Shown here one piece after another: positions 1-64,000 of a DNA stretch of 64,000 nucleotides; positions within the stretch are counted from its first letter, which is position 1; each line of letters opens with the position of its first letter. Made by a program: the position numbers and the translations under genes. Under the pieces are notes generated by a model. The model made no database searches. It saw nothing but the letters and a program-made list of their open reading frames with translations, and was not told the DNA's origin. The DNA comes from Uruburuella testudinis. GTDB taxonomy: Bacteria > Pseudomonadota > Gammaproteobacteria > Burkholderiales > Neisseriaceae. The stretch spans positions 2,728,001 to 2,792,000 of the forward strand of contig NZ_CP091508.1 in NCBI RefSeq assembly GCF_022870865.1, written 5' to 3'.

Positions 1-1584
1 GCGGTGGCCATCTTGCGCAGCGAATATGCCGCCGATGCCTTGAGCGACGAAGTATGGGCGGCGGCCAAAACCGAATACATCGCCCTGCTGGTCAACCACA
101 AACAGCCCGAGCTGGCAGAAACTTTTTTCAATTCGGTGTCTACGCGGCTGCTTTCCAAAGAGTATTACAACAATCAGTTTATCTTTATCAAGCCGGCCAC
201 CAGCACCGAATACATCGATTCTGATCCGCCCACCTTCTGCTCGTTTTACCCCAGCAAACAAGGGCTGCGCGACTGCATGCGCGAAATTCTGCGCCATTTC
301 GACTGGCAGGTGCCGTTTGCCCACGCCGCGAAAGACATCAGCAGCATTTTGCGCGCCGCCAAACAGCACTTTCAGGCCGAATGGCCGCCTGAAGAGCTGA
401 ACCTGCATGTACAGGTGCTCAATTCGCCGTTTTACCGCAACAAAGGCGCTTATATTTTCGGCAGAATCATCAACGGCAGCAGCCGCCACCCGTTTGCGCT
501 GGCCATCGTACACAATAACGAGGGCGAGCTGATGGTGGATGCGGCGCTGTTTGACCCCAAACAAATCGCCGTGCTGTTTTCATTTGCACGCGCTTATTTT
601 TTGGTCGACATGCCGGTGCCCAGCGGCTACGTGCAGTTTCTCAACGCCATTCTGCCGATGCGCACACCGGGCGATCTCTACACCATGGTCGGCCTGCACA
701 AGCAGGGCAAAAACATCTGGTGGCGCGAATTTGTGCAGCATCTCGAATATTCGCACGACCAGTTTATCCTCGCCCCGGGCGTTAAAGGGCTGGTGATGAC
801 GGTGTTTACCCTACCCTCGTTTCCTTATGTGTTTAAGGTGATTAAAGACAAATTCGGCCCGAATAAAGATTTTGATCAGGAATACGTGCGCCGCAAATAC
901 CTGCTGGTGAAAAAACACGACCGCGTCGGCCGCATGACCGATATTCTGGAATTTTCCAATGTACCGCTGCCGAAATCGCGTTGCAGTGAGGAATTTTTAG
1001 AAGAAATGCGCCAAATGGCACCCAGCCAGCTTGAAGAACACGAAAACCATGTGGTGATTAAACATGTGTATGTCGAATACCGCCTCAAGCCCTTGAATCT
1101 GTTTATGCAGAAAGCCGACCCCGCCGAAAAAGCGGCGGCGGTCATCGATTACGGCTACGCCCTCAAAGAGCTGGCCTCGGCCAATATTTTCCCCGGCGAC
1201 ATGCTGTATAAAAACTTCGGCATGACCCGCTTCGGCCGCGTGATTTTCTATGATTACGATGAAATCGAATACATGACCGACTGCAACTTCCGCAAGATTC
1301 CGCCCGCGCCCAATCCCGAATACGAAATGTCGGGCGAAGTATGGTATCCGGTGCACAAAGGCGATGTTTTCCCCGAAGAATTCGGCCCTTTCCTGTTGGG
1401 CGAGCCGGATGTGCGGCAAGTGTTTTTACAGCACCACAAAGATTTGCTCACGCCTGAATTCTGGCAGGGCAAAAAAGAATCGCTGCAACAAGGGCGGGTC
1501 GACGATTTTTATCCCTACCCGCAATCGCTGCGCTTCACTCCTGAAAAACTGGCCAAAGGGCTGGTAGACAACACCGATGTGTAA
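1..1584 (+). CDS. aceK: Isocitrate dehydrogenase kinase/phosphatase AceK (5' end outside window)
   Basis: AceK phosphorylates and dephosphorylates isocitrate dehydrogenase, switching carbon flux between the TCA cycle and the glyoxylate bypass. The reading frame is open from the first base. The AETFFNSV segment lies near residue 38 here but near residue 100 in E. coli AceK (578 aa), so about 60 N-terminal residues lie upstream of the window and the GTG at position 4 is not the real start. Diagnostic stretches are the ATP-loop region (APGVKGLVMTVFTLP), the following VFKVIKDKF, the HDRVGRM motif, the NIFPGDMLYKNFG loop and the metal/catalytic FYDYDEIEYMT segment. All kinase-core motifs that I can recall are intact. 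The stop codon is followed one base later by a Correia-like repeat, and the next gene is convergent. Confidence 0.96.
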   Translation, partial: AVAILRSEYAADALSDEVWAAAKTEYIALLVNHKQPELAETFFNSVSTRLLSKEYYNNQFIFIKPATSTEYIDSDPPTFCSFYPSKQGLRDCMREILRHFDWQVPFAHAAKDISSILRAAKQHFQAEWPPEELNLHVQVLNSPFYRNKGAYIFGRIINGSSRHPFALAIVHNNEGELMVDAALFDPKQIAVLFSFARAYFLVDMPVPSGYVQFLNAILPMRTPGDLYTMVGLHKQGKNIWWREFVQHLEYSHDQFILAPGVKGLVMTVFTLPSFPYVFKVIKDKFGPNKDFDQEYVRRKYLLVKKHDRVGRMTDILEFSNVPLPKSRCSEEFLEEMRQMAPSQLEEHENHVVIKHVYVEYRLKPLNLFMQKADPAEKAAAVIDYGYALKELASANIFPGDMLYKNFGMTRFGRVIFYDYDEIEYMTDCNFRKIPPAPNPEYEMSGEVWYPVHKGDVFPEEFGPFLLGEPDVRQVFLQHHKDLLTPEFWQGKKESLQQGRVDDFYPYPQSLRFTPEKLAKGLVDNTDV

Positions 1585-1585
1585 T

Positions 1586-1684
1586 CCGTTCACAACAGTA
1601 ACCTAACGGCGTTGGCTCGCCTTGCCGTACTAACTGTACTGTCTTCAGCTCGCCGCCTTGTCCGCTTACTGTTGTGAATGGGTA
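1586..1684. repeat. Correia-like element, copy 1 (short form)
   Basis: About 99 bp. The inner core (GGCGTTGGCTCGCC then TTGCCGTACT then CTGTACTGTCTTC) is that of neisserial Correia elements, but the ends are the inverted repeat CCGTTCACAACAGTAACC / GTTGTGAATGGG instead of the usual TATAGTGGATTAA. It starts immediately after the aceK stop codon and could form the transcript's 3' hairpin. Confidence 0.8.
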
Positions 1685-1694
1685 TAAGCGGGGC

Positions 1695-1749
1695 AAGGCC
1701 GTCTGAAACATTGGCAGGATGATCGATGACGATGACGTTCAGACGGCCT
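1695..1749 (-). terminator. Inverted DUS pair, probable terminator of the GNAT gene
   Basis: Two oppositely oriented copies of the uptake sequence AGGCCGTCTGAA, 30 bases apart, directly at the stop codon of the minus-strand acetyltransferase gene. Inverted DUS pairs commonly serve as terminators in Neisseria; the long loop makes this one weaker than most. Confidence 0.5.
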
Positions 1750-2249
1750 CAATCCACCACCCGCTTGCCCAAAATCACAATATCCGCCTCTTGAGTTTCC
1801 AAATCACACACCTGCGGCAACCGGCCCCATTCCTGAAAACCGAGCGAATGAAACAGGCGGATGCTGGCATGATTGTGGCCGAAAATCACCGCCAAAATAT
1901 TGCGGATGCCCAACGAAGGCGCCCGTTCGAGCATATGTTGCAGCAAAATCCTGCCCACCCCCACCCCGCGCATATCATGGCGCACATACACGCTGATTTC
2001 GGCGCTGATATGATAGGCCGCGCGCGGATAGTAATCACTGAAACTGCCCCAGGCCAACACCTCGTTTTGCGCATTTTTCAACACATAAAGCGGGCGGTTG
2101 CCGCCATGCGCATCAAACCACGCCCGGCGCGATGCCACACTCACGGGGCGTAAATCAGCCGTAGATTGGCGGCTCTCAATGGTGCTGTTATAAATCTCGA
2201 CAATCGCGGCCAATTCATCCGCTTCGGCAAGGCTGATGGTGTATTGCAT
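1749..2249 (-). CDS. GNAT-family N-acetyltransferase (phosphinothricin acetyltransferase-like)
   Basis: A 166-residue protein starting MQYTISLAEADEL. It resembles the PAT/YncA branch of GNAT acetyltransferases, which use acetyl-CoA to acetylate amino groups of small molecules. Features are an N-terminal IVEIYNSTI segment, a central EISVYVRHDMRGVGVGRIL block that is the acetyl-CoA pyrophosphate-binding motif A (Q/RxxGxG/A type), and a C-terminal ASIRLFHSLGF motif B. I chose the ATG at 2249 because a GGAAA purine run lies just upstream. An in-frame start at 2288 would begin inside the neighbouring Correia-like repeat. The substrate is unknown; the protein is cytoplasmic with no membrane segments. 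Confidence 0.85.
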   Translation of the reverse strand: MQYTISLAEADELAAIVEIYNSTIESRQSTADLRPVSVASRRAWFDAHGGNRPLYVLKNAQNEVLAWGSFSDYYPRAAYHISAEISVYVRHDMRGVGVGRILLQHMLERAPSLGIRNILAVIFGHNHASIRLFHSLGFQEWGRLPQVCDLETQEADIVILGKRVVD

Positions 2250-2280
2250 GGTTTCCAATCTGAAATAATGCCCGTAATAT

Positions 2281-2380
2281 CCATTCACAAAAATAACCCA
2301 ACCGCGTTGGCCTGCCTGACCGTACCACCTGTACCGTCTTCGGCCCGCCGCCTTGTGAGCTGACTTTTATCAATGGGTAT
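2281..2380. repeat. Correia-like element, copy 2 (short form)
   Basis: About 100 bp with ends CCATTCACAAAAATAACC and ATCAATGGGTAT. The core is more diverged than in copy 1 (CCGCGTTGGCCTGCC). It lies just upstream of the acetyltransferase start and downstream of the isochorismatase-like gene. Confidence 0.75.
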
Positions 2381-2418
2381 CAAAAATCCGCTTATACTGC
2401 AAACGGCAAACAATACCG

Positions 2419-2465
2419 AGGCCGTCTGAATGGTGACGCACATGCAAACCCTTTCAGACGGCCTC
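2419..2465 (-). terminator. Inverted DUS pair after the isochorismatase-like gene
   Basis: GAGGCCGTCTGAA and TTCAGACGGCCTC face each other across a 22-base loop, 10 bases beyond the stop codon of the minus-strand gene. Likely terminator and uptake signal. Confidence 0.6.
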
Positions 2466-2475
2466 AAGCAACCGG

Positions 2476-3018
2476 CTACTGAATCAATTTCGACACGGTT
2501 TTAAACGCCGCATGCTTGGCATCGCCCAACAATTGGAACAACACACTTTCCACATTCGACACCACCACACCCGCCGCCGCCATCTGCTCCAGCGCATTAA
2601 CCCGATTGACCAAGCTGCGCGAAGTGGTGCACTCAGACGGCACATACACCGCATAACCGCCGGCACGCAAATCCAGCGCGGTTTGCAGCATGCATACATG
2701 CGCCTCAGCCCCCACCAAAATCACATTTTCCGCACCGTGTTGCTGCAAAGCCGCCGCCACCTCATCGATAAACGCCGAAAAACGCGTTTTTTCAAACACC
2801 GGCGCCGCCCCCAACAACAACTTGATGGCCGGCACAGTCGGCCCCAAACCTTTCGGATACTGCTCGGTAACCAGCAGCGGCACCTCCAGCGCCTGCAAAC
2901 CCTGCAACAACACGCGGCTGCGCTCAATCATACTTTGCGCATCATGCAGCGCCGGCGTGAGCCGCTCTTGAATGTCCACCACAATACACACAGTATTGGC
3001 AGCGTTTAATGTATTCAT
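2476..3018 (-). CDS. Isochorismatase-family cysteine hydrolase
   Basis: A 180-residue cytoplasmic protein of the isochorismatase/cysteine hydrolase superfamily (YcaC or nicotinamidase-like fold). The catalytic triad is visible as Asp15 in VVDIQ, Lys77 in EKTRFSA and Cys109 in AEAHVCMLQT. The cis-peptide region (LVGAEAHVC) is also conserved. Length is typical of the small single-domain members. The family cleaves amide or ether-type bonds in varied substrates, and nothing here fixes the substrate. Its closest look-alikes are the uncharacterised hydrolases often annotated as YcaC-related. It is monocistronic, with a DUS-pair terminator behind it and a Correia-like element upstream. Confidence 0.88.
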   Translation of the reverse strand: MNTLNAANTVCIVVDIQERLTPALHDAQSMIERSRVLLQGLQALEVPLLVTEQYPKGLGPTVPAIKLLLGAAPVFEKTRFSAFIDEVAAALQQHGAENVILVGAEAHVCMLQTALDLRAGGYAVYVPSECTTSRSLVNRVNALEQMAAAGVVVSNVESVLFQLLGDAKHAAFKTVSKLIQ

Positions 3019-3138
3019 ATATTTCTCTCTTTGTCGACAGGTTTTCAGCTTTCAGACGGCCTGAACCTTATTGATTTGATGATAAGGAAATATATCGTGA
3101 AACCGGCGGATATTCAACCAAACAAAATGCAGCCGGAT

Positions 3139-3236
3139 CCATTCACAAAAGTAAGCTAACAAGGCGGCAAGCCGAAGACAGCACACACGTACCGCAAGGA
3201 GAGCCAACGTAGTTAGGTTATTTTTGTGAATGGGTA
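3139..3236. repeat. Correia-like element, copy 3 (short form, reverse orientation)
   Basis: About 98 bp from CCATTCACAAAAGTAAGC to ATTTTTGTGAATGGGTA. The core reads as the reverse complement of copies 1 and 2 (GGCGGCAAGCCGAAGACAG). It sits between the isochorismatase-like gene and argJ. Confidence 0.85.
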
Positions 3237-3259
3237 ACGGCGCAGCGGGGCAACAATCA

Positions 3260-3291
3260 AGGCCGTCTGAAAACTTATTTTCAGACGGCCT
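3260..3291 (-). terminator. Inverted DUS terminator of clcA-argJ
   Basis: A compact perfect hairpin, AGGCCGTCTGAAAA with its inverse around a 4-5 base loop, 18 bases past the argJ stop codon. Confidence 0.75.
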
Positions 3292-3309
3292 CACAGTGAT
3301 GCAGCTTAT

Positions 3310-4530
3310 TTATGAGCGGTAATCGGCATTAATCGACACATAACCGTGCGACAAATCGCAGGTATAAATCGTGGCGGCGGCCTGTCCGCGCTGTAAATCT
3401 ACGCGCACGAGAATTTCATCGTCGTTCATCACCTGCTGCCCTGCCGCTTCGGTGTAGCTTGCAGCGCGACCGCCGTGTTCGGCCACCAGCACATCGCCCA
3501 GATACAAGCGCACTTTATCGGTATCCAGATGCGCCACGCCCGAATAACCGATGGCGGCGAGCAGGCGGCCGAGATTGGGGTCGCTGGCAAAAAAAGCGGT
3601 TTTTACCAACGGCGAATGAGCGATGGCATAGGCCACTTGGCGCGCTTCTTCACGGCTTTCGGCATTTTCGACTTTAACGGTGATGAATTTGGTGGCACCT
3701 TCGCCGTCGCGCACAATCGCTTGCGCCAGCTCCAACGCCAGGCTGCCGAGCAAGGCTTTGAGCTGGTCGTAGCGCGGGTCGGCGATATTGTCGATTTCGC
3801 TTTGGCCGCATTTGCCGGTGGCGATAATCACAAAACTGTCGTTGGTGCTGGTATCGCCGTCTACGGTAATGCTGTTAAACGAAGCATCGGCGATTTCCTG
3901 CGTGAGCATCTGCAAAATCGGCTGCGACACTTTGGCATCGGTTACGATAAAGCCGAGCATAGTGGCCATGTTGGGGCAAATCATGCCCGAGCCTTTCGAA
4001 ATACCGGTGGCGCGCACGGTATGGCTGCTGCCGATTTTGGCCTCACGGCTGGCGGCTTTGGGCAGGGTGTCGGTGGTCATGATGGCGCGGGCGGCATCGT
4101 TCCAGTGCACCGGTTTCACATCGGGCAGCGCCGCCACAATTTTCTGCACCGGCAAAGGCTCCAAAATCACACCGGTGGAAAACGGCAGCACTTGTTCCGC
4201 TTCGCAGCCCACTTGGGCAGCGGCGGCGGCGCAGACGGCCAGCGCATCTTCCCGGCCTTGGGCGCCGGTGCCGGCATTGGCATTGCCGGTATTGATAACC
4301 AGCGCGCGAATGCCGTTTTCATTAGCCAGATGTGCCTTGGCCACATGCACCGGCGCGGCGCAGAAGCGGTTTTGGGTAAATACCGCGCCCACGCTGTTGG
4401 TTTTATTCAAAACAATCAAAGTCAGATCATCGTGATCGGGCTTTTTCACACCGGCTTGCCCGACAAACACCTGCGCACCGTCGACGGTTAACAATTCGGA
4501 TGCTTCTTTTTCTCGCAAATTCACTGCCAT
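3310..4530 (-). CDS. argJ: Bifunctional ornithine acetyltransferase / N-acetylglutamate synthase ArgJ
   Basis: ArgJ transfers the acetyl group from N-acetylornithine to glutamate in the cyclic arginine pathway, and the bifunctional form also makes N-acetylglutamate from acetyl-CoA. The 406-residue protein has the family's self-cleavage site: KGSGMICPNMATMLGFI, with the nucleophile Thr190 becoming the N-terminus of the beta chain. Other family features are FTQNRFCAAPV near residue 51, NTGNANAGTG near 80 and DGEGATKF in the beta chain. Length matches the usual 405-410. The start codon lies only 3 bases after the stop of the upstream ClC gene, so the two are almost certainly co-transcribed. Confidence 0.97.
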   Translation of the reverse strand: MAVNLREKEASELLTVDGAQVFVGQAGVKKPDHDDLTLIVLNKTNSVGAVFTQNRFCAAPVHVAKAHLANENGIRALVINTGNANAGTGAQGREDALAVCAAAAAQVGCEAEQVLPFSTGVILEPLPVQKIVAALPDVKPVHWNDAARAIMTTDTLPKAASREAKIGSSHTVRATGISKGSGMICPNMATMLGFIVTDAKVSQPILQMLTQEIADASFNSITVDGDTSTNDSFVIIATGKCGQSEIDNIADPRYDQLKALLGSLALELAQAIVRDGEGATKFITVKVENAESREEARQVAYAIAHSPLVKTAFFASDPNLGRLLAAIGYSGVAHLDTDKVRLYLGDVLVAEHGGRAASYTEAAGQQVMNDDEILVRVDLQRGQAAATIYTCDLSHGYVSINADYRS

Positions 4531-4533
4531 ATA

Positions 4534-5949
4534 TTATTTCTCCCTGGTTACAGATGTGCCGGGCAACGCCGCGGTTTGAGCCTGTTGGGCCGCATATTCT
4601 TCCTGTACGCGCTGCCGGTAGCGTAAGCCCGCTGCGTGGTAAAACGGCTTGGGCGAAAACTGGCGCGATACTTGAGATGCAAAAATAGCACCAATCAGCA
4701 ACCAAAACAACAGATTCTGCCCGCCGGTCATTTCCATCACAATCACACTGGCGGTCAGCGGCGATTGCGTGGCCGCTGCCAGAAAGGCCGCCATGCAAAT
4801 CAACACCAGCACATTCACCCCGGTTTCCAAACCGCCGATCTGGGCAATCTGCTGCCCCATCATCGCCCCCACCGTCAGCGCCGGCGTGAAAATACCGCCG
4901 GGAATGCCTGCCCAATAAGACAACACCGTGGCCGCCCACTTCGCCAGCGCCACCCCCGGCGGTGCTTCATACATGCGCCGCAAAGCACCGGAGGCTTCAT
5001 GGTAGCCGGTGCCGAAAGTCTGCCCCTGATACAGCGTGCCGACGGCCGCCAGCAGCACACCGATCAGCCCCGCCAGCAACAGCGGGTGACGGCGTATCCA
5101 GCCGCGCCAGCGCTCGGGCGCAATACCGGCCGCGCCTTTATACAGAAAGCGCGCAAACAGCCCGCCGGCCACCCCGCACACCAGTGCGCACAGCAACACC
5201 CAGGCCAGCATATGCGGCAGCGCATCGCCGTGAAAGCCTGAAAAATAAGGGTTGTTACCCTGAACGGCCACTTGGATGAAACCCGCAGCCAGCACACCGA
5301 TAAAAATCTGCCGCTCCCAGCGCAGCATCACACCGCGCCCCAGCTCTTCAATGGCAAACACCACCCCCGCCAGCGGCGCATTAAACGCCGCCGCCAAACC
5401 GCCGGCCGCACCGGCTGCGAGCAAATCATTTTCCTGCAAGCCTTTAAACGCCAGATTGTGCTTTTTGCACCACGCCCCCCAAGCCGCCATCACCGCCGCC
5501 CCCACCTGCACAGAAGGTCCTTCGCGGCCGATAGAGGCACCGGCCAGCATGCCCAGAAATGTCAGCGGAATTTTTAACGCGGTCTGCCAAAGCGACACCA
5601 GCCGCGTTTTTTGCGGCCCGTGCGGCAGCGACAACGAAGCCAGCACCTGCGGAATACCGCTGCCGGCGGTATAAGGCGCAAAACGGCGCGTGAGCCAGGC
5701 AATCAGCGGCAGCCCCAGCGGCAGCGCCATCCAGGCAAACCACGGATACTGCTGCACCCAGTGGGCATTTTGTTCCAACGCCCAATCAGCCATTTTGGCA
5801 AACACCAACGATGTCAGCGCCACCAGCGCAGAGCCGGCCAACAAAAACATAAACGCAATGGTTTTGCGCGACAAACGCTGTGTCTGCACCGCTTTATGCG
5901 ACAACTTTTGGCCGAGCAAGCGGCTCCAAGATGAAAATAAATGTTTCAT
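4534..5949 (-). CDS. clcA: ClC-family chloride/proton antiporter
   Basis: A 471-residue inner-membrane protein with the three ClC selectivity-filter signatures: GSGIP at 96-100, GREGP at 141-145 and GIPGGIFTP at 348-356. Glu143 in GREGP corresponds to the gating glutamate of E. coli ClC-ec1. Glu202 in the IEELGRG segment corresponds to its internal proton glutamate, so I expect a Cl-/H+ antiporter rather than a passive channel. There are many hydrophobic segments, as expected for the 18-helix fold, and no C-terminal CBS domains. It is the first gene of a two-gene operon with argJ; the functional link to arginine synthesis is not obvious. Confidence 0.93.
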   Translation of the reverse strand: MKHLFSSWSRLLGQKLSHKAVQTQRLSRKTIAFMFLLAGSALVALTSLVFAKMADWALEQNAHWVQQYPWFAWMALPLGLPLIAWLTRRFAPYTAGSGIPQVLASLSLPHGPQKTRLVSLWQTALKIPLTFLGMLAGASIGREGPSVQVGAAVMAAWGAWCKKHNLAFKGLQENDLLAAGAAGGLAAAFNAPLAGVVFAIEELGRGVMLRWERQIFIGVLAAGFIQVAVQGNNPYFSGFHGDALPHMLAWVLLCALVCGVAGGLFARFLYKGAAGIAPERWRGWIRRHPLLLAGLIGVLLAAVGTLYQGQTFGTGYHEASGALRRMYEAPPGVALAKWAATVLSYWAGIPGGIFTPALTVGAMMGQQIAQIGGLETGVNVLVLICMAAFLAAATQSPLTASVIVMEMTGGQNLLFWLLIGAIFASQVSRQFSPKPFYHAAGLRYRQRVQEEYAAQQAQTAALPGTSVTREK

Positions 5950-6253
5950 GTGCGATTATCCGAACGGCCTTTCAGACGGCCTCAATCATGGGGATGGCGA
6001 AAGCGGCCGGACGGGGTGCCCTAAAGCGTCTTGACCGCAGCAGATATTCAAACGTTTTCACGATACGGTATTATGAACATGTTTGGGCGGCTGATAAACC
6101 CGCCTGCCGCCATTGGCCGCATTAATGGGTATTTTCAACGGCAGAGTGTGGTATAAATTTTGCATTTTTTGCGGGCGGCACAACATCGAGGCCGTCTGAA
6201 AGGCATTGACACCCTTAAAAAATAACCTGAATGCATCTGCCTGCCTTACCGCT

Positions 6254-6325
6254 TAGGGTGCTCTGACCATTCGTTTATCAAGGGGATTTTTGTTTCTGAA
6301 CAGGCAGATGCCGGGCAACAAACAC
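6254..6325. repeat. Truncated copy of the TA-flanked MITE
   Basis: TAGGGTGCTCTGACCATTCG and the following TTTATCAAGGGGATTTTTG match one end of the roughly 160-bp repeat seen intact at 12365 and 20354. The other half is missing or scrambled. Confidence 0.55.
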
Positions 6326-6403
6326 CCGCCAACCGCATTTGTTAAAAAGCCTTGCTGCACTTACTGGCACTTGTATGAAATGTGGGCATGAATGTTTTTC
6401 ATG

Positions 6404-6499
6404 CCCATTCACAAAAATAAGCGAACAAGGCAGCGAGCTTGAAGACAGTACAGTTCGTAGGGCAAGGCGCGCCATTAGGTTACTTTTGTGAATGGGTAT
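6404..6499. repeat. Correia-like element, copy 4 (short form, reverse orientation)
   Basis: CCCATTCACAAAAATAAGC at the left and ACTTTTGTGAATGGGTA at the right, core GGCAGCGAGCTTGAAGACAG. It ends 18 bases before the tgpA stop codon, directly against an uptake sequence. Confidence 0.85.
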
Positions 6500-6516
6500 C
6501 AGACGGCCTCAACAGA

Positions 6517-8487
6517 TTATCTGCCGCGTTGCCGGTAATAACGCCCGGCCAGCGCCCGTGCCCGCCGGTACCAGCGCCGTTGCAGGCGTTTGGATGGCGG
6601 TTGTTCGGCGGCATACAGCCAATATTCGTATTCATCCAGCAACCGCTGCAACGCCGCATCTTCTATACCGTGCTGCGCCAGCAGGCGGCGCAGGCCGTCT
6701 GCGCTGGTGGCGGCAACAGCAGGGTCTCCTTCGCCCATCAGCGCGGTTTTCAGCAGCATAAAACCCGCCTGCAAATCATCACGCCGCTGCCGCCCGGCCA
6801 GCCACCAGCATAATAACGGCAACACCGCCAACAGCAAGCCTGCGGGCAATACCAGCAGCAATGTGCCGGGGCGGAAGCCGCCCAAACCCAGCGCGGCAAA
6901 CAAATCGTTTTGCTTACCCTGATCGTAGTTCACCACCCATTGCTGCCAATAATACTGCCCCGTGTCATACCAGTGCGACCAGCGGCCGCCCCGGTCGGCC
7001 AGCAGGCTGCGTTCGCCGGGCGGCAAAGCCCGTGCCAGGCTGCCTTCGCTGCGCGATGATGCGGCCGCGGTGGGGTCGACGCGCAGCCATGCCTGCTCAT
7101 CAGCCAACCACACCTCTGCCCAAGCATGGGCATCTTTGCTGCGGATTTGCCAAAACCCGCCCTGCGGCCGGTATTCGCCGCCGTGATAACCGGTAACCAC
7201 CCGTGCCGGCAGCCCGGCGGCGCGCATCATCACCACAAAACTTTGCGCATAATGCTCGCAAAAACCGCGCCGGGCGTGAAACATAAATTCGTCCACGCTG
7301 TCGCTGCTGCCCATGCGCGGCGGCTGTAAAGTGTAGGCAAACGATTGGCGGCGGTAGTAGTGCAGCACATTATCGATAAATTGGCGCACATGTGCCGATT
7401 GGCGCATCAGCGATTCGGCCAGCAGACGCGTTTGCAGATTACCGTCGGGCAGCCGGGTGTAGCGGCGGTGTTCGGCGGCACTCAAGCGGTGCGGCAAGGT
7501 ATCGGTAAGCGCCGACTCAAGCGTGATGCGGCGCAAACCCTCGCGGCTGTGCTCCGCCCGCAACACCCGCCCCAAACGGCTCTGTAAACCTTGCGGTACG
7601 GTTTGCGGATAATCCAGCACCGGAATCACGCCCTGCCGGTCACGCAATATCATTTGATAACGCAGCCGCCGGCGGCTTGCCGGCGCCTCGGCGCTGTCGG
7701 TGTCATCATGAGCCACCGCCTGCCAGCGGCGGCCGTCAAACTCGCTCATCACGATGGCGCGCCAATATAAATCGCCCGTCTGAGGTTGCAGGCCGTCTGA
7801 AAAAGTGATGTTGGCCACCCACTCGTTACTTTGCACCAAGTTGCTGATGCTGCCAGGCGCCATGCTGTCCGACAAACCCGTCTGCGCCTGCGCGGCCTGA
7901 TTTTGCGGCATAGACCACAACGGCCCGTCCACCCTCGGCACCGCCGCAAACAGCACCGCCATCAGCGGCAACGCCAGCAGCCAGGCGCTGGCACTCTGCC
8001 GCAGCGCCTGCTTGAGCGGCAGCCCGGCCAGCAAGGCTAAGCACACGCCTATCGCCGCCAGGCTCGACAACAGCCACACACCCGCCATCAGGCTTTGATT
8101 AAGCAGCACGCCGGCACCGGTTAAAAACAGCATCGCCAGCAGCAGCACCTGCCCGTCGCGGCGCGTGCCGTTTTCAAACGCTTTGAGCATCACCAGCAGC
8201 AACAGCAACGAAACGCCACCCTCACGCCCAAACAAAGTGCCTGCCTGCTGCCACACCAACGCCGCCGCCATCACCGCCATCAGCAGTAAGGCCGCGGCAG
8301 GTATTTTGTTGATACGTAAACGCAGCAGCGCCAGCCGCAGCAGCCACAGGCCGCCAAACAAAGCCACCACCACCACAGGCAGTGAAGCCGCCAGCGGCAG
8401 CGCCGTCCACAGCAGCACCAGCAATACGGCCGCTTGCACGCGGAATACGGGCAGGCGGCGTAAAAAAGGCGGATTTAAAATCAACAT
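6517..8487 (-). CDS. tgpA: TgpA-like membrane transglutaminase-domain protein (DUF3488 / transglutaminase core)
   Basis: A 656-residue inner-membrane protein. Residues 1 to about 170 form several membrane helices (DUF3488-like), followed by a periplasmic transglutaminase-like domain and a last membrane helix near 550-570 with a cytoplasmic tail. The papain-like triad is visible: Cys410 in RRGFCEHYAQSF, His454 in SKDAHAWAEVW and Asp471 in LRVDPTAA. It is the last gene of a moxR-DUF58-tgpA set, a widespread trio. The Pseudomonas TgpA is essential and has transglutaminase activity, but the substrate is unknown. The final residues overlap no other gene; a Correia-like element and uptake sequence follow. 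Confidence 0.9.
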   Translation of the reverse strand: MLILNPPFLRRLPVFRVQAAVLLVLLWTALPLAASLPVVVVALFGGLWLLRLALLRLRINKIPAAALLLMAVMAAALVWQQAGTLFGREGGVSLLLLLVMLKAFENGTRRDGQVLLLAMLFLTGAGVLLNQSLMAGVWLLSSLAAIGVCLALLAGLPLKQALRQSASAWLLALPLMAVLFAAVPRVDGPLWSMPQNQAAQAQTGLSDSMAPGSISNLVQSNEWVANITFSDGLQPQTGDLYWRAIVMSEFDGRRWQAVAHDDTDSAEAPASRRRLRYQMILRDRQGVIPVLDYPQTVPQGLQSRLGRVLRAEHSREGLRRITLESALTDTLPHRLSAAEHRRYTRLPDGNLQTRLLAESLMRQSAHVRQFIDNVLHYYRRQSFAYTLQPPRMGSSDSVDEFMFHARRGFCEHYAQSFVVMMRAAGLPARVVTGYHGGEYRPQGGFWQIRSKDAHAWAEVWLADEQAWLRVDPTAAASSRSEGSLARALPPGERSLLADRGGRWSHWYDTGQYYWQQWVVNYDQGKQNDLFAALGLGGFRPGTLLLVLPAGLLLAVLPLLCWWLAGRQRRDDLQAGFMLLKTALMGEGDPAVAATSADGLRRLLAQHGIEDAALQRLLDEYEYWLYAAEQPPSKRLQRRWYRRARALAGRYYRQRGR

Positions 8488-8512
8488 GCTTCCTTATCCG
8501 ACAGGCTTTTCA

Positions 8513-8613
8513 TACCCATTCACAAAAGTAAGCGAACAAGGCGGCGAGCCGAAGACAGTACACACGTACGGTAAGGCAAGCCTGCGCCGTTAAGTTATTT
8601 TTGTGAATGGGTA
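8513..8613. repeat. Correia-like element, copy 5 (short form, reverse orientation)
   Basis: TACCCATTCACAAAAGTAAG and TTATTTTTGTGAATGGGTA bracket a well-preserved core (GGCGGCGAGCCGAAGACAG). It separates tgpA from the upstream DUF58 gene and is followed immediately by an inverted uptake-sequence pair (8614-8636). Confidence 0.88.
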
Positions 8614-8636
8614 TCAGACGGCCTGATGCCGTCTGA
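8614..8636. terminator. Tail-to-tail uptake-sequence pair
   Basis: TCAGACGGCCTGATGCCGTCTGA forms a short hairpin between the DUF58 gene and tgpA. One arm is the AT-type (GATGCCGTCTGAA) version. It may be a weak terminator or processing site within the operon. Confidence 0.45.
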
Positions 8637-8746
8637 AAAGCCTGTATCAATCCATCATAAAACTACTGAATTTCCAGCTGTCCTGACAGCCTCCGAATCA
8701 TCCGCCAGCGCCGACTCGCCTGCCTGCTTATTTTGACAACCGGGCA

Positions 8747-9688
8747 TTACCACAAAGCCAAGGCCGTTAAACATTTCTCACGCTGCCCCGCTTGCGGTTC
8801 AATCAGCGTGTCGGGCAGGTGCAGCGTATAAACCGCACCATGCCGCTCCGCCGCCAACACCCGGTGGCAGAGCAGGCCGGCCAACCGCTGTTGCGGCGTA
8901 TCGGCGGGGTAATCCAAATAAGACAGCACCATTTGCGGCGCTCCGGCAACAGGGTGCTCAAATTTTTTGTCCGACAGCTCGCCGGTTTTGGCATAGCTTT
9001 TCCACGCCACATGCTGCCACGGCGTGCCGGCCTGGTGTGGCTGCAAATACGCCCAATCGCCATCATCCGGCCAAGGTCGGCCATATCCGCCGGCAGCGGC
9101 AGCGGCGGCCTGCGGCGGCCATTCGTGTGCGATCGGCGCCGGATACACCACCGCATCGCTCGGCCAATGCCACACACACTGCACCATGGTCAGCCCGAAC
9201 GGCGCCACCGCCGCCGTGCGCAACGGCGGCACCCGCAGATAACCGCGACGCACCGCCGCAATGCGCCAGGCAAACACATCCGCACCGCCGCTGCGCACCT
9301 GCCACGGCTGCCACACAGCGCTTTCAGACGGCCTGTCGAGATATTCATCTTCATTCGCCAACCACAACCAGCGCGTGCGCACATTGTCGGGCACGCTCAA
9401 CTGCAACAGCGCCTGCCCGCCGGCAAACACTTCCTGCGGCATCGCCACATCAATCTGCATGCCCAACAGCTGGCGCATGTTCATCAACACCGCCACCCCC
9501 ATAAACGCCGTCAGCCAAAACGCCGCCGCATAAGCCAGGTTTACCTGATAATTCACCCCCGCCAGCCACAACAACGCCGCCACCGCCAGCACCCCCATAC
9601 CCAAACGGGTCGGTCGGCAGCCGAGATGGCGCCAGGAAGGCGAACGCCCCGTGGCGGCGGGTAAGGCCGCGCTACGAAACGGCCACAT
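8747..9688 (-). CDS. DUF58-type membrane-anchored protein of the MoxR operon
   Basis: A 313-residue protein starting MWPFRSAALPAATG. Two adjacent membrane helices lie at about 30-75 (MGVLAVAALLWLAG and AAFWLTAFMGVAVLMNM). A beta-rich region follows (RRGYLRVPPLRTAAVAPFG), then a segment resembling the DUF58 core (GDWAYLQPHQAGTPWQHVAWKSYAKTG). DUF58 proteins accompany MoxR ATPases and transglutaminase-like proteins; a chaperone or assembly role is suspected but unproven. The start at 9688 overlaps the end of moxR by 17 bases and has a GGAG ribosome site, implying translational coupling. The longer in-frame extension to 9799 only covers moxR antiphase sequence and is rejected. Confidence 0.82.
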   Translation of the reverse strand: MWPFRSAALPAATGRSPSWRHLGCRPTRLGMGVLAVAALLWLAGVNYQVNLAYAAAFWLTAFMGVAVLMNMRQLLGMQIDVAMPQEVFAGGQALLQLSVPDNVRTRWLWLANEDEYLDRPSESAVWQPWQVRSGGADVFAWRIAAVRRGYLRVPPLRTAAVAPFGLTMVQCVWHWPSDAVVYPAPIAHEWPPQAAAAAAGGYGRPWPDDGDWAYLQPHQAGTPWQHVAWKSYAKTGELSDKKFEHPVAGAPQMVLSYLDYPADTPQQRLAGLLCHRVLAAERHGAVYTLHLPDTLIEPQAGQREKCLTALALW

Positions 9689-10583
9689 GATGGAGCAACT
9701 CCGCCAGCATTTGCGCACTGCCGATGCCCTGTCGCACCGGCTGCAAACGGTGGTTGGCCACCGGCACCCACACCGCCTTGATATCATCAGGCAACACATG
9801 CGCCCGCCCCTGCATAAACGCCCATGCCTTGGCCGCCCTCACCACCGCCAGCCCCGCGCGCGGGCTCAAACCCAGCACAAACTGCCCCGGCCGGCGCGTT
9901 GCCTGCACCAAACGGTAAACATAAGCGGCGGCGGCAGGTGCAAATTTCACCGCCGCCGCCTGCTGCTGCCATTGCTGCACGCCCGCCGCATCACACACTG
10001 CCTGCAAGGCGGGCAGGCTGCTGCGGCCGCCGCCGGCCGCATAAAGCTGTGTTTCGGCCTCGGCAGCCGGATACCCCAGGCTCAGGCGCATCATAAAGCG
10101 GTCGAGCTGCGATTCGGGCAGCGCAAACGTGCCCGCCTGTTCGACAGGGTTTTGCGTGGCCACCACCACAAACGGCGCCGGCAACGCATAAGTTTGCCCG
10201 TCCACCGACACCTGCCGCTCTTCCATCGCCTCAAGCAATGCCGATTGCAGCTTGGGCGAGGCACGGTTGATTTCATCGGCCAGCAAAAACGGATGAAACA
10301 CCGGCCCGGGATAAAACGTAAACCGGCCCTCATCGGGGCGGTAAATATTCACGCCGAGCAAATCAGAAGGCAGCATATCGCTGGTGAACTGCACCCGCCG
10401 GTAATCCAGCCCCAACACCGCCGCCACCCCGTGCGCCAACGTGGTTTTGCCCACACCGGGCACATCTTCGAGCAGCACATGGCCGCCGGCAATGATGCCG
10501 GCAAGCAGCTGCTGCAATACATCGGGCTTGCCCAAAATCAAGCCGTTGAGTTGTTGCAGAGCATTTTGGATAGATGGATTCAT
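9672..10583 (-). CDS. MoxR-family AAA+ ATPase
   Basis: A 303-residue cytoplasmic AAA+ protein of the MoxR subgroup, thought to act as a chaperone in assembly of metal-containing or membrane complexes. The Walker A motif is GVGKTT at 43-48. The Walker B / DEI element is FLLADEINRASPKLQ near 99-113, followed by the sensor region VVVATQNPVEQAGTF. The family hallmark SDLLGVNIY is present near 73. The start at ATG 10583 gives MNPSIQNALQQLNG; the longer open frame reaching 10694 has no support. First gene of a three-gene operon with the DUF58 protein and TgpA. Confidence 0.93.
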   Translation of the reverse strand: MNPSIQNALQQLNGLILGKPDVLQQLLAGIIAGGHVLLEDVPGVGKTTLAHGVAAVLGLDYRRVQFTSDMLPSDLLGVNIYRPDEGRFTFYPGPVFHPFLLADEINRASPKLQSALLEAMEERQVSVDGQTYALPAPFVVVATQNPVEQAGTFALPESQLDRFMMRLSLGYPAAEAETQLYAAGGGRSSLPALQAVCDAAGVQQWQQQAAAVKFAPAAAAYVYRLVQATRRPGQFVLGLSPRAGLAVVRAAKAWAFMQGRAHVLPDDIKAVWVPVANHRLQPVRQGIGSAQMLAELLHHVAVS

Positions 10584-10700
10584 GATGAAAAGCAGACAAT
10601 CGAGAGTGAAATGAATAAAGCAGTGATACAAGGCATAAGCCCCAGGCAGTAACGATCGTGAAAAGAATGACGCAGCAGCGCAATACCGGCACAATCAACA

Positions 10701-10735
10701 AGATGCCGTCTGAAAAGTTTTCAGACGGCATATCT
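10701..10735. terminator. Inverted pair of AT-type DUS
   Basis: AGATGCCGTCTGAAAA and its inverse form a near-perfect hairpin. Unlike most copies in this window it has the ATGCCGTCTGAA form typical of the pathogenic species. It lies upstream of moxR and downstream of the MFS gene, beyond the Correia-like element. Confidence 0.55.
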
Positions 10736-10737
10736 TA

Positions 10738-10890
10738 TACCAATTCACAAAAGTAAGCTAACAAGGCGGCGAGCCGAAGACTTTACACACCTACAGGAGT
10801 GGTTGACTTGGTGCTTCAGCGCCTTAGCGAAAGCAGTCCTCTTCGAGCTCAGGCGAGCCAACGCCGTTAGGTTATTTTTGTGAACGGGTA
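10738..10890. repeat. Correia-like element, copy 6 (long form, about 153 bp)
   Basis: Same ends as the short copies (TACCAATTCACAAAAGTAAG ... TTTTTGTGAACGGGTA) but with about 50 extra bases in the core, including CTTCAGCGCCTTAGCGAAAG. The short (about 100) and long (about 153) size classes parallel the two size classes known for classical Correia elements, whose long form carries an IHF-site-containing insert. Confidence 0.85.
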
Positions 10891-10943
10891 TTACCTCAAC
10901 TCAACACCGGCGAGGGCCCGGCGCCTTCAAATTAAGCCGCCGC

Positions 10944-12263
10944 TCAACGGCTGATGTCTTCCAGCGTACGCCCTTTGGTTTCCTCACCCAACAGCACAAT
11001 CACCGCCACCACCGCCAGCAGCACACCGGCAAACATCATAAAAATCTTACCGAATCCCTGCGGCTGCACAATCAGTGCGGCCACCGCCATCGGCGCCAAA
11101 ATACCGCCCACACGGCCGACCGCGCCCGCCCAGCCGGAGCCGAACGCCCGAAAACGCACCGGATAAAGCTCAGGCGTATAAGTATAAAGCACGCCCCAGG
11201 CACCGAGGTTGAAAAACGACATCATGCAGCCCCAAAAAATCACCGCCGCCACGCTGCCGCCTTGGCCGAAAAAATAAGCACACAGCGCACAGGCAAACAA
11301 AAAGCCCGCCAGCGTGGCCTTGCGGCCGATTTTTTCCACCAGCACCGCCGCCGCAAAATAACCCGGCAGTTGCGCCAGAATCATCACCAGCACATATTCG
11401 AACGTTTGAATAACGGTATAGCCCTGTTCCACCAAAAGCTTGGGCAGCCAAGTGAAAATGCCGTAATAAGAAAACACAATGCCGAACCAAATCAGCCACA
11501 GCATCAATGTGCGCTTGGCAAACGGCGGCTGCCACAATTGGCCGAAGCGGATTTTTTCTGGCGAGGCCGCCTGCGCCACCAGCGCCTTTTCCGCCACCGG
11601 CATGCCCGCCTGCGCCTCTAAGCGGCACACAATTTGGTGCGCCTCTTCAATACGCCCTTTATGAATCAGATAAAGCACCGATTCGGGAATGTATTTCCAC
11701 ACAAAAAACACATAAAACACCGGCAGGCCGCCAATCAGAAAAGCGCTGTGCCAGCCGTATTGCGGAATAAAAAAATACGACACCAGCGCCGCAGCCAGCC
11801 AGCCCAGCCCCCAAAAACTTTCCAACAGCACAATAAACCGCCCGCGCACCGAGGCCGGCACATATTCGCTCACCAGCGTTACCGCCACCGGCAATTGCGC
11901 CCCCAAGCCGATGCCGACAAAAAAACGAAACAGCAGCAGCCAGGCCAAATCAGGCGCCAGCGCACATAGCGCCGTGGCAATGCTGTACACCACCAAGCTG
12001 GCGGCAAACACTGTTTTGCGGCCGATTTTATCCGCCGCCCGCCCGCCCAACACCGCGCCGGCGGCCATGCCCACAAAACCGGTGCTCACCACCCAACCCA
12101 AGGCTCGCGGGCTTAACGCCCATTCCTTACCCAGCGTGGCCAGCACAAACGACACCATGCCGGTATCCATCGCATCAAACAGCCAGCCCAAACCCACCAA
12201 CACCAGCAATGTGTAGTGAAACCGCCCCACCGGCAGCCTTTGCAGCCGCGAAACAATATCCAT
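10944..12263 (-). CDS. niaP: MFS transporter, NiaP-like (probable niacin/nicotinamide importer)
   Basis: A 439-residue 12-helix major facilitator protein of the inner membrane. The N-terminal GWLFDAMDTGMVSF, the loop GRAADKIGRKTVF, GRFIVLLESFWGLGWLAAA, FSYYGIFTWLP and SFFNLGAWGVLYTYTPELYP closely resemble what I recall of Bacillus subtilis NiaP (YceI), a niacin transporter. That supports a nicotinate or nicotinamide substrate. Related MFS carriers take aromatic acids, so the substrate is inferred. The gene stands alone: a long Correia-like element lies downstream and a MITE upstream. Confidence 0.82.
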   Translation of the reverse strand: MDIVSRLQRLPVGRFHYTLLVLVGLGWLFDAMDTGMVSFVLATLGKEWALSPRALGWVVSTGFVGMAAGAVLGGRAADKIGRKTVFAASLVVYSIATALCALAPDLAWLLLFRFFVGIGLGAQLPVAVTLVSEYVPASVRGRFIVLLESFWGLGWLAAALVSYFFIPQYGWHSAFLIGGLPVFYVFFVWKYIPESVLYLIHKGRIEEAHQIVCRLEAQAGMPVAEKALVAQAASPEKIRFGQLWQPPFAKRTLMLWLIWFGIVFSYYGIFTWLPKLLVEQGYTVIQTFEYVLVMILAQLPGYFAAAVLVEKIGRKATLAGFLFACALCAYFFGQGGSVAAVIFWGCMMSFFNLGAWGVLYTYTPELYPVRFRAFGSGWAGAVGRVGGILAPMAVAALIVQPQGFGKIFMMFAGVLLAVVAVIVLLGEETKGRTLEDISR

Positions 12264-12603
12264 GCCCCAACACTCCCTTGCCGTATCGTTTATTTTGCCG
12301 ATAAAGCCGACTTATAGACGATTTATCAATCAGTTGCAAGCACAACCCCATGTTCAGACGGCCTAGGGTGTCTTGATGTGTCGTTTATGGAGGGATTTTT
12401 GTTCCTGAAAATGCAGGCTCAAGGCAAAAAACGCAGCAAGATTGGGCATCTTACGAGGTTTTTTAACGCAGCAGATGCGTTTTCAGGGGCAAAATACACC
12501 CGTAAATCGACACATCAGGCCACCCTAAAGTATTCTGATGATTGATAAAAGCAGGGCGGCAGATTAATCAGGCCGTCTGAAAAACAGGCCTGCTCATCCC
12601 CAT
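12264..12603. other. Gene-free stretch upstream of the MFS gene
   Basis: Mostly occupied by an intact MITE (12365-12526). A single uptake sequence lies near 12572. The promoter of the MFS gene should lie in 12264-12360. No gene seen. Confidence 0.6.
12365..12526. repeat. MITE-like element of about 160 bp with TA-flanked inverted ends
   Basis: The ends AGGGTGTCTTGATGTGTCG and CGACACATCAGGCCACCCT are inverted repeats, and the flanking bases are TA on both sides, consistent with a TA target duplication. The interior contains GGCAAAAAACGCAGCAAG and AACGCAGCAGATGCG. It shares its interior with copies at 18195 and 20354. No transposase is present, so it looks like a non-autonomous element, probably mobilised by an IS630/Tc1-type enzyme (inferred from the TA). 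Confidence 0.75.
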
Positions 12604-12987
12604 TCACACGCGGTAACGGCTGATTTCGAGCAGATTGCCGTCCGGGTCGCGCAAATAAACCGAATCGATGGCGCCCACCGCGCCCGTGCGCGGCACAATC
12701 CCGCTCAAAGCGGTGATGCCGTGTGCGGCCAATTCCTGCTGCACCTGCGCCAGCGGCGTATCGGTCAGCAAACACAAATCGGCGCTGCCGCACACCGCTG
12801 TTTGCGCATGCGGTGCAATTTCTGCGCCTTGCTGATGCAGATTGATTTTCTGGCTGCCAAACAGCAACGCCTTGCGCCCTTCGCCGAAAGTAATTTCCTG
12901 CATGCCCAGCACACGGGTATAGAAATCAATACTGCGGCCGATATCGGCAACGGTGAGTACGAGATGATCGAGGGAAGTAATGTTCAT
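12604..12987 (-). CDS. VOC-superfamily (glyoxalase/dioxygenase-like) protein
   Basis: A 127-residue protein with the paired beta-alpha-beta-beta-beta modules of the vicinal oxygen chelate fold: LDHLVLTVADIGRSIDFYTRVLGM at the N-terminus (His8 as likely metal ligand) and VYLRDPDGNLLEISRY at the C-terminus (Glu near 122 as ligand). It belongs to the small family often named glyoxalase or virulence protein and has no assigned substrate. It is monocistronic, cytoplasmic, and of ordinary length for the family. Confidence 0.88.
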   Translation of the reverse strand: MNITSLDHLVLTVADIGRSIDFYTRVLGMQEITFGEGRKALLFGSQKINLHQQGAEIAPHAQTAVCGSADLCLLTDTPLAQVQQELAAHGITALSGIVPRTGAVGAIDSVYLRDPDGNLLEISRYRV

Positions 12988-13224
12988 AATCGTGCGCTCC
13001 TGAAAATGGGTGCCGACAGCTCGGGCTCAAACCCACACAGATGCTCTGATTGGGGTTTTGCTGTCACAAAAATCAGCCTGCCGCCCTGTTCAAGCGGCAG
13101 CCGGATAATATTTTTTGATGATACCACTGATAGAAGCGGCCTGACGGTATCGGTTTATTTTGCCGGCTTATGGGGATGAATGGCATGAACAAGTTTTGGC
13201 CTATTGAGTCAAGATACCCGCTCA

Positions 13225-13326
13225 TACCCATTCACACAAGCAAGCTAACCAAGCGGCGAGCCGAAGACAGCACGGGTAGTACGGCAAGGCGAGCCAACGC
13301 TGTTGGGTTACTTTTATGAATGGGTA
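13225..13326. repeat. Correia-like element, copy 7 (short form, reverse orientation)
   Basis: TACCCATTCACACAAGCAAG and TTACTTTTATGAATGGGTA enclose a core with AGCGGCGAGCCGAAGACAG and TACGGCAAGGCGAGCCAACG. Confidence 0.85.
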
Positions 13327-13347
13327 TCCGTCATCATCCCAACAATC

Positions 13348-13401
13348 AGGCCGTCTGAAACGCCGGTTGCCCATTCGGCACCAACGGTTTTCAGACGGCC
13401 T
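13348..13401 (-). terminator. Inverted DUS pair behind gntK
   Basis: AGGCCGTCTGAAACGCCG and GGTTTTCAGACGGCCT face each other 18 bases after the gntK stop codon. Probable terminator of gntP-gntK. Confidence 0.65.
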
Positions 13402-13419
13402 CAATCCATCTCCGACAGG

Positions 13420-13947
13420 CTACACGTTGTAGCCCTGCGCTCTTACCCACGCCAGCATTTCAGCTTCCACTTCGGCAGGCTCGCCGGCGTTGTCGATGCG
13501 CACACCGGCCTCGTCGCTGCCCAATTCTTCCAGAATTGCTTCTTGCGAAGTGAGCATTTCGGCTTTCATATAATGGCCTTTACGCGCCATCATGCGGGCA
13601 AGGTTGACATCGTGCGGCGGCGCCAAGTGAACAAACACCACGTTTCCTTCAGCTTCGCGCAGAATATCGCGGTATTGGCGTTTCAGCGCCGAACAGGTTA
13701 CCACGCTGAAAGGCTCGCCCTGCTGTGCCTGCGCCGTCATCCAGTCGCGCAGGTTGCGCAGCCACGGGTAGCGGTCTTCATCGGTCAGCGGAATGCCCGC
13801 ACCCATTTTGTCGCGGTTTTCCTGAGTGTGAAATTCGTCACCCTCGGCATAAGGGCAGTTGAAATCGGCTTGCAGGGCTTGGGCGGCAGTGGTTTTGCCG
13901 CAGCCGCATACACCCATCACCACGAAATGTACGGTTGTTTGATTCAT
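13420..13947 (-). CDS. gntK: Gluconokinase
   Basis: A 175-residue cytoplasmic P-loop kinase that phosphorylates gluconate to 6-phosphogluconate. The Walker A motif GVCGCGKTT lies at 12-20. Family motifs follow: EGDEFHTQENRDKMGAG (gluconate-binding), PLTDEDRYPWL, and CSALKRQYRDILR. The start at ATG 13947 (MNQTTVHFVVMG) fits the family length. The longer frame to 14013 would run into gntP and has no support. It follows gntP by 13 bases, giving an import-and-phosphorylate operon for gluconate. Confidence 0.96.
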   Translation of the reverse strand: MNQTTVHFVVMGVCGCGKTTAAQALQADFNCPYAEGDEFHTQENRDKMGAGIPLTDEDRYPWLRNLRDWMTAQAQQGEPFSVVTCSALKRQYRDILREAEGNVVFVHLAPPHDVNLARMMARKGHYMKAEMLTSQEAILEELGSDEAGVRIDNAGEPAEVEAEMLAWVRAQGYNV

Positions 13948-13960
13948 CTTATTGACTCCT

Positions 13961-15349
13961 TTAGCCCAGCAATACAAATGCAATGGCGGAAAGTGTGAAG
14001 CCGACCACCGCAATCAGGGTTTGGTTAACCGTCCACGTTTTCAAGGTGGTGGGCACGTCCATATCGAGCAGGCGGCCGACCAGCCAGAAACCCGAATCGT
14101 TAACATGGCTGGCGCATACCGAGCCGGCCGCAGTTGCCAATACCACACAGGCAAGCTGCCAATCGGTATAACCCGCAGCCATCACCGCCGGTGCCATCAG
14201 TGCAGCTGCCGTGGTTAATGCCACCGTAGCCGAACCTTGGGCAATGCGCAACACCACCGCCACCAAAAAGCAGCCCAGCAGCACCGGAATACCCAAACCG
14301 GCCATGCTGTCGGCCAGCGCCTGACCGATGCCCGAAGCACGCAACACGCCGCCAAACATACCACCCGCGCCGGTAATCAGAATCACCGAACACACCGGCC
14401 CGAGCGCACCGTCGATGGTTTTTTCCAACGCGCTGGCTTTCTCACCGCGGCGGCCGCCCAATACATACAAGGCCACCAATACGGAAATCAGCAGCGCAAT
14501 CGGCGTCGAACCGATCATGCGCAAGGTTTGCACCCAAGATTCATCGGCGCTGACCACATCCTGGCTGATTAAGGTCGCCAAACCGGTGTTCATAAAAATC
14601 AGCAGCATCGGAATCAGCATAATGCCGATAACGGTGGCCGCAGAAGCCGGCTGCTTGGGCTGATCCTTATCCAATTTGCCGCCTGAAAGCAAATCGGGCA
14701 CCGGCACATGAATGCGCTTATCCAAAAACTGGCCGAGCAGGTAGCCGCTGAAATACCAAGTGATGAAAGCAATCGGCAAACCGATCAGCAACACATGGCC
14801 GATGCCGGCGCCGTAAAATTCAGAAGCGGCAATCGGGCCCGGATGCGGCGGCAGAAACACGTGCATCACCGAAAATGCGCCGATAGATGCCAAGCCATAC
14901 GCCAATACCGGCGCTTTCATGCGCCGCGCGGTGGCAAACACAATCGGCAGCATCACCACCAAGCCGGCATCAAAGAAAATCGGGAAACCGAAAATCAGCG
15001 AAGCCACACCCAGCGCAAACGGCGCGCGTTTTTCGCCAAACATGCGCACCAGCGCATCGGCCAGCGACTGTGCCCCGCCCGAAGTTTCGACCAGGCGGCC
15101 GAGCATTGCGCCCAAGCCCACCAGCAGCGCCACGCTGCCGAGCGTGCCGCCGAAGTTTTTCACCAATACATCATTAACGATGCTGCCCATCGGCAGGCCG
15201 GTGGCAATGGCGGTAAGCAGGCTCACCAGCACCATCGTTACCAATGCATGCACACGAAATTTAATAATCAGCACCAAAATCAGCGCAATCGCGCCGAGTG
15301 CAATACCGAGCAACGGGCCCGCGCCCATTGTCTGCGTCCAGTTTTCCAT
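13961..15349 (-). CDS. gntP: Gluconate:H+ symporter, GntP family
   Basis: A 462-residue inner-membrane permease with about 12-14 hydrophobic segments. GntP-family hallmarks are the N-terminal GPLLGIALGAIALILVLI, GGTLGSVALLVGLGAMLGRL, IFGFPIFFDAGLVVMLP, HVFLPPHPGPIAA, the central GAGGMFGGVLRASGIG and the C-terminal ASHVNDSGFWLV. It imports gluconate, or a related sugar acid, for the kinase encoded next. The transcript probably starts in the A+T-rich region above 15350, where a palindromic regulator-like site is visible. Confidence 0.95.
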   Translation of the reverse strand: MENWTQTMGAGPLLGIALGAIALILVLIIKFRVHALVTMVLVSLLTAIATGLPMGSIVNDVLVKNFGGTLGSVALLVGLGAMLGRLVETSGGAQSLADALVRMFGEKRAPFALGVASLIFGFPIFFDAGLVVMLPIVFATARRMKAPVLAYGLASIGAFSVMHVFLPPHPGPIAASEFYGAGIGHVLLIGLPIAFITWYFSGYLLGQFLDKRIHVPVPDLLSGGKLDKDQPKQPASAATVIGIMLIPMLLIFMNTGLATLISQDVVSADESWVQTLRMIGSTPIALLISVLVALYVLGGRRGEKASALEKTIDGALGPVCSVILITGAGGMFGGVLRASGIGQALADSMAGLGIPVLLGCFLVAVVLRIAQGSATVALTTAAALMAPAVMAAGYTDWQLACVVLATAAGSVCASHVNDSGFWLVGRLLDMDVPTTLKTWTVNQTLIAVVGFTLSAIAFVLLG

Positions 15350-15661
15350 TTACTGCTCCTGCATTATTGTTTGTTGAAGGATTCTCTGAGGCATTTTTAT
15401 TCTTGCAGCGTCAATCAGCTGTTTGAATGTAATAAAATGTAACTGCACTCTACTGGCTTGTGCAACGGCTGATTGTGATTTAAATCAAACTTGGATTTAT
15501 TTTTCTTAACAAAGGCATTATTAAGAATTAAATTTCCATAATTTTATTTTTTGTGAAATTTAATGTCAATATTACATTTAACTACACATATTTGGCACGT
15601 GCATTTGCTCTATTGTCAAATCATTCAAATACATGCTGTTGCCATGAAGCGGCAAGCCGTC
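15350..15661. promoter_or_regulatory. A+T-rich control region upstream of gntP
   Basis: No gene. Two palindromes stand out: TGATTTAAATCA at 15476-15487, which with its flanks resembles an FNR/CRP-type box (TTGAT-N4-ATCAA), and TTCTTAA-N11-TTAAGAA at 15503-15527. They are candidate operators for gluconate operon control; which protein binds is unknown. Confidence 0.4.
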
Positions 15662-15709
15662 AAACAGGCCGTCTGAAACACCGGTTTATGTTTCAGACGG
15701 CCTGTTTTT
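15662..15709. terminator. Inverted DUS hairpin with T-run
   Basis: AAACAGGCCGTCTGAAACA and its inverse close a hairpin, followed on the plus strand by TTTTT. It stands between gntP and the tandem array without an adjacent gene end. Confidence 0.6.
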
Positions 15710-15773
15710 CCTTGTATATCGAACATCCCGCATCATAGCAAGCAACACCCTACTACGCTGACTGGAGCAGCAA

Positions 15774-16912
15774 GATTGGCGGGAAAAACAAACGCCGGCC
15801 AAAACACGCAACGGCAAACACAACGGCAACTGAATTCCCTTCCCGTGGGAGAGGGTTAGGGAGAGGGCACAAGCCGCAAGGCTTGAATAATAGCCAGGCC
15901 GCCTGAAAATGATAATAGAATACATGATAAAGCAAACCTGCGGTTTGCCGCCCTCTCCCCAACCCTCCCCCACAGGGGAGGGAGTTAGGTTACTGAAGCG
16001 GTGAGATTGGCGGGAAAACAAGCGCCGGCCGAAACACGCAACGGCAAACACAACGGCAACCGGGTTCCCTCTCCCATGGGAGAGGGTTAGGGAGAGGGCG
16101 CAAGCCGCGGGGCTTGAATAACGGTCAGGCCGTCTGAAAATGATGGCGGAAGGTGCAATGAAGCAAACCTGCGGTTTGCCGCCCTCTCCCCAGCCCTCCC
16201 CCGCAGGGGAGGGAGTTAGGTGGCTGAAGCAGTAAAAGATTGGCGGGAAAACAAACGCCGGCCAAAACACGCAACGGCAAAAACAACGGCAACCGAATTC
16301 CCTCTCCCGCGGGAGAGGGTTAGGGAGAGGGCACAAGCCGCGGGGCTTGGATAACGGTCAGGCCGCCTGAAAATGATAATAGAATACATGATAAAGCAAA
16401 CCTGCGATTTGCCGCCCTCTCCCCAGCCCTCCCCCGCAGGGGAGGGAGTTAGGTGGCTGAAGCAGTAAAAGATTGGCGGGAAAACAAACGCCGGCCAAAA
16501 CACGCAACGGCAAAAACAACGGCAACCGAATTCCCTCTCCCGCGGGAGAGGGTTAGGGAGAGGGCACAAGCCGCGGGGCTTGGATAACGGTCAGGCCGCC
16601 TGAAAATGATAATAGAATACATGATAAAGCAAACCTGCAGTTTGCCGCCCTCTCCCCAACCCTCCCCCACAGGGGAGGGAGTTAGGTTGCTGAAACGGTA
16701 AGATTGGTGGGAAACAAACGCCGGCCAAAACACGCAACGGCAAAAACAACGGCAACCGAATTCCCTCTCCCGCGGGAGAGGGTTAGGGAGAGGGCACAAG
16801 CCGCGGGGCTTGGATAACGGTCAGGCCGTCTGAAAATAATGGCGGAATGCGCAATGAAGCAAACCTGCGGTTTGCCGCCCTCTCCCCAGCCCTCCCCCGC
16901 AGGGAAGGAAGC
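15774..16912. repeat. Five-copy tandem array, unit 231-233 bp
   Basis: The anchor GATTGGCGGGAAA recurs at 15774, 16005, 16238, 16471 and (as GATTGGTGG) 16702, spacings 231, 233, 233 and 231. Each unit carries two G+C-rich hairpins (CCCTCTCCCGCGGGAGAGGG and CCCTCCCCCGCAGGGGAGGG types) and one intact or one-mismatch uptake sequence (AGGCCGTCTGAAAA or AGGCCGCCTGAAAA). The units are highly similar but not identical. The array is open in minus-strand frames giving proline/serine-rich translations, which I regard as an artefact. It lies downstream of the LpxL-type gene. Confidence 0.85.
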
Positions 16913-16976
16913 CGGGTGTCCTGACCATTCAGAATGACTCAGATTTGTGTGTGGGCTTGCTTTTTATGAATGGGTG
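16913..16976. repeat. Remnants of MITE and Correia-like ends
   Basis: GGGTGTCCTGACCATTC matches the MITE terminus, and GCTTGCTTTTTATGAATGGG matches the right end of the Correia-like family. Both are orphan ends abutting the tandem array. Confidence 0.5.
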
Positions 16977-16990
16977 CGATTGCTCTGCGC

Positions 16991-17881
16991 TTAGCCCGTT
17001 TCAGACGGCCTCTGCGGTGCGCCGGCAGGATGTTTGTAGCGGTTATACATAAACAAATACTGTGTAGGAAAACGCCGTATCCAATATTCGACATTTTGGT
17101 TGATCAGCCGCGCATCATGCGCTTTATCGCCGTTCAACTCACCTTGCAGCGGTTCGATATGCAGCACAAACCCTTGACCGCCGGGCAAGCGTTCGCCGCA
17201 GAAAAACAGCGCCTTCACCCCTTTTACCTGCGCCAGCTTGGCCGCCAGCGTCATTGTATAGGCCGGTTTGCCGAAAAAATCCACCCATACGCCGTCACCG
17301 CCTTCTTCGGGCGAGGGCACATGGTCAGGCAGCACGATGGTGGCCTCCCCCGCCCGCAGCGCCTTCATCACCTGCTTCACACCCTGAATATTGGTCGGCG
17401 CGGTTTTCCCTTTGCCGCGCACCCGCCCCGCCTGCATGATGGCATCAAACATTTTCAGCTTCGGCGGTTTATACATGGCGGTGAGCGGAAACGGCAACTG
17501 CTGGCTGATATAGCGCCCGGCCAAATCATAACTGCCGATGTGCGGCGTGATAAACAGCAAACCTTCGCCCTTATCCAAGGCCGTCTGAACATGTTCCCAG
17601 CCGTGTATTGCCTGAAACAGGGCTTCAATGGCTTCAGGTCGTCTGAAAAACGCTATCGGCAATTCCAGCGCGCCTTTGGCCGTTTCCTGAAAAACAGCCT
17701 TAATATCAGCATCGGCAGCCGCCAACCCGGCCTGAAGCATATGCACGCGCGCGCGCTTGCGGTCTTTGGGCAACAGACGGCAGGCAGCAGCGCCCCAAAG
17801 ATTGCCGATAACGTGCAGCAGCGGCAACGGCAGGGCGGCCAAACATTTAAACAGCAGGGTAACGAAGGTTTGCATAATCAT
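16991..17881 (-). CDS. lpxL: Lipid A biosynthesis (lauroyl) acyltransferase, LpxL/HtrB family
   Basis: A roughly 296-residue inner-membrane enzyme that adds a secondary acyl chain to lipid A at the cytoplasmic face. It has one N-terminal hydrophobic segment. The acyltransferase motifs are HIGSYDLAGRYI (HX4D/E type: His with Asp five residues on), KGKGKTAPTNIQGVKQVM, IVLPDHVP, and VWVDFFGKPAYT. The C-terminal RFPTQYLFMYNRYK is the usual ending. Neisseria have two such enzymes (LpxL1, LpxL2); proximity to metK suggests the LpxL2/HtrB type, from memory of N. meningitidis gene order. ATG 17881 was preferred; a TTG at 17932 could extend the N-terminus. Confidence 0.9.
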   Translation of the reverse strand: MIMQTFVTLLFKCLAALPLPLLHVIGNLWGAAACRLLPKDRKRARVHMLQAGLAAADADIKAVFQETAKGALELPIAFFRRPEAIEALFQAIHGWEHVQTALDKGEGLLFITPHIGSYDLAGRYISQQLPFPLTAMYKPPKLKMFDAIMQAGRVRGKGKTAPTNIQGVKQVMKALRAGEATIVLPDHVPSPEEGGDGVWVDFFGKPAYTMTLAAKLAQVKGVKALFFCGERLPGGQGFVLHIEPLQGELNGDKAHDARLINQNVEYWIRRFPTQYLFMYNRYKHPAGAPQRPSETG

Positions 17882-18486
17882 CCGACTCAAAAGGGTAAAA
17901 ACGATTTTAATGGAAATCTGCGCAAACCCCAAACCAAACCGGGGTCGTTTGCCATTCAGGCGGCCTTAGCTTGGTTTGAAATACGCAATCCTTAAAAACC
18001 CGCCGCCCGCAGCGCTTTTACCGCCCTTGTTCAGCCACTTAAAACCTGCTATCATCGCCGCTGCATTAAGAGTTGGACATTCCATGCCAACCTGCTTTTC
18101 ACGCCGAAAGGTAAGGTGGACGGTTATCAAACCGATGTGGCTCGCCAGAGCAATCCAAACCCGCTTAATGCGGGAATTTTTTTTGCCCGAAACCCGAGTG
18201 CATCCTGACAATTTTATTTACGGGTGTATTTTGCCCCTAAAAACGCATCTGCTGCGTTAAAAAGCCTCGCAAGATGCTCAATCTTGCTGCGTTTTTTGCC
18301 TAGCATCTGCATTTTAGGGACAAAAATCCCCTCATAAACAACACATCAGGACCCGAGGGCAGAATTCCTTTTAATTAAGAGCTTGTGTTTCGCAGCAGCC
18401 GACAGCGGCCTGCCTGTTGAAACACCCGTTAAGCGGCCGTCTGGAACATCAGGCACGCCCCGCCCCACCCCGAAAGAATGAATACA
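17882..18486. other. Divergent intergenic region between lpxL and metK
   Basis: Contains a MITE copy (18195-18356) and otherwise unassigned sequence. It must hold both promoters. I looked for a SAM-type riboswitch ahead of metK and recognised none. Confidence 0.5.
18195..18356. repeat. MITE copy in inverted orientation
   Basis: The interior (CGCATCTGCTGCGTT and CTTGCTGCGTTTTTTGCC) is the reverse complement of the copies at 12365 and 20354. The ends are more decayed (CATCCTGACAATTTTATTTA / ACACATCAGGACCC). Confidence 0.7.
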
Positions 18487-19656
18487 ATGAGCGAATTTTT
18501 ATTTACTTCCGAATCGGTTTCCGAAGGCCATCCCGACAAAGTGGCCGACCAAGTTTCCGATGCGATTTTAGACGCCATCCTCACGCAAGACCCGGCCGCC
18601 CGCGTGGCCGCCGAAACGCTGGTTAACACCGGCTTGTGCGTATTGGCCGGCGAAGTCACCACCAACGCTCACGTCGACTACATCAAAGTTGCGCGTGAAA
18701 CCATCAAACGCATCGGTTACAACAGCTCCGAAATGGGCTTCGATGCCGAAGGCTGCGCGGTCATGATGTGTTATGACCAGCAATCGCCCGATATCGCCCA
18801 AGGCGTAAACGAAGGCGAAGGTGTAGACTTAGACATGGGCGCAGGCGACCAGGGCTTGATGTTCGGCTATGCCTGCGACGAAACCCCCACGCTGATGCCG
18901 TTTGCCATCTATTACGCCCACCGCCTGATGCAGCGCCAGAGCGAAGTGCGCAAAAGCGGCCTGCTGCCGTGGCTGCGCCCCGATGCCAAAGCCCAGCTGA
19001 CCTGCGTTTATGATGCCGACACCGGTAAAGTCAAACGCATCGATACTGTGGTGCTGTCAACCCAGCACGAGCCGCAAATCGAGCGCGAAGAACTGATTGA
19101 AGCGGTGAAAAAACACATCATCGAGCCGGTGCTGCCTGCCGACATGCTCACCACCGATACCCAATATTTGATTAACCCGACCGGCCGTTTTGTCATCGGC
19201 GGCCCGCAAGGCGACTGCGGCCTCACCGGCCGTAAAATCATCGTCGATACCTACGGCGGTGCCGCGCCGCACGGCGGCGGTGCGTTTTCCGGCAAAGACC
19301 CCACCAAAGTCGACCGCTCGGCTGCCTATGCCTGCCGCTATGTGGCCAAAAACATTGTGGCCGCCGGTTTGGCCAGCCAATGCCAGATTCAGATTTCCTA
19401 CGCCATCGGCATCGCCCAACCCACTTCAATTGCCATCGACACCTTCGGCACCGGTAAAGTGGATGAGGAAAAACTGATTGAAATCGTGCGCAACCAATTC
19501 GACCTGCGCCCGAAAGGCATCATCAAAATGCTCGACCTGCAACGCCCGATTTACAGCAAAACCGCCGCCTACGGCCATTTCGGCCGCGAAGAGCCGGAAT
19601 TTACCTGGGAGCGCACCGATAAAGCCGCTGCCTTAAAAGCTGCTGCGGGCATGTAA
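18487..19656 (+). CDS. metK: S-adenosylmethionine synthetase
   Basis: MetK makes S-adenosylmethionine from methionine and ATP. Of 389 residues, it starts [18 protein letters not shown], containing the ATP-binding GHPDK with its catalytic His. Other signatures are [13 protein letters not shown], the phosphate-binding [16 protein letters not shown] and [18 protein letters not shown]. Length matches neisserial MetK. I chose the ATG at 18487, which matches other MetK N-termini; another ATG lies three codons upstream. A compact DUS-pair terminator follows. Confidence 0.97.
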
Positions 19657-19677
19657 CACTGAGTCATACCTAAACAG

Positions 19678-19713
19678 AAGGCCGTCTGAAAGATTAATCT
19701 TTCAGACGGCCTT
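19678..19713 (+). terminator. Inverted DUS terminator of metK
   Basis: AAGGCCGTCTGAAAG and its exact inverse close on a 6-base loop, 21 bases past the metK stop. It could serve both strands. Confidence 0.8.
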
Positions 19714-19855
19714 CTCCAAGATGAAGCCTTGCAAAATACCTGTTGCAGTCACAGAATCGTTCGTGAATCTCATTCCGCCACAGGCCGGAAAACATCATGG
19801 TGAAACACTTTCACGCCGAAATTTATTTTGCCAAAGCCTCATAATATCAAAGACA

Positions 19856-20023
19856 TTACTGCGCTACGCCCGATGCCGGGGCAGAAGCAGAAACCTCGGA
19901 AGCCGGCACGGAAGTCACACCCGCAGCAGGCGTGGTATTTTGATCAACAGGTTTCTCACCGCAAGCACTCAAGCTCAATGCCAACAGGATTACAGCTAAA
20001 GGGGTAGCCATTGAAAATTTCAT
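19856..20023 (-). CDS. Small lipoprotein
   Basis: A 55-residue secreted lipoprotein precursor: MKFSMATPLAVILLALSLSAC, with the lipobox LSAC placing Cys21 as the acylated residue. A short Ala/Ser/Pro/Thr/Val-rich tail without recognisable domain follows. The start is fixed by a strong AAAGGAG ribosome site 7 bases upstream of ATG 20023. The mature part is only about 35 residues. It resembles the many tiny neisserial lipoproteins of unknown function; I cannot assign a role. Confidence 0.75.
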   Translation of the reverse strand: MKFSMATPLAVILLALSLSACGEKPVDQNTTPAAGVTSVPASEVSASAPASGVAQ

Positions 20024-20289
20024 CACAACACTCCTTTCATCACACAAGTTGCCGGGCGAAATAACCCGACATCCATCACAGCAGCCAAGCTTATCAAAGT
20101 ATCATATCGAAACACAAGGCTTTCATCATTCGGCCATTTGCTTTCTGCATGATTCAAAAGCGGTTTGGGCGGATTATCTGACCATATCATGGTGCCAAGG
20201 CGCCCTGACCGACTGCATAAAATACCCAATGCTTCTGCCATTAAGAACCGCCATCACACCGTTTGGTTCCCTTCCGCCCCAAGCTTATG

Positions 20290-20602
20290 CCCATTCACAA
20301 AAATAACCTAACGGCATTGGCGCGCCTGAGTCTGAAGAGAACCGGTTTTACTAAGGTGCCCTGACAATTCGTTTATGAGGAGATTTTTGTTCCTGGAAAC
20401 GCAGATGCCAGGCAAAAAACGCAGCAAGATTGAACATCTTGCGAGGCTTTTTAACGCAGCAGATGCGTTTGCAGGGGCAAAAAGCACCCATAAATCGAAT
20501 TGTCCGGACACCCTAGGGCACTGAAGCGCCAAGTCAACCAGCCCATACTCACTGTACCGTCTTCGGGCCGCCGCCTGGTTCACTGACTTTTTTAAATGGG
20601 TA
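20290..20602. repeat. Correia-like element, copy 8 (long form) interrupted by a MITE
   Basis: The left part runs from CCCATTCACAAAAATAACC to GGTTTTACTA, and the right part resumes with GCACTGAAGCGCC and ends TTTTTTAAATGGGTA. Removing 20354-20514 restores a long-form element collinear with copy 6 (there CTAAGGCGCTGAAGCACC). This dates the MITE insertion after the Correia-like one. Confidence 0.85.
20354..20514. mobile_element. MITE nested in a Correia-like element
   Basis: The ends TAAGGTGCCCTGACAATTCG and CGAATTGTCCGGACACCCTA are inverted repeats with TA at each outer edge. The interior matches the copies at 12365 and 18195. The disrupted host element shows directly that this is a discrete, insertable unit with a probable TA target duplication. 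Confidence 0.82.
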
Positions 20603-20626
20603 TTATCTGAATATTCCATCACAGCC

Positions 20627-20660
20627 AAAGGCCGTCTGAAACTGAATTCAGACGGCCTTT
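20627..20660 (-). terminator. Inverted DUS terminator of the ctr operon
   Basis: AAAGGCCGTCTGAA and its inverse around a 6-base loop, about 40 bases past the ctrD stop codon. Confidence 0.75.
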
Positions 20661-20700
20661 GCTATCGTAAACGACAAACTGCCGTTGACCATATTATTTG

Positions 20701-21351
20701 TTATAACAAAGCATTATAATATTTATATGCTGAATCCATGTTTTCAAATTTGTGCATATGGCCGGCCTCCAGCACCATCGCATTGTCGCAATATTGTTTC
20801 ATGGCGCTGTGGCTGTGCGACACCAAAATAATCGAACGGTCTTTGCGTTTCTCAAACAGCTCATATTTACACTTGGCCGAAAACCGCGAATCGCCGACGG
20901 CAATCACTTCATCAATCAGATAGCAGTCAAACTCAACCGCCAGCGACAAAGCAAACGCCAGCCGCGCCTTCATCCCTGATGAATAGCGCTTTACCGGCTC
21001 ATAAAGATATTGCCCCAGCTCGGAAAAGTCTTCGGTAAACGCCTTCACATAATCGACATCAACATCATAAATGCGGCAGATAAAACGCAGATTGTCCATA
21101 CCGGTCAGGCTGCCCTGAAAAGCACCGCTAAACGCCAGCGGCCACGAAATGCTCATCGTGCGCTTGATTTCGCCTTCAGTGGGCGCTTCCACACCGCTGA
21201 CCAACCGGATAAGGGTGGATTTACCCGCACCGTTGCGCCCCAAAATGCCGATTTTTTCGCCTTTTTCCAGCTTAAAATCAATATTGTTCAACACCGTTCG
21301 CCAACCGGAACGGGTGCGGTAACGTTTAGATACATGCTCAACCGAAATCAT
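20701..21351 (-). CDS. ctrD: Capsule export ABC transporter ATPase CtrD (KpsT)
   Basis: A 216-residue ATPase that powers export of the lipid-linked capsular polysaccharide across the inner membrane with CtrC. The Walker A motif is GRNGAGKST at 38-46. The short family-typical ABC signature is [12 protein letters not shown] (122-133), and the Walker B motif CYLIDEVI has Asp147/Glu148. The H-loop is ILVSHS. Length equals that of meningococcal CtrD. Its start overlaps the end of ctrC by four bases (ATGA). It is last in ctrA-B-C-D. Confidence 0.97.
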
Positions 21352-22145
21352 TGCGGCTCAACCCCTTTACTGAAATTGCTGACCATGGCCAAACCCAGCA
21401 GCAGCAGCACCAGATTACACAACAGCAGATACCACGGATTCTCATAAGTGGTTACCGAGGGGCCGAAATAGCCGGCACGAAACATCTCTGTACCGTGCAC
21501 CATCGGAATCCACAATACATACTGCTGAATTTTGGCAGGCAATACATGCACAAAGAAAAACACACCGGAAAGCGGCATCATCAAAAAACTCAATGTGCCC
21601 CAGATTTTGCCGAATGCTTCAAATTTATATGCCACCGAGCAAATCACCAACCCCAAACCCACGGCAAACATCGCCATCAGCATCCAAGCAACCAGCATAT
21701 AAAACATATCATATGGCGGCTCAATCCAAGACATGGCGATAAAAAGGCTCATAATCACGATTTGGGCAATCGTTGCGCCGGAAATTTCCAGCAGCATGCG
21801 CGCCAGCAAGGTATCCAATACCCGCACATTGCGGTGATACAGCAAACTGATATTGGCATTGATTGCGCCGATAGCACGAGATGAAGCGCTCCGCCACATC
21901 ATCATCATCGGGTAACCGGTCATCACAAAAGCAAACATATTCAACGAGGAAACCTGGTTGGCACGAAAATAGCCCCACAAACCGACAATTAACAAGGTCA
22001 TCAGCAACGGCTCGACAAACAGCCACAAAAAGCCGATATTGTTGCGTCCGTAACGGGTGATGATTTCTCGCATCAGCAAAGCGCCGATCACCCGCACCTG
22101 AATCGCCAATGATTCGAGAAATGAAGTTTGATGCAAAGCTTTCAT
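21348..22145 (-). CDS. ctrC: Capsule export ABC transporter permease CtrC (KpsM)
   Basis: A 265-residue inner-membrane protein of the ABC-2 permease family with about six hydrophobic helices. The N-terminal segment [22 protein letters not shown] is the conserved amphipathic start of the family. It forms the translocation channel for the capsule polymer with CtrD. The start codon overlaps the ctrB stop by one base (TGATG) and the end overlaps ctrD, so ctrB-C-D are translationally coupled. Confidence 0.96.
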
Positions 22146-24103
22146 CAGTTTTTATGCTCACGTACGCTGGCAATCAGCAAGCTCAAAATGCCGTACACAA
22201 TCAGGCCGATAATCAATGTAGCGATAATGTTATAAATTCGCTGGGGCAATTGCGGCATATCCGGCACACTGGGCTGCGACACCACTTCAAGATACAGCTG
22301 TTGGCGCTCAGCTTCTGCCCGGGCGTTTTCCAATGAAGTCACCGCTACCGCCAGCTGTTTTTCCGCCAATTCGTTTTCCAGATACAGGCGCTGGTAATCT
22401 GCGGCCTGATTGGTCAGCGAATTGCTGCCGCCGCCTGAAATCATGCGCATCTGCAGAGCGATTTCTTTACGCAGACTCTGCTCCCGGGCTTTCAAGCCCG
22501 GAATCTGCGGATTATCAGGGGTAACCGCACGCACCTGATCCAATTGCGTTTGAATCACAATCAGCTCGTCTTGCAGCTTGGAAACCAGCCCCATCTGCAC
22601 TTCGGATTGCGCTTTCAAATCAAAAATACCGTGCTCGGTGCGGTAGGCGGTCATGTTGCCGGCCGCTTTCTGCACCCGCTCTTCTGCCACTTTAACCGCT
22701 TCTTGCGCATAGCGGATGGTGTCCTGACGCGCCCGGGTATTGAGTTTATTGATCAGCGCCTCACCCTGCTTGAGCAAGGCATTGTTGATTTGCGCCGATT
22801 CGCCGGCATCAAAAGAGGTGACCCCCAAGGTGGTAATGCCTGAAATCGAATCAAAATTAATGCCGATTTTTTTAATGTAATACTGATAGAAAGCTTCGCG
22901 CGAATCAAACAAGCCGAAACCGTTAAAGCGGCTGAAAATATCACCCTTAACTTCATAGAAATCCCGCACCGGCAGGCCTCTTTCCAACTCTTGCAGCGCA
23001 GAGCGCGACTGCATATATTCCCGCACCGTATAAGTATCGTCTTGCGCACGCGAGAAGCCGGCGCCTTGCAAAATCGCCCCGATATCGCTTAACGCCGTCT
23101 GATTTTTAGATGAACGCACCACAAAGCTGGATTCTGAGGTGTATTGGTCGGAAGCAATCAGGCCGAAATAAAGTACGGCCACTGCGGTAGGAATAATCAC
23201 CGTCAGCCACAACAGCGGGCTGGCTTTGGCCGCCCACCCTTTAAGCTTATGCCCGGGTTTGTTGCGTGCAGCCGCCAAAGCCGCTGCTTCGGCTTGTTTC
23301 GCTGCTTCGGCTTGTTTCGCTGCTTCGGCTTGTTTCGCTGCTTCGGCTTGTTTCGCTGCTTCGGCTTGTTTCGCTGCTTCGGCTTGTTTCGCTGCTTCGG
23401 CTTGTTTCGCTGCTTCGGCTTGTTTCGCTGCTTCGGCTTGTTTCGCTGCTTCGGCTTGTTTCGCTGCTTCGGCTTGTTTCGCTGCTTCGGCTTGTTTCGC
23501 TGCTTCGGCTTGTTTCGCTGCTTCGGCTTGTTTCGCTGCTTCGGCTTGTTTCGCTGCTTCGGCTTGTTTCGCTGCTTCGGCTTGTTTCGCTGCTTCGGCT
23601 TGTTTCGCTGCTTCGGCTTGTTTCGCTGCTTCGGCTTGTTTCGCTGCTTCGGCTTGTTTCGCTGCTTCGGCTTGTTTCGCTGCTTCGGCTTGTTTCGCTG
23701 CTTCGGCTTGTTTCGCTGCTTCGGCTTGTTTCGCTGCTTCGGCTTGTTTCGCTGCTTCGGCTTGTTTCGCTGCTTCGGCTTGTTTCGCTGCTTCGGCTTG
23801 TTTCGCTGCTTCGGCTTGTTTCGCTGCTTCGGCTTGTTTCGCTGCTTCGGCTTGTTTCGCTGCTTCGGCTTGTTTCGCTGCTTCGGCTTGTTTCGCTGCT
23901 TCGGCTTGTTTCGCTGCTTCGGCTTGTTTCGCTGCTTCGGCTTGTTTCGCTGCTTCGGCTTGTTTCGCTGCTTCGGCTTGTTTCGCTGCTTCGGCTTGTT
24001 TCGCTGCTTCGGCTTGTTTCGCTGCTTCGGCTTGTTTCGCTGCGGCCTCAGCCTGCTGCGCGGCTGAGGCCGCTACCGGTTTTTGCTCGGACATTTTCTG
24101 CAT
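22145..24103 (-). CDS. ctrB: Capsule export inner-membrane protein CtrB (KpsE/PCP-3) with giant AEAAKQ repeat
   Basis: A polysaccharide co-polymerase-type inner-membrane protein linking the CtrCD exporter to outer-membrane CtrA. Of 652 residues, about 380 match ordinary CtrB: a first membrane helix near 300-320 (LLWLTVIIPTAVAVLYFGLIA), a periplasmic domain opening QYTSESSFVVRSS, long helical/coiled-coil stretches, the PQLPQRIYN segment and a C-terminal helix (about 623-645). The extra 265 residues lie before the first membrane helix, hence in the cytoplasm. They are nearly all the hexapeptide AEAAKQ, in 42 identical 18-bp copies. The unit is a multiple of three, so copy-number change would alter length but never the frame. 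A start at Met4 is equally possible. Confidence 0.95.
   Translation of the reverse strand: MQKMSEQKPVAASAAQQAEAAAKQAEAAKQAEAAKQAEAAKQAEAAKQAEAAKQAEAAKQAEAAKQAEAAKQAEAAKQAEAAKQAEAAKQAEAAKQAEAAKQAEAAKQAEAAKQAEAAKQAEAAKQAEAAKQAEAAKQAEAAKQAEAAKQAEAAKQAEAAKQAEAAKQAEAAKQAEAAKQAEAAKQAEAAKQAEAAKQAEAAKQAEAAKQAEAAKQAEAAKQAEAAKQAEAAKQAEAAKQAEAAKQAEAAKQAEAAKQAEAAKQAEAAKQAEAAALAAARNKPGHKLKGWAAKASPLLWLTVIIPTAVAVLYFGLIASDQYTSESSFVVRSSKNQTALSDIGAILQGAGFSRAQDDTYTVREYMQSRSALQELERGLPVRDFYEVKGDIFSRFNGFGLFDSREAFYQYYIKKIGINFDSISGITTLGVTSFDAGESAQINNALLKQGEALINKLNTRARQDTIRYAQEAVKVAEERVQKAAGNMTAYRTEHGIFDLKAQSEVQMGLVSKLQDELIVIQTQLDQVRAVTPDNPQIPGLKAREQSLRKEIALQMRMISGGGSNSLTNQAADYQRLYLENELAEKQLAVAVTSLENARAEAERQQLYLEVVSQPSVPDMPQLPQRIYNIIATLIIGLIVYGILSLLIASVREHKN
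23283..24038. repeat. 42 perfect tandem copies of an 18-bp unit inside ctrB
   Basis: The unit GCTGCTTCGGCTTGTTTC (plus strand) is repeated without a visible mismatch for 756 bases. On the coding strand it encodes AEAAKQ. A degenerate further copy lies just beyond 24038. As the unit contains no stop in any frame, three plus-strand frames also stay open across it; these are not genes. Confidence 0.97.
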
Positions 24104-24127
24104 CCATTCAATATTTTAAAAACTTGC

Positions 24128-24164
24128 AGGCCGTCTGAAAGCATATACAGCTTTCAGACGGCCT
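24128..24164 (-). terminator. Inverted DUS hairpin between ctrA and ctrB
   Basis: AGGCCGTCTGAAAG and its exact inverse with a 9-base loop, 5 bases past the ctrA stop and about 25 bases before ctrB. Placed inside the operon, it could attenuate ctrBCD relative to ctrA or act only as an uptake signal. Confidence 0.6.
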
Positions 24165-24169
24165 CTTCA

Positions 24170-25354
24170 TTAATTGGCGATATTATCAACGCTGTTCACA
24201 CCGCTAACCACCGGTGAGAACACAAATTGTAAGAATTTCTGCACTTCGGCCAAAGGCGCATTCGACACATAAACCACATCTTTGTCTTTTACCGGAAAGC
24301 GTTGCAGCCAAAATAAAGAGTTCGCATCTGCCAGATTCACACGATACACCACCGGAATCTCCGCATCATAAGTATATCCCTTGGCCAGCCAAGCACCCTT
24401 ATCCTGCTCCGGCAAATCCGCCAGCGGCTCATAACGGAACACAAATACCCCGCGCGCATCCGAACGGCGGTCTTGCAAACCGCCCATCCGGCCGACTGCT
24501 TCCGCCAGCGACAAGCCCCTTACCGAAAAGCCCACCTGCTGCGAACGGCCGACCGCACCCATCGAAGTAAAGCTATACGGATTGGTGATAATCGTGACCA
24601 CGTCGTTTTTACGCAACACAATATTCTGGCGCGGATTGGCCACCAAATCTTCCAGCGCCACCTGCTTCACCTCATTGCCGCGCGTCAGCTGCACCGTGGT
24701 ATCCTGCACATTCGCAGTCGAACCACCTACCGCCGCCACCGCATCCAACACCCGCTCGCCCGCCGCCGTCAACGGCATACGCACACTGTTACCGGCACGC
24801 ACCACCGACACATTGGCCGCATTATTCTGCACCATGCGCACCATCACCTGCGGCTGGTTCGCCATCCTTTTCAGACGGCCTTTGATAATTTCCTGAATCT
24901 GCCCCGGCGTTTTACCGCTCACCGCAATATCGCCCACAAAAGGAATCGACACCGTGCCGCGCTCGCTCACCATCTGCTCCGGCAGCTTGGTCAACTGCGC
25001 ACTGCCCGATCCGCTGGACGTTAACGACCCGCCAAACAACACCGCCGGCGGCGCTTCCCAAATGGTAATGTCTAGCACATCACCAATATTCACCGCGCCC
25101 ACAGAAGCACGACCTTCGCCCAATTGGGCAAAAGATTGATTATTTTTTTGCTGATACAGCTTACGCACCAAGCTTTCATCAAGATCAATGACTTCCACTT
25201 CGGGCACAGCCGCCGTTGCCTGTTGCTCACTTAAAGCCACCACTTTTTTACCGCTGGGGCCGGAAGTGGGGAGGCCTGCGCATGCCGACAACAGTAGAGC
25301 TGTCATCACGCCCTGCACACCATAACTACCAATCCGTAGAAAATATTTATTCAT
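24170..25354 (-). CDS. ctrA: Capsule polysaccharide outer-membrane export lipoprotein CtrA (Wza/KpsD family)
   Basis: The outer-membrane channel of the capsule exporter. From ATG 25354 it is 394 residues with signal MNKYFLRIGSYGVQGVMTAL and lipobox LLSAC (Cys25). The poly-export domain is clear: VNIGDVLDITIWEAPPAVLFGG and GTVSIPFVGDIAVSGKTPGQ. SLBB-type repeats follow: VRAGNSVRMPLTAAGERVLD and GLSLAEAVGRMGGLQDRRSDAR. The C-terminus PLAEVQKFLQFVFSPV matches meningococcal CtrA. Upstream in-frame starts at 25372 and 25381 are possible but add no signal features. First gene of ctrABCD, transcribed away from the capsule synthesis genes. A DUS core is embedded in the coding sequence near 24875. Confidence 0.95.
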   Translation of the reverse strand: MNKYFLRIGSYGVQGVMTALLLSACAGLPTSGPSGKKVVALSEQQATAAVPEVEVIDLDESLVRKLYQQKNNQSFAQLGEGRASVGAVNIGDVLDITIWEAPPAVLFGGSLTSSGSGSAQLTKLPEQMVSERGTVSIPFVGDIAVSGKTPGQIQEIIKGRLKRMANQPQVMVRMVQNNAANVSVVRAGNSVRMPLTAAGERVLDAVAAVGGSTANVQDTTVQLTRGNEVKQVALEDLVANPRQNIVLRKNDVVTIITNPYSFTSMGAVGRSQQVGFSVRGLSLAEAVGRMGGLQDRRSDARGVFVFRYEPLADLPEQDKGAWLAKGYTYDAEIPVVYRVNLADANSLFWLQRFPVKDKDVVYVSNAPLAEVQKFLQFVFSPVVSGVNSVDNIAN

Positions 25355-25713
25355 GCTTAAAATACCACTCATCAATCTCAATAATTATCGAATAAAATCT
25401 ATTGTACTCGGAATATTACACCATTTAACTACAAACTCACAATTAGCTCACCCCGGACATTAACCAATGAATTATTATACATAATTATAATAATTAAATT
25501 TACCTATTTGGCAAATTTTCAACACGTCATTACTGTATAACAATGCCATTCACAACATTTTTTGACAAAAAACTTAAAAGCATCTATTCAAACTAAAGCA
25601 CTTGCTTTAAAATTTAAAACAAAATAATTTCATCAATACCCTACCCATTTACAAAATCCTCTACACACAAATACTAAATAAACTAATCTAAAGTTATTAA
25701 AAAGGTTATCACT
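25355..25713. promoter_or_regulatory. Divergent control region of the capsule locus
   Basis: About 360 A+T-rich bases between ctrA and the first synthesis gene. On the ctrA side there are overlapping TATAAT-like boxes (ATTATTATAATTATG and TATAATAAT, plus-strand 25471-25500). A perfect palindrome AAAGCACTTGCTTT lies at 25595-25608. A weak TTTACA/ATACTA pair precedes the plus-strand gene (about 25648-25675). Exact start sites cannot be fixed by eye. No homopolymeric phase-variation tract is present. Confidence 0.5.
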
Positions 25714-27309
25714 GTGGCAAAAATTCTTGTTGTAGGACATCCCGACTCCGACTACCAAATCATAGAAACACTATTACACGAAGTTGGTATGCGCCCTGCC
25801 CTTCCCTCAAAACGGGAAAAAATGTCACCATTAGAGATTGACGCGGCACTATTGAAAGCCACTCCCAACACTTCAACCAACCAATCCTTGCAGGCAAGCA
25901 ATAAAATCACAAACCGCCAACTGACCGTCAATGCCGTATGGCATGGGTTAGCGATGGATTTGTTTTTAGGAAATATTGATCAATCCCTATGGGGCTGGGC
26001 AGACCCGCAAGCACTCTACCTGCTTGACTATTGGCAAAAAATGGATGAAAGCATTCATTTTGCCTTGGTATACGACCACCCCCACAGCATATTGACGCAT
26101 CATCAAGACTTACTTGACAGCGATGCAATCGAACAAAAGCTACAAGAATGGATTGACTACAACGAAGCACTGTTGCATTTTTATTCACGCAATCAAGAAC
26201 GCTGCCTGCTAGTAAACAGCCAACAAGCCAAGCTTTCCTCCAGCAGCTACATTCAACAAGTGCAACTGCACATTGAGGCACCGTGGCAAAATTCCATAGT
26301 AAAAAACTCCACCTTAGCAACACAAAGCAAAAAATTGGACAAATCCTTGCCATTCAAGCCACTGGGCACTACCAGCCCACCAGATCAATTGGCGCACTTT
26401 TTAGCAGACTTTATCATTAAATCACACCCCAGCGTAACGCAACTCTATCAAGAGCTGCAAGCCAGCGCCAGCCTGCCCTTGCGCAAAGATTCACACCTGC
26501 ATGCGGATAATCAACCCGCCGTTTTAGCATGGCAAGCGATGGTACAACAACGCCGACAGCTCGCCGAGCAAACTACCGCTATACAGCAAAACAACACCGA
26601 ACTGACAAGCATCCGCCAAGAAAATAATCTATTGCTCAACCAGCTACATACTACTCAGGAAGCCTTTGAAAGCATACACTTAACACATAAAAACACTGAA
26701 GACCTGCTCAATACTGCTGTGCAGGAAAAAAACGACACTCTCAAAAAAATTAATCTATTAGAGCAGGAAAAACAGCAAGTATTAAACAAGTACAAACAGT
26801 TGGAGCAAGAAAAGCAACAAACCCTTAGCCAGTACAAGCAACTGGAGCAAACTCAAGGCCGTGCTCTTCAAGAAAGAGAAAACGACAATAAACAATTATT
26901 GGCCCAGTTACATCATACACAAGAAGAGCTGGAACGTTTATTTTTAGAAAATCAGCGCCTAAACGCACTCCCGGTATATTACGGTGCCGCCGAACGGATA
27001 CGAAGCCAACTGGATTACCGCCTCGGTGCTGCCATGATCCAAAATAGCAGAAATATCAGCGGTTGGCTGAATATGCCGTTTGCCCTGTTGAAAGAACATC
27101 GCAAACCCATCTCAAGCGAAACTGGACTTCCTGCTATAAGTGAATATCAAGATGCCTATGAAGCAGAAAAAATGCAACGTCATTTATCTTACCAGCTTGG
27201 CCAAACGCTCTTGAAACACAGCCGCAACCCCCTTCTTTGGCTGACGGCACCTTGGGCACTAAGCAAAACCGTCAGAGAATTCAGAAAGCAAGCAAAACGA
27301 TCAAAATAG
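25714..27309 (+). CDS. Capsule-locus protein of unknown function with central coiled coil
   Basis: A 531-residue protein I do not recognise. Residues 1 to about 240 look like a globular alpha/beta domain opening MAKILVVGHPDSDYQIIETL; the pattern and the ...HPDSD... loop are faintly like sulfotransferase/kinase-type folds, but no intact P-loop is present. Residues 270-420 are a Gln/Glu/Leu/Lys-rich coiled coil with near-repeats (KQQVLNKYKQLEQE, KQQTLSQYKQLEQ). The C-terminal 110 residues contain two related blocks (YRLGAAMIQNSRNISGWLNMPFAL and YQLGQTLLKHSRNPLLWLTAPWAL). The GTG start has AAAGG ahead of it. First gene of the synthesis operon, A+T-rich compared with the flanking chromosome. Possibly an accessory of polymer synthesis or chain modification; that is a guess. 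Confidence 0.75.
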   Translation: MAKILVVGHPDSDYQIIETLLHEVGMRPALPSKREKMSPLEIDAALLKATPNTSTNQSLQASNKITNRQLTVNAVWHGLAMDLFLGNIDQSLWGWADPQALYLLDYWQKMDESIHFALVYDHPHSILTHHQDLLDSDAIEQKLQEWIDYNEALLHFYSRNQERCLLVNSQQAKLSSSSYIQQVQLHIEAPWQNSIVKNSTLATQSKKLDKSLPFKPLGTTSPPDQLAHFLADFIIKSHPSVTQLYQELQASASLPLRKDSHLHADNQPAVLAWQAMVQQRRQLAEQTTAIQQNNTELTSIRQENNLLLNQLHTTQEAFESIHLTHKNTEDLLNTAVQEKNDTLKKINLLEQEKQQVLNKYKQLEQEKQQTLSQYKQLEQTQGRALQERENDNKQLLAQLHHTQEELERLFLENQRLNALPVYYGAAERIRSQLDYRLGAAMIQNSRNISGWLNMPFALLKEHRKPISSETGLPAISEYQDAYEAEKMQRHLSYQLGQTLLKHSRNPLLWLTAPWALSKTVREFRKQAKRSK

Positions 27310-27478
27310 GCCTCCGAGTCTTTAATACGCTCATGCTCTTTCAGACGGCCGCATTAAAAGATAAATAACATACAAAATCATAATTTTTAATACAATAAAT
27401 ACTGTTATGCCCACTTACACTTAACAGCAGTTATTGCAGCACCACAGTTAAAACAACCTCCCTGCCGAGTAATATGCC

Positions 27479-29251
27479 ATGCCCATCTATTATCCGAAAT
27501 CAATTCAGTGGCTCACACAGCTTGCCATACTCTTTCCCATCAAACATGTATTGTTGATTGGAGCCAGTAGTGGCGCTTGTGAATGGTTGGGTTGGCTGCA
27601 GCAACAAACCATTCCCCATGTTACTTTAATTGAAACCAACCCTGGAGACCATCCTATTTTACAGACAGAAACCAACATACCTTCCGACTGGACAATCTAT
27701 AACCAACTGATTGCAGAGCACACCGGCACAACCACTTTCTACCACGCCAGCCTCAGCAGCGAAAGCGGTCTGATTGCACCTGAAAAATTAACCGCCATTT
27801 GGCCCAATATCCAAACTACCCAACAACAAAACCTAGCCGCGCTATCACTACAAGATTTTACCTTAAAGCAAGACTTGCAGCCTGAACTATTGATTATCAA
27901 CTGTTTTGGGGCGCAATCACTGCTCCAACACACCACCGACTTGCTTCAGCATACTAATATCATTATTGCCAAAACCAGCCTTGATATAGAAAATCTACCT
28001 GAAGCCGATTTAACAGCTTTGGCTGAATATTTACATGCACAAAATTTCAAATTAATAGCAACAGAGTCAGGGCGCCATCCCAAAGTTGCCTATGCAATAT
28101 TTGTAAAAGACCATGCCAAGTTAAACCGGATAACCTTCCGGAAATACCAATCCGCTACACAACAAAACCAAGCTCAACAAACTGAAAAAAAGGTATTAGA
28201 GAAGCATCTTACTCAACTCAAACAAGAGCTGGTAGCCATACAAGAAAAAAACTTTAAACACGTTAAAAAATGGAAGCAAACAGCCAAAAAATATAAATAT
28301 AAATTTTCCGAACTAGAAAAGAAACATGAACAATATACCCACGCCTTACCGACACAACAACGCGAGTTATTCGATCAACAGCAAGAACAACTGCTACAAT
28401 ATCTGAATACTCTATTCCGGACACAAACAGAACAAACAGCAAGTTTATTAGCCACTCAAATAGACCGCTTGACGTCTAAAAACGTTGTGCCCGATTACAA
28501 CGAAACCATTCAAAAAACTGAAAAAAATGTTATTAATACACTAACCCAGCGCCTCAATAACAGCACTTCTCAAATTGAGGCCTATATTGCCATTCACAAT
28601 TATCTGAATACCGGCAGTCTGCTCTCAGGCTTCCATGGCTGGCCCATCAGCCCCGATATCGGTCTGTTTATCATCAACCAAATGCGCCAAAAACAATATG
28701 ATTTAGTGATAGAATTCGGCAGCGGCACCTCCACTCTACTGTTTGCTAAACTTGCAGCCGCAAAACACCACCAGCCACTGATGAGTGATTTACTGCCGCA
28801 AAAAATTCTCTCATTCGACCACCATGCCGATTACTATCAGAGAACCCAAGTACTTTTAAACACCAACCAAGTGGCCAAACATGTTGACTTAGTACATGCG
28901 CCCCTGATTGAATGGCAGAAAAATGAACAAACCTTTTTATACTATGACTGTGAAGCTACACTGCAACAGTTAGCGCAAAATCTACAAGGTAAATCAGCTA
29001 AAATATTGGTATTAGTTGATGGCCCACCGGGGGATACTTGCAAAAATGCTCGCTATCCGGCCGTACCGCTTTTATTCAAATATTTAGCAGAACATCAAAT
29101 TGATATAATTTTAGATGATGCTACGAGGCCTGAAGAAAGAGAAGTTGCCGCAAAATGGCAAAATTTTCTCAGTAACTGCCAAATTGCTTTTTCTGACGAG
29201 AAAATCATTAATGAAAAAGGAATTTATTTTGTGAAAACTGCTAACTCATAA
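27479..29251 (+). CDS. Capsule-locus two-domain methyltransferase-like protein with coiled coil
   Basis: A 590-residue protein with three parts. Residues 1-215 form a Rossmann-like domain (HVLLIGASSGACEW, then LIETNPGD) resembling FkbM/SAM-methyltransferase folds with non-canonical motifs. Residues 220-350 are a Lys/Gln/Glu-rich coiled coil. Residues 370-590 form a second, more convincing class I methyltransferase-like domain with LVIEFGSGTSTLLFAKLA (motif I) and ILVLVDGPPGDT. Two such folds joined by a long coil is unusual. In a glycosaminoglycan capsule locus it could modify the polymer, cap chains or act as a scaffold. I cannot tell which, nor whether it binds SAM. A single uptake-sequence core lies in the gap before it (about 27340). 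It is followed 12 bases later by the polymerase gene. Confidence 0.75.
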   Translation: MPIYYPKSIQWLTQLAILFPIKHVLLIGASSGACEWLGWLQQQTIPHVTLIETNPGDHPILQTETNIPSDWTIYNQLIAEHTGTTTFYHASLSSESGLIAPEKLTAIWPNIQTTQQQNLAALSLQDFTLKQDLQPELLIINCFGAQSLLQHTTDLLQHTNIIIAKTSLDIENLPEADLTALAEYLHAQNFKLIATESGRHPKVAYAIFVKDHAKLNRITFRKYQSATQQNQAQQTEKKVLEKHLTQLKQELVAIQEKNFKHVKKWKQTAKKYKYKFSELEKKHEQYTHALPTQQRELFDQQQEQLLQYLNTLFRTQTEQTASLLATQIDRLTSKNVVPDYNETIQKTEKNVINTLTQRLNNSTSQIEAYIAIHNYLNTGSLLSGFHGWPISPDIGLFIINQMRQKQYDLVIEFGSGTSTLLFAKLAAAKHHQPLMSDLLPQKILSFDHHADYYQRTQVLLNTNQVAKHVDLVHAPLIEWQKNEQTFLYYDCEATLQQLAQNLQGKSAKILVLVDGPPGDTCKNARYPAVPLLFKYLAEHQIDIILDDATRPEEREVAAKWQNFLSNCQIAFSDEKIINEKGIYFVKTANS

Positions 29252-29263
29252 ACAGAGAACATC

Positions 29264-31354
29264 ATGAAAAAAATATTAAGCGAAGCCATTGCCCAGTATG
29301 AAAATCAAAATTATCTAGCAGCCTTAGACCTATTTGAGCAAGCTGCAGCAATATATGGAGAAAAAATAGTTGCTTTACACATTCAAAAATGCCGTGCAGC
29401 ACTAAAAGATGCAGATGCATCTTTTAGTGCTGCACCCGCAGTCGCTCTAGTTTTAGCAAACGTACCCTCCAGCCTTGATCCAGCAACCAAGATTTTATTA
29501 AATAACCAAAAATCTATTCAACTTTCAGACGGCGAAAGAAACAATTTGCTGCAAGCGTGGAAGCAGGCCACGCACAAAAAATCAGAAAGTGTTGAAGCTA
29601 AAAAAGTTAATCCGATTCCTGCCGATTGGCCGAAAGACTTACAGTTGGCTCCTTTGCCGGAGGGACCAAACGATTACGTTTGGCACCAACGTAGAAAGAA
29701 TAACCTAAATCACTCACAGAGCCTCAGCGCAGGATTATCAGTGATTGTGCCCACATTCAACCGCAGTTGGATTTTAGATATTACCTTAGCCTGTTTAGTG
29801 AACCAAAAAACTAAATTTCCATTTGAAGTTATTGTGGCTGATGATGGCAGTAAAGAACAAATAGTTGATATTGTAAGAAAATATGAAGATAGCTTAGATA
29901 TCAAATATGTCCGTCAACACGATTACGGCTATCAGCTCTGCGCAGTACGCAATTTAGGATTGCGTACTGCAAAATATGATTATGTATCTATTCTGGATTG
30001 CGACATGGCACCGAATCCCGTCTGGGTGCAATCCTATCTGCAACGCTTACTTAAAAATGATGATGTTGCACTAATTGGACCACGTAAATATGTTGATACC
30101 CATGGCCTCAAAGCAGCCGACTTTCTAGCCGATAAAGATTTGGTTAACAACTTGCCAGAAATTAGATCTAGCAACACAGTCGCCAGCACACAAACCCCCA
30201 TAGCCTCTGTTGATTGGCGCTTGGAACATTTCGCCAAAACCGACAACTTACGTCTGTGCGATTCGCCATTCCGTTATTTCAGTGGAGGCAATGTTGCCTT
30301 TGCAAAAAAATGGCTTGATAAAGCCGGTTGGTTTGATGAAGCATTTACCCACTGGGGCGGTGAGGATAATGAGTTTGGTTATCGACTGTTTAAAAAAGGC
30401 TGCTTCTTTCAAGCATTAGAAGGGGGAATGGCCTATCATCAAGAACCGCCCGGCAAAGAAAACGAAACCGATCGTGCAGAAGGCAAAAAAATCACCATCA
30501 ATATCGTAAAAGAAAAAGTGCCTTATTTTTACCGCAAGCCCATCCCATTGGAACACGATGTTATTCATGCAGTGCCTTTGGTGTCGATTTATATTCCTGC
30601 ATACAATTGCGCATCTTCCATTGTGCGTTGCGTAGATAGTGCTCTTAACCAAACCATCACTGACCTTGAGGTATGTATTTGTGATGATGGCTCAACCGAC
30701 AATACCTTAGCGGTTATCCAACAACGCTATGGCAACCATCCGCGTGTGAAAATCATGACCAAAGCTAACGGCGGTATTTCTACCGCCTCTAATGCGGCCG
30801 TCAAAATGGCCAACGGCTTTTATATCGGTCAACTGGATTCAGATGACTATCTCGAACCCGATGCCGTCGAACTCTGCCTGACTGAGTTCCTGAAAAACCG
30901 CAAACTAGCTTGCGTCTATACCACTAATCGTAATGTCAACCCTGATGGCTCGCTGATTGCCAACGGCTACAACTGGCCGGAATTTTCACGCGAAAAACTT
31001 ACCACTGCTATGATTGTGCACCACTTCCGTATGTTCTCTGCTCGAGCATGGCATCTGACTGATGGTTTTAACGAGAATATTGCCAATGCCGTTGACTATG
31101 ACATTTATCTAAAATTGAGTGAAGTCGGTGAATTTCAGCATATCAATAAAATTTGCTACAATCGGGTGTTGCATGGTGAAAATACATCGATAAAAAAACT
31201 TGGCTTACAAAAAGAAAATCACTTTAAAGTAGTTAATGCTTCTTTAGCAAGACAAAATAAAGTTGACTATCAATATACACCCCAGGATCTAGAAGATAAT
31301 GCAAGCCGGAAATACTTATTTAAGCTAAGCAATCAACAAAAAGGAAATATATAA
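29264..31354 (+). CDS. kfoC: Chondroitin synthase-like bifunctional capsule polymerase (KfoC/PmCS/PmHAS family)
   Basis: A 696-residue cytoplasmic polymerase with two GT-A domains. The short N-terminal helical region (YENQNYLAALDLFEQAAAIY) is typical of the family. Domain A1 (about 150-400) has VPTFNRSWILDITLACL, DYGYQLCAVRNLGLRTAKY, the metal-binding DCD at 245-247 and HWGGEDNEFGYRL. Domain A2 (about 430-680) has SIYIPAYNCASSIVRCVDSA, DSD at 525-527, NRNVNPDGSLIANGYNWPEF and a family ending. From memory it aligns nearly end to end with E. coli K4 KfoC (686 aa; DCD 241, DSD 519) and more distantly with Pasteurella HyaD. In KfoC, A1 adds GalNAc and A2 adds GlcA. Polymer identity (chondroitin rather than hyaluronan) is inferred from this closer resemblance. 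Confidence 0.93.
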   Translation: MKKILSEAIAQYENQNYLAALDLFEQAAAIYGEKIVALHIQKCRAALKDADASFSAAPAVALVLANVPSSLDPATKILLNNQKSIQLSDGERNNLLQAWKQATHKKSESVEAKKVNPIPADWPKDLQLAPLPEGPNDYVWHQRRKNNLNHSQSLSAGLSVIVPTFNRSWILDITLACLVNQKTKFPFEVIVADDGSKEQIVDIVRKYEDSLDIKYVRQHDYGYQLCAVRNLGLRTAKYDYVSILDCDMAPNPVWVQSYLQRLLKNDDVALIGPRKYVDTHGLKAADFLADKDLVNNLPEIRSSNTVASTQTPIASVDWRLEHFAKTDNLRLCDSPFRYFSGGNVAFAKKWLDKAGWFDEAFTHWGGEDNEFGYRLFKKGCFFQALEGGMAYHQEPPGKENETDRAEGKKITINIVKEKVPYFYRKPIPLEHDVIHAVPLVSIYIPAYNCASSIVRCVDSALNQTITDLEVCICDDGSTDNTLAVIQQRYGNHPRVKIMTKANGGISTASNAAVKMANGFYIGQLDSDDYLEPDAVELCLTEFLKNRKLACVYTTNRNVNPDGSLIANGYNWPEFSREKLTTAMIVHHFRMFSARAWHLTDGFNENIANAVDYDIYLKLSEVGEFQHINKICYNRVLHGENTSIKKLGLQKENHFKVVNASLARQNKVDYQYTPQDLEDNASRKYLFKLSNQQKGNI

Positions 31355-31355
31355 A

Positions 31356-32504
31356 ATGGAATTTCTTAATATTCAATTAAGCTCTATTACATTGGATTCT
31401 CAGCTAAATACTTTAAGAATCCCTCCAAGAAAAGAAGAAGAACAGCAAAGTAATTATAAAGAACTATTTGACTATTCTACCCTTTTTTCCGACATATATC
31501 GAACAGAAACGTCAATTGAGCTTTTAGGCCCTCCACTGATGAATTTAAAATCCATCTTACAAAATAATGGTGGTCTTTTTATCAACGGAAGAGATTACAC
31601 TCATCTCGCTAAATTTACTGATAATTATAGAATAGGCAAGACTATCATTCCTGATATTCGGGACGCAAAAGAAATTCAAATCCACTTTGAAAATGAAATA
31701 TTTACTCGTAAAATACAACCTAATCATTATGATTTTTTCAAAGATCATAATGTTTTAGTCACACAGCAAAAAGACAACCCATTAGAATGGATTTCCTACT
31801 GGGTTCGATTTCATGTTAAGTTTCATGAAGTGGATAGTATTTTGCTATATGACAACAATAGCATATCTTATACCACCTCTCAACTAGAAGGTTTATTATC
31901 ATCAATTGAAGGCCTCAAAAAAGTTTGTGTTATTAAATGGCCGATTCCATTTGGGCCTACAGGTGGCCCAAAATCAGTTTGGGACTCTGACTTTGGTCAA
32001 CATCAGGCTTGGGAACATGCTTTAACACGATTTTTATTTCAAGCAAACTGTGCCATTATTGGTGACATAGATGAGCTCCCTGCTCATGAAGACAATTCTA
32101 GTATCCCATCTATTTTATCAGCTATTGATGAGCCCGTTTTATCCTATAAACGTAGGCAAATTATAGAGGTTGCAAGCTGTGATGAGTATTTTAACCTACC
32201 AAGGCTTCATTGTTATAGCCATTTATATGAAAAAGATAAATCAGTAATTGCACCAAAGTATTCTATTAACCCCAAAAAAATCGCTCGAAATAGCCATCTA
32301 TTAGTTCATCAAGTTATAGGAAACAAGGTAAATCATAGTGATAAAATAATATCTAGGCATTTTGGAAATTTAAGAATGGATTGGCGTAATAATAATTACG
32401 TACCTATTAAATTGAAAACAATAGATATGTTTTCAAATGAGCTACTAGAGGATAATTTTATTAGAGACTGTTTTTCTCAAATAAATACTAGCTGGCTGAA
32501 ATAA
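31356..32504 (+). CDS. Glycosyltransferase-like protein, GT92/DUF23 type
   Basis: A 382-residue protein. The stretch NPLEWISYWVRFHVKFHEVDSILLYDNNS has the shape of GT92-type transferases (W-x2-Y-x-x-H ... hhlYDNnS), and the later GDIDELPAHED supplies the expected DxDE metal motif. The C-terminal HLLVHQVIGNKVNHS could hold a catalytic His. No signal peptide. It begins two bases after the polymerase stop with an AAGGA ribosome site, so it is tightly coupled to it. It is the most A+T-rich gene of the locus by eye, suggesting separate acquisition. It may add a side-branch sugar to the GAG backbone, as KfoE adds fructose in E. coli K4, but I see no evidence that it is a KfoE homologue. Confidence 0.7.
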   Translation: MEFLNIQLSSITLDSQLNTLRIPPRKEEEQQSNYKELFDYSTLFSDIYRTETSIELLGPPLMNLKSILQNNGGLFINGRDYTHLAKFTDNYRIGKTIIPDIRDAKEIQIHFENEIFTRKIQPNHYDFFKDHNVLVTQQKDNPLEWISYWVRFHVKFHEVDSILLYDNNSISYTTSQLEGLLSSIEGLKKVCVIKWPIPFGPTGGPKSVWDSDFGQHQAWEHALTRFLFQANCAIIGDIDELPAHEDNSSIPSILSAIDEPVLSYKRRQIIEVASCDEYFNLPRLHCYSHLYEKDKSVIAPKYSINPKKIARNSHLLVHQVIGNKVNHSDKIISRHFGNLRMDWRNNNYVPIKLKTIDMFSNELLEDNFIRDCFSQINTSWLK

Positions 32505-32541
32505 TATATTTTGAATATTTCTTATTCATGAGTGTAAAAAT

Positions 32542-33711
32542 ATGACAATTACTATTACTGGAACAGGCTATGTTGGCCTTTCTAATGCCATCCTGCTAGC
32601 ACAACATAATCAAGTCATTGCATTGGATATTGATGCTGCTAAAGTTGCTCTCTTGAATAATCATCAATCTCCAATTGTAGATGCGGAAATTGAAGATTTT
32701 TTGATAAACAAGCCTTTAAATTTTCAGGCAACATTGGATAAACAATCGGCTTATGCAAATGCTGATTTTGTGATTATCGCCACACCCACAGATTACGACC
32801 CACAAAGCAACTATTTCAATACCCAATCGGTGGAAGCGGTTGCACGGGATGTATTATCGGTTAATCCAAATGCACTGATGATAATAAAATCAACCGTACC
32901 AGTGGGCTTTACCGAACGTTTAAAGCAGCAACTAGGTACAAAAAACATCATTTTCTCGCCTGAATTTCTGCGCGAAGGCAAGGCGCTATATGATAATCTT
33001 TATCCAAGCCGAATTATTGTCGGCGAACGTTCGGCACGGGGTCAGCAGTTTGCGGACTTACTGAAATCGGCGTGCTTTAGAACTGACGTGGAAGTATTAC
33101 TCGTAGATAACACGGAAGCGGAGGCCATCAAGCTGTTTTCCAATACATATTTGGCAATGCGCGTGGCCTATTTCAACGAACTAGATACTTATGCTTCTGT
33201 CCATGGCTTAAATACGAAGCAGATTATCGACGGCGTTTGTTTGGATCCGCGTATCGGCAGCCATTATAATAATCCGAGTTTCGGTTACGGCGGCTATTGT
33301 CTGCCGAAAGACACCAAGCAACTGTTGGCCAATTATCAAGATGTGCCTCAAAACTTAATCAATGCCATTGTGGAGGCCAATCGCACCCGCAAGGATTTTA
33401 TCGCCGAAGATATTCTCAAGCGTAATCCGAAAACCGTGGGCATCTACCGCCTGATTATGAAAGCGGACTCGGATAATTTCCGTGCATCTTCCATACAGGG
33501 TATTATGAAACGCTTAAAAGCCAAGGGCATTGCTGTCATTGTGTATGAGCCGGTATTACAGGAAGTGGAATTTTTCCACTCTAAAGTAGTCAATGATTTG
33601 GCTGAATTTAAAGCTGTTTCGGATGTGATTGTTGCCAATCGGGTAACCGATGATTTGCAAGATGTGCTAGATAAGGTATATAGCCGTGACTTATCCGGCT
33701 CTGATGCCTAA
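32542..33711 (+). CDS. ugd: UDP-glucose 6-dehydrogenase
   Basis: Oxidises UDP-glucose to UDP-glucuronate with two NAD+, supplying the uronic acid of the capsule. The 389-residue protein has the N-terminal NAD-binding [15 protein letters not shown] with Asp acceptor (ALDID), the mid-protein [11 protein letters not shown] and [12 protein letters not shown], and the catalytic Cys253 in [13 protein letters not shown]. It has the short form typical of capsule loci (KfoF, KfiD, HyaC, FcbC). Its place next to the KfoC-like polymerase strongly supports a GlcA-containing polymer. Confidence 0.96.
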
Positions 33712-33781
33712 AAACGCTACAAAACTACAGATTAGATTTGGAAGGAGCCCCATTTAATTTGTCTTAAAACTGATTAAATGT

Positions 33782-36162
<2,381 letters not shown>

Positions 36163-36291
36163 TTATTAAAAGTTTGATAAACAATCACTGAATACTAAGC
36201 TTTATTAATTTTCAACTACTTAACAACGCTGACTAAATCTTGATTACATCTAAATTTTAAGTTACCGAAATAATAGCTCGAAGGAAAATAA

Positions 36292-37170
36292 ATGAAACAA
36301 ATCAAAAAAGCTGTCTTCCCCGTAGCAGGTATGGGTACCCGCTTTTTACCAGCGACCAAGGCTAATCCGAAAGAAATGCTGCCGATTGTCGATAAGCCAT
36401 TGATTCAATACGCGGTTGAAGAAGCTGTTGCTGCCGGTTGCACAGAAATGGTATTTGTAACAGGGCGCAGCAAGCGCAGCATTGAAGATCATTTCGATAA
36501 GGCTTATGAGCTAGAAACTGAATTGGCTCTTCGTAATAAAAACAAGCTGCTCAAGCATGTGCAGGATATTCTGCCGCCTGAAATTACTTGTATCTATATA
36601 CGCCAAGCTGAAGCCTTGGGCTTGGGGCATGCTGTATTGTGTGCACAAGCTGCCGTAGGAAACGAACCCTTCGCAGTAATTCTGGCCGATGATTTGATTG
36701 ATGCACCACAAGGCGGTTTGAAACAGATGGTGGATATCTACAATCAAACAGGCAACAGCGTATTGGGGGTTGAAATGATTGATCCTGCTCATACTGCCTC
36801 TTATGGTATCGTAGAAACGGAACAACTGCGTAACTATACCCGTATCACCAATATCATCGAAAAGCCAAAACCTGAAAATGCACCTTCGAATTTGGCAGTG
36901 GTGGGCCGCTACATTCTCACCCCTCGGATTTTCGAATTGCTTACCGATCTGCCCCGTGGAGCCGGTAATGAAATCCAACTTACTGACGGCATTGCCCGTT
37001 TATTGGATCATGAGTTTGTATTGGCACACACCTTTGATGGTAAGCGCTATGACTGTGGTAGCAAAATCGGCTACTTGGAAGCAACTCTTGCCTATGGCTT
37101 AAAGCATCCCGAAACCGGTGAGCAATTCAGTGCTCTACTCAAACAATATGCAGAAACGTTAAGCAAATAA
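36292..37170 (+). CDS. galU: UTP--glucose-1-phosphate uridylyltransferase
   Basis: Makes UDP-glucose from UTP and glucose-1-phosphate, the precursor for Ugd and GalE. The 292-residue protein starts [29 protein letters not shown], with the nucleotide-binding GMGTRFLP loop. It has the usual [22 protein letters not shown] (metal Asp) and [15 protein letters not shown] sites. A clear GAAGGA ribosome site precedes the ATG. A 129-base gap separates it from kdsA, so it may have its own promoter. Confidence 0.97.
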
Positions 37171-37426
37171 GTTCATATTCATTTGAAATATTACTTCAGC
37201 CTGCTTTAATACTTCTTTTGTATTTTTTCTACATTTTTTGGTGGGGAAAATCTGCATACAGTTTCAACATTCGATTGCTAAAGCAAGGTAGTAGCCAAAT
37301 TTATCAGGGCCATTGATTCATTGCATATTCAAAGCGACTGCAACAAATTCGCTCTATGATTAATTTGTAAATTGCAACCCTGCGTTTCAACCACCATGAA
37401 GGCTTTTGTTAGGATACGATTTTATT

Positions 37427-38443
37427 ATGACCATTCTTGTTACCGGCGGCACCGGCTTTATCGGCTCTCACACCGTTATTGAGCTTATACGGGCCGATTA
37501 TGATGTGGTGATTTTGGATAATTTGTGCAACTCTTCACCTAATATTCTGCCGCGCCTACATCAAATTACCGGATGTAATATCCCTTTTTATCAAGGTGAT
37601 ATCCGCGACCGTAGCATCTTAAAAGAAATTTTTTCCAAACATGAAATTTCTACGGTGATGCATTTTGCCGGCTTAAAAGCCGTTGGTGAAAGCACGCAGA
37701 TGCCGGTTAAATATTACGACAATAATGTGGTCGGCAGCCTGATTTTGGCCGAAGAAATGGCCGCCGCCGGTGTTTTCAATATTGTGTTCAGCTCATCAGC
37801 TACTGTGTATGGCAATCCTGAGCGCACACCGATTACGGAAGACATGCCCACCGGCGGCACCACCAATCCGTATGGCACCTCCAAATATATGGTCGAGCGT
37901 ATTTTGGCCGATATTCAAAAAGCCGACCCGCGTTGGAGCGTGATTCTACTGCGTTATTTCAATCCGGTTGGTGCTCATGAAAGCGGGCTGATCGGCGAAC
38001 AGCCAAACGGTATTCCCAACAATCTGCTGCCGTATGTCTGCCAAGTGGCTGCGGGCAAGCTGCCTTATCTGTCGGTGTTCGGCGATGACTATCCAACACC
38101 GGATGGCACCGGGGTACGCGATTATATTCATGTGGTCGATTTGGCCAATGGCCATCTGAAAGCTATGCAGGCAAAAAGTAACCAAGCCGGTGTGCACACT
38201 TATAACTTAGGCACCGGTAACGGCTATTCGGTATTGGAAATCATCCGCGCATTCGAACAAGCTTCAGGGCTGCATATTCCCTATCAAATCCGCCCGCGCC
38301 GGCCGGGGGACATTGCCACCTGCTTTGCCGACCCGGCTTACACAACGGCACAAACAGGCTGGCGGGCCGAACGAAACCTGCATCAAATGATGGAAGACGC
38401 ATGGCGCTGGCAAAGCCAAAACCCTGACGGATATCATCAATAA
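37427..38443 (+). CDS. galE: UDP-glucose/UDP-GlcNAc 4-epimerase
   Basis: An NAD-dependent short-chain dehydrogenase-type epimerase interconverting UDP-Glc/UDP-Gal and, in many bacteria, UDP-GlcNAc/UDP-GalNAc. The 338-residue protein has [16 protein letters not shown] (TGxxGxxG), the catalytic SSSATVYG and [11 protein letters not shown] (Tyr-x3-Lys). The start at ATG 37427 has AGGA upstream; the TTG 21 bases earlier is unlikely. If the capsule is chondroitin, UDP-GalNAc must come from an epimerase such as KfoA in E. coli K4, and this GalE is the candidate in the locus. Whether it accepts UDP-GlcNAc cannot be read by eye. Confidence 0.95.
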
Positions 38444-38470
38444 AGGCTTCTTTAATATTGCATCCTTATC

Positions 38471-38516
38471 AAAGGCCGTCTGAAACTTTTCTATTTCAGA
38501 CGGCCTTTGTTTTTTT
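38471..38516 (+). terminator. Inverted DUS terminator of galE with T-run
   Basis: AAAGGCCGTCTGAAA and its inverse around a 9-base loop, followed by GTTTTTTT, 28 bases past the galE stop. A good intrinsic terminator, which separates galE from kpsC transcriptionally. Confidence 0.85.
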
Positions 38517-38589
38517 ATCGAATTTACTCATACCCAAACAATATTGCATGTTAAAATAGTCTACCATTTATCTGTTAATCAAACCACTT

Positions 38590-40653
38590 GTGAACACAGC
38601 CCTTATTTTCTCCAACGGCATCTGGCGTATTGCGCACCTTGCCGCTTTTTTGCCGGAATATCATTTGCAAAAGGCACGTGCTTCGGCGCCCGACGATGCA
38701 GTGGTTATCGGCTGGGGTTTGCGCCCTTCCACACAAAAAGCCCGTGCTTATGCCAAGCGGCACGGGTTGCCGTATATTGCACTGGAAGATGGTTTTTTAC
38801 GCTCGTTGGGTTTGGGGGTGGCGGGCTGGCCGCCGTTTGCTTTGGTGCATGATGATTTGGGTATTTATTACGATACCACCCGCCCTTCCCGTTTGGAGCA
38901 GTTGATATTGGCGGCAGACAAGATGCCGTCTGAACAACTGGCTGAAGCTGAACGGGCCATGGCTTTAATCGTGGCAGACAAGCTTTCCAAATACAATCAT
39001 GCGCCCGATAACTCATATAGGCCGTCTGAAGCCGGAAAAGACATTGTATTGGTTGTCGATCAAACGTTTGGCGATATGGCGGTGCAATATGGCGGGGCGG
39101 ATGCGGCCTCGTTTGAAACAATGTTTCAGACGGCCTTAGCTGAAAACCCCAATGCAGAAATTTGGGTCAAAACCCACCCCGATGTATTAAGCGGCAAAAA
39201 GCGCGGCTATCTTACCCGGCTTTCCTCACAAGCAGAAAATTTGCGCCTGCTGGCTGAAGACATCAATCCGATTTCACTGCTGCAACAAGTAAGCAAAGTC
39301 TATTGCGTTACCTCGCAAATGGGTTTTGAAGCACTGATGTGCGGCAAGCCCGTGACAACATTCGGCTTGCCGTGGTATGCCGGTTGGGGCGTCAGCGACG
39401 ACCGCCACCCCCAAGCCGCAGATTGGCACAAGCAAGGCCGTCGTGCACCGCGCACACTGCCGCAGCTGTTTGCCGCCGCCTACCTGCAATACAGCCGCTA
39501 TATCAACCCCAACACGGGCGAACCGGGCACGGTGTTTGATGTTATTGATTATCTGGCCGCCGCCCGCCGGTTAAACGAAAAACTGCGTGGCGATTTATAT
39601 TGTGTGGGCATGTCGCTGTGGAAGCGGGCGGTGATGCGGCCTTTTTTCAATGTGCCCTCATGCCGCCTGCACTTTGTTTCATCATTGAAAAAGCTGCAAT
39701 CGGCACGGCTGCCCAAAAATGCGCGTCTGCTGGTCTGGAGCCGCGGCAACGATGCCCTGATTGATTTCGCCCACCGGCAAAAACTGCCGCTGCTGCGCAT
39801 GGAAGACGGTTTTATCCGCTCGGTGGGTTTAGGCTCAAACCTGGTGCCGCCGCTCTCATTGGTGGTGGATGATATGGGCATTTATTTCAATGCACAAACC
39901 CCTTCCCGCTTAGAACATATCCTGCAACACCACCATTTTACCGCGCAAGATCTTCGGACGGCCTCAGCCTTGCAAACTGCACTCACAGAAGCCGCCATCA
40001 CCAAATACAACGTTGGCGGCAACAGCCTGAGCCTGCCCGACACCGATCAAAAAATCCTACTCGTGCCCGGCCAGGTTGAAGATGATGCCTCTATCCGCTA
40101 CGGCTCACCAAAAATTAATAAAAATCTCGACCTGCTCAAAAAAGTGCGCACGCTCAATCCAGATGCCTACATTGTTTACAAACCGCACCCCGACGTGGTG
40201 AGCGGCAACCGCACCGGCCATATCCCTGCCGCACAAAGCCGGCAGTTTGCCGACCAAGTGGCCTCAGAATGTGACATTCTCACCTGTCTGCAACAGGCCG
40301 ACGAAGTGCACACCATGACTTCGCTGACCGGCTTCGAAGCGCTGCTGCGCGGAAAACACGTGCATTGCTATGGGCAGCCTTTTTACGCCGGCTGGGGGCT
40401 CACCCACGATTACCTGCCCCACCCGCGCCGCACCCGCCGGCTGAGCTTGCAGGAACTAATTGCCGGCACACTCATCTATTACCCGAGTTACATTCACCCC
40501 GACACAAGGCGCATGGTCGATGCAGCCAGCGCCATTACCATTTTGAAGCAGCAAAAAAAGATGCTGAAAAACAACAATCCGCTACACCGCAGCTGGCTAA
40601 GCAAGCAAACCGGCAAAATAAAGCAGCTGTATTTGTCGTTCAAACAATCTTAA
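38590..40653 (+). CDS. kpsC: Capsule beta-Kdo transferase KpsC (LipA/CtrE)
   Basis: A 687-residue cytoplasmic protein made of two related glycosyltransferase modules, each with the same motif set: DGFLRSLGLG near 77 and DGFIRSVGLGSN near 407; KTHPDVLSGKKRGYL near 195 and KPHPDVVSGNRTGHI near 530; GFEALMCGKPV / GFEALLRGKHV followed by YAGWG. KpsC extends the beta-Kdo linker that joins group 2 polysaccharides to a phosphatidylglycerol lipid; in meningococci the gene is lipA/ctrE. It has a GTG start, with a weak ribosome site. Several uptake-sequence cores are embedded in the coding sequence (for example near 39010 and 39124). Confidence 0.95.
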   Translation: MNTALIFSNGIWRIAHLAAFLPEYHLQKARASAPDDAVVIGWGLRPSTQKARAYAKRHGLPYIALEDGFLRSLGLGVAGWPPFALVHDDLGIYYDTTRPSRLEQLILAADKMPSEQLAEAERAMALIVADKLSKYNHAPDNSYRPSEAGKDIVLVVDQTFGDMAVQYGGADAASFETMFQTALAENPNAEIWVKTHPDVLSGKKRGYLTRLSSQAENLRLLAEDINPISLLQQVSKVYCVTSQMGFEALMCGKPVTTFGLPWYAGWGVSDDRHPQAADWHKQGRRAPRTLPQLFAAAYLQYSRYINPNTGEPGTVFDVIDYLAAARRLNEKLRGDLYCVGMSLWKRAVMRPFFNVPSCRLHFVSSLKKLQSARLPKNARLLVWSRGNDALIDFAHRQKLPLLRMEDGFIRSVGLGSNLVPPLSLVVDDMGIYFNAQTPSRLEHILQHHHFTAQDLRTASALQTALTEAAITKYNVGGNSLSLPDTDQKILLVPGQVEDDASIRYGSPKINKNLDLLKKVRTLNPDAYIVYKPHPDVVSGNRTGHIPAAQSRQFADQVASECDILTCLQQADEVHTMTSLTGFEALLRGKHVHCYGQPFYAGWGLTHDYLPHPRRTRRLSLQELIAGTLIYYPSYIHPDTRRMVDAASAITILKQQKKMLKNNNPLHRSWLSKQTGKIKQLYLSFKQS

Positions 40654-40699
40654 ATGTTATATTTACACATTACTGCAAAAAAACGATAACAAACCCGCC

Positions 40700-42001
40700 A
40701 TGGCCAAAACCGAACCCATTAAAAGCTATCTGCAAGAATTAGCCGACACAGCCAACCGTATCCTGCTGCTGCAAGGGCCGATCGGCCATTTTTTCAGCGA
40801 CTTGGCCGACTGGCTGCAACAGCGCGGCAAAGTCGTGTTCAAGCTGAATTTCAATGCCGGCGACACCCTGTATTACCCCGAAACCCGGCCGAACACTTTT
40901 ACCTATACCGATACCTTTCAAAACTTCCCTGAGTTTTTAGCCGCCTTTATTGCCGAACACCATATTCAAGCCATGGTTTGCTTCGGCGACACCCGTCCTT
41001 ACCATATGGCAGCCAAAAAGCTGGCCGACCGGCTCGGCAACGTGAGCTGCTGGGCATTTGAAGAAGGCTATTTCCGCCCCTACTTCATTACTTTAGAAAA
41101 ATGCGGCGTTAACGCTTATTCGCCGTTGCCGCGCGATGCCTATTTTTTTACCAAAGCCTATCCGCGCCTGAGCGAGCAAGAATACCGCGACCCGATGCCG
41201 GTGCCGGCAGGTTTCTTACCAGTGGCCAAACACGCCATCCGCTATTACGTGGCCACCTATCTGCACCGAAACCGCTACCCAAACTATATCCACCACCGCA
41301 TTACCGATATCGGCCACTACGTCAAACTGTGGACACTCTCGGGCCTCAAACGGGTCAATTACGTTTTCCAAGACCGCCATTTCGCCAAACAGACCGAAAA
41401 CGGCAAATACGGCAAATTTTTCATCCTGCCGCTGCAAGTATTCAACGACAGCCAAATCCGGATGCACAGCGATTTTTCATCTGTGCGCAACTTTCTGCTG
41501 CACGTGCTGACTTCATTTGCCGCCCACGCCCCGGCCGACGTCAACCTGATTGTCAAACACCACCCAATGGACCGCGGTTTTATCGATTATCAAAAAGACA
41601 TCCGCCACTTCATCAAAAAACACCCCAAGCTCAAAGGCCGCATTTTTTATGTACACGATGTGCCGCTGCCGGTATTTCTGCGCCACGGCATCGGCATGGT
41701 AACCCTCAACAGCACCAGCGGCCTTTCCGCACTGATTCACAATATGCCGGTAAAAGTAATCGGCCGCGCCCACTATGATATCCCCGGCATCACCTTTCAA
41801 GACAAACTGGCTGATTTCTGGGTGCGCCCCACCCCGCCCGACCGCGACTTATTTCATGCCTACCGCATGTATCACATCAACGTTACCCAAATCAACGGCA
41901 GCTTTTACAGCCGGGTCAACTTTCCCGATGATGATAATAAAGCATTCAGGCCGTCTGAAACCCGCCGCGCCACCATGCAAACCGACAAAGCAGCCGGCTG
42001 A
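40700..42001 (+). CDS. kpsS: Capsule Kdo-lipid linker enzyme KpsS (LipB/CtrF)
   Basis: A 433-residue protein of the KpsS family, which places the first beta-Kdo on the lipid anchor of group 2-type capsules. Recognisable parts are [19 protein letters not shown] at the N-terminus, [47 protein letters not shown] and [19 protein letters not shown]. It follows kpsC by 46 bases and is the last gene of the capsule locus. An uptake sequence is built into its C-terminal codons (about 41949). Confidence 0.95.
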
Positions 42002-42138
42002 AAGCAGCCAGCCGGCTTATGGGCACAACTACCAGGCCGTCTGAAACCCACACAATAAATCTGCGCCCGCCCCTTGAGTTTTCCGCCGCCGCCCACACTT
42101 TTACAGGCAACTTTAATAATCCGTTCCAACATACCACT

Positions 42139-43272
42139 ATGAGCAACAAAGACTTTTACGAAACCCTGGGCGTGGCCCGCAGCGCCAGCGATGACGACAT
42201 CAAAAAAGCCTACCGCAAGCTGGCCATGAAATATCATCCCGACCGCAATCCCGACAACAAAGAAGCCGAAGACAAATTCAAAGAAGTGCAAAAAGCCTAC
42301 GCCATTCTTTCCGACAAAGAGAAAAAGGCTGCCTACGACCAATACGGCCATGCCGGTGTCGACCCCAATATGGGCGCAGGTGGTTTTGGCGGATTCGGCG
42401 GCGGCTTCAGCGGCGCACAAGGTTTTGATTTTGGCGATATTTTCAGCCAAATGTTTGGCGGTGCCGCAGGCGGCGGCCGTCAGCAAAACTATCAGGGTGC
42501 CGATTTGCAATATGCCGTAGAAATCAGCCTCGAAGAAGCCGCCAAAGGCATTAAAAAACGCATCACCATTCCCACTTACGAAGAATGCGATGTCTGCCAC
42601 GGCTCCGGCGCCAAGCCCGGCACCTCGGCCAGCACCTGCTCCACCTGCCACGGCTCCGGCACCATCCACGTGCGCCAGGCCATTTTCCAGATGCAGCAAA
42701 CCTGCCCCACCTGCCACGGCAGCGGCAAAGAAATCAAAGACCCCTGCATCAAATGCCGTGGCGAAGGCCGTGTCAAAACCAGTAAAACAGTTGAAGTGAA
42801 TATTCCCGCCGGCATCGACGACGGCCAACGCATCCGCCTTTCCGGCGAAGGCGAGCCCGGCCAGCACGGCGCACCCGCCGGCGATCTGTATGTGATTGTG
42901 CACGTTAAAGAGCACAAAACCTTTGAGCGCAACGGCTTGGATTTGCATTGCGAGCTGCCCATCAGCTTCACCACCGCAGCACTCGGCGGCGAAGTCGAAG
43001 TGCCCACACTTGATGGAAAAGTCAAACTGAATATTCCCAAAGAAACCCAAACCGGCCGCCGCATGCGCGTCAAAGGCAAAGGCATCAAATCCCTGCGTTC
43101 CAGCGCCATCGGCGACTTATACTGCCATGTTGTGGTAGAAACACCGATTAACCTGACTGAGCGTCAAAAAGAGCTGTTGGAAGAATTCGACAAAATCGCC
43201 ACCGGCCTCGACCGCTCGCAAACCCCGCGCCAAAAATCATTCTTTGACAAAGTGCGCGATATCTTCGACTAA
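42139..43272 (+). CDS. dnaJ: Chaperone DnaJ (Hsp40)
   Basis: The cytoplasmic co-chaperone that delivers unfolded protein to DnaK and stimulates its ATPase. The 377-residue protein has a J domain with HPD at 33-35, a Gly/Phe-rich linker ([19 protein letters not shown]), four CxxCxGxG zinc repeats ([32 protein letters not shown]) and the usual C-terminal substrate-binding domain. The ATG at 42139 is correct; the open frame upstream to 42019 is not part of the gene. Confidence 0.98.
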
Positions 43273-43305
43273 GCATTTCAGACGGCCTCAAGCAGCATCT
43301 TCAAT

Positions 43306-43336
43306 AAAGGGCACACATCAACGTGTGCCCTTTTTA
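43306..43336 (+). terminator. Intrinsic terminator of dnaJ
   Basis: AAAGGGCACAC and GTGTGCCCTTTTT form a strong stem with T-run about 35 bases past the dnaJ stop, immediately before a Correia-like element. Confidence 0.88.
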
Positions 43337-43438
43337 TACCCATTCACAAAAATAACCTAACAGCGTTGACTCGCCTTGCCGTACTATTTGTACTGTCTTC
43401 AGCTCGCCGCCTTGTTAGCTTACTTTTGTGAATGGGTA
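43337..43438. repeat. Correia-like element, copy 9 (short form)
   Basis: The best-preserved copy: TACCCATTCACAAAAATAAC ... TTACTTTTGTGAATGGGTA, with core AGCGTTGACTCGCCTTGCCG and TACTATTTGTACTGTCTTC. The core is nearly identical to classical Correia elements while both ends differ. Confidence 0.9.
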
Positions 43439-43685
43439 TTATTGGCAGCAAACCCATCTGCTTTTCTGCCCATTCGAAAGCCTTTGCAAAACTCCTGTTG
43501 CCACACCCACAATCATCTGAATAACGCCATCCCGGCACAGCCCGCAAGCCATGCCCGGCCCGCACATATCGTGAAATATAAAAACAGCAATTGAATCACT
43601 GATTTTTTTAAATAAAACCAACTGTTTTAAAAGAGAAATTAATAAAAAATTTTCAGCATTAAAATTACCAAATCTATAATATTGA

Positions 43686-44054
43686 ACGTGTGTTTGGAAT
43701 AAGAAAATACCAAAAAAGAGCAGCCGATTGATAGCAAACTGCTGTTTGTATAAACATAAAAAACACAAGAATACTATCGTTAAATTCAAATCAATTGAAT
43801 ACAAAAAGCTGAGCAAAGATCATCCATGCACACAGGCAGGCATAGCGGCGCAGTATTTTTATACGAGCCAGATAATCACCTGCCTGGCGGGTTGCCGGAC
43901 AGCAAATTTTATCCGGCTGTATTTGTTTGGTGTTGCCGCATTCGGTTGGTACTGTAGCACCCTGTTCCCTTCCCGTCCCAACGGGAGGGTTAGGGTGGGG
44001 GTAAAATCGTGAAGGATTTTATATCTCATAGATTATCTTATCCCAAATTCACGT
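43686..44054. mobile_element. TIR-bounded non-coding element, copy A (about 369 bp)
   Basis: The ends ACGTGTGTTTGGAATAAGA and TCTTATCCCAAATTCACGT are imperfect inverted repeats. The interior is collinear with the reverse complement of 55696-56055, including ACACAAGAATACTATCG, the segment CGGGTTGCCGGACA and GGATTTTATATCTCATAGA. It encodes no transposase and looks like a MITE or a decayed insertion sequence. Confidence 0.78.
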
Positions 44055-44111
44055 GATTTAAAGTGCCACGCTATTAAGAATTACCAGTCATACCAATTCC
44101 TCCAAAACAAA

Positions 44112-44138
44112 CAAAAAAAGCAGCCATATAGGCTGCCA
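44112..44138 (-). terminator. Intrinsic terminator of the ASCH gene
   Basis: On the minus strand GCAGCCTATATGGCTGC is followed by TTTTTTT, 22 bases beyond the stop codon. Confidence 0.85.
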
Positions 44139-44160
44139 CCATTAAAAACCGTTACCGGCT

Positions 44161-44625
44161 TTAATCATAATTCAAAACAATACTTTTTTCTGTCGGCTGT
44201 TTTCCTGTCGCAAATTGCACAGCATCAGCAAAAAAATCATAATTTTCACCAACAAATTCAATTTCATTTTCGTCAATATCAAACAATCTTAGCTTACCAT
44301 TCACGGGCTTTAGGCAACAATGGCGGATATTTTCTAAAAACCAGCCATAAACACCGCTCTCAATGCTGTCAACAAATGCCGCATCTTGATTGTCTGCGGT
44401 ATCTTCTATTTGGCGAACATCCACCAAATCAGCCACACACATCATCACACCGGCAGGCAATTGATGATATCGACCATCAACAACCGCCCAAGCATCTTTT
44501 TCACTCTTAGACGAACAAATCAATATTTGCCCGCGATAATCGGTTGACCAGCTACGCAGCTCAATTGTTTTTTCGCCGCCTCCGATCAAAAACGCCCATG
44601 GCTGTTTTACACTCAATGCTTTCAT
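44161..44625 (-). CDS. ASCH-domain protein
   Basis: A 154-residue protein with an N-terminal ASCH fold: MKALSVKQPWAFLIGGGEKT, IELRSWSTDYRGQILICSS and a GVMMCVADLVDV strand. ASCH domains (PUA-like) bind RNA or nucleosides, and some members are RNases or amidohydrolases. Here the conserved K-P-W and E-R-S/T positions are present, but no activity can be assigned. It is divergent from a small HTH gene with a 51-base palindromic gap, a layout seen in phage-derived or self-regulated pairs. A strong terminator follows. Moderately A+T-rich. Confidence 0.82.
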   Translation of the reverse strand: MKALSVKQPWAFLIGGGEKTIELRSWSTDYRGQILICSSKSEKDAWAVVDGRYHQLPAGVMMCVADLVDVRQIEDTADNQDAAFVDSIESGVYGWFLENIRHCCLKPVNGKLRLFDIDENEIEFVGENYDFFADAVQFATGKQPTEKSIVLNYD

Positions 44626-44676
44626 AGCACGCCTATGTTATACTAAGTACACTATACTATTATACTTAATATAATT
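44626..44676. promoter_or_regulatory. Palindromic operator/promoter between ASCH and HTH genes
   Basis: The 51 bases contain TATACTAAGTA, ACTATACTATTATACTT and TAATATAATT. The arms AAGTA-N13-TACTT and repeated TATACT/AGTATA words suggest a repressor site controlling both genes. A TATAAT box ends one base before the ATG of the HTH gene, so that gene may have a leaderless or different start. Confidence 0.5.
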
Positions 44677-44970
44677 ATGCAAGATAAAAACCAACTTTTT
44701 CTCGACTTATTACAAGCTGCCGAAATGACACAGGCTGATTTGTCGCGCACATTTTCAATCACTACCGCAGCAATCAGCCGTTGGCATAAAATTGGCGTTC
44801 CCAAGTACGCCGCTGCTTATCTCAAGCTTCACGCCGAAAATATTCGGCTCCGCAAGCAAATTGATGAAATGCAAAAAGCCCACAAAGCCTGCTTCTCGTG
44901 TGCATTGATTCCCATCGACCACTTTCTGCCGTCAATTGATTTGAATTGCACGACAGCACAAAAGGTTTGA
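44677..44970 (+). CDS. Small HTH regulator (Cro/YdaS-like)
   Basis: A 97-residue protein whose first 60 residues form a Cro/YdaS-like helix-turn-helix (LLQAAEMTQADLSRTFSITTAAISRWHKIGVPKYAA), as in phage repressors where the HTH begins AEMTQADLSR. A short helix (LRKQIDEMQKAHKACFSC) follows. The last 15 residues (FLPSIDLNCTTAQKV) resemble translated interior of the TIR-bounded element family, so the original 3' end may have been replaced by repeat sequence. It probably represses itself and the divergent ASCH gene. Confidence 0.72.
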   Translation: MQDKNQLFLDLLQAAEMTQADLSRTFSITTAAISRWHKIGVPKYAAAYLKLHAENIRLRKQIDEMQKAHKACFSCALIPIDHFLPSIDLNCTTAQKV

Positions 44971-45025
44971 ATGCTCAGCTGCCTACCGTAATTTGCGGCG
45001 CTATCGCCATACCGGCTCAAAAATA

Positions 45026-45051
45026 AAAACCTTCTGCATGCAGAAGGTTTT
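45026..45051. terminator. Perfect 26-base palindrome, bidirectional terminator
   Basis: AAAACCTTCTG and CAGAAGGTTTT are arms of a perfect palindrome centred on CATG, with A-run and T-run flanks. It lies between the convergent HTH gene and the OmpA-family gene; an uptake sequence abuts it. Confidence 0.8.
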
Positions 45052-45081
45052 CAGACGGCCTAAATCGCCAATCAAATCAGA

Positions 45082-45909
45082 TTATTGCAATACACCCGAG
45101 CCGTCTACTTCGATTTCCACACGGCGGTTGGGTTGCAGGCAGGCGATCAGTGCTGTGCGGCCGAGATCGCTGCTGCATTCCTGCACCGGCTGCGCCTCAC
45201 CCATGCCTTGGGCGCTCATCACACCGGCGGGCACACCGCGTTGAATCAGATATTGGCGCACGGTTTCAGCACGACGCTGCGACAACGCCAGGTTATAGGT
45301 GTCGCTGCCCAAACGGTCGGTATGGCCGACGATGCGGATGGCGCGCAAACGGTCAAAACGTTTAACCTGAGTGGCAAACTCATCCAACCTGGCTTTACCG
45401 GCAGCATTCATATCGGCAGCACCGCTCTTGTCGAATGCAAACAACGCATCGGCAGCAATGGTAAAGCGTTGGGTTTGCTCATTGGGCGAGCTGGGCGGGC
45501 ATACCGCTTCGGCAGGATCCACCGCACGCCAGAAAAAGCTGCGGGTGAACTTATCTTTGTCGTAAATTACCTTGAATTGGCAAGTGGTCACATCATTGGT
45601 GCCTTGGCCGGGCGTGTGGAAGTGAAACAGATAATCCCATTCGCGCACATTAAACATACCTTCATCATAATGCGGGCGGCCGATGAGCTTATAAAGCTCG
45701 TCTTTAGTCATGCCTGCTTTAACATTCGCCAATTCATCAGCAGTGGGGAACGTGCCGCGATCATTGTTAAACGTTACCGAAAAAGGCTCGGGAAACACCG
45801 GCTCGTCGGTGGTGCCGTCGGGTTTGACATTGCTCTTGGTTGCACAAGCAGCCAACAGGGCGGCAGCCAGCAAGGATAAACCGATTTTCATCATTTGATT
45901 TGCTTTCAT
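45082..45909 (-). CDS. OmpA-family peptidoglycan-binding lipoprotein with SmpA/BamE-like domain
   Basis: A 275-residue outer-membrane lipoprotein. The signal has lipobox LLAAC at about residue 22. Residues 60-130 look like the SmpA/OmlA (BamE-like) fold (VKAGMTKDELYKLIGRPHYDEGMF, WDYLFHF). Residues 155-270 are an OmpA C-terminal domain with ALFAFDKSGA, IRIVGHTDRLGSDTYNLALSQRRAETVRQYL and RRVEIEV, carrying the Asp/Arg that hold diaminopimelate. It is expected to anchor the outer membrane to peptidoglycan. GGAA ribosome site upstream of ATG 45909. An uptake-sequence hairpin separates it from the autotransporter gene. Confidence 0.92.
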   Translation of the reverse strand: MKANQMMKIGLSLLAAALLAACATKSNVKPDGTTDEPVFPEPFSVTFNNDRGTFPTADELANVKAGMTKDELYKLIGRPHYDEGMFNVREWDYLFHFHTPGQGTNDVTTCQFKVIYDKDKFTRSFFWRAVDPAEAVCPPSSPNEQTQRFTIAADALFAFDKSGAADMNAAGKARLDEFATQVKRFDRLRAIRIVGHTDRLGSDTYNLALSQRRAETVRQYLIQRGVPAGVMSAQGMGEAQPVQECSSDLGRTALIACLQPNRRVEIEVDGSGVLQ

Positions 45910-45942
45910 AATTATTCCTTTATATGTTTCAGGTGGTATATG

Positions 45943-45976
45943 TTTCAGACGGCCTACTGATACAGGCCGTCTGAAA
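45943..45976 (-). terminator. Inverted DUS pair behind the autotransporter gene
   Basis: TTTCAGACGGCCT and AGGCCGTCTGAAA around an 8-base loop, starting 7 bases past the autotransporter stop codon and before the OmpA-family gene. Confidence 0.7.
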
Positions 45977-45982
45977 GCCTGA

Positions 45983-48900
45983 TTACCACTGATAGCCTAC
46001 ACCTGCGGTGGCACCGTAATGGCCGCGCGAATTGCCCGAAGCCGTGCCTTTAATCACCCAGTTGCCGCCGTCAGAAATGCTGGAGAAGCCCAGTGCATAA
46101 CCGCTTTCACCGCGATACACACCGCCCGCAATCGCCACCATGCTCTTGCCCGGCAGATAAGCCTGCGGCAAGCCTGCTACAGCCATCGCAGCAGCCGTAC
46201 CGGCATTGGCATTGTTTTCAACACCTTCGATACGGTTGTTGATGTTGTTGGCCAAGCCGTTCAGCTGGTTAACGTTTACCGCATCCGTGCCGTTGACACC
46301 GGCGCCGACATTGGTGATGGTATTGCCGCCGTTGTTCAGGCCGTTTTCAGTCACGCTTACAGTTTTGGCCGGATCGCTGTTGGCAATGGCAACACCGCTG
46401 TTATTCACTGTGGTATTCCCGGCTTTCACACTGTCTACAGCCAGATCTTTATTCAGAGTTACCTGAACGCCGTTAGCTGTAGTGGCGGTTTTGATGTTGG
46501 CATCACCGGTTACTGCCACAGTATCGCCCAGTTGACGATTAACGACATCACCGCTATCAGCGCTGAAATTCAGCCCTTTGTTAATTGCAGCGGTATTGCT
46601 TGCCACGTTTTGGTTGGTGGTATACAACTGGCTGCCGTTGACCGCTTGAGTGCTGGTGCTGCTCACTTCACCGTTTGCCAAGCCGCTGATGGTATTGGTA
46701 GCAGCATCGGTAACCACATTGCCGACAGTCGTTTTGTCAAACGTTACCTCTTTTGCCGTTGCAACGGTATATTCTACGCCGCCGTTGGCATTGGTGCCTT
46801 CAGTAACCGTAATATTTTGCCCCGCTGCAACCGAGCTGTGTTTCCCGACTTGTTGCTGTACCGCATACAACTGGCTGCCGTTCACCGCATCGGTGCTGTC
46901 GGCTGAAATATCACCGTTAGCCACGCCGGTAATTTTGTTACCGCCGTTAGCCAAGCCGTTTTCAGTCAGGCTTACCGGTGCTTTGCCGCTCTCTGCTGTT
47001 GGCGTGATGGTAACGCCGCTGTTATTCACAACGGTTTGCGTGCCGTCTTCGTTGCCAAAGGTCGCGCTGTTCAGATCGGTGAGGTCTTTCGCCATCTTCA
47101 CAACCAATTCGCCACCTTCACTGTCTACACGCAGGTTAGCCGCACTGGCTTCGGCATCATTATCCAAATCACCGCGAACGGTTAAGGTGTCGTTCAGTTT
47201 CTTGGCAATGGTGTCGCCTTGGTTGCCGGCAAAGTTCAAACCGTCGTTTAAGGTTGCAACTTCTTCTTCGCTGCCGTCCGGTTTGGTGTAGACGATACGG
47301 GTTTTGCTTTCGCCGTTTTCACCGTCGTTGCCGTCCAGACCCGGCGCACCGTTTTTCACACCGATGGTGGCTTGGGCGCTGGTGCCGTCCGCACCGGCAG
47401 GGCCGGTCAGACCGATAGTGCCGTCTGCACCGTTGAGGCTGACGCCGTCTTTACCGTCTTCGCCTTTCACCACAATGGTGCCGGCGTTTTCATTATCACC
47501 GATGGTGATGTTGTCGGCCAGATCGACTGCGTAATCCGTCACACCGGTTTCTTCATTCGTGGTCGGGGTCACCGTCAACGAATCTGAACCTGCGCTAACC
47601 GTTGATTTCTCGGCGTTAACGGTATACGTGGTTACTGTGCCCTCTGTGTTGCTTGTAACAGTGGTATTGTTGCCGGCTTCAACCACGGTCGAGCCACCGC
47701 CGGCATCAATAATCGCTTTATTGAGCTGATCAAGGTTAACGGCATCGGTTCCCTCGGTACCTTCCGCAACATTGGTGATTTTGTTACCGCCGTTGTTCAA
47801 GCCGTTTTCAGTCAGGCTTACCGGTGCTTTGCCGCTCTCTGCTGTTGGCGTGATGGTAACACCGCTGTTATTCACAACGGTTTGCGTGCCGTCTTCGTTG
47901 CCAAAGGTCGCGCTGTTCAGATCGGTGAGGTCTTTCGCCATCTTCACAACCAATTCGCCGCCTTCGCTGTCTACACGCAGGTTAGCTGCACTGGCTTCGG
48001 CATTATTCGCCAAAGCACCGCGAACGGTTAAGGTGTCGTTCAGTTTCTTGGCAATGGTGTCGCCTTGGTTGCCGGCAAAGTTCAAACCGTCGTTTAAGGT
48101 TGCAACTTCTTCTTCGCTGCCGTCCGGTTTGGTGTAGACGATACGGGTTTTGCTTTCGCCGTTTTCACCGTCGTTGCCGTCCAGACCCGGCGCACCGTTT
48201 TTCACACCGATGGTGGCTTGGGCGCTGGTGCCGTCCGCACCGGCAGGGCCGGTCAGACCGATAGTGCCGTCTGCACCGTTGAGGCTGACGCCGTCTTTAC
48301 CGTCTTCGCCTTTCACCACAATGGTGCCGGCGTTTTCATTATCACCGATGGTGATGTTGTCGGCCAGATCGACTGCGTAATCCGTCACACCGGTTTCTTC
48401 ATTCGTGGTCGGGGTCACCGTCAACGAATCTGAACCTGCGCTAACCGTTGATTTCTCGGCGTTAACGGTATACGTGGTTACTGTGCCCTCTGTGTTGCTT
48501 TCAACCGTGGTATTGTTGCCGGCTTCAACCACGGTCGAGCCACCGCCGGCATTTTTGATTGCATCATTCAGTTGGTCGACATTCACTGCATCAGTACCAT
48601 CGGTACCTGCGGCCACATTGGTAATCTTGTTACCACCGGCATCAATACCACTTGAAGTGATGCTCGGGCCGTTGGTAATGGTCAGACCGTTATTGTTTAA
48701 TACCGTATTGCCGGTTGTTACACTGCCGTCTGAACCCAAATTGATATTTTGAGCCAGTTTGACAATCAGTGTATCAGTTCCGTCTGCTTCAACGCCGATA
48801 TTGCCGTCTGTCAACGCGCCGGTATTGTTACCCTTCACATTCACAGTTTCGCCTAATTTGCGCTCAAACTGCGTTCCGGTATCGCCGGCAAATGTCAGCG

Positions 48901-51900
48901 GATTGTTCGCAACGTTTGCCAGTTGATCTTCGGTAGCTGCCTGACCGCTGGTAAAATTATCCGGGTCGAAAGTGGTGTTGGTCAAACCGCCGATGGTGCC
49001 TGTATTCCCATTAATGGTTACCGGGTTGCCGTTGTTGGCATCGCCTACGCTGATGCTGTTTGCCAAGCCGAAAGTGACCGCATCGGCATCTGCTGTTTTT
49101 GTCAGCGTAATATTGCCGTCGGTGTTGTTCAAATCAACCGTTTCACCCGGGGCAACATTGCTGCTGCTTTCACCGTTGGCGGTTAAGTTCCAGCCTTGGT
49201 TTACATGGGCAATCGCATCGTCGATATTGGTTTCACCGGTGCCGCCGATGCCGTCTGTATCGCCGCCCATGGTGATATTGCCTTGATTATCAACAGCGGC
49301 ATCACCACCCAAGACATTCACAACCGAATTGGCCACATTGCCCAAGCGGTCGGTCACCAGATACAACTGGCTGCCGTTAATCGCATCAGTAGACGTTTCG
49401 CTGATTTGGCCGGCGGCAACATTTTGAATCTGGCGCTCGCTACCTGCCGCCCCTACGCTGAATGCGCTGGTTGGTGTATTACCGGCAAAACCACTATAAG
49501 CGATATCGTTTACTGTTGCTTCATTGACCGAAGTAACGGCTGTTGTTACCGAGCCTCGGCCAATCGCCACATCACCAGTAGCAGTATTGGCTGCCGCCTG
49601 GTCACCGATGGCAATTGCATAGTTAGTACCGGCAACACTTTCCATACCGATAGCGGTTGCACGGAAAGTAGCATTGGCCGAATTACCGATAGCGATGGCA
49701 TTGTTGCCGGTAGCATTGGCATTATTGCCGGCTGCAATACTGTTATTACCGGCAGCCTGAGCGCCATAACCCACTGCAACCGAACGGGTGCCGCTTGCTG
49801 CAGATGTTGCGCCTAATGCTGTCGATTGATTACCGGTAGCGCGGGAACGACGGCCGACCGCTGTAATTTCAGTCAGCGCACTGCCATCCACACCAACAAC
49901 CACACCATTACCAACCGCTACTGATTGAGAAGCATAAACATTGATATTGCTGCCCAATGCATTGCTGCCCTCTCTAGTGATATTGGTGTAGGCACCAACC
50001 GCAGTCGATTGGCGGCCTTCCACTGTTGTTTCTGCGCCGATGGCAGTAACATAGTTGGCATCGCCCGCACTGACATTGCTGCCGACCGCAATACCGCCCA
50101 AACCGGTAGCTTTGGCATTTACACCGGCAGCCAAAGCATTTTCGCCTGTAGCACCGTCATTGTTATAGTTGCCGTCTTGGTCATTATTGCCGTTTACGCT
50201 GTAGTAATGAACTGCATCGCCACCGCTGATATTTTTGATTTCTTCAGCCAATTGGTTGGACACCATATACAACTGGCTGCCGTTAATCGCATCGGTAGAG
50301 GCAGCGCTGATTTGGCCGGCGGCAACATTTTTGATTTGGCGTTCGGCGCCTGCCGCACCAACTGACACAATAGCGCCGTCAGTTAAAGTACCCGAGCCGG
50401 CAAAGCCGCCATATTCGATACCGTTTACCGTAGCCTCGGTGGTTTGTACATATTGATCAGCGGTTGAATCATTGCCCAACACCACTGCGCCGGTCATGCC
50501 GTTTGCAACGGTAACATTGTTGCCCATAACGAACACATTGGTGTCCTGTACGCTGTTGTTATAGCCGACAATCGCCGAATTGGAGGCATTTACTTCATTT
50601 TGAATGCCGCCTGAAGTGGTAATCACACCGTTGCCATCACGGGTAACCGCTTCGCCGCCCAAGTTGTTACGGCCGCCCAAGATAAACGAATTATCGGTGC
50701 TGCTGCCGACGGCATTGTTGTTACCGGCCGAGAAACTGTTGCTGCCGCTGACGATAGACGGATCACCAACCGCACTTGAACCTTCACCGCTGACCACATT
50801 GCCGGTGCCGATGGAAATCGTATTGGCAGCTGTGGCTTGTGCACCGTTACCCATAGCAATGGCATTTTCACCGCCGGCTACAGCAGCAGTACTAATTGCT
50901 ACCGCACTCACACCTGAAGCTTGAGCAAATCTTCCGATAGCGGTTGCATTATTCGCACCGGCATTGGCATTAAAGCCAATACCAACGCTTTCATAGCCAA
51001 GCGCTTTAACGCTTGAGCCGACGGCAACCACATTACGAGTTGCAGTTGTTACCCCGCCATTCGCAAAGTTACCGATCAATACGTTACGATCATTATTTGT
51101 GCGTAAACCACTCTGCGGCCCCATAATAATAGAACGATCAGAAGTAGATTCCTGCCCTGCCAAATGACCGACATAAACATTGTTATCACCTTTGGCTGCA
51201 TCACCAGCAATTGAACCAACGGCTACGTTACTATCACCTGATATATAGCGGCCGGCACCCGAACCGACAAACGTATTTCCGCCGGATCCAAAGCCAGGGA
51301 ATGTGGCATTTCTTCCATCATTCGAAGTCAGCCCGGCGCCGGCACCGTTACCAATCATCACATTGCCATTAGCACGGGTATCAGTAATGCCGCGACCGGC
51401 TCCTGAACCCAACGCGATATTACCGTAGGAAGCGGTATTTTCACCGGCTTCTCGACCGATATACACACTTGGCGCACGATTGCCGTCTGTCACTGCCGCT
51501 TGCAGGGTTTGAGTGGCGGTATCCAATTTGCCCGCCTCAAAACCGATGGCGACACTGTAATCTTTTTTCGAGTTTACGCCCGCTTCAGTACCGATATTGA
51601 CGTTTTGAATATTCCAGTTATCTACCGTACCCTTTGCAGCATTTTCACCGATAGAAATATTGCGGCCGCCATCGGCAGTCGCACCGTATCCAATAGCAAT
51701 ATTATTCATTTTGCCAACGGTCGTGCGGTTATTCGGATTTTGCGGGTCGTCCATATCAGCACGGCCTGCCGTGGCGCTTTGCCCGATGGCAATCGAACCG
51801 GAAGTGACTGCATTTGCACTGCTGCCGACAGCAACGCTGCCTTCTCCTGCCGCTTTCGCATTCACGCCGGCCGCCAATGCATTTTTACCTGTGGCACCAT

Positions 51901-54106
51901 CATTATTATAGTTGCCGCCTTGAACACTCTCGTCATCTACACTGTAGTAATGAATGCCGTCACCGCTGCTGCTGATATTTTTAATCTCTTCAGCCAATTG
52001 GTTGGACACCATATACAACTGGCTGCCGTTGATGGCATCCGTGCTGGTTGTGCTGATTTCACCTGCGGCGACATTAATGATTTGGCGCTCTTTGCCTGCA
52101 TCGCCCACGCTCACCACACCGTTTTCAGCACTGCCTTGACCGGCAAAGCCGCTGTAAGTGATGCCGTTGACCGTTGCGCTACTCACGGCAGCCGCAGCGC
52201 GATCGGCCGAAGCATTGCCCAACACCACGCTGTTGGCTTGGGTAGTGGTCACATTGCTGCCCACCACAAAGGTGTTGTTTTGAGCGATATTATTGTCATT
52301 ACCCAGAGAGTAAGAGCCTTCGCCACTGATGGTGGTCGGGTCGCCGATAGCACCGGAATTTTTGCCGGTCACGTTATTGCCAAACCCGATACTGATTGAC
52401 TGCTCGCCCACAGCCTTCGCATTTTTACCGATAGCAACGGCATTAACGCCCGAAGCGGTAGCCGTGTCACCCACTGCCAAAGAAGAGCTGCCGGATGCTT
52501 TGGCATTGGCACCCAAAGCAGAAGCATTGGCCGCTGTAGCAGACGAGGCAATACCAACGGCAGTGGTGTAACGCGCACCATTAATCACCGTCGCTTCACG
52601 ATTCGGCATACCCTCTTCATCGCGAGACAAAGGCCCTAATTCTGCACCGGCCGCCGCGCTGGTGCCGATGGCCACACCATATTCTCCCGTGGTGGCATAA
52701 CGACCGATGGCTACCGAAGCGCTGGCCAGATTGGTTGCCGAATCTTGTAACGTTCGGGCACTCTGCCCAATCGCTACCCCGCCGTAACTTTTTGAATTTT
52801 GGCCGATAGCAATCGTTGCCGCATCAGTCACCCGTTGAGAATAGGCATTCTCACCGATTGCAATCGCATCAATTGATGCTTGTGCATTTTGGCCGACAGC
52901 AATACCGTTATTACCTTTGTAAAGTGTCGTTTCCATTGCTCCGCTCTCCAAATTGAGCGCAGTTATCGGAGTATCAATCGTTTTAGCACCGCTACCCACA
53001 GCAATGGCATTGCTGGCATTATCCACCACAGCCTGATCACCGATGGCAATTGAGCTGGTACCTGTTTGATCGGCGCCACTGCCGGCTTTTACCTGCGCCG
53101 CTTTGCCGATTGCAATCGAGCTTGCGGTTAAGCTTTTAGCGCTTTTGCCGATGGCAGTCGCACTATCTGCCGTTGCTGTTGTATCTGTACCAATGGCCAG
53201 GGCATCTGCTGCGCTGGCTGTGGCCGCGGTATCCGTATCCAAATAAGCATCTGTAGCGGTTGATGAGCCGATGGCGATCGAACGAGTGCCGCTGGCTTGT
53301 GAAGAGTGGCCGACAGCCAAAGCATTGGCGCCGGTGGCGCTGGCGACATTACCGAGCGCGGTTGAATAGTCGCCGGAAGCAGTTGTTTGACGGCCCATTG
53401 CAATTGCAGTGTTGCCTGACGAAACGGTGCCGGTGCCGATGGCAACTGCCGAAGGGCCGGCAGCTTTATTGCCCATACCCATTGCCAATGCATAACCATC
53501 GCTGGCTTCATTACCATTACCGAAGGCAAACGCAGCATAATTGTTGCCTGTCATACCGGCAATATTATTGTAACCGACAGCGGTGCCGCCTGCACGGGCA
53601 ATGCTGTTTTGACCGATACTAACAGCCGATGGCGATACGCCGTTTGTAGTAGATGAATCATCATTCTTAGGCTGATTGTGCTCAGGCATGGTCACCCATT
53701 GTGCAGCAGTGCCGTCACGGTTAGTGATTTGCTGATAACCCACACTCTGATTGCTGGAATAGGCGTTTGCGCCGATTGAAATATTTCCTGTTAGGTTATC
53801 AGTCGGCAAAGAACTAGTCGCCGCTATTGCATTAGTACCAATCGCAATCGAATCCTGCGCTAGTGCGCTGGCCGTGCCTGATGTACTGGCGGTCGAACCG
53901 ATAGCTACCGATGCATAACCGGCCACAGGGAAGGCCAGCAGCAAGGCGGCTACGGATGCTTTGATACCGGTCAGCAGGGCACCGAAGGCTGATGCAGCAG
54001 CAGTTTGGCTGCGCGCATTGCGCTTGCCTTTGGTGTTGTCTAATTCAGATACGGCCACCCAGCTTTGGCTGGATTCGTTCCAAACGGTTTTATAAACCTT
54101 ATTCAT
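45983..54106 (-). CDS. Giant trimeric autotransporter adhesin (YadA/Hsf family)
   Basis: A 2,707-residue surface adhesin. From ATG 54106 it starts MNKVYKTVWNESSQSWVAVSE, an extended signal peptide region, followed by a hydrophobic core ending AFPVAGYA. The passenger begins with a very long YadA-type head of AIG..A.A.G..S.A.G repeats, broken by eight neck-type motifs: five with NGSQLY and three with N-x2-QLN. The lower stalk has collagen-like segments (GLTGPAGADGT and GAPGLDGNDGENG) in a tandem duplicate. The last 60 residues are the YadA anchor (KSMVAIAGGVYRGESGYALGF ... GVGYQW, ending in an aromatic residue). It should trimerise and bind host matrix or cells. AGGAAA precedes the start. Upstream Met codons to 54190 are rejected. 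Confidence 0.95.
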   Translation of the reverse strand: MNKVYKTVWNESSQSWVAVSELDNTKGKRNARSQTAAASAFGALLTGIKASVAALLLAFPVAGYASVAIGSTASTSGTASALAQDSIAIGTNAIAATSSLPTDNLTGNISIGANAYSSNQSVGYQQITNRDGTAAQWVTMPEHNQPKNDDSSTTNGVSPSAVSIGQNSIARAGGTAVGYNNIAGMTGNNYAAFAFGNGNEASDGYALAMGMGNKAAGPSAVAIGTGTVSSGNTAIAMGRQTTASGDYSTALGNVASATGANALAVGHSSQASGTRSIAIGSSTATDAYLDTDTAATASAADALAIGTDTTATADSATAIGKSAKSLTASSIAIGKAAQVKAGSGADQTGTSSIAIGDQAVVDNASNAIAVGSGAKTIDTPITALNLESGAMETTLYKGNNGIAVGQNAQASIDAIAIGENAYSQRVTDAATIAIGQNSKSYGGVAIGQSARTLQDSATNLASASVAIGRYATTGEYGVAIGTSAAAGAELGPLSRDEEGMPNREATVINGARYTTAVGIASSATAANASALGANAKASGSSSLAVGDTATASGVNAVAIGKNAKAVGEQSISIGFGNNVTGKNSGAIGDPTTISGEGSYSLGNDNNIAQNNTFVVGSNVTTTQANSVVLGNASADRAAAAVSSATVNGITYSGFAGQGSAENGVVSVGDAGKERQIINVAAGEISTTSTDAINGSQLYMVSNQLAEEIKNISSSGDGIHYYSVDDESVQGGNYNNDGATGKNALAAGVNAKAAGEGSVAVGSSANAVTSGSIAIGQSATAGRADMDDPQNPNNRTTVGKMNNIAIGYGATADGGRNISIGENAAKGTVDNWNIQNVNIGTEAGVNSKKDYSVAIGFEAGKLDTATQTLQAAVTDGNRAPSVYIGREAGENTASYGNIALGSGAGRGITDTRANGNVMIGNGAGAGLTSNDGRNATFPGFGSGGNTFVGSGAGRYISGDSNVAVGSIAGDAAKGDNNVYVGHLAGQESTSDRSIIMGPQSGLRTNNDRNVLIGNFANGGVTTATRNVVAVGSSVKALGYESVGIGFNANAGANNATAIGRFAQASGVSAVAISTAAVAGGENAIAMGNGAQATAANTISIGTGNVVSGEGSSAVGDPSIVSGSNSFSAGNNNAVGSSTDNSFILGGRNNLGGEAVTRDGNGVITTSGGIQNEVNASNSAIVGYNNSVQDTNVFVMGNNVTVANGMTGAVVLGNDSTADQYVQTTEATVNGIEYGGFAGSGTLTDGAIVSVGAAGAERQIKNVAAGQISAASTDAINGSQLYMVSNQLAEEIKNISGGDAVHYYSVNGNNDQDGNYNNDGATGENALAAGVNAKATGLGGIAVGSNVSAGDANYVTAIGAETTVEGRQSTAVGAYTNITREGSNALGSNINVYASQSVAVGNGVVVGVDGSALTEITAVGRRSRATGNQSTALGATSAASGTRSVAVGYGAQAAGNNSIAAGNNANATGNNAIAIGNSANATFRATAIGMESVAGTNYAIAIGDQAAANTATGDVAIGRGSVTTAVTSVNEATVNDIAYSGFAGNTPTSAFSVGAAGSERQIQNVAAGQISETSTDAINGSQLYLVTDRLGNVANSVVNVLGGDAAVDNQGNITMGGDTDGIGGTGETNIDDAIAHVNQGWNLTANGESSSNVAPGETVDLNNTDGNITLTKTADADAVTFGLANSISVGDANNGNPVTINGNTGTIGGLTNTTFDPDNFTSGQAATEDQLANVANNPLTFAGDTGTQFERKLGETVNVKGNNTGALTDGNIGVEADGTDTLIVKLAQNINLGSDGSVTTGNTVLNNNGLTITNGPSITSSGIDAGGNKITNVAAGTDGTDAVNVDQLNDAIKNAGGGSTVVEAGNNTTVESNTEGTVTTYTVNAEKSTVSAGSDSLTVTPTTNEETGVTDYAVDLADNITIGDNENAGTIVVKGEDGKDGVSLNGADGTIGLTGPAGADGTSAQATIGVKNGAPGLDGNDGENGESKTRIVYTKPDGSEEEVATLNDGLNFAGNQGDTIAKKLNDTLTVRGALANNAEASAANLRVDSEGGELVVKMAKDLTDLNSATFGNEDGTQTVVNNSGVTITPTAESGKAPVSLTENGLNNGGNKITNVAEGTEGTDAVNLDQLNKAIIDAGGGSTVVEAGNNTTVTSNTEGTVTTYTVNAEKSTVSAGSDSLTVTPTTNEETGVTDYAVDLADNITIGDNENAGTIVVKGEDGKDGVSLNGADGTIGLTGPAGADGTSAQATIGVKNGAPGLDGNDGENGESKTRIVYTKPDGSEEEVATLNDGLNFAGNQGDTIAKKLNDTLTVRGDLDNDAEASAANLRVDSEGGELVVKMAKDLTDLNSATFGNEDGTQTVVNNSGVTITPTAESGKAPVSLTENGLANGGNKITGVANGDISADSTDAVNGSQLYAVQQQVGKHSSVAAGQNITVTEGTNANGGVEYTVATAKEVTFDKTTVGNVVTDAATNTISGLANGEVSSTSTQAVNGSQLYTTNQNVASNTAAINKGLNFSADSGDVVNRQLGDTVAVTGDANIKTATTANGVQVTLNKDLAVDSVKAGNTTVNNSGVAIANSDPAKTVSVTENGLNNGGNTITNVGAGVNGTDAVNVNQLNGLANNINNRIEGVENNANAGTAAAMAVAGLPQAYLPGKSMVAIAGGVYRGESGYALGFSSISDGGNWVIKGTASGNSRGHYGATAGVGYQW
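46940..48548. repeat. 846-bp in-frame tandem duplication in the adhesin stalk
   Basis: Sequence at 47304-47590 recurs almost unchanged at 48150-48436, offset 846 bases (282 codons). The two copies differ in a few codons, for example VRGDLDNDAEAS against VRGALANNAEAS. Each copy carries one collagen-like block and a stalk module. The second copy is replaced at its end by a different neck. Confidence 0.88.
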
Positions 54107-54413
54107 GAGCATTTTTCCTAATTTATGTGGTTTAAAGTAACTTTGAAGTACTTCAATTGCCTTATGACTATCAAAAACAACTGAGTGCACGGCTTAATAG
54201 CCCGGCTTTCAGCATCGCAACCGCCGCAAACCGGCAGATGACGAAATTTGTCACCCGTCGGCGCGGTGTTAACTTTTATATTTTCAAAAAAGTGTTTAAA
54301 ATTAAACAAGTTGTTTAAAATTTCAGATTCGCGGAAAACGCGATAAGATATTTCTAGCAATTTGCATGCCAATATGCAGCCGCCTGATTAGAACGGGGCG
54401 GATTGTTTTATAG
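54107..54413. promoter_or_regulatory. A+T-rich region upstream of the adhesin gene
   Basis: No gene. The direct repeat GTTTAAAATT occurs at 54294-54303 and 54313-54322, with TTTAAAC-type palindromic half-sites around it. It is the likely regulatory region for the adhesin. No long homopolymer suited to phase variation was seen. Confidence 0.45.
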
Positions 54414-54707
54414 GTGATTCAAGCAGTGATTGTTTCGCAAAATTATGAAGATTCTGACGAAAAATGTCACTTTAGTATAATTACCTTACTTTTAGTTGCC
54501 GCACCCTGTCTTAACCTTATCGCTTTTACTGCAAAAGGCTCCTTAGATTCGCATTTCAAACGCAACTTTGGTGTGATGGTATTGATGAACCCACTCGGCG
54601 GAAATATTATCCATACAATTCGTCAGGCGGGAAAACGCAGCACTTATGCGGCAATACTGAGAGCCATTCAAAAGAAAGGCATCAGCCAACGCAGACCGGA
54701 TGCTTGA
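54414..54707 (+). CDS. Doubtful small ORF
   Basis: A 97-codon frame with one hydrophobic segment (FSIITLLLVAAPCLNLIAFTA) and a basic tail. No family recognised and no good ribosome site. Its end runs into the first 335-bp repeat. It may be a gene fragment or chance. Confidence 0.25.
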   Translation: MIQAVIVSQNYEDSDEKCHFSIITLLLVAAPCLNLIAFTAKGSLDSHFKRNFGVMVLMNPLGGNIIHTIRQAGKRSTYAAILRAIQKKGISQRRPDA

Positions 54708-55680
54708 ATCCGACATTTTCAACATTTATCGCAATACTTGAAAACAGCAGCAACATCAACCGTTTGATCGAAACAAGTGTTCGACTTACGCCTCTAACGT
54801 TTGAAGCAACTTGAAATTGGTGAAAGACCTGAAAATAAAAGCAAATTGATTGTGGTGTTAATTCTGCCTTACAGCGAGCACCACCTTTCTACGCCGCTGC
54901 TTGCCGATTTGATACAAAGCATCCGTTGAACCACCAACAGGCCGTGAGTTTTCAGACGGCCTATTATTAGAGCATGGCCACCTGAAACCAAGGATGCCAT
55001 ATTTCCAATCAACAAAAGCCAGCGTAGGTGGTCAGATTCTCAAATCCGACATTTCCAACATCACCGAAATACTTGAAAACAGCAGCAACATCAACCGCTT
55101 GGTCGAAAAAAATGTTCGACTTACACCTCTAACGTTTGAAGCAACTTGAAATTGGTGAAAGACCCGAAAATAAAAGCAAATTGATTGTGGTGTTAATTCT
55201 GCCTTACAGCGAGCACCACCTTTCTACGCCGCTGCTTGCCGATTTGATACAAAGCATCCGTTGAACCATCAACAGGCCGTGAGTTTTCAGACGGCCTATT
55301 ATTAGAGCATGGCCACCTGAAACCAAGGATGCCATATTTCCAATCAACAAAAGCCAGCGTAGGTAGTCAGATTCTCGAATCCGACATTTCCAACATCGCC
55401 GAAATACTTGAAAACAGCAGCAACATCAACCGCTTGGTCGAAACAAATGTTCGACTTACACCGCGGCCGTTTGAAGCAGCTTGGATTTGGCAAACAAACC
55501 TGAAAACAAAAGTAAATTGATTGCGGCGGTATTCCCGTCTTACAACAAGCGCTGCCTTTCCGCGCCGCTGCTCGCCGATTTGATTAAAGGATCCGTTGAA
55601 CCATCAACAGGCCGTGCGTTTTCAGACGGCCTGCTATGATTAGAGCATGGCCATCTGAAACCAAGGAGGCCAATGCACAA
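54690..55680. repeat. Three tandem copies of a 335-bp unit carrying uptake sequences
   Basis: The anchor TACTTGAAAACAGCAGCAAC occurs at 54735, 55070 and 55405, exactly 335 apart. Copy 1 is truncated at its left and copy 3 is the most diverged. Each contains a TTCAGACGGCC uptake core and a degenerate ATGGCCAxCTGAAACC. Short frames recur in every copy (SDISNIxEILENSSNINRLVE, then in another frame LPYSEHHLSTPLLADLI), as if derived from one gene broken by frameshift. Origin unidentified. Confidence 0.8.
55329..55520 (+). pseudogene. Fragmentary ORF in the third 335-bp repeat
   Basis: A 63-codon frame starting MPYFQSTKASVGSQ and containing DISNIAEILENSSNINRL. The same peptide is present, with small changes, in the second copy but is ended by a stop there. 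No promoter, ribosome site or known family. Best read as a remnant. Confidence 0.35.
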
Positions 55681-55695
55681 AAGCAACCTAAATTA

Positions 55696-56055
55696 ACATG
55701 TGTTCGGAATAAGATAATCCATAAGATATAAAATCCTTAACGGTTTTACCCCCCGCGGGGATAAGGAGGGAACAGAGTACTGAGCCACCAAACAAATACG
55801 GCAGCACCCAACCGGATACTGCCGGATAAAATTTGATGTCCGGCAACCCGACAGCCCGGTGATTATTCGACGTATATAAAAATACTGCACCGTCATGCCT
55901 GCCTGCTCGTGCTATGAACTATCTTTGCTCAGCGTTCTGTCGTCAATTGATTTAAATTTAACGATAGTCTTCTTGTGTTTTTTATTTTTATATAAACAGC
56001 AGCTTGCTGCAAGTCGGCTTCTCTTTTTTGGAATTTTCTTATCCCGAACTCACGT
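55696..56055. mobile_element. TIR-bounded non-coding element, copy B (about 360 bp, opposite orientation to copy A)
   Basis: The ends ACATGTGTTCGGAATAAGA and TCTTATCCCGAACTCACGT are inverted repeats matching those of copy A. Its interior is the reverse complement of copy A with two short blocks exchanged in order. It contains an open frame with SIDLNLTIVFLCF, also readable in copy A, but no transposase. Confidence 0.78.
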
Positions 56056-56172
56056 TATTTATAAAGAGGTTTTTTGGTATTTAGAAAGGTGTTTGGGATG
56101 AAAAAATCATCTTAAATATCCAATAGACCTGTATTTCAAACCTGAGTATGCCTTGCAGCCCCAATTTTTAAT

Positions 56173-56200
56173 AAAAAAACCGGCCTTAATGGCCGGTCTT
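56173..56200 (-). terminator. Intrinsic terminator of the alpha ribosomal operon
   Basis: On the minus strand ACCGGCCATTAAGGCCGGT is followed by TTTTTTT, about 20 bases past the rplQ stop codon. Confidence 0.92.
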
Positions 56201-56217
56201 CAACTTTAATTACATAA

Positions 56218-56598
56218 TCAAGCTTGTTCATTAGCTTCAGCGGCTTTATCCACCAATTCAACCAACGCCAAAGGTGCATTATCACCTTTACGGAAGCCAT
56301 ATTTCAATACGCGAACATAACCACCGTTGCGGGTAGAAAAACGAGGGCCCAAGTCATCAAACAATTTAACCACTACATCACGATCACGAGTGCGGTCAAA
56401 TGCCAAACGACGATTGGCCAACGACGGTTTTTTACCCAAAGTAATTAAGGGCTCTACTACACGACGCAACTCTTTTGCTTTCGGCAAAGTGGTTACGATG
56501 GTTTCATGGGTCAACAAAGAGTTTGCCATGTTACGCAACATTGCAGCGCGGTGGCTGCTGGTGCGGTTTAATTTACGATTGCCATTACGATGACGCAT
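56218..56598 (-). CDS. rplQ: 50S ribosomal protein L17
   Basis: A 126-residue large-subunit protein near the exit-tunnel rim. Starts [20 protein letters not shown] and carries [14 protein letters not shown] [19 protein letters not shown] and the terminal [22 protein letters not shown]. Last gene of the alpha operon, 24 bases after rpoA, just before the terminator. Confidence 0.98.
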
Positions 56599-56622
56599 GT
56601 CATTATCCTTTAATCTTCAAAC

Positions 56623-57609
56623 TTACGGCTTTTCCAAGCCGACAGGCGGCCAGGCTTCCAGTTTTGATCCCAACGTCAAGCCTTTTGAGGCCAACACTTC
56701 TTTGATTTCGTTCAAAGATTTACGACCCAAGTTCGGAGTTTTCAACAACTCGGTCTCAGTACGTTGAATCAAATCGCCGATATAATAAATATCTTCAGCT
56801 TTCAGACAGTTAGCCGAACGTACAGTTAATTCCAAATCATCTACCGGACGCAACAGAATCGGATCAATCGGAGGCGCTTTTTCTTCAACCTCTTCAACCG
56901 GAGTTCCTTGCAAATCCGCAAAAATAGACATTTGATCAATTAAAATACGTGCTGCACTGCGTACTGCTTCTTCCGGATCCAAAGAGCCGTCGGTTTCAAT
57001 ATCCAAAACCAGACGATCCAAATCCGTACGCTGTTCCACACGCGCAGGTTCAACTTCAAAGCTAACACGACTGATGGGCGAAAAGCTCGCATCCAGTTGA
57101 ATAGCACCAATATGTTTATTCTCATCGCGCACTGCCCGACGTCCTGAAACAGATTGGTAACCACGGCCTTGCTCAACCTTGATTTCCATTTCAATATTAC
57201 CATTGTCAGACAAATGGCAAATAACATGTTCCGGGTTGATAATTTCCACATCATGCGGCAAATCAATATCTCCGGCTACTACTTCACCGGTACCGGATTT
57301 TTTCAAGGTTAACTGAACTTGGCTACGACCATGCAGCTTAAACACCACACCTTTCAGATTCAAGAGAATATCAACAACATCCTCCTGCACTCCGTCAAGT
57401 GTGGAGTATTCATGCAATACACCGGTAATAGCCACTTCAGTCGGGGCAAAACCATTCATGGATGACAGTAAGATACGACGCAAAGCATTACCTAAAGTAT
57501 GGCCGAAACCACGCTCAAACGGCTGCATTGATACTTTGGCACGGGTAGTAGACAAAGTATCCACATCAATTTGACGGGGTTTCAAAAATTCGGAAGTGCT
57601 ATTTTGCAT
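56623..57609 (-). CDS. rpoA: RNA polymerase alpha subunit
   Basis: The 328-residue alpha subunit nucleates RNA polymerase assembly and contacts upstream promoter DNA and activators. The N-terminal domain has [21 protein letters not shown] (dimerisation). The C-terminal domain has [25 protein letters not shown] and [19 protein letters not shown] (DNA-contact helix). Length and position between rpsD and rplQ are standard. Confidence 0.98.
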
Positions 57610-57634
57610 TTAACTGTCCCTCACTGAGCTAGCA

Positions 57635-58255
57635 TTATTTAGAGTAGAACTCTACCACCAGCTGTTCATTAATATCGCCAGTCAATTCTGAGCGATCCGG
57701 CATATTTTTAAATACGCCTTCCATTTTACCTGCATCAACAGATACCCAGCTCGGCATACCGATTTGTGCTGCCAAACCCAATGCTTCTTGAATACGCACT
57801 TGTTTTTTAGCTTTTTCGCGAATAGCCACCACATCACCAGCTTTCACTTGGAAAGAAGGAATATTGACCACTTGTCCATTCACGGTAATGGCTTTATGGG
57901 ATACCAATTGACGCGCTTCAGCTCGAGTAGAACCAAAACCCATACGGTATACAACATTATCCAAACGAGATTCCAACAATTGCAACAGCAACTCACCAGT
58001 AGAACCTTTACGGCGCGCAGCTTCAGCAAAGTAACGGCGGAATTGACGCTCCAACACGCCGTAAATACGGCGGATTTTTTGTTTTTCACGCAGTTGCAGA
58101 CCATAATCTGACAAGCGCGGCTTGCGGGCACCATGCTGACCCGGAGCGGAATCAAGTTTACATTTAGACTCTAAAGAGCGACGCGCACTCTTTAAAAACA
58201 AATCTGTGCCTTCACGGCGAGCTAATTTACATTTAGGGCCGATATAACGTGCCAT
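57635..58255 (-). CDS. rpsD: 30S ribosomal protein S4
   Basis: A 206-residue primary 16S rRNA binder and, in many bacteria, the translational repressor of the alpha operon. It starts [20 protein letters not shown] and contains the S4 RNA-binding domain ([38 protein letters not shown]). It lacks the N-terminal four-Cys zinc site (few cysteines, none in CxxC arrangement), so it is the zinc-free type. Confidence 0.98.
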
Positions 58256-58273
58256 ATCTCAATCACTCCAATA

Positions 58274-58669
58274 TTAAATACGACGTTTTTTAGGCGGACG
58301 GCAACCGTTATGCGGCAACGGGGTAACGTCGGTAATGCTGGTAATCTTGAAACCAAGAGCGTTGAGCGCACGAACAGAAGATTCACGACCCGGACCCGGG
58401 CCTTTAATACGAACTTCTAAATTTTTAACGCCATACTCTTGGGCAACTTTACCAGCTGCTTCTGCAGCTACCTGAGCTGCAAACGGTGTACTTTTACGAG
58501 AACCTTTAAAACCCGCACCACCTGAGGTAGCCCAAGATAACGCATTGCCTTGGCGGTCGGTAATAGTAATGATGGTATTGTTGAATGATGCATGTACATG
58601 CACAATACCTTCACTCACGGTTTTACGTACTTTTTTGCGTACACGCGAGGCTGTGTTTGCTTTAGCCAT
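58274..58669 (-). CDS. rpsK: 30S ribosomal protein S11
   Basis: A 131-residue protein of the 30S platform. Family signatures are [50 protein letters not shown] and the basic terminus [12 protein letters not shown]. Sits between rpsM and rpsD as usual. Confidence 0.98.
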
Positions 58670-58688
58670 TAATCAAATCCTTAAAAAA

Positions 58689-59051
58689 TTATTTCTTACC
58701 GGCAATCGCTTTACGCGGACCTTTACGGGTACGCGCATTGGTGCGGGTACGCTGACCGCGACACGGTAAACCACGACGGTGGCGAAAACCGCGATAGCAA
58801 CCCATATCCATCAAACGTTTGATGCTCATGGTAACTTCACGGCGCAAATCGCCTTCTACTTCATATTTGGCAACTTGCTCACGCAAAGCTTCCAGTTGTG
58901 ACTCGTCTAAATCTTTTACTTTAGTGCTCGGCACGACATTCGCAGCCTCACAAATTGATTTAGCACGAGTAGCGCCAATACCGTAAATAGCTTGCAAGCC
59001 AATTACAATATGGGCGTTATTAGGGATATTCACCCCTGCAATACGAGCCAT
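58689..59051 (-). CDS. rpsM: 30S ribosomal protein S13
   Basis: A 120-residue head protein of the 30S subunit that contacts the 50S subunit and the P-site tRNA. Starts [20 protein letters not shown], has the helix-hairpin-helix [16 protein letters not shown], and ends in a basic tail ([16 protein letters not shown]). It follows rpmJ. Confidence 0.98.
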
Positions 59052-59113
59052 ATTTTTTTCCTTTAGGGCAAAAGTTGGTCACTATAACACAAACCAAAAC
59101 CAATGTAAATTTA

Positions 59114-59227
59114 TTAGCCTTGACGTTGCTTGTGACGGGGGTCAGTACAAATCACTCGAACCACACGATTACGACGAATAATCTTGCAGTTGCGGCAGAT
59201 TTTTTTAACAGAAGGTTGTACACGCAT
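59114..59227 (-). CDS. rpmJ: 50S ribosomal protein L36
   Basis: A 37-residue protein: [16 protein letters not shown], then a basic stretch and [11 protein letters not shown]. It keeps the Cys-x2-Cys...Cys...His zinc site of the ordinary (C+) type. ATG 59227 is used because L36 proteins begin MRVQ/MKV; another ATG sits one codon upstream. It is located between infA and rpsM. Confidence 0.95.
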
Positions 59228-59245
59228 CATTTTTCCTTTCGTGAA

Positions 59246-59464
59246 TTATCTTGCTCGGAATACAATACGCGCACGGGTCAAGTCATAGGGAGTCAACTCC
59301 ACTGTAACTTTATCTCCTGGAGAAATACGGATGTAATGCATCCGCATTTTTCCGGAAATATGACCCAACACAACGTGATCGTTTTCCAATTTTACTTTGA
59401 ATGTTGCATTTGGCAGAGTTTCTAAAATCTCGCCTTGCATTTGTATGGTATCTTCTTTAGCCAT
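59246..59464 (-). CDS. infA: Translation initiation factor IF-1
   Basis: A 72-residue S1/OB-fold protein that occupies the A site during initiation. Sequence [20 protein letters not shown] and [20 protein letters not shown] is typical. Its place inside the spc operon between secY and rpmJ is the arrangement usual in Betaproteobacteria, unlike E. coli where infA is elsewhere. Confidence 0.98.
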
Positions 59465-59471
59465 AAGTTTC

Positions 59472-60785
59472 TTATTTACGTGATAATGATTTCATATCAG
59501 AACGCTTCATGAGATGCTCATATTGTTGAGTTACCCGATATGAAGCAATTTGTGTGCTGAAATCCATGGTTACCACGACAAGAATCAACAAAGATGTTCC
59601 ACCTAAGTAAAAAGGAACATTTAAGGCTGTTGTCAAAAATTCAGGTATCAAACAGATAATGGTAATATAGAGCGCACCAAAAAAAGTCAGTCGCAATACC
59701 ACTTTTTCCAAATATCTGGAAGTCTGCTCACCCGGACGGATACCAGGAACAAAAGCACCACTTTTTTTCAAATTTTCTGCCATCTCACGCGGACTGAATA
59801 CCAATGCCGTATAAAAGTAGCAGAAGAAAATAATGGTCGCTGCAAACAATAAAATATAAACAGGTTGGCCATGCTGCAACATGCCCGCTATTTTATACAG
59901 CCAGCTATCCGTATTGTTCGATCCAAACCAACTCAACAATGTTGAGGGGAACAAAATGATACTTGATGCAAAAATAGGCGGAATCACACCGGCCATATTC
60001 AACTTAAACGGCATATGGGTATTCTGCCCCTGCATTAATCTGTTCCCCACTTGTCGTTTGGCATAATGAATCGGAATTTTACGCTGTGCACTTTCAAAAT
60101 ACACCACAGCATAAATCAATATCAGAACACCTATAACAATCGCCACCGCCATGAGCATACTCATGGATCCTTGACTGGTTAAAGTGAGTAACTGGGCAAT
60201 TCCAGAAGGAATGCCTGCAGCAATACCGGCAGTAATAATCAGAGAAATACCGTTACCTACACCTCTTTCCGTCATCTGCTCGCCCAGCCACATTAAAAAC
60301 ATTGTGCCGGTTACCAAACAAACAACTGTAGAGATATAGAATTCAAGCTGAGATGCAACCACTACACCTTGCTGAAATACAAATGTAGCAACGCCAAAGC
60401 TCTGCAAAATTGCTAATACAACCGTACCATACCGCGTATATTTCGTAATAATTCTGCGACCTGCTTCTCCTTCTTTTTTTAAAGCTTTCAAAGAAGGTAA
60501 AATTTCCGAAGCTAACTGCACAATAATAGAAGCTGAAATATACGGCATAATACCGATAGCAAAAATACTAAAGCGCTCGAGTGACCCGCCGGAGAACATA
60601 TTCAGCATACCGAGCATGCCACTGCTTGCGCTTTCGTATAGCTCAGCTAAAGCGGCTGCATCTACACCCGGAACAGGAATATGAGCACCAATACGAAACA
60701 CGATTAATGCTCCTAACAAAAATAGTAACCGTTTTTTCAAGTCACCGAATTTTGCCAGTCCTGATAAAGATTGTTGATTAGCCAC
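59472..60785 (-). CDS. secY: Preprotein translocase subunit SecY
   Basis: The 437-residue, ten-helix channel of the Sec translocon. Signatures are the N-terminal [23 protein letters not shown] and [17 protein letters not shown] (helix 2 region). The cytoplasmic loops include TKYTRYGT and [12 protein letters not shown]. It works with SecE and SecG (not in this window) and SecA. It follows rplO by 13 bases. Confidence 0.98.
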
Positions 60786-60798
60786 TTATATCCAAGCC

Positions 60799-61233
60799 TT
60801 ATTCTTCGATTTTTCCGCCAGCTGCTTCAATAGCAGCTTTTGCACCTTTGGTTGCTTTGATGCCTTTTAGCGTAACAGCCTTGGCAATTTCTCCTGAAGC
60901 AATAACCTTAACATTCAAGATATTTGCACCAATGATCCCGGCTTGTTTCAATGCCAATACATCGATTTCGTCAACAGCCACCAGAGCCAATTCACTCAAA
61001 CGCACTTCAGCATTACTTGCCGCAGTCAGTGACTTGAAGCCGCGCTTCGGCAAGCGGCGTTGCAAAGGCATCTGACCGCCCTCAAAGCCTACTTTATGGA
61101 AGCCACCAGAACGGCTTTTTTGGCCTTTATGACCACGACCGCCAGTTTTACCCAAACCGCTTCCGATGCCTCGACCCACACGACGTTTTGCGTGGGTTGA
61201 GCCTTCTGCCGGCTGAATTGTATTCAAAAACAT
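60799..61233 (-). CDS. rplO: 50S ribosomal protein L15
   Basis: A 144-residue late-assembly 50S protein. The Gly/Lys/Arg-rich N-terminal extension [22 protein letters not shown] is diagnostic, as is [18 protein letters not shown]. One base separates it from rpmD. Confidence 0.98.
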
Positions 61234-61234
61234 A

Positions 61235-61420
61235 TTATGACTCCACTTTCAAAAGGTAGCTGATTTTATTAATCATGCCACGATTTTCGGGGGTATCCAA
61301 TACTTCAACGGTATGTTCGCGATGACGCAAACCCAAACCGCGAGCACAAGCACGATGTGACTCAATAGTACCGATTAAGCTTTTAGCCAAAGTCACTTTA
61401 ATCTTTTTTTGTTCACTCAT
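61235..61420 (-). CDS. rpmD: 50S ribosomal protein L30
   Basis: A 61-residue protein with [27 protein letters not shown] and [16 protein letters not shown]. Its start overlaps the rpsE stop region by 8 bases, indicating translational coupling. Confidence 0.97.
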
Positions 61421-61931
61421 GATCAGATCCCAAAATATCTTCTACAGTTAAACCACGTTTTGCAGCAATATCTGCAGGTGTGTATAACTTCGACAAGCCA
61501 TCCAGGGTTGCACGTACGATATTGTACGGGTTAGTCGAGCCATGAACTTTTGCAGAAATATTATGAACACCCATTGCATCAAAAACTAAGCGCATCGGGC
61601 CGCCGGCTTTTACACCACTACCCTCTTTTGCAGGTTGCATAAAAACTCGGGTAGCACCATGACGGCCAATCACTTCATGGTGAATCGTGCCGTTTTTCAA
61701 CGGTACTTTAATCATTGAACGACGAGCTTGATCCATTGCTTTTTGTACGGCAACCGGCACCTCTTTGGATTTACCCTTGCCCATACCAATGCGGCCATCA
61801 CCATCGCCAACTACAGTCAAAGCAGAAAAGGCCATAATGCGACCACCTTTAACCACTTTGGTTACGCGGTTCACGGCAACCATTTTCTCAATTAAGCCAT
61901 CGCCGCGTTCTTCAATTTCATGTTTTGCCAT
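61413..61931 (-). CDS. rpsE: 30S ribosomal protein S5
   Basis: A 172-residue protein important for translational accuracy. RNA-binding part: [21 protein letters not shown], followed by [18 protein letters not shown]. The C-terminal domain ends [11 protein letters not shown]. Residues at the usual spectinomycin loop (VKGGR) look wild type. Confidence 0.98.
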
Positions 61932-61948
61932 CTCAGGTCTCCAATCTG

Positions 61949-62302
61949 TTAGAAGCTCAAGCCATTTTCGCGAGCAGCTTCAGCCAACGCTTTTACACGG
62001 CCGTGGTATTGAAAACCAGAGCGATCGAAAGCAACTTTTTCTACACCGGCTTCTTTTGCCTTTTCAGCAATCCGTTTGCCAACCAAAGCCGCTGCTTCGA
62101 TATTGCTGCCTGATTTTAAGCCACCACGCACTTCAGCTTCTAAGGTAGAGGCTTGAGCCAATACTTTATCACCTTCAGCACTAATTACTTGGGCATAAAT
62201 GTGGTTGTTTGTGCGAAATACACACAATCTCACCATTTTCAAATCCGCAATACGGGCACGGGTTTTACGTGCGCGGCGGAGTCGGGTTACATGTTTATTC
62301 AT
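61949..62302 (-). CDS. rplR: 50S ribosomal protein L18
   Basis: A 117-residue 5S rRNA-binding protein. Begins [18 protein letters not shown] and ends with [24 protein letters not shown], both typical of the family. Confidence 0.98.
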
Positions 62303-62315
62303 TAGTGAGCCTCAA

Positions 62316-62849
62316 TTATTTTTTCTTGGTTTCTTTCATTACCACCACTTCGCCAACATAACGAACACCTTTACCTTTATAAGGCTCCGGCGAACGGAAT
62401 GCGCGAATTTCAGCAGCAACTTGACCAACCGCTTGTTTATCAGCACCGCTCAAAACAATCTCTGTTTGTGACGGTGTTTGCACAGAAACACCCTCGGGCA
62501 TTTCATAAACAATCGGATGAGAGAAACCTAATGACAAATTCAGTGTTTTGCCTTGAGCCTGGGCACGATAACCCACACCAATCAGCTGAAGTTTTTTCTC
62601 AAAACCCTCAGCAACACCTTTTACCATATTGCTCACCAATGCACGAACAGTACCGGACATAGCATTTGCATGCTTGCTGTCGTTTGTGGCGGCAAAAGTT
62701 AACTGGCCATCATTCAATTCAATCGCAACGTCAGCAGTCAAAGGAAACGCCAACTCGCCGTTCTTGCCTTTTACTGTTAATTTATCTGTTCCAAATTTTA
62801 CTTCTACGCCAGCAGGAACAGTCACTGGATTCTTAGCTACGCGTGACAT
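62316..62849 (-). CDS. rplF: 50S ribosomal protein L6
   Basis: A 177-residue protein near the factor-binding site. Starts [19 protein letters not shown] and ends [20 protein letters not shown], the L6 signature. Confidence 0.98.
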
Positions 62850-62862
62850 AAATATTCCTCCA

Positions 62863-63255
62863 TTAGGCTACGATGCACAACAGCTCGCCGCCAACGCCTT
62901 CCGAGCGGGCTTTGCGGTCAGTCATGACACCTTTAGAAGTGCTAACGATTGCTACACCCAAACCATTCATCACAGTAGGAATGTCGTTAGAACCTTTATA
63001 AACACGCAAACCAGGACGCGAAACACGTTTGATTTGTTCGATTACCGGACGACCCGCGTAGTATTTCAATTGAATTTCCAAAACGGGTTTTGCATCTGCT
63101 GAAACTGCGAAGTCCTCAATATAACCTTCATCTTTCAAAACCTTAGCAATGGCGCATTTCAGTTTTGAAGACGGCATAGCAACAACAACTTTATTGGCGC
63201 GTTGTGCATTGCGGATACGGGTCAACATATCGGAAATAGGATCATGCATACTCAT
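62863..63255 (-). CDS. rpsH: 30S ribosomal protein S8
   Basis: A 130-residue 16S rRNA binder and spc-operon translational regulator in E. coli. Starts [20 protein letters not shown] and has the C-terminal [20 protein letters not shown]. Confidence 0.98.
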
Positions 63256-63269
63256 TATTAATACTCCTA

Positions 63270-63575
63270 TTACCAGCTGGCTTTAATTACACCCGGAATT
63301 TCGCCACGCATAGCGATTTCACGGATTTTAATACGACCCAAACCGAATTTACGGAATGTGCCACGGGGACGTCCGGTCAGCGCACAACGGCGACGTTGGC
63401 GGACAGGAGCTGCATTACGCGGAATTGCTTGAAATTTCAAACGTGCCTCAAAACGCTCTTCATCAGTAGCATTTGAGTCATTAATAACAGCAAAAATCGC
63501 TTCACGTTTAGCGGCATATTTTTTTGCCAATGCAGCACGCTTCAACTCACGATTAATAAGTGCTTTCTTAGCCAT
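63270..63575 (-). CDS. rpsN: 30S ribosomal protein S14 (zinc-free type)
   Basis: A 101-residue long-form S14 with only one cysteine ([12 protein letters not shown]), so it is the C-minus, zinc-independent type. Ends [11 protein letters not shown] as usual. Located between rplE and rpsH. Confidence 0.97.
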
Positions 63576-63577
63576 GA

Positions 63578-64000
63578 TTATCCTTTAAACGGAAATTTAA
63601 ACAACGACAACAGCGCTTTCGCTTCTTCATCGGTTTTAGCAGTGGTTGTAATAGTAATATTCAAGCCACGCAAAGCATCGATTTTATCGTATTCGATTTC
63701 CGGAAAAATAATTTGCTCACGAACACCCATATTGTAGTTGCCGCGACCATCAAATGACTTACCACTAACACCACGGAAGTCACGCACACGGGGCAAAGCA
63801 ATAGTTACCAACCGATCGAGAAACTCAAACATTTGTTCACGACGCAGAGTTACCTTGCAACCCACCGGATAGTTATCACGGATTTTAAAACCAGCAATAG
63901 ATTTACGGGCAACAGTTACCACAGGCTTTTGACCTGCAATTTTCTCCAAATCAGCGACGGCATGCTCCATCACTTTTTTGTCTGCAACCGCCTCACCCAC
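63578..64000 (-). CDS. rplE: 50S ribosomal protein L5 (5' end outside window)
   Basis: The C-terminal 140 residues of the roughly 180-residue L5, a 5S rRNA-binding central-protuberance protein. Recognisable stretches: [58 protein letters not shown] and the C-terminal FKFPFKG. The apparent start at the window edge is internal. Confidence 0.97.

Follow-up and report, generated by a model that had tools for sequence, protein, structure and literature searches.

Two divergent sets of capsule genes lie at this locus, in a 64,000-nucleotide stretch of neisserial DNA (the window), with an AT-rich intergenic region between them (Table 1). The exporter genes at 20701-25381 run the opposite way to the synthesis genes, which bears out the divergence from ctrABCD put forward in the original prediction. 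The components of a group-2 (ABC-transporter-dependent) locus are all there, namely KpsMT/CtrCD, KpsE/CtrB, the export protein, KpsC and KpsS, although the KpsM and KpsS models were matched below their cut-offs. The ugd, galU, galE, kdsA, kpsC and kpsS genes that had been named as neighbours of a polymerase were recovered by family-model matches, several of them above curated cut-offs; for galE the gene stood, but its listed start at 37406 was inexact and 37424 is likelier. Three further genes had been left undescribed, one of the KfoB/HyaE type, one for a coiled-coil O-methyltransferase-like protein and one for an orphan candidate glycosyltransferase. The intergenic region presumably holds the promoters of both operons, as judged from its counterpart between ctrA and the synthesis genes in N. 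musculi (available text of PMC9140248). A promoter scan of this region gave 24 sites, fewer than the 32.7 expected from shuffles.

Table 1. Features of the capsule locus, with positions in the window (G043, nearest relative found; L005, locus of a second Neisseria; L007, L020 and L021, Escherichia loci)
Feature	Position	Strand	Basis
ctrD-type ABC transporter ATPase, 216 aa	20701..21351	-	ABC_tran; 91% to G043
ctrC-type permease (KpsM-like), 265 aa	21348..22145	-	ABC2_membrane; NF050053 KpsM 102 bits, below cut-off 300
ctrB (BexC/CtrB/KpsE family), 652 aa	22145..24103	-	TIGR01010 504.9 bits, cut-off 437.5, residues 293-652
ctrA-type outer-membrane polysaccharide export protein	24170..25381	-	Poly_export and SLBB_2
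AT-rich stretch between the divergent operons, presumably with the promoters of each	25382..25713	.	Sequence; function by analogy with N. musculi
KfoB/HyaE-type protein, 531 aa	25714..27309	+	Sulfotransferase-fold domain ~1-259, 144-residue helix 267-410, C-terminal helices
590-aa protein	27479..29251	+	C-terminal class I O-methyltransferase-like domain ~385-590, preceded by a coiled-coil-like middle part (pLDDT <50) and, with low confidence, a Rossmann-like N-domain
Chondroitin-type bifunctional capsule polymerase, 696 aa	29264..31354	+	A1 (hexosamine) ~156-430, A2 (GlcA) ~431-690
Orphan candidate glycosyltransferase, 382 aa	31356..32504	+	Slot directly after polymerase; Glyco_tranf_2_4 E 0.013, below cut-off
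ugd, UDP-glucose 6-dehydrogenase, 389 aa	32542..33711	+	TIGR03026 above cut-off; NF011631 657.7 bits, below cut-off 757
GT2-family glycosyltransferase, 514 aa	33782..35326	+	Glycos_transf_2; 55% to L005, 41-42% to E. coli L020/L021
kdsA, Kdo-8-P synthase (chassis gene)	35326..36162	+	NF009109 above cut-off; 95% to G043
galU, UTP--glucose-1-phosphate uridylyltransferase	36292..37170	+	TIGR01099 389 bits, cut-off 326.8
galE	37424..38443	+	TIGR01179 above cut-off; alignment and gate residue
Hairpin of paired DNA uptake sequences, terminator-like	38470..38509	+	
kpsC/ctrE, beta-Kdo transferase	38590..40653	+	Capsule_synth; 72% to L005, 51-53% to Escherichia L007, L020, L021
kpsS/ctrF, first Kdo transferase	40700..42001	+	NF050054 360.6 bits, below cut-off 600; Capsule_synth

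At the centre of the interpretation is the 696-residue polymerase, whose reading frame is present as predicted and whose product has the two-domain layout of a bifunctional glycosaminoglycan (GAG) polymerase, with two Glycos_transf_2 stretches and full-length homology to the K4 chondroitin synthase. The active-site residues that were checked are intact, with DCD at 245-247, DSD at 525-527 and WGGED at 364-368. In a phmmer search of the PDB, the protein matched the crystallised E. coli K4 chondroitin synthase (2z86) over residues 70-686 with 975.5 bits (E 1.1e-292), and the next family scored 65 bits. The enzymes encoded in E. coli K4-related loci are 63-64% identical to it (63.4-64.5%). Homology and gene content together thus support the central claim of the original prediction, a GAG polymerase of the chondroitin kind inside a complete group-2 capsule locus of a neisserial host, and the locus very probably directs a capsule with a backbone of unsulfated chondroitin, [-4)GlcA(b1-3)GalNAc(b1-]n (probability about 0.8). 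A heparosan synthase was also considered and rejected, as heparosan synthase B matches only residues 430-561, with 44.7 bits.

The case for chondroitin over hyaluronan comes from the hexosamine domain and not from overall identity. Class II hyaluronan synthases are closely homologous, and the enzyme might make hyaluronan, with GlcNAc replacing GalNAc, as that of Pasteurella type A does. Overall identity to the hyaluronan-synthase-like polymerase of locus L016, presumably hyaluronan-type, is 63.7%, equal to that of the E. coli enzymes, and the A2 domain of the window polymerase is closer to L016 (76.4%) than to E. coli (71.8-74.1%). In the whole-protein tree the window polymerase groups not with the E. 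coli enzymes but with those of Pasteurellaceae, L016 among them (support 88/92, below the 95/80 mark). Outside Neisseria the enzymes of Pasteurellaceae are the nearest, and the earlier statement that the polymerase is closer to KfoC than to Pasteurella finds no support on the whole protein. The divergence of L016, however, is concentrated in the hexosamine domain, where the window has the residues of the K4 chondroitin synthase. At 18 alignment columns L016 departs from a residue that all 16 other sequences share (15 of them at the last column, where one row has a gap). The window polymerase is among the sequences that defined these columns, and 16 of the 18 fall in the hexosamine domain. The 2z86 sequence, from outside the defining set, has the window's residue at 18/18 columns in an alignment read by eye. 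One such stretch reads GYQLCAVRNLG in the window and GFQASAARNMG in L016, the presumed hyaluronan-type enzyme. The identity of A1 minus that of A2, computed without L013, averages -9.5 points in pairs with L016 (n=15) against -1.3 in the other pairs (sd 3.4, range -12.4 to 8.9, n=105), some of which show a contrast as large as the L016 pairs do. The window is also apart from L016 in the A1 tree (weak support). The hexosamine domain is therefore best described, from its aligned residues, as probably of the chondroitin kind and unlike that of L016, and a hyaluronan product appears improbable.

Were the genes expressed, chondroitin might be made in the following steps. GalU and Ugd would provide UDP-GlcA, and GalE or another epimerase UDP-GalNAc; KpsS and KpsC would assemble the Kdo linker on lipid, and a transferase specific to the locus, for which the 514-aa GT2 protein is the likeliest candidate, would start the chain. 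The polymerase would then extend the non-reducing end by turns with GalNAc, at site A1, and GlcA, at site A2, and the CtrABCD-type exporter would carry the chain to the surface. The 590-aa methyltransferase-like and orphan 382-aa glycosyltransferase-like proteins may decorate or cap the chain, in which case the strain's own polymer may, like fructosylated K4, be a chondroitin with substituents. Ugd is 64-79% identical to full-length counterparts in 10 of the 14 compared loci, and the GT2 gene is by its sequence a likely counterpart of the one that follows ugd in E. coli K4-related loci, which we take to be kfoG. A small residue at the position of E. coli GalE Tyr299 is the rule for bifunctional UDP-Glc/UDP-GlcNAc 4-epimerases. 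This gate residue is Cys in the GalE of the window, L005 and G043 and Ser in the epimerases of L007, L020 and L021, and GalE is predicted also to interconvert UDP-GlcNAc and UDP-GalNAc. Since galE and kdsA are chassis genes that also occur in a relative with a different set of synthesis genes, galE is permissive and not specific evidence.

Capsules of Neisseria have so far been interpreted as polymers of the sialic-acid, hexosamine-phosphate or teichoic-like kind, and our literature search found no report of a locus such as this one in the genus. If the chondroitin reading is true, the GAG-mimicking capsules of E. coli K4, Pasteurella multocida and Moraxella bovis would extend to Neisseria, where such a coat could serve as host mimicry, and the locus would supply a diverged chondroitin polymerase. 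The window resembles E. coli K4 with KfoC and the related loci L020 and L021 in polymerase length, two-domain layout, the KfoB-type gene upstream, ugd and GT2 genes downstream, a galE/kfoA-type epimerase and kpsC/kpsS, the core shared by the K4-related loci being galE, kfoB-type gene, polymerase, ugd and GT2. It differs in its neisserial chassis, with kdsA and galU inside the locus, and in its 590-aa and 382-aa proteins, which have no counterparts in L020/L021, nor are the polymerases of these two its sister in the tree. The L021 enzyme is a relative of KfoC and not K4 KfoC itself (1128 bits to 2z86). A point against the chondroitin reading is that KfoC can misuse UDP-Gal, as described in the available text of PMC7764085.

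The loci of Pasteurella multocida types F (FcbD) and A (HyaD) were compared through the proxies L022, L006, L008 and L016, among which are the nearest polymerases outside Neisseria. A KfoB/HyaE-type gene lies upstream in L006, L008 and L016, as in the window, whereas the enzymes of L006, L016 and L022 are ~960 aa long with a C-terminal extension that the window polymerase lacks. Moraxella bovis, compared by its description in the accessible part of PMC12797221, has a KfoC-homologous polymerase with group-2 export and an NMR-proven, unsubstituted chondroitin, its genes being in separate subclusters, unlike the single locus of the window. Within Neisseria, strain MVDL19-042950 (L005) has a 77% identical polymerase in a simpler locus, where ctr genes are present and the KfoB-type gene, polymerase, ugd, GT2, galE, kpsC and kpsS form one run in the window's order, without the 590-aa, 382-aa, kdsA and galU genes. 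The layout of ctrABCD, region A and ctrEF and the low GC of region A agree with the neisserial region A types surveyed by Clemence et al. 2018 (PMC6202450), in so far as its text was available. The dehydrogenases of region A given there are of the ManNAc type, and chondroitin, hyaluron, heparosan and glucuron have 0 occurrences in the main text, which mentions no GAG-type polymerase. Two other neisserial loci, those of N. brasiliensis (serogroup B/X-like as reported) and N. musculi (serogroup I-like as reported), were compared and are not of the window's type.

The polymerase gene was found in 2 of the 46 Neisseria genomes searched. In the nearest relative found (G043), the exporter, kdsA, galE, kpsC and kpsS are as in the window but enclose other synthesis genes, so that the cassette is a swapped one; it sits in the ordinary neisserial chassis, and GAG-type coats look like part of the exchangeable capsule repertoire of the genus. 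The GC content of the six cassette genes is 32.6-46.2%, with the 382-aa gene lowest at 32.6%, against 50.0% for the window. The window has 49 uptake-sequence cores (10-mers) and 42 exact 12-mers, of which only two cores (at 27340 and 29524) and 0 of the 12-mers lie between 24882 and 35193. With these two cores inside it, a description of the cassette as being without uptake sequences was softened. Such features would suit a recent import that lies silent or unused in a strain without this capsule, but the frames are all open and closely spaced, region A of Neisseria is as a rule low in GC (PMC6202450, in its available portion) and a related locus has been kept in a second Neisseria species, so that a recently imported and silent or unused cassette is improbable. 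A longer core-free gap occurs elsewhere in the window, at 48725-54951.

The other genes of the cassette may bear on whether the chain is modified. The KfoB/HyaE-type protein has a sulfotransferase fold, from which a sulfated capsule might be supposed. The canonical 5'-PAPS loop has the motif PRSGTT. That loop was not found in the protein, its place being taken by GHxxSxY/F in 6/6 aligned members, and KfoB homologues occur in the E. coli K4-related loci, K4 itself being a nonsulfated chondroitin-like polymer (PMC12797221, available part). On these two grounds sulfation was dismissed as the default and is most improbable. Pfam searches up to E 10 were uninformative for the proteins of 531 and 590 aa, for which the best matches in a PDB sequence search were at E 0.17 or worse, and the Rossmann-like N-domain of the 590-aa protein was barely covered in the fold list. 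The 382-aa protein had no match in the PDB sequence search and no relative in the 14 loci, among the slot genes of 10 loci, in 368 other genomes of the class (an even draw) or in viral contigs; it is 31.5% identical over 89% to a Streptomyces protein annotated as CapZ.

A side sugar, a methyl group or both may be carried by the mature polymer on its chondroitin backbone, and it would then be antigenically not plain chondroitin. The slot after the polymerase is occupied by differing genes in related loci, that of E. coli L021 perhaps being kfoE, the fructosyltransferase, and in the window it holds the orphan glycosyltransferase-like candidate, while the 590-aa protein has an O-methyltransferase-like domain. 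The roles of the 382-aa and 590-aa genes are, however, putative, the glycosyltransferase call of the former comes from a weak match, and the slot is empty in L005, L016 and the E. coli locus L020. Substitution, which is a form of the chondroitin reading with odds that overlap, is given slightly under an even chance.

KfoB is described as of unknown function in the available text of PMC10609508 and PMC3673904, and the present locus offers a handle on it. In the stretches of the 14 loci, the KfoB/HyaE type and the 590-aa type never occur together, 7 loci having the first (two nearly identical Escherichia loci among them), 6 the second and 1 neither; the window alone has both. WbdD, which terminates O-antigen chains, joins a capping enzyme to a coiled coil that sets chain length. 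By analogy, the two types could stand in for each other as terminators of GAG capsule chains, each with a ruler of its own, and the chondroitin of the window would be capped as well as decorated; the likeness to WbdD is one of architecture, a catalytic-like domain with a long helix. This proposal is speculative and rather unlikely, and if true it would explain a gene family of unknown function, that of the KfoB/HyaE and 590-aa types. In CtrB of this strain a long KQAEAA helix might also contribute to the control of length; 42 copies of the motif were counted near the N-terminus of the protein, and the gene has 42.3 perfect 18-bp repeats at 23282-24043.

The 696-residue protein of the capsule locus, in a window that covers bases 2728001-2792000 of a single-contig genome of 2.95 Mb, had been described from its two-domain layout and DXD motifs, and this description was borne out. 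DCD at residues 245-247, DSD at 525-527 and WGGED at 364-368 are intact, and the two crystallised sequences of the E. coli K4 chondroitin synthase were the top PDB matches (975 bits, query residues 70-686), with the second-best family at 65 bits. Heparosan synthase B gave no full-length match in the PDB search, aligning over residues 430-561 at 45 bits. The locus is predicted to be a chondroitin-type capsule system of known kind, in a genus for which an earlier report of such a locus was not found within the openly licensed literature; in the main text of PMC6202450 the terms chondroitin, hyaluron, heparosan and glucuron do not occur. A recent and chemically proven example is the M. bovis capsule, described in PMC12797221 as chondroitinase-sensitive and, by NMR, as unsubstituted GlcA-GalNAc. 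Because of its unassigned extra genes, the present locus may make a polymer that carries substituents or a cap, a possibility plausible enough to merit testing.

Features of the capsule region and its surroundings (window coordinates unless another locus is named)
Feature	Position	Strand	Description
ctrB	22145-24103	-	652 aa; 18-bp repeat at 23282-24043 (42.3 copies, perfect)
Cassette	25714-35326		six synthesis genes
Polymerase ORF	29264-31354		696 aa; two Glycos_transf_2 stretches
Inverted repeat	29394-29435		inside the polymerase gene, N-terminal part; 19 pairs, 4-base loop
YadA-type trimeric autotransporter adhesin	45983-54190	-	2735 aa; YadA stalk, head and anchor, with ESPR
Longest core-free gap	48725-54951		longest in the window without an uptake-sequence core; outside the cassette
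L016 polymerase	9992-12886 of L016		Bisgaard Taxon 45; accelerated hexosamine domain

Seventeen polymerases were aligned (the window's, 12 from GTDB loci, two from E. coli and two from a Pasteurellaceae search). The whole-protein tree paired the window with L005, from Neisseria sp. MVDL19-042950 (100/100), joined this pair with five Pasteurellaceae sequences (88/92) and placed the Escherichia sequences apart, so that the overall phylogeny leaves the choice between chondroitin and hyaluronan undecided. Of the original prediction, the observation of the locus stood and its chondroitin-type reading gained support, but the statement that the polymerase is closer to K4 KfoC than to Pasteurella had to be corrected.

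The hyaluronan alternative is represented by L016, the outlier, which alone carries GFQASAARNMG near the first DXD, presumably the motif of Pasteurella HyaD; the other 16, the window's among them, have GYQLCA[VIT]RNLG. L016 differs at 18 columns fixed in those 16 (the last absent from one row), and 16 of the 18 lie within the hexosamine domain, residues 156-430. The K4 structure 2z86, outside the set, has the window's residue at 18 of 18 (by eye, from the PDB-search alignment), to be read with the window itself among the defining sequences and the hyaluronan label of L016 provisional. With the broken gene of L013 excluded, identity in the hexosamine domain (A1) fell below that in the GlcA domain (A2) by a mean of 9.5 points in L016 pairs (n = 15; -15.0 to -6.0), and A1 minus A2 averaged -1.3 in the others (sd 3.4, n = 105), whose range of -12.4 to 8.9 means that individual pairs overlap between the sets. 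The window polymerase shares 69.5-70.5% (A1) and 71.8-74.1% (A2) with the two from E. coli, against 62.9% and 76.4% with L016. In the A1 tree, where deeper forks are weakly supported, L016 stands beside the Pasteurellaceae sequence L022 (85/66) on a long branch of 0.57, away from the window. We tentatively read the window's hexosamine site as being of the K4 kind. The L016 polymerase is probably, judged by sequence, a hyaluronan synthase, and would be of use in mapping donor specificity.

UDP-GlcA would be supplied by Ugd and GalU of the locus. A small residue at the Tyr299 position of GalE permits GlcNAc/GalNAc epimerisation. At what we take to be this E. coli position, the window GalE aligns a Cys, as does L005, and the epimerases of the Escherichia locus L007 and the K4-related loci L020 and L021 have Ser. 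The Cys counts as permissive evidence, since G043, a genome without a GAG polymerase, has it too.

By CtrB (86%), G043 was the closest relative found, and its capsule genes match at 82-91% (ctrDCBA), 95% (kdsA), 89% (galE), 77% (kpsC) and 78% (kpsS). Between ctrA and kdsA it has another gene set, which starts with a UDP-galactopyranose-mutase-like protein and GT2-like ones (named by eye) and in which the cassette proteins found no match except for a 95-residue GT2 stretch. This common chassis with different content marks the cassette as an exchangeable region A. The six cassette genes have a GC of 32.6-46.2%, in a window of 50.0%, and low GC is given as usual for neisserial region A in PMC6202450. 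That the mutase-like gene starts region A of G043 (L060, L059) suggests a capsule containing galactofuranose there.

The polymerase gene was present in 2/83 Neisseriaceae genomes (its own counted), both within the 46 of genus Neisseria, and in 5/140 of the Pasteurellaceae, the family of Bisgaard Taxon 45. A GTDB contig scan yielded 12 loci, an undercount since exact peptide patterns were used: Neisseria sp. MVDL19-042950 (77%), Actinobacillus ureae, Avibacterium paragallinarum, Escherichia whittamii, Bisgaard Taxon 45 and, with GAG-type polymerases as well (L009-L015), Pseudomonas (two), Microbulbifer (two), Oceanisphaera, Thalassotalea and Arsukibacterium. In the stretches fetched, a ugd-like gene was found in L009-L013 (partial in L013) and not in L014 or L015. 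DNA matches occurred in 69 of 5426 complete E. coli genomes, every one at 60-80% identity and none covering 80% of the query. Two of these E. coli loci, L020 and L021, contain galE, a kfoB-type gene, the polymerase (63-64% protein identity to the window's), ugd and a GT2 gene; the L021 polymerase scores 1128 bits against 2z86, which makes it related to K4 KfoC but not identical with it.

In keeping with a placement in the genus Neisseria, the window has 42 exact copies of the 12-base uptake sequence AGGCCGTCTGAA, where 0.01 would be expected. None of them lies within 24882-35193, a stretch that contains 2 of the window's 49 cores (27340 and 29524). The adhesin gene, near the capsule locus, covers most of the longest core-free gap. 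The CtrB repeat encodes 42 KQAEAA units preceding the conserved part of the protein. CtrB matches were found in 28 of 45 other genomes of the genus, in open frames of 378-442 aa and with alignments beginning at residue 217 at the least; G043 has one complete unit and one partial, and the array is a recent expansion, presumably variable in length.
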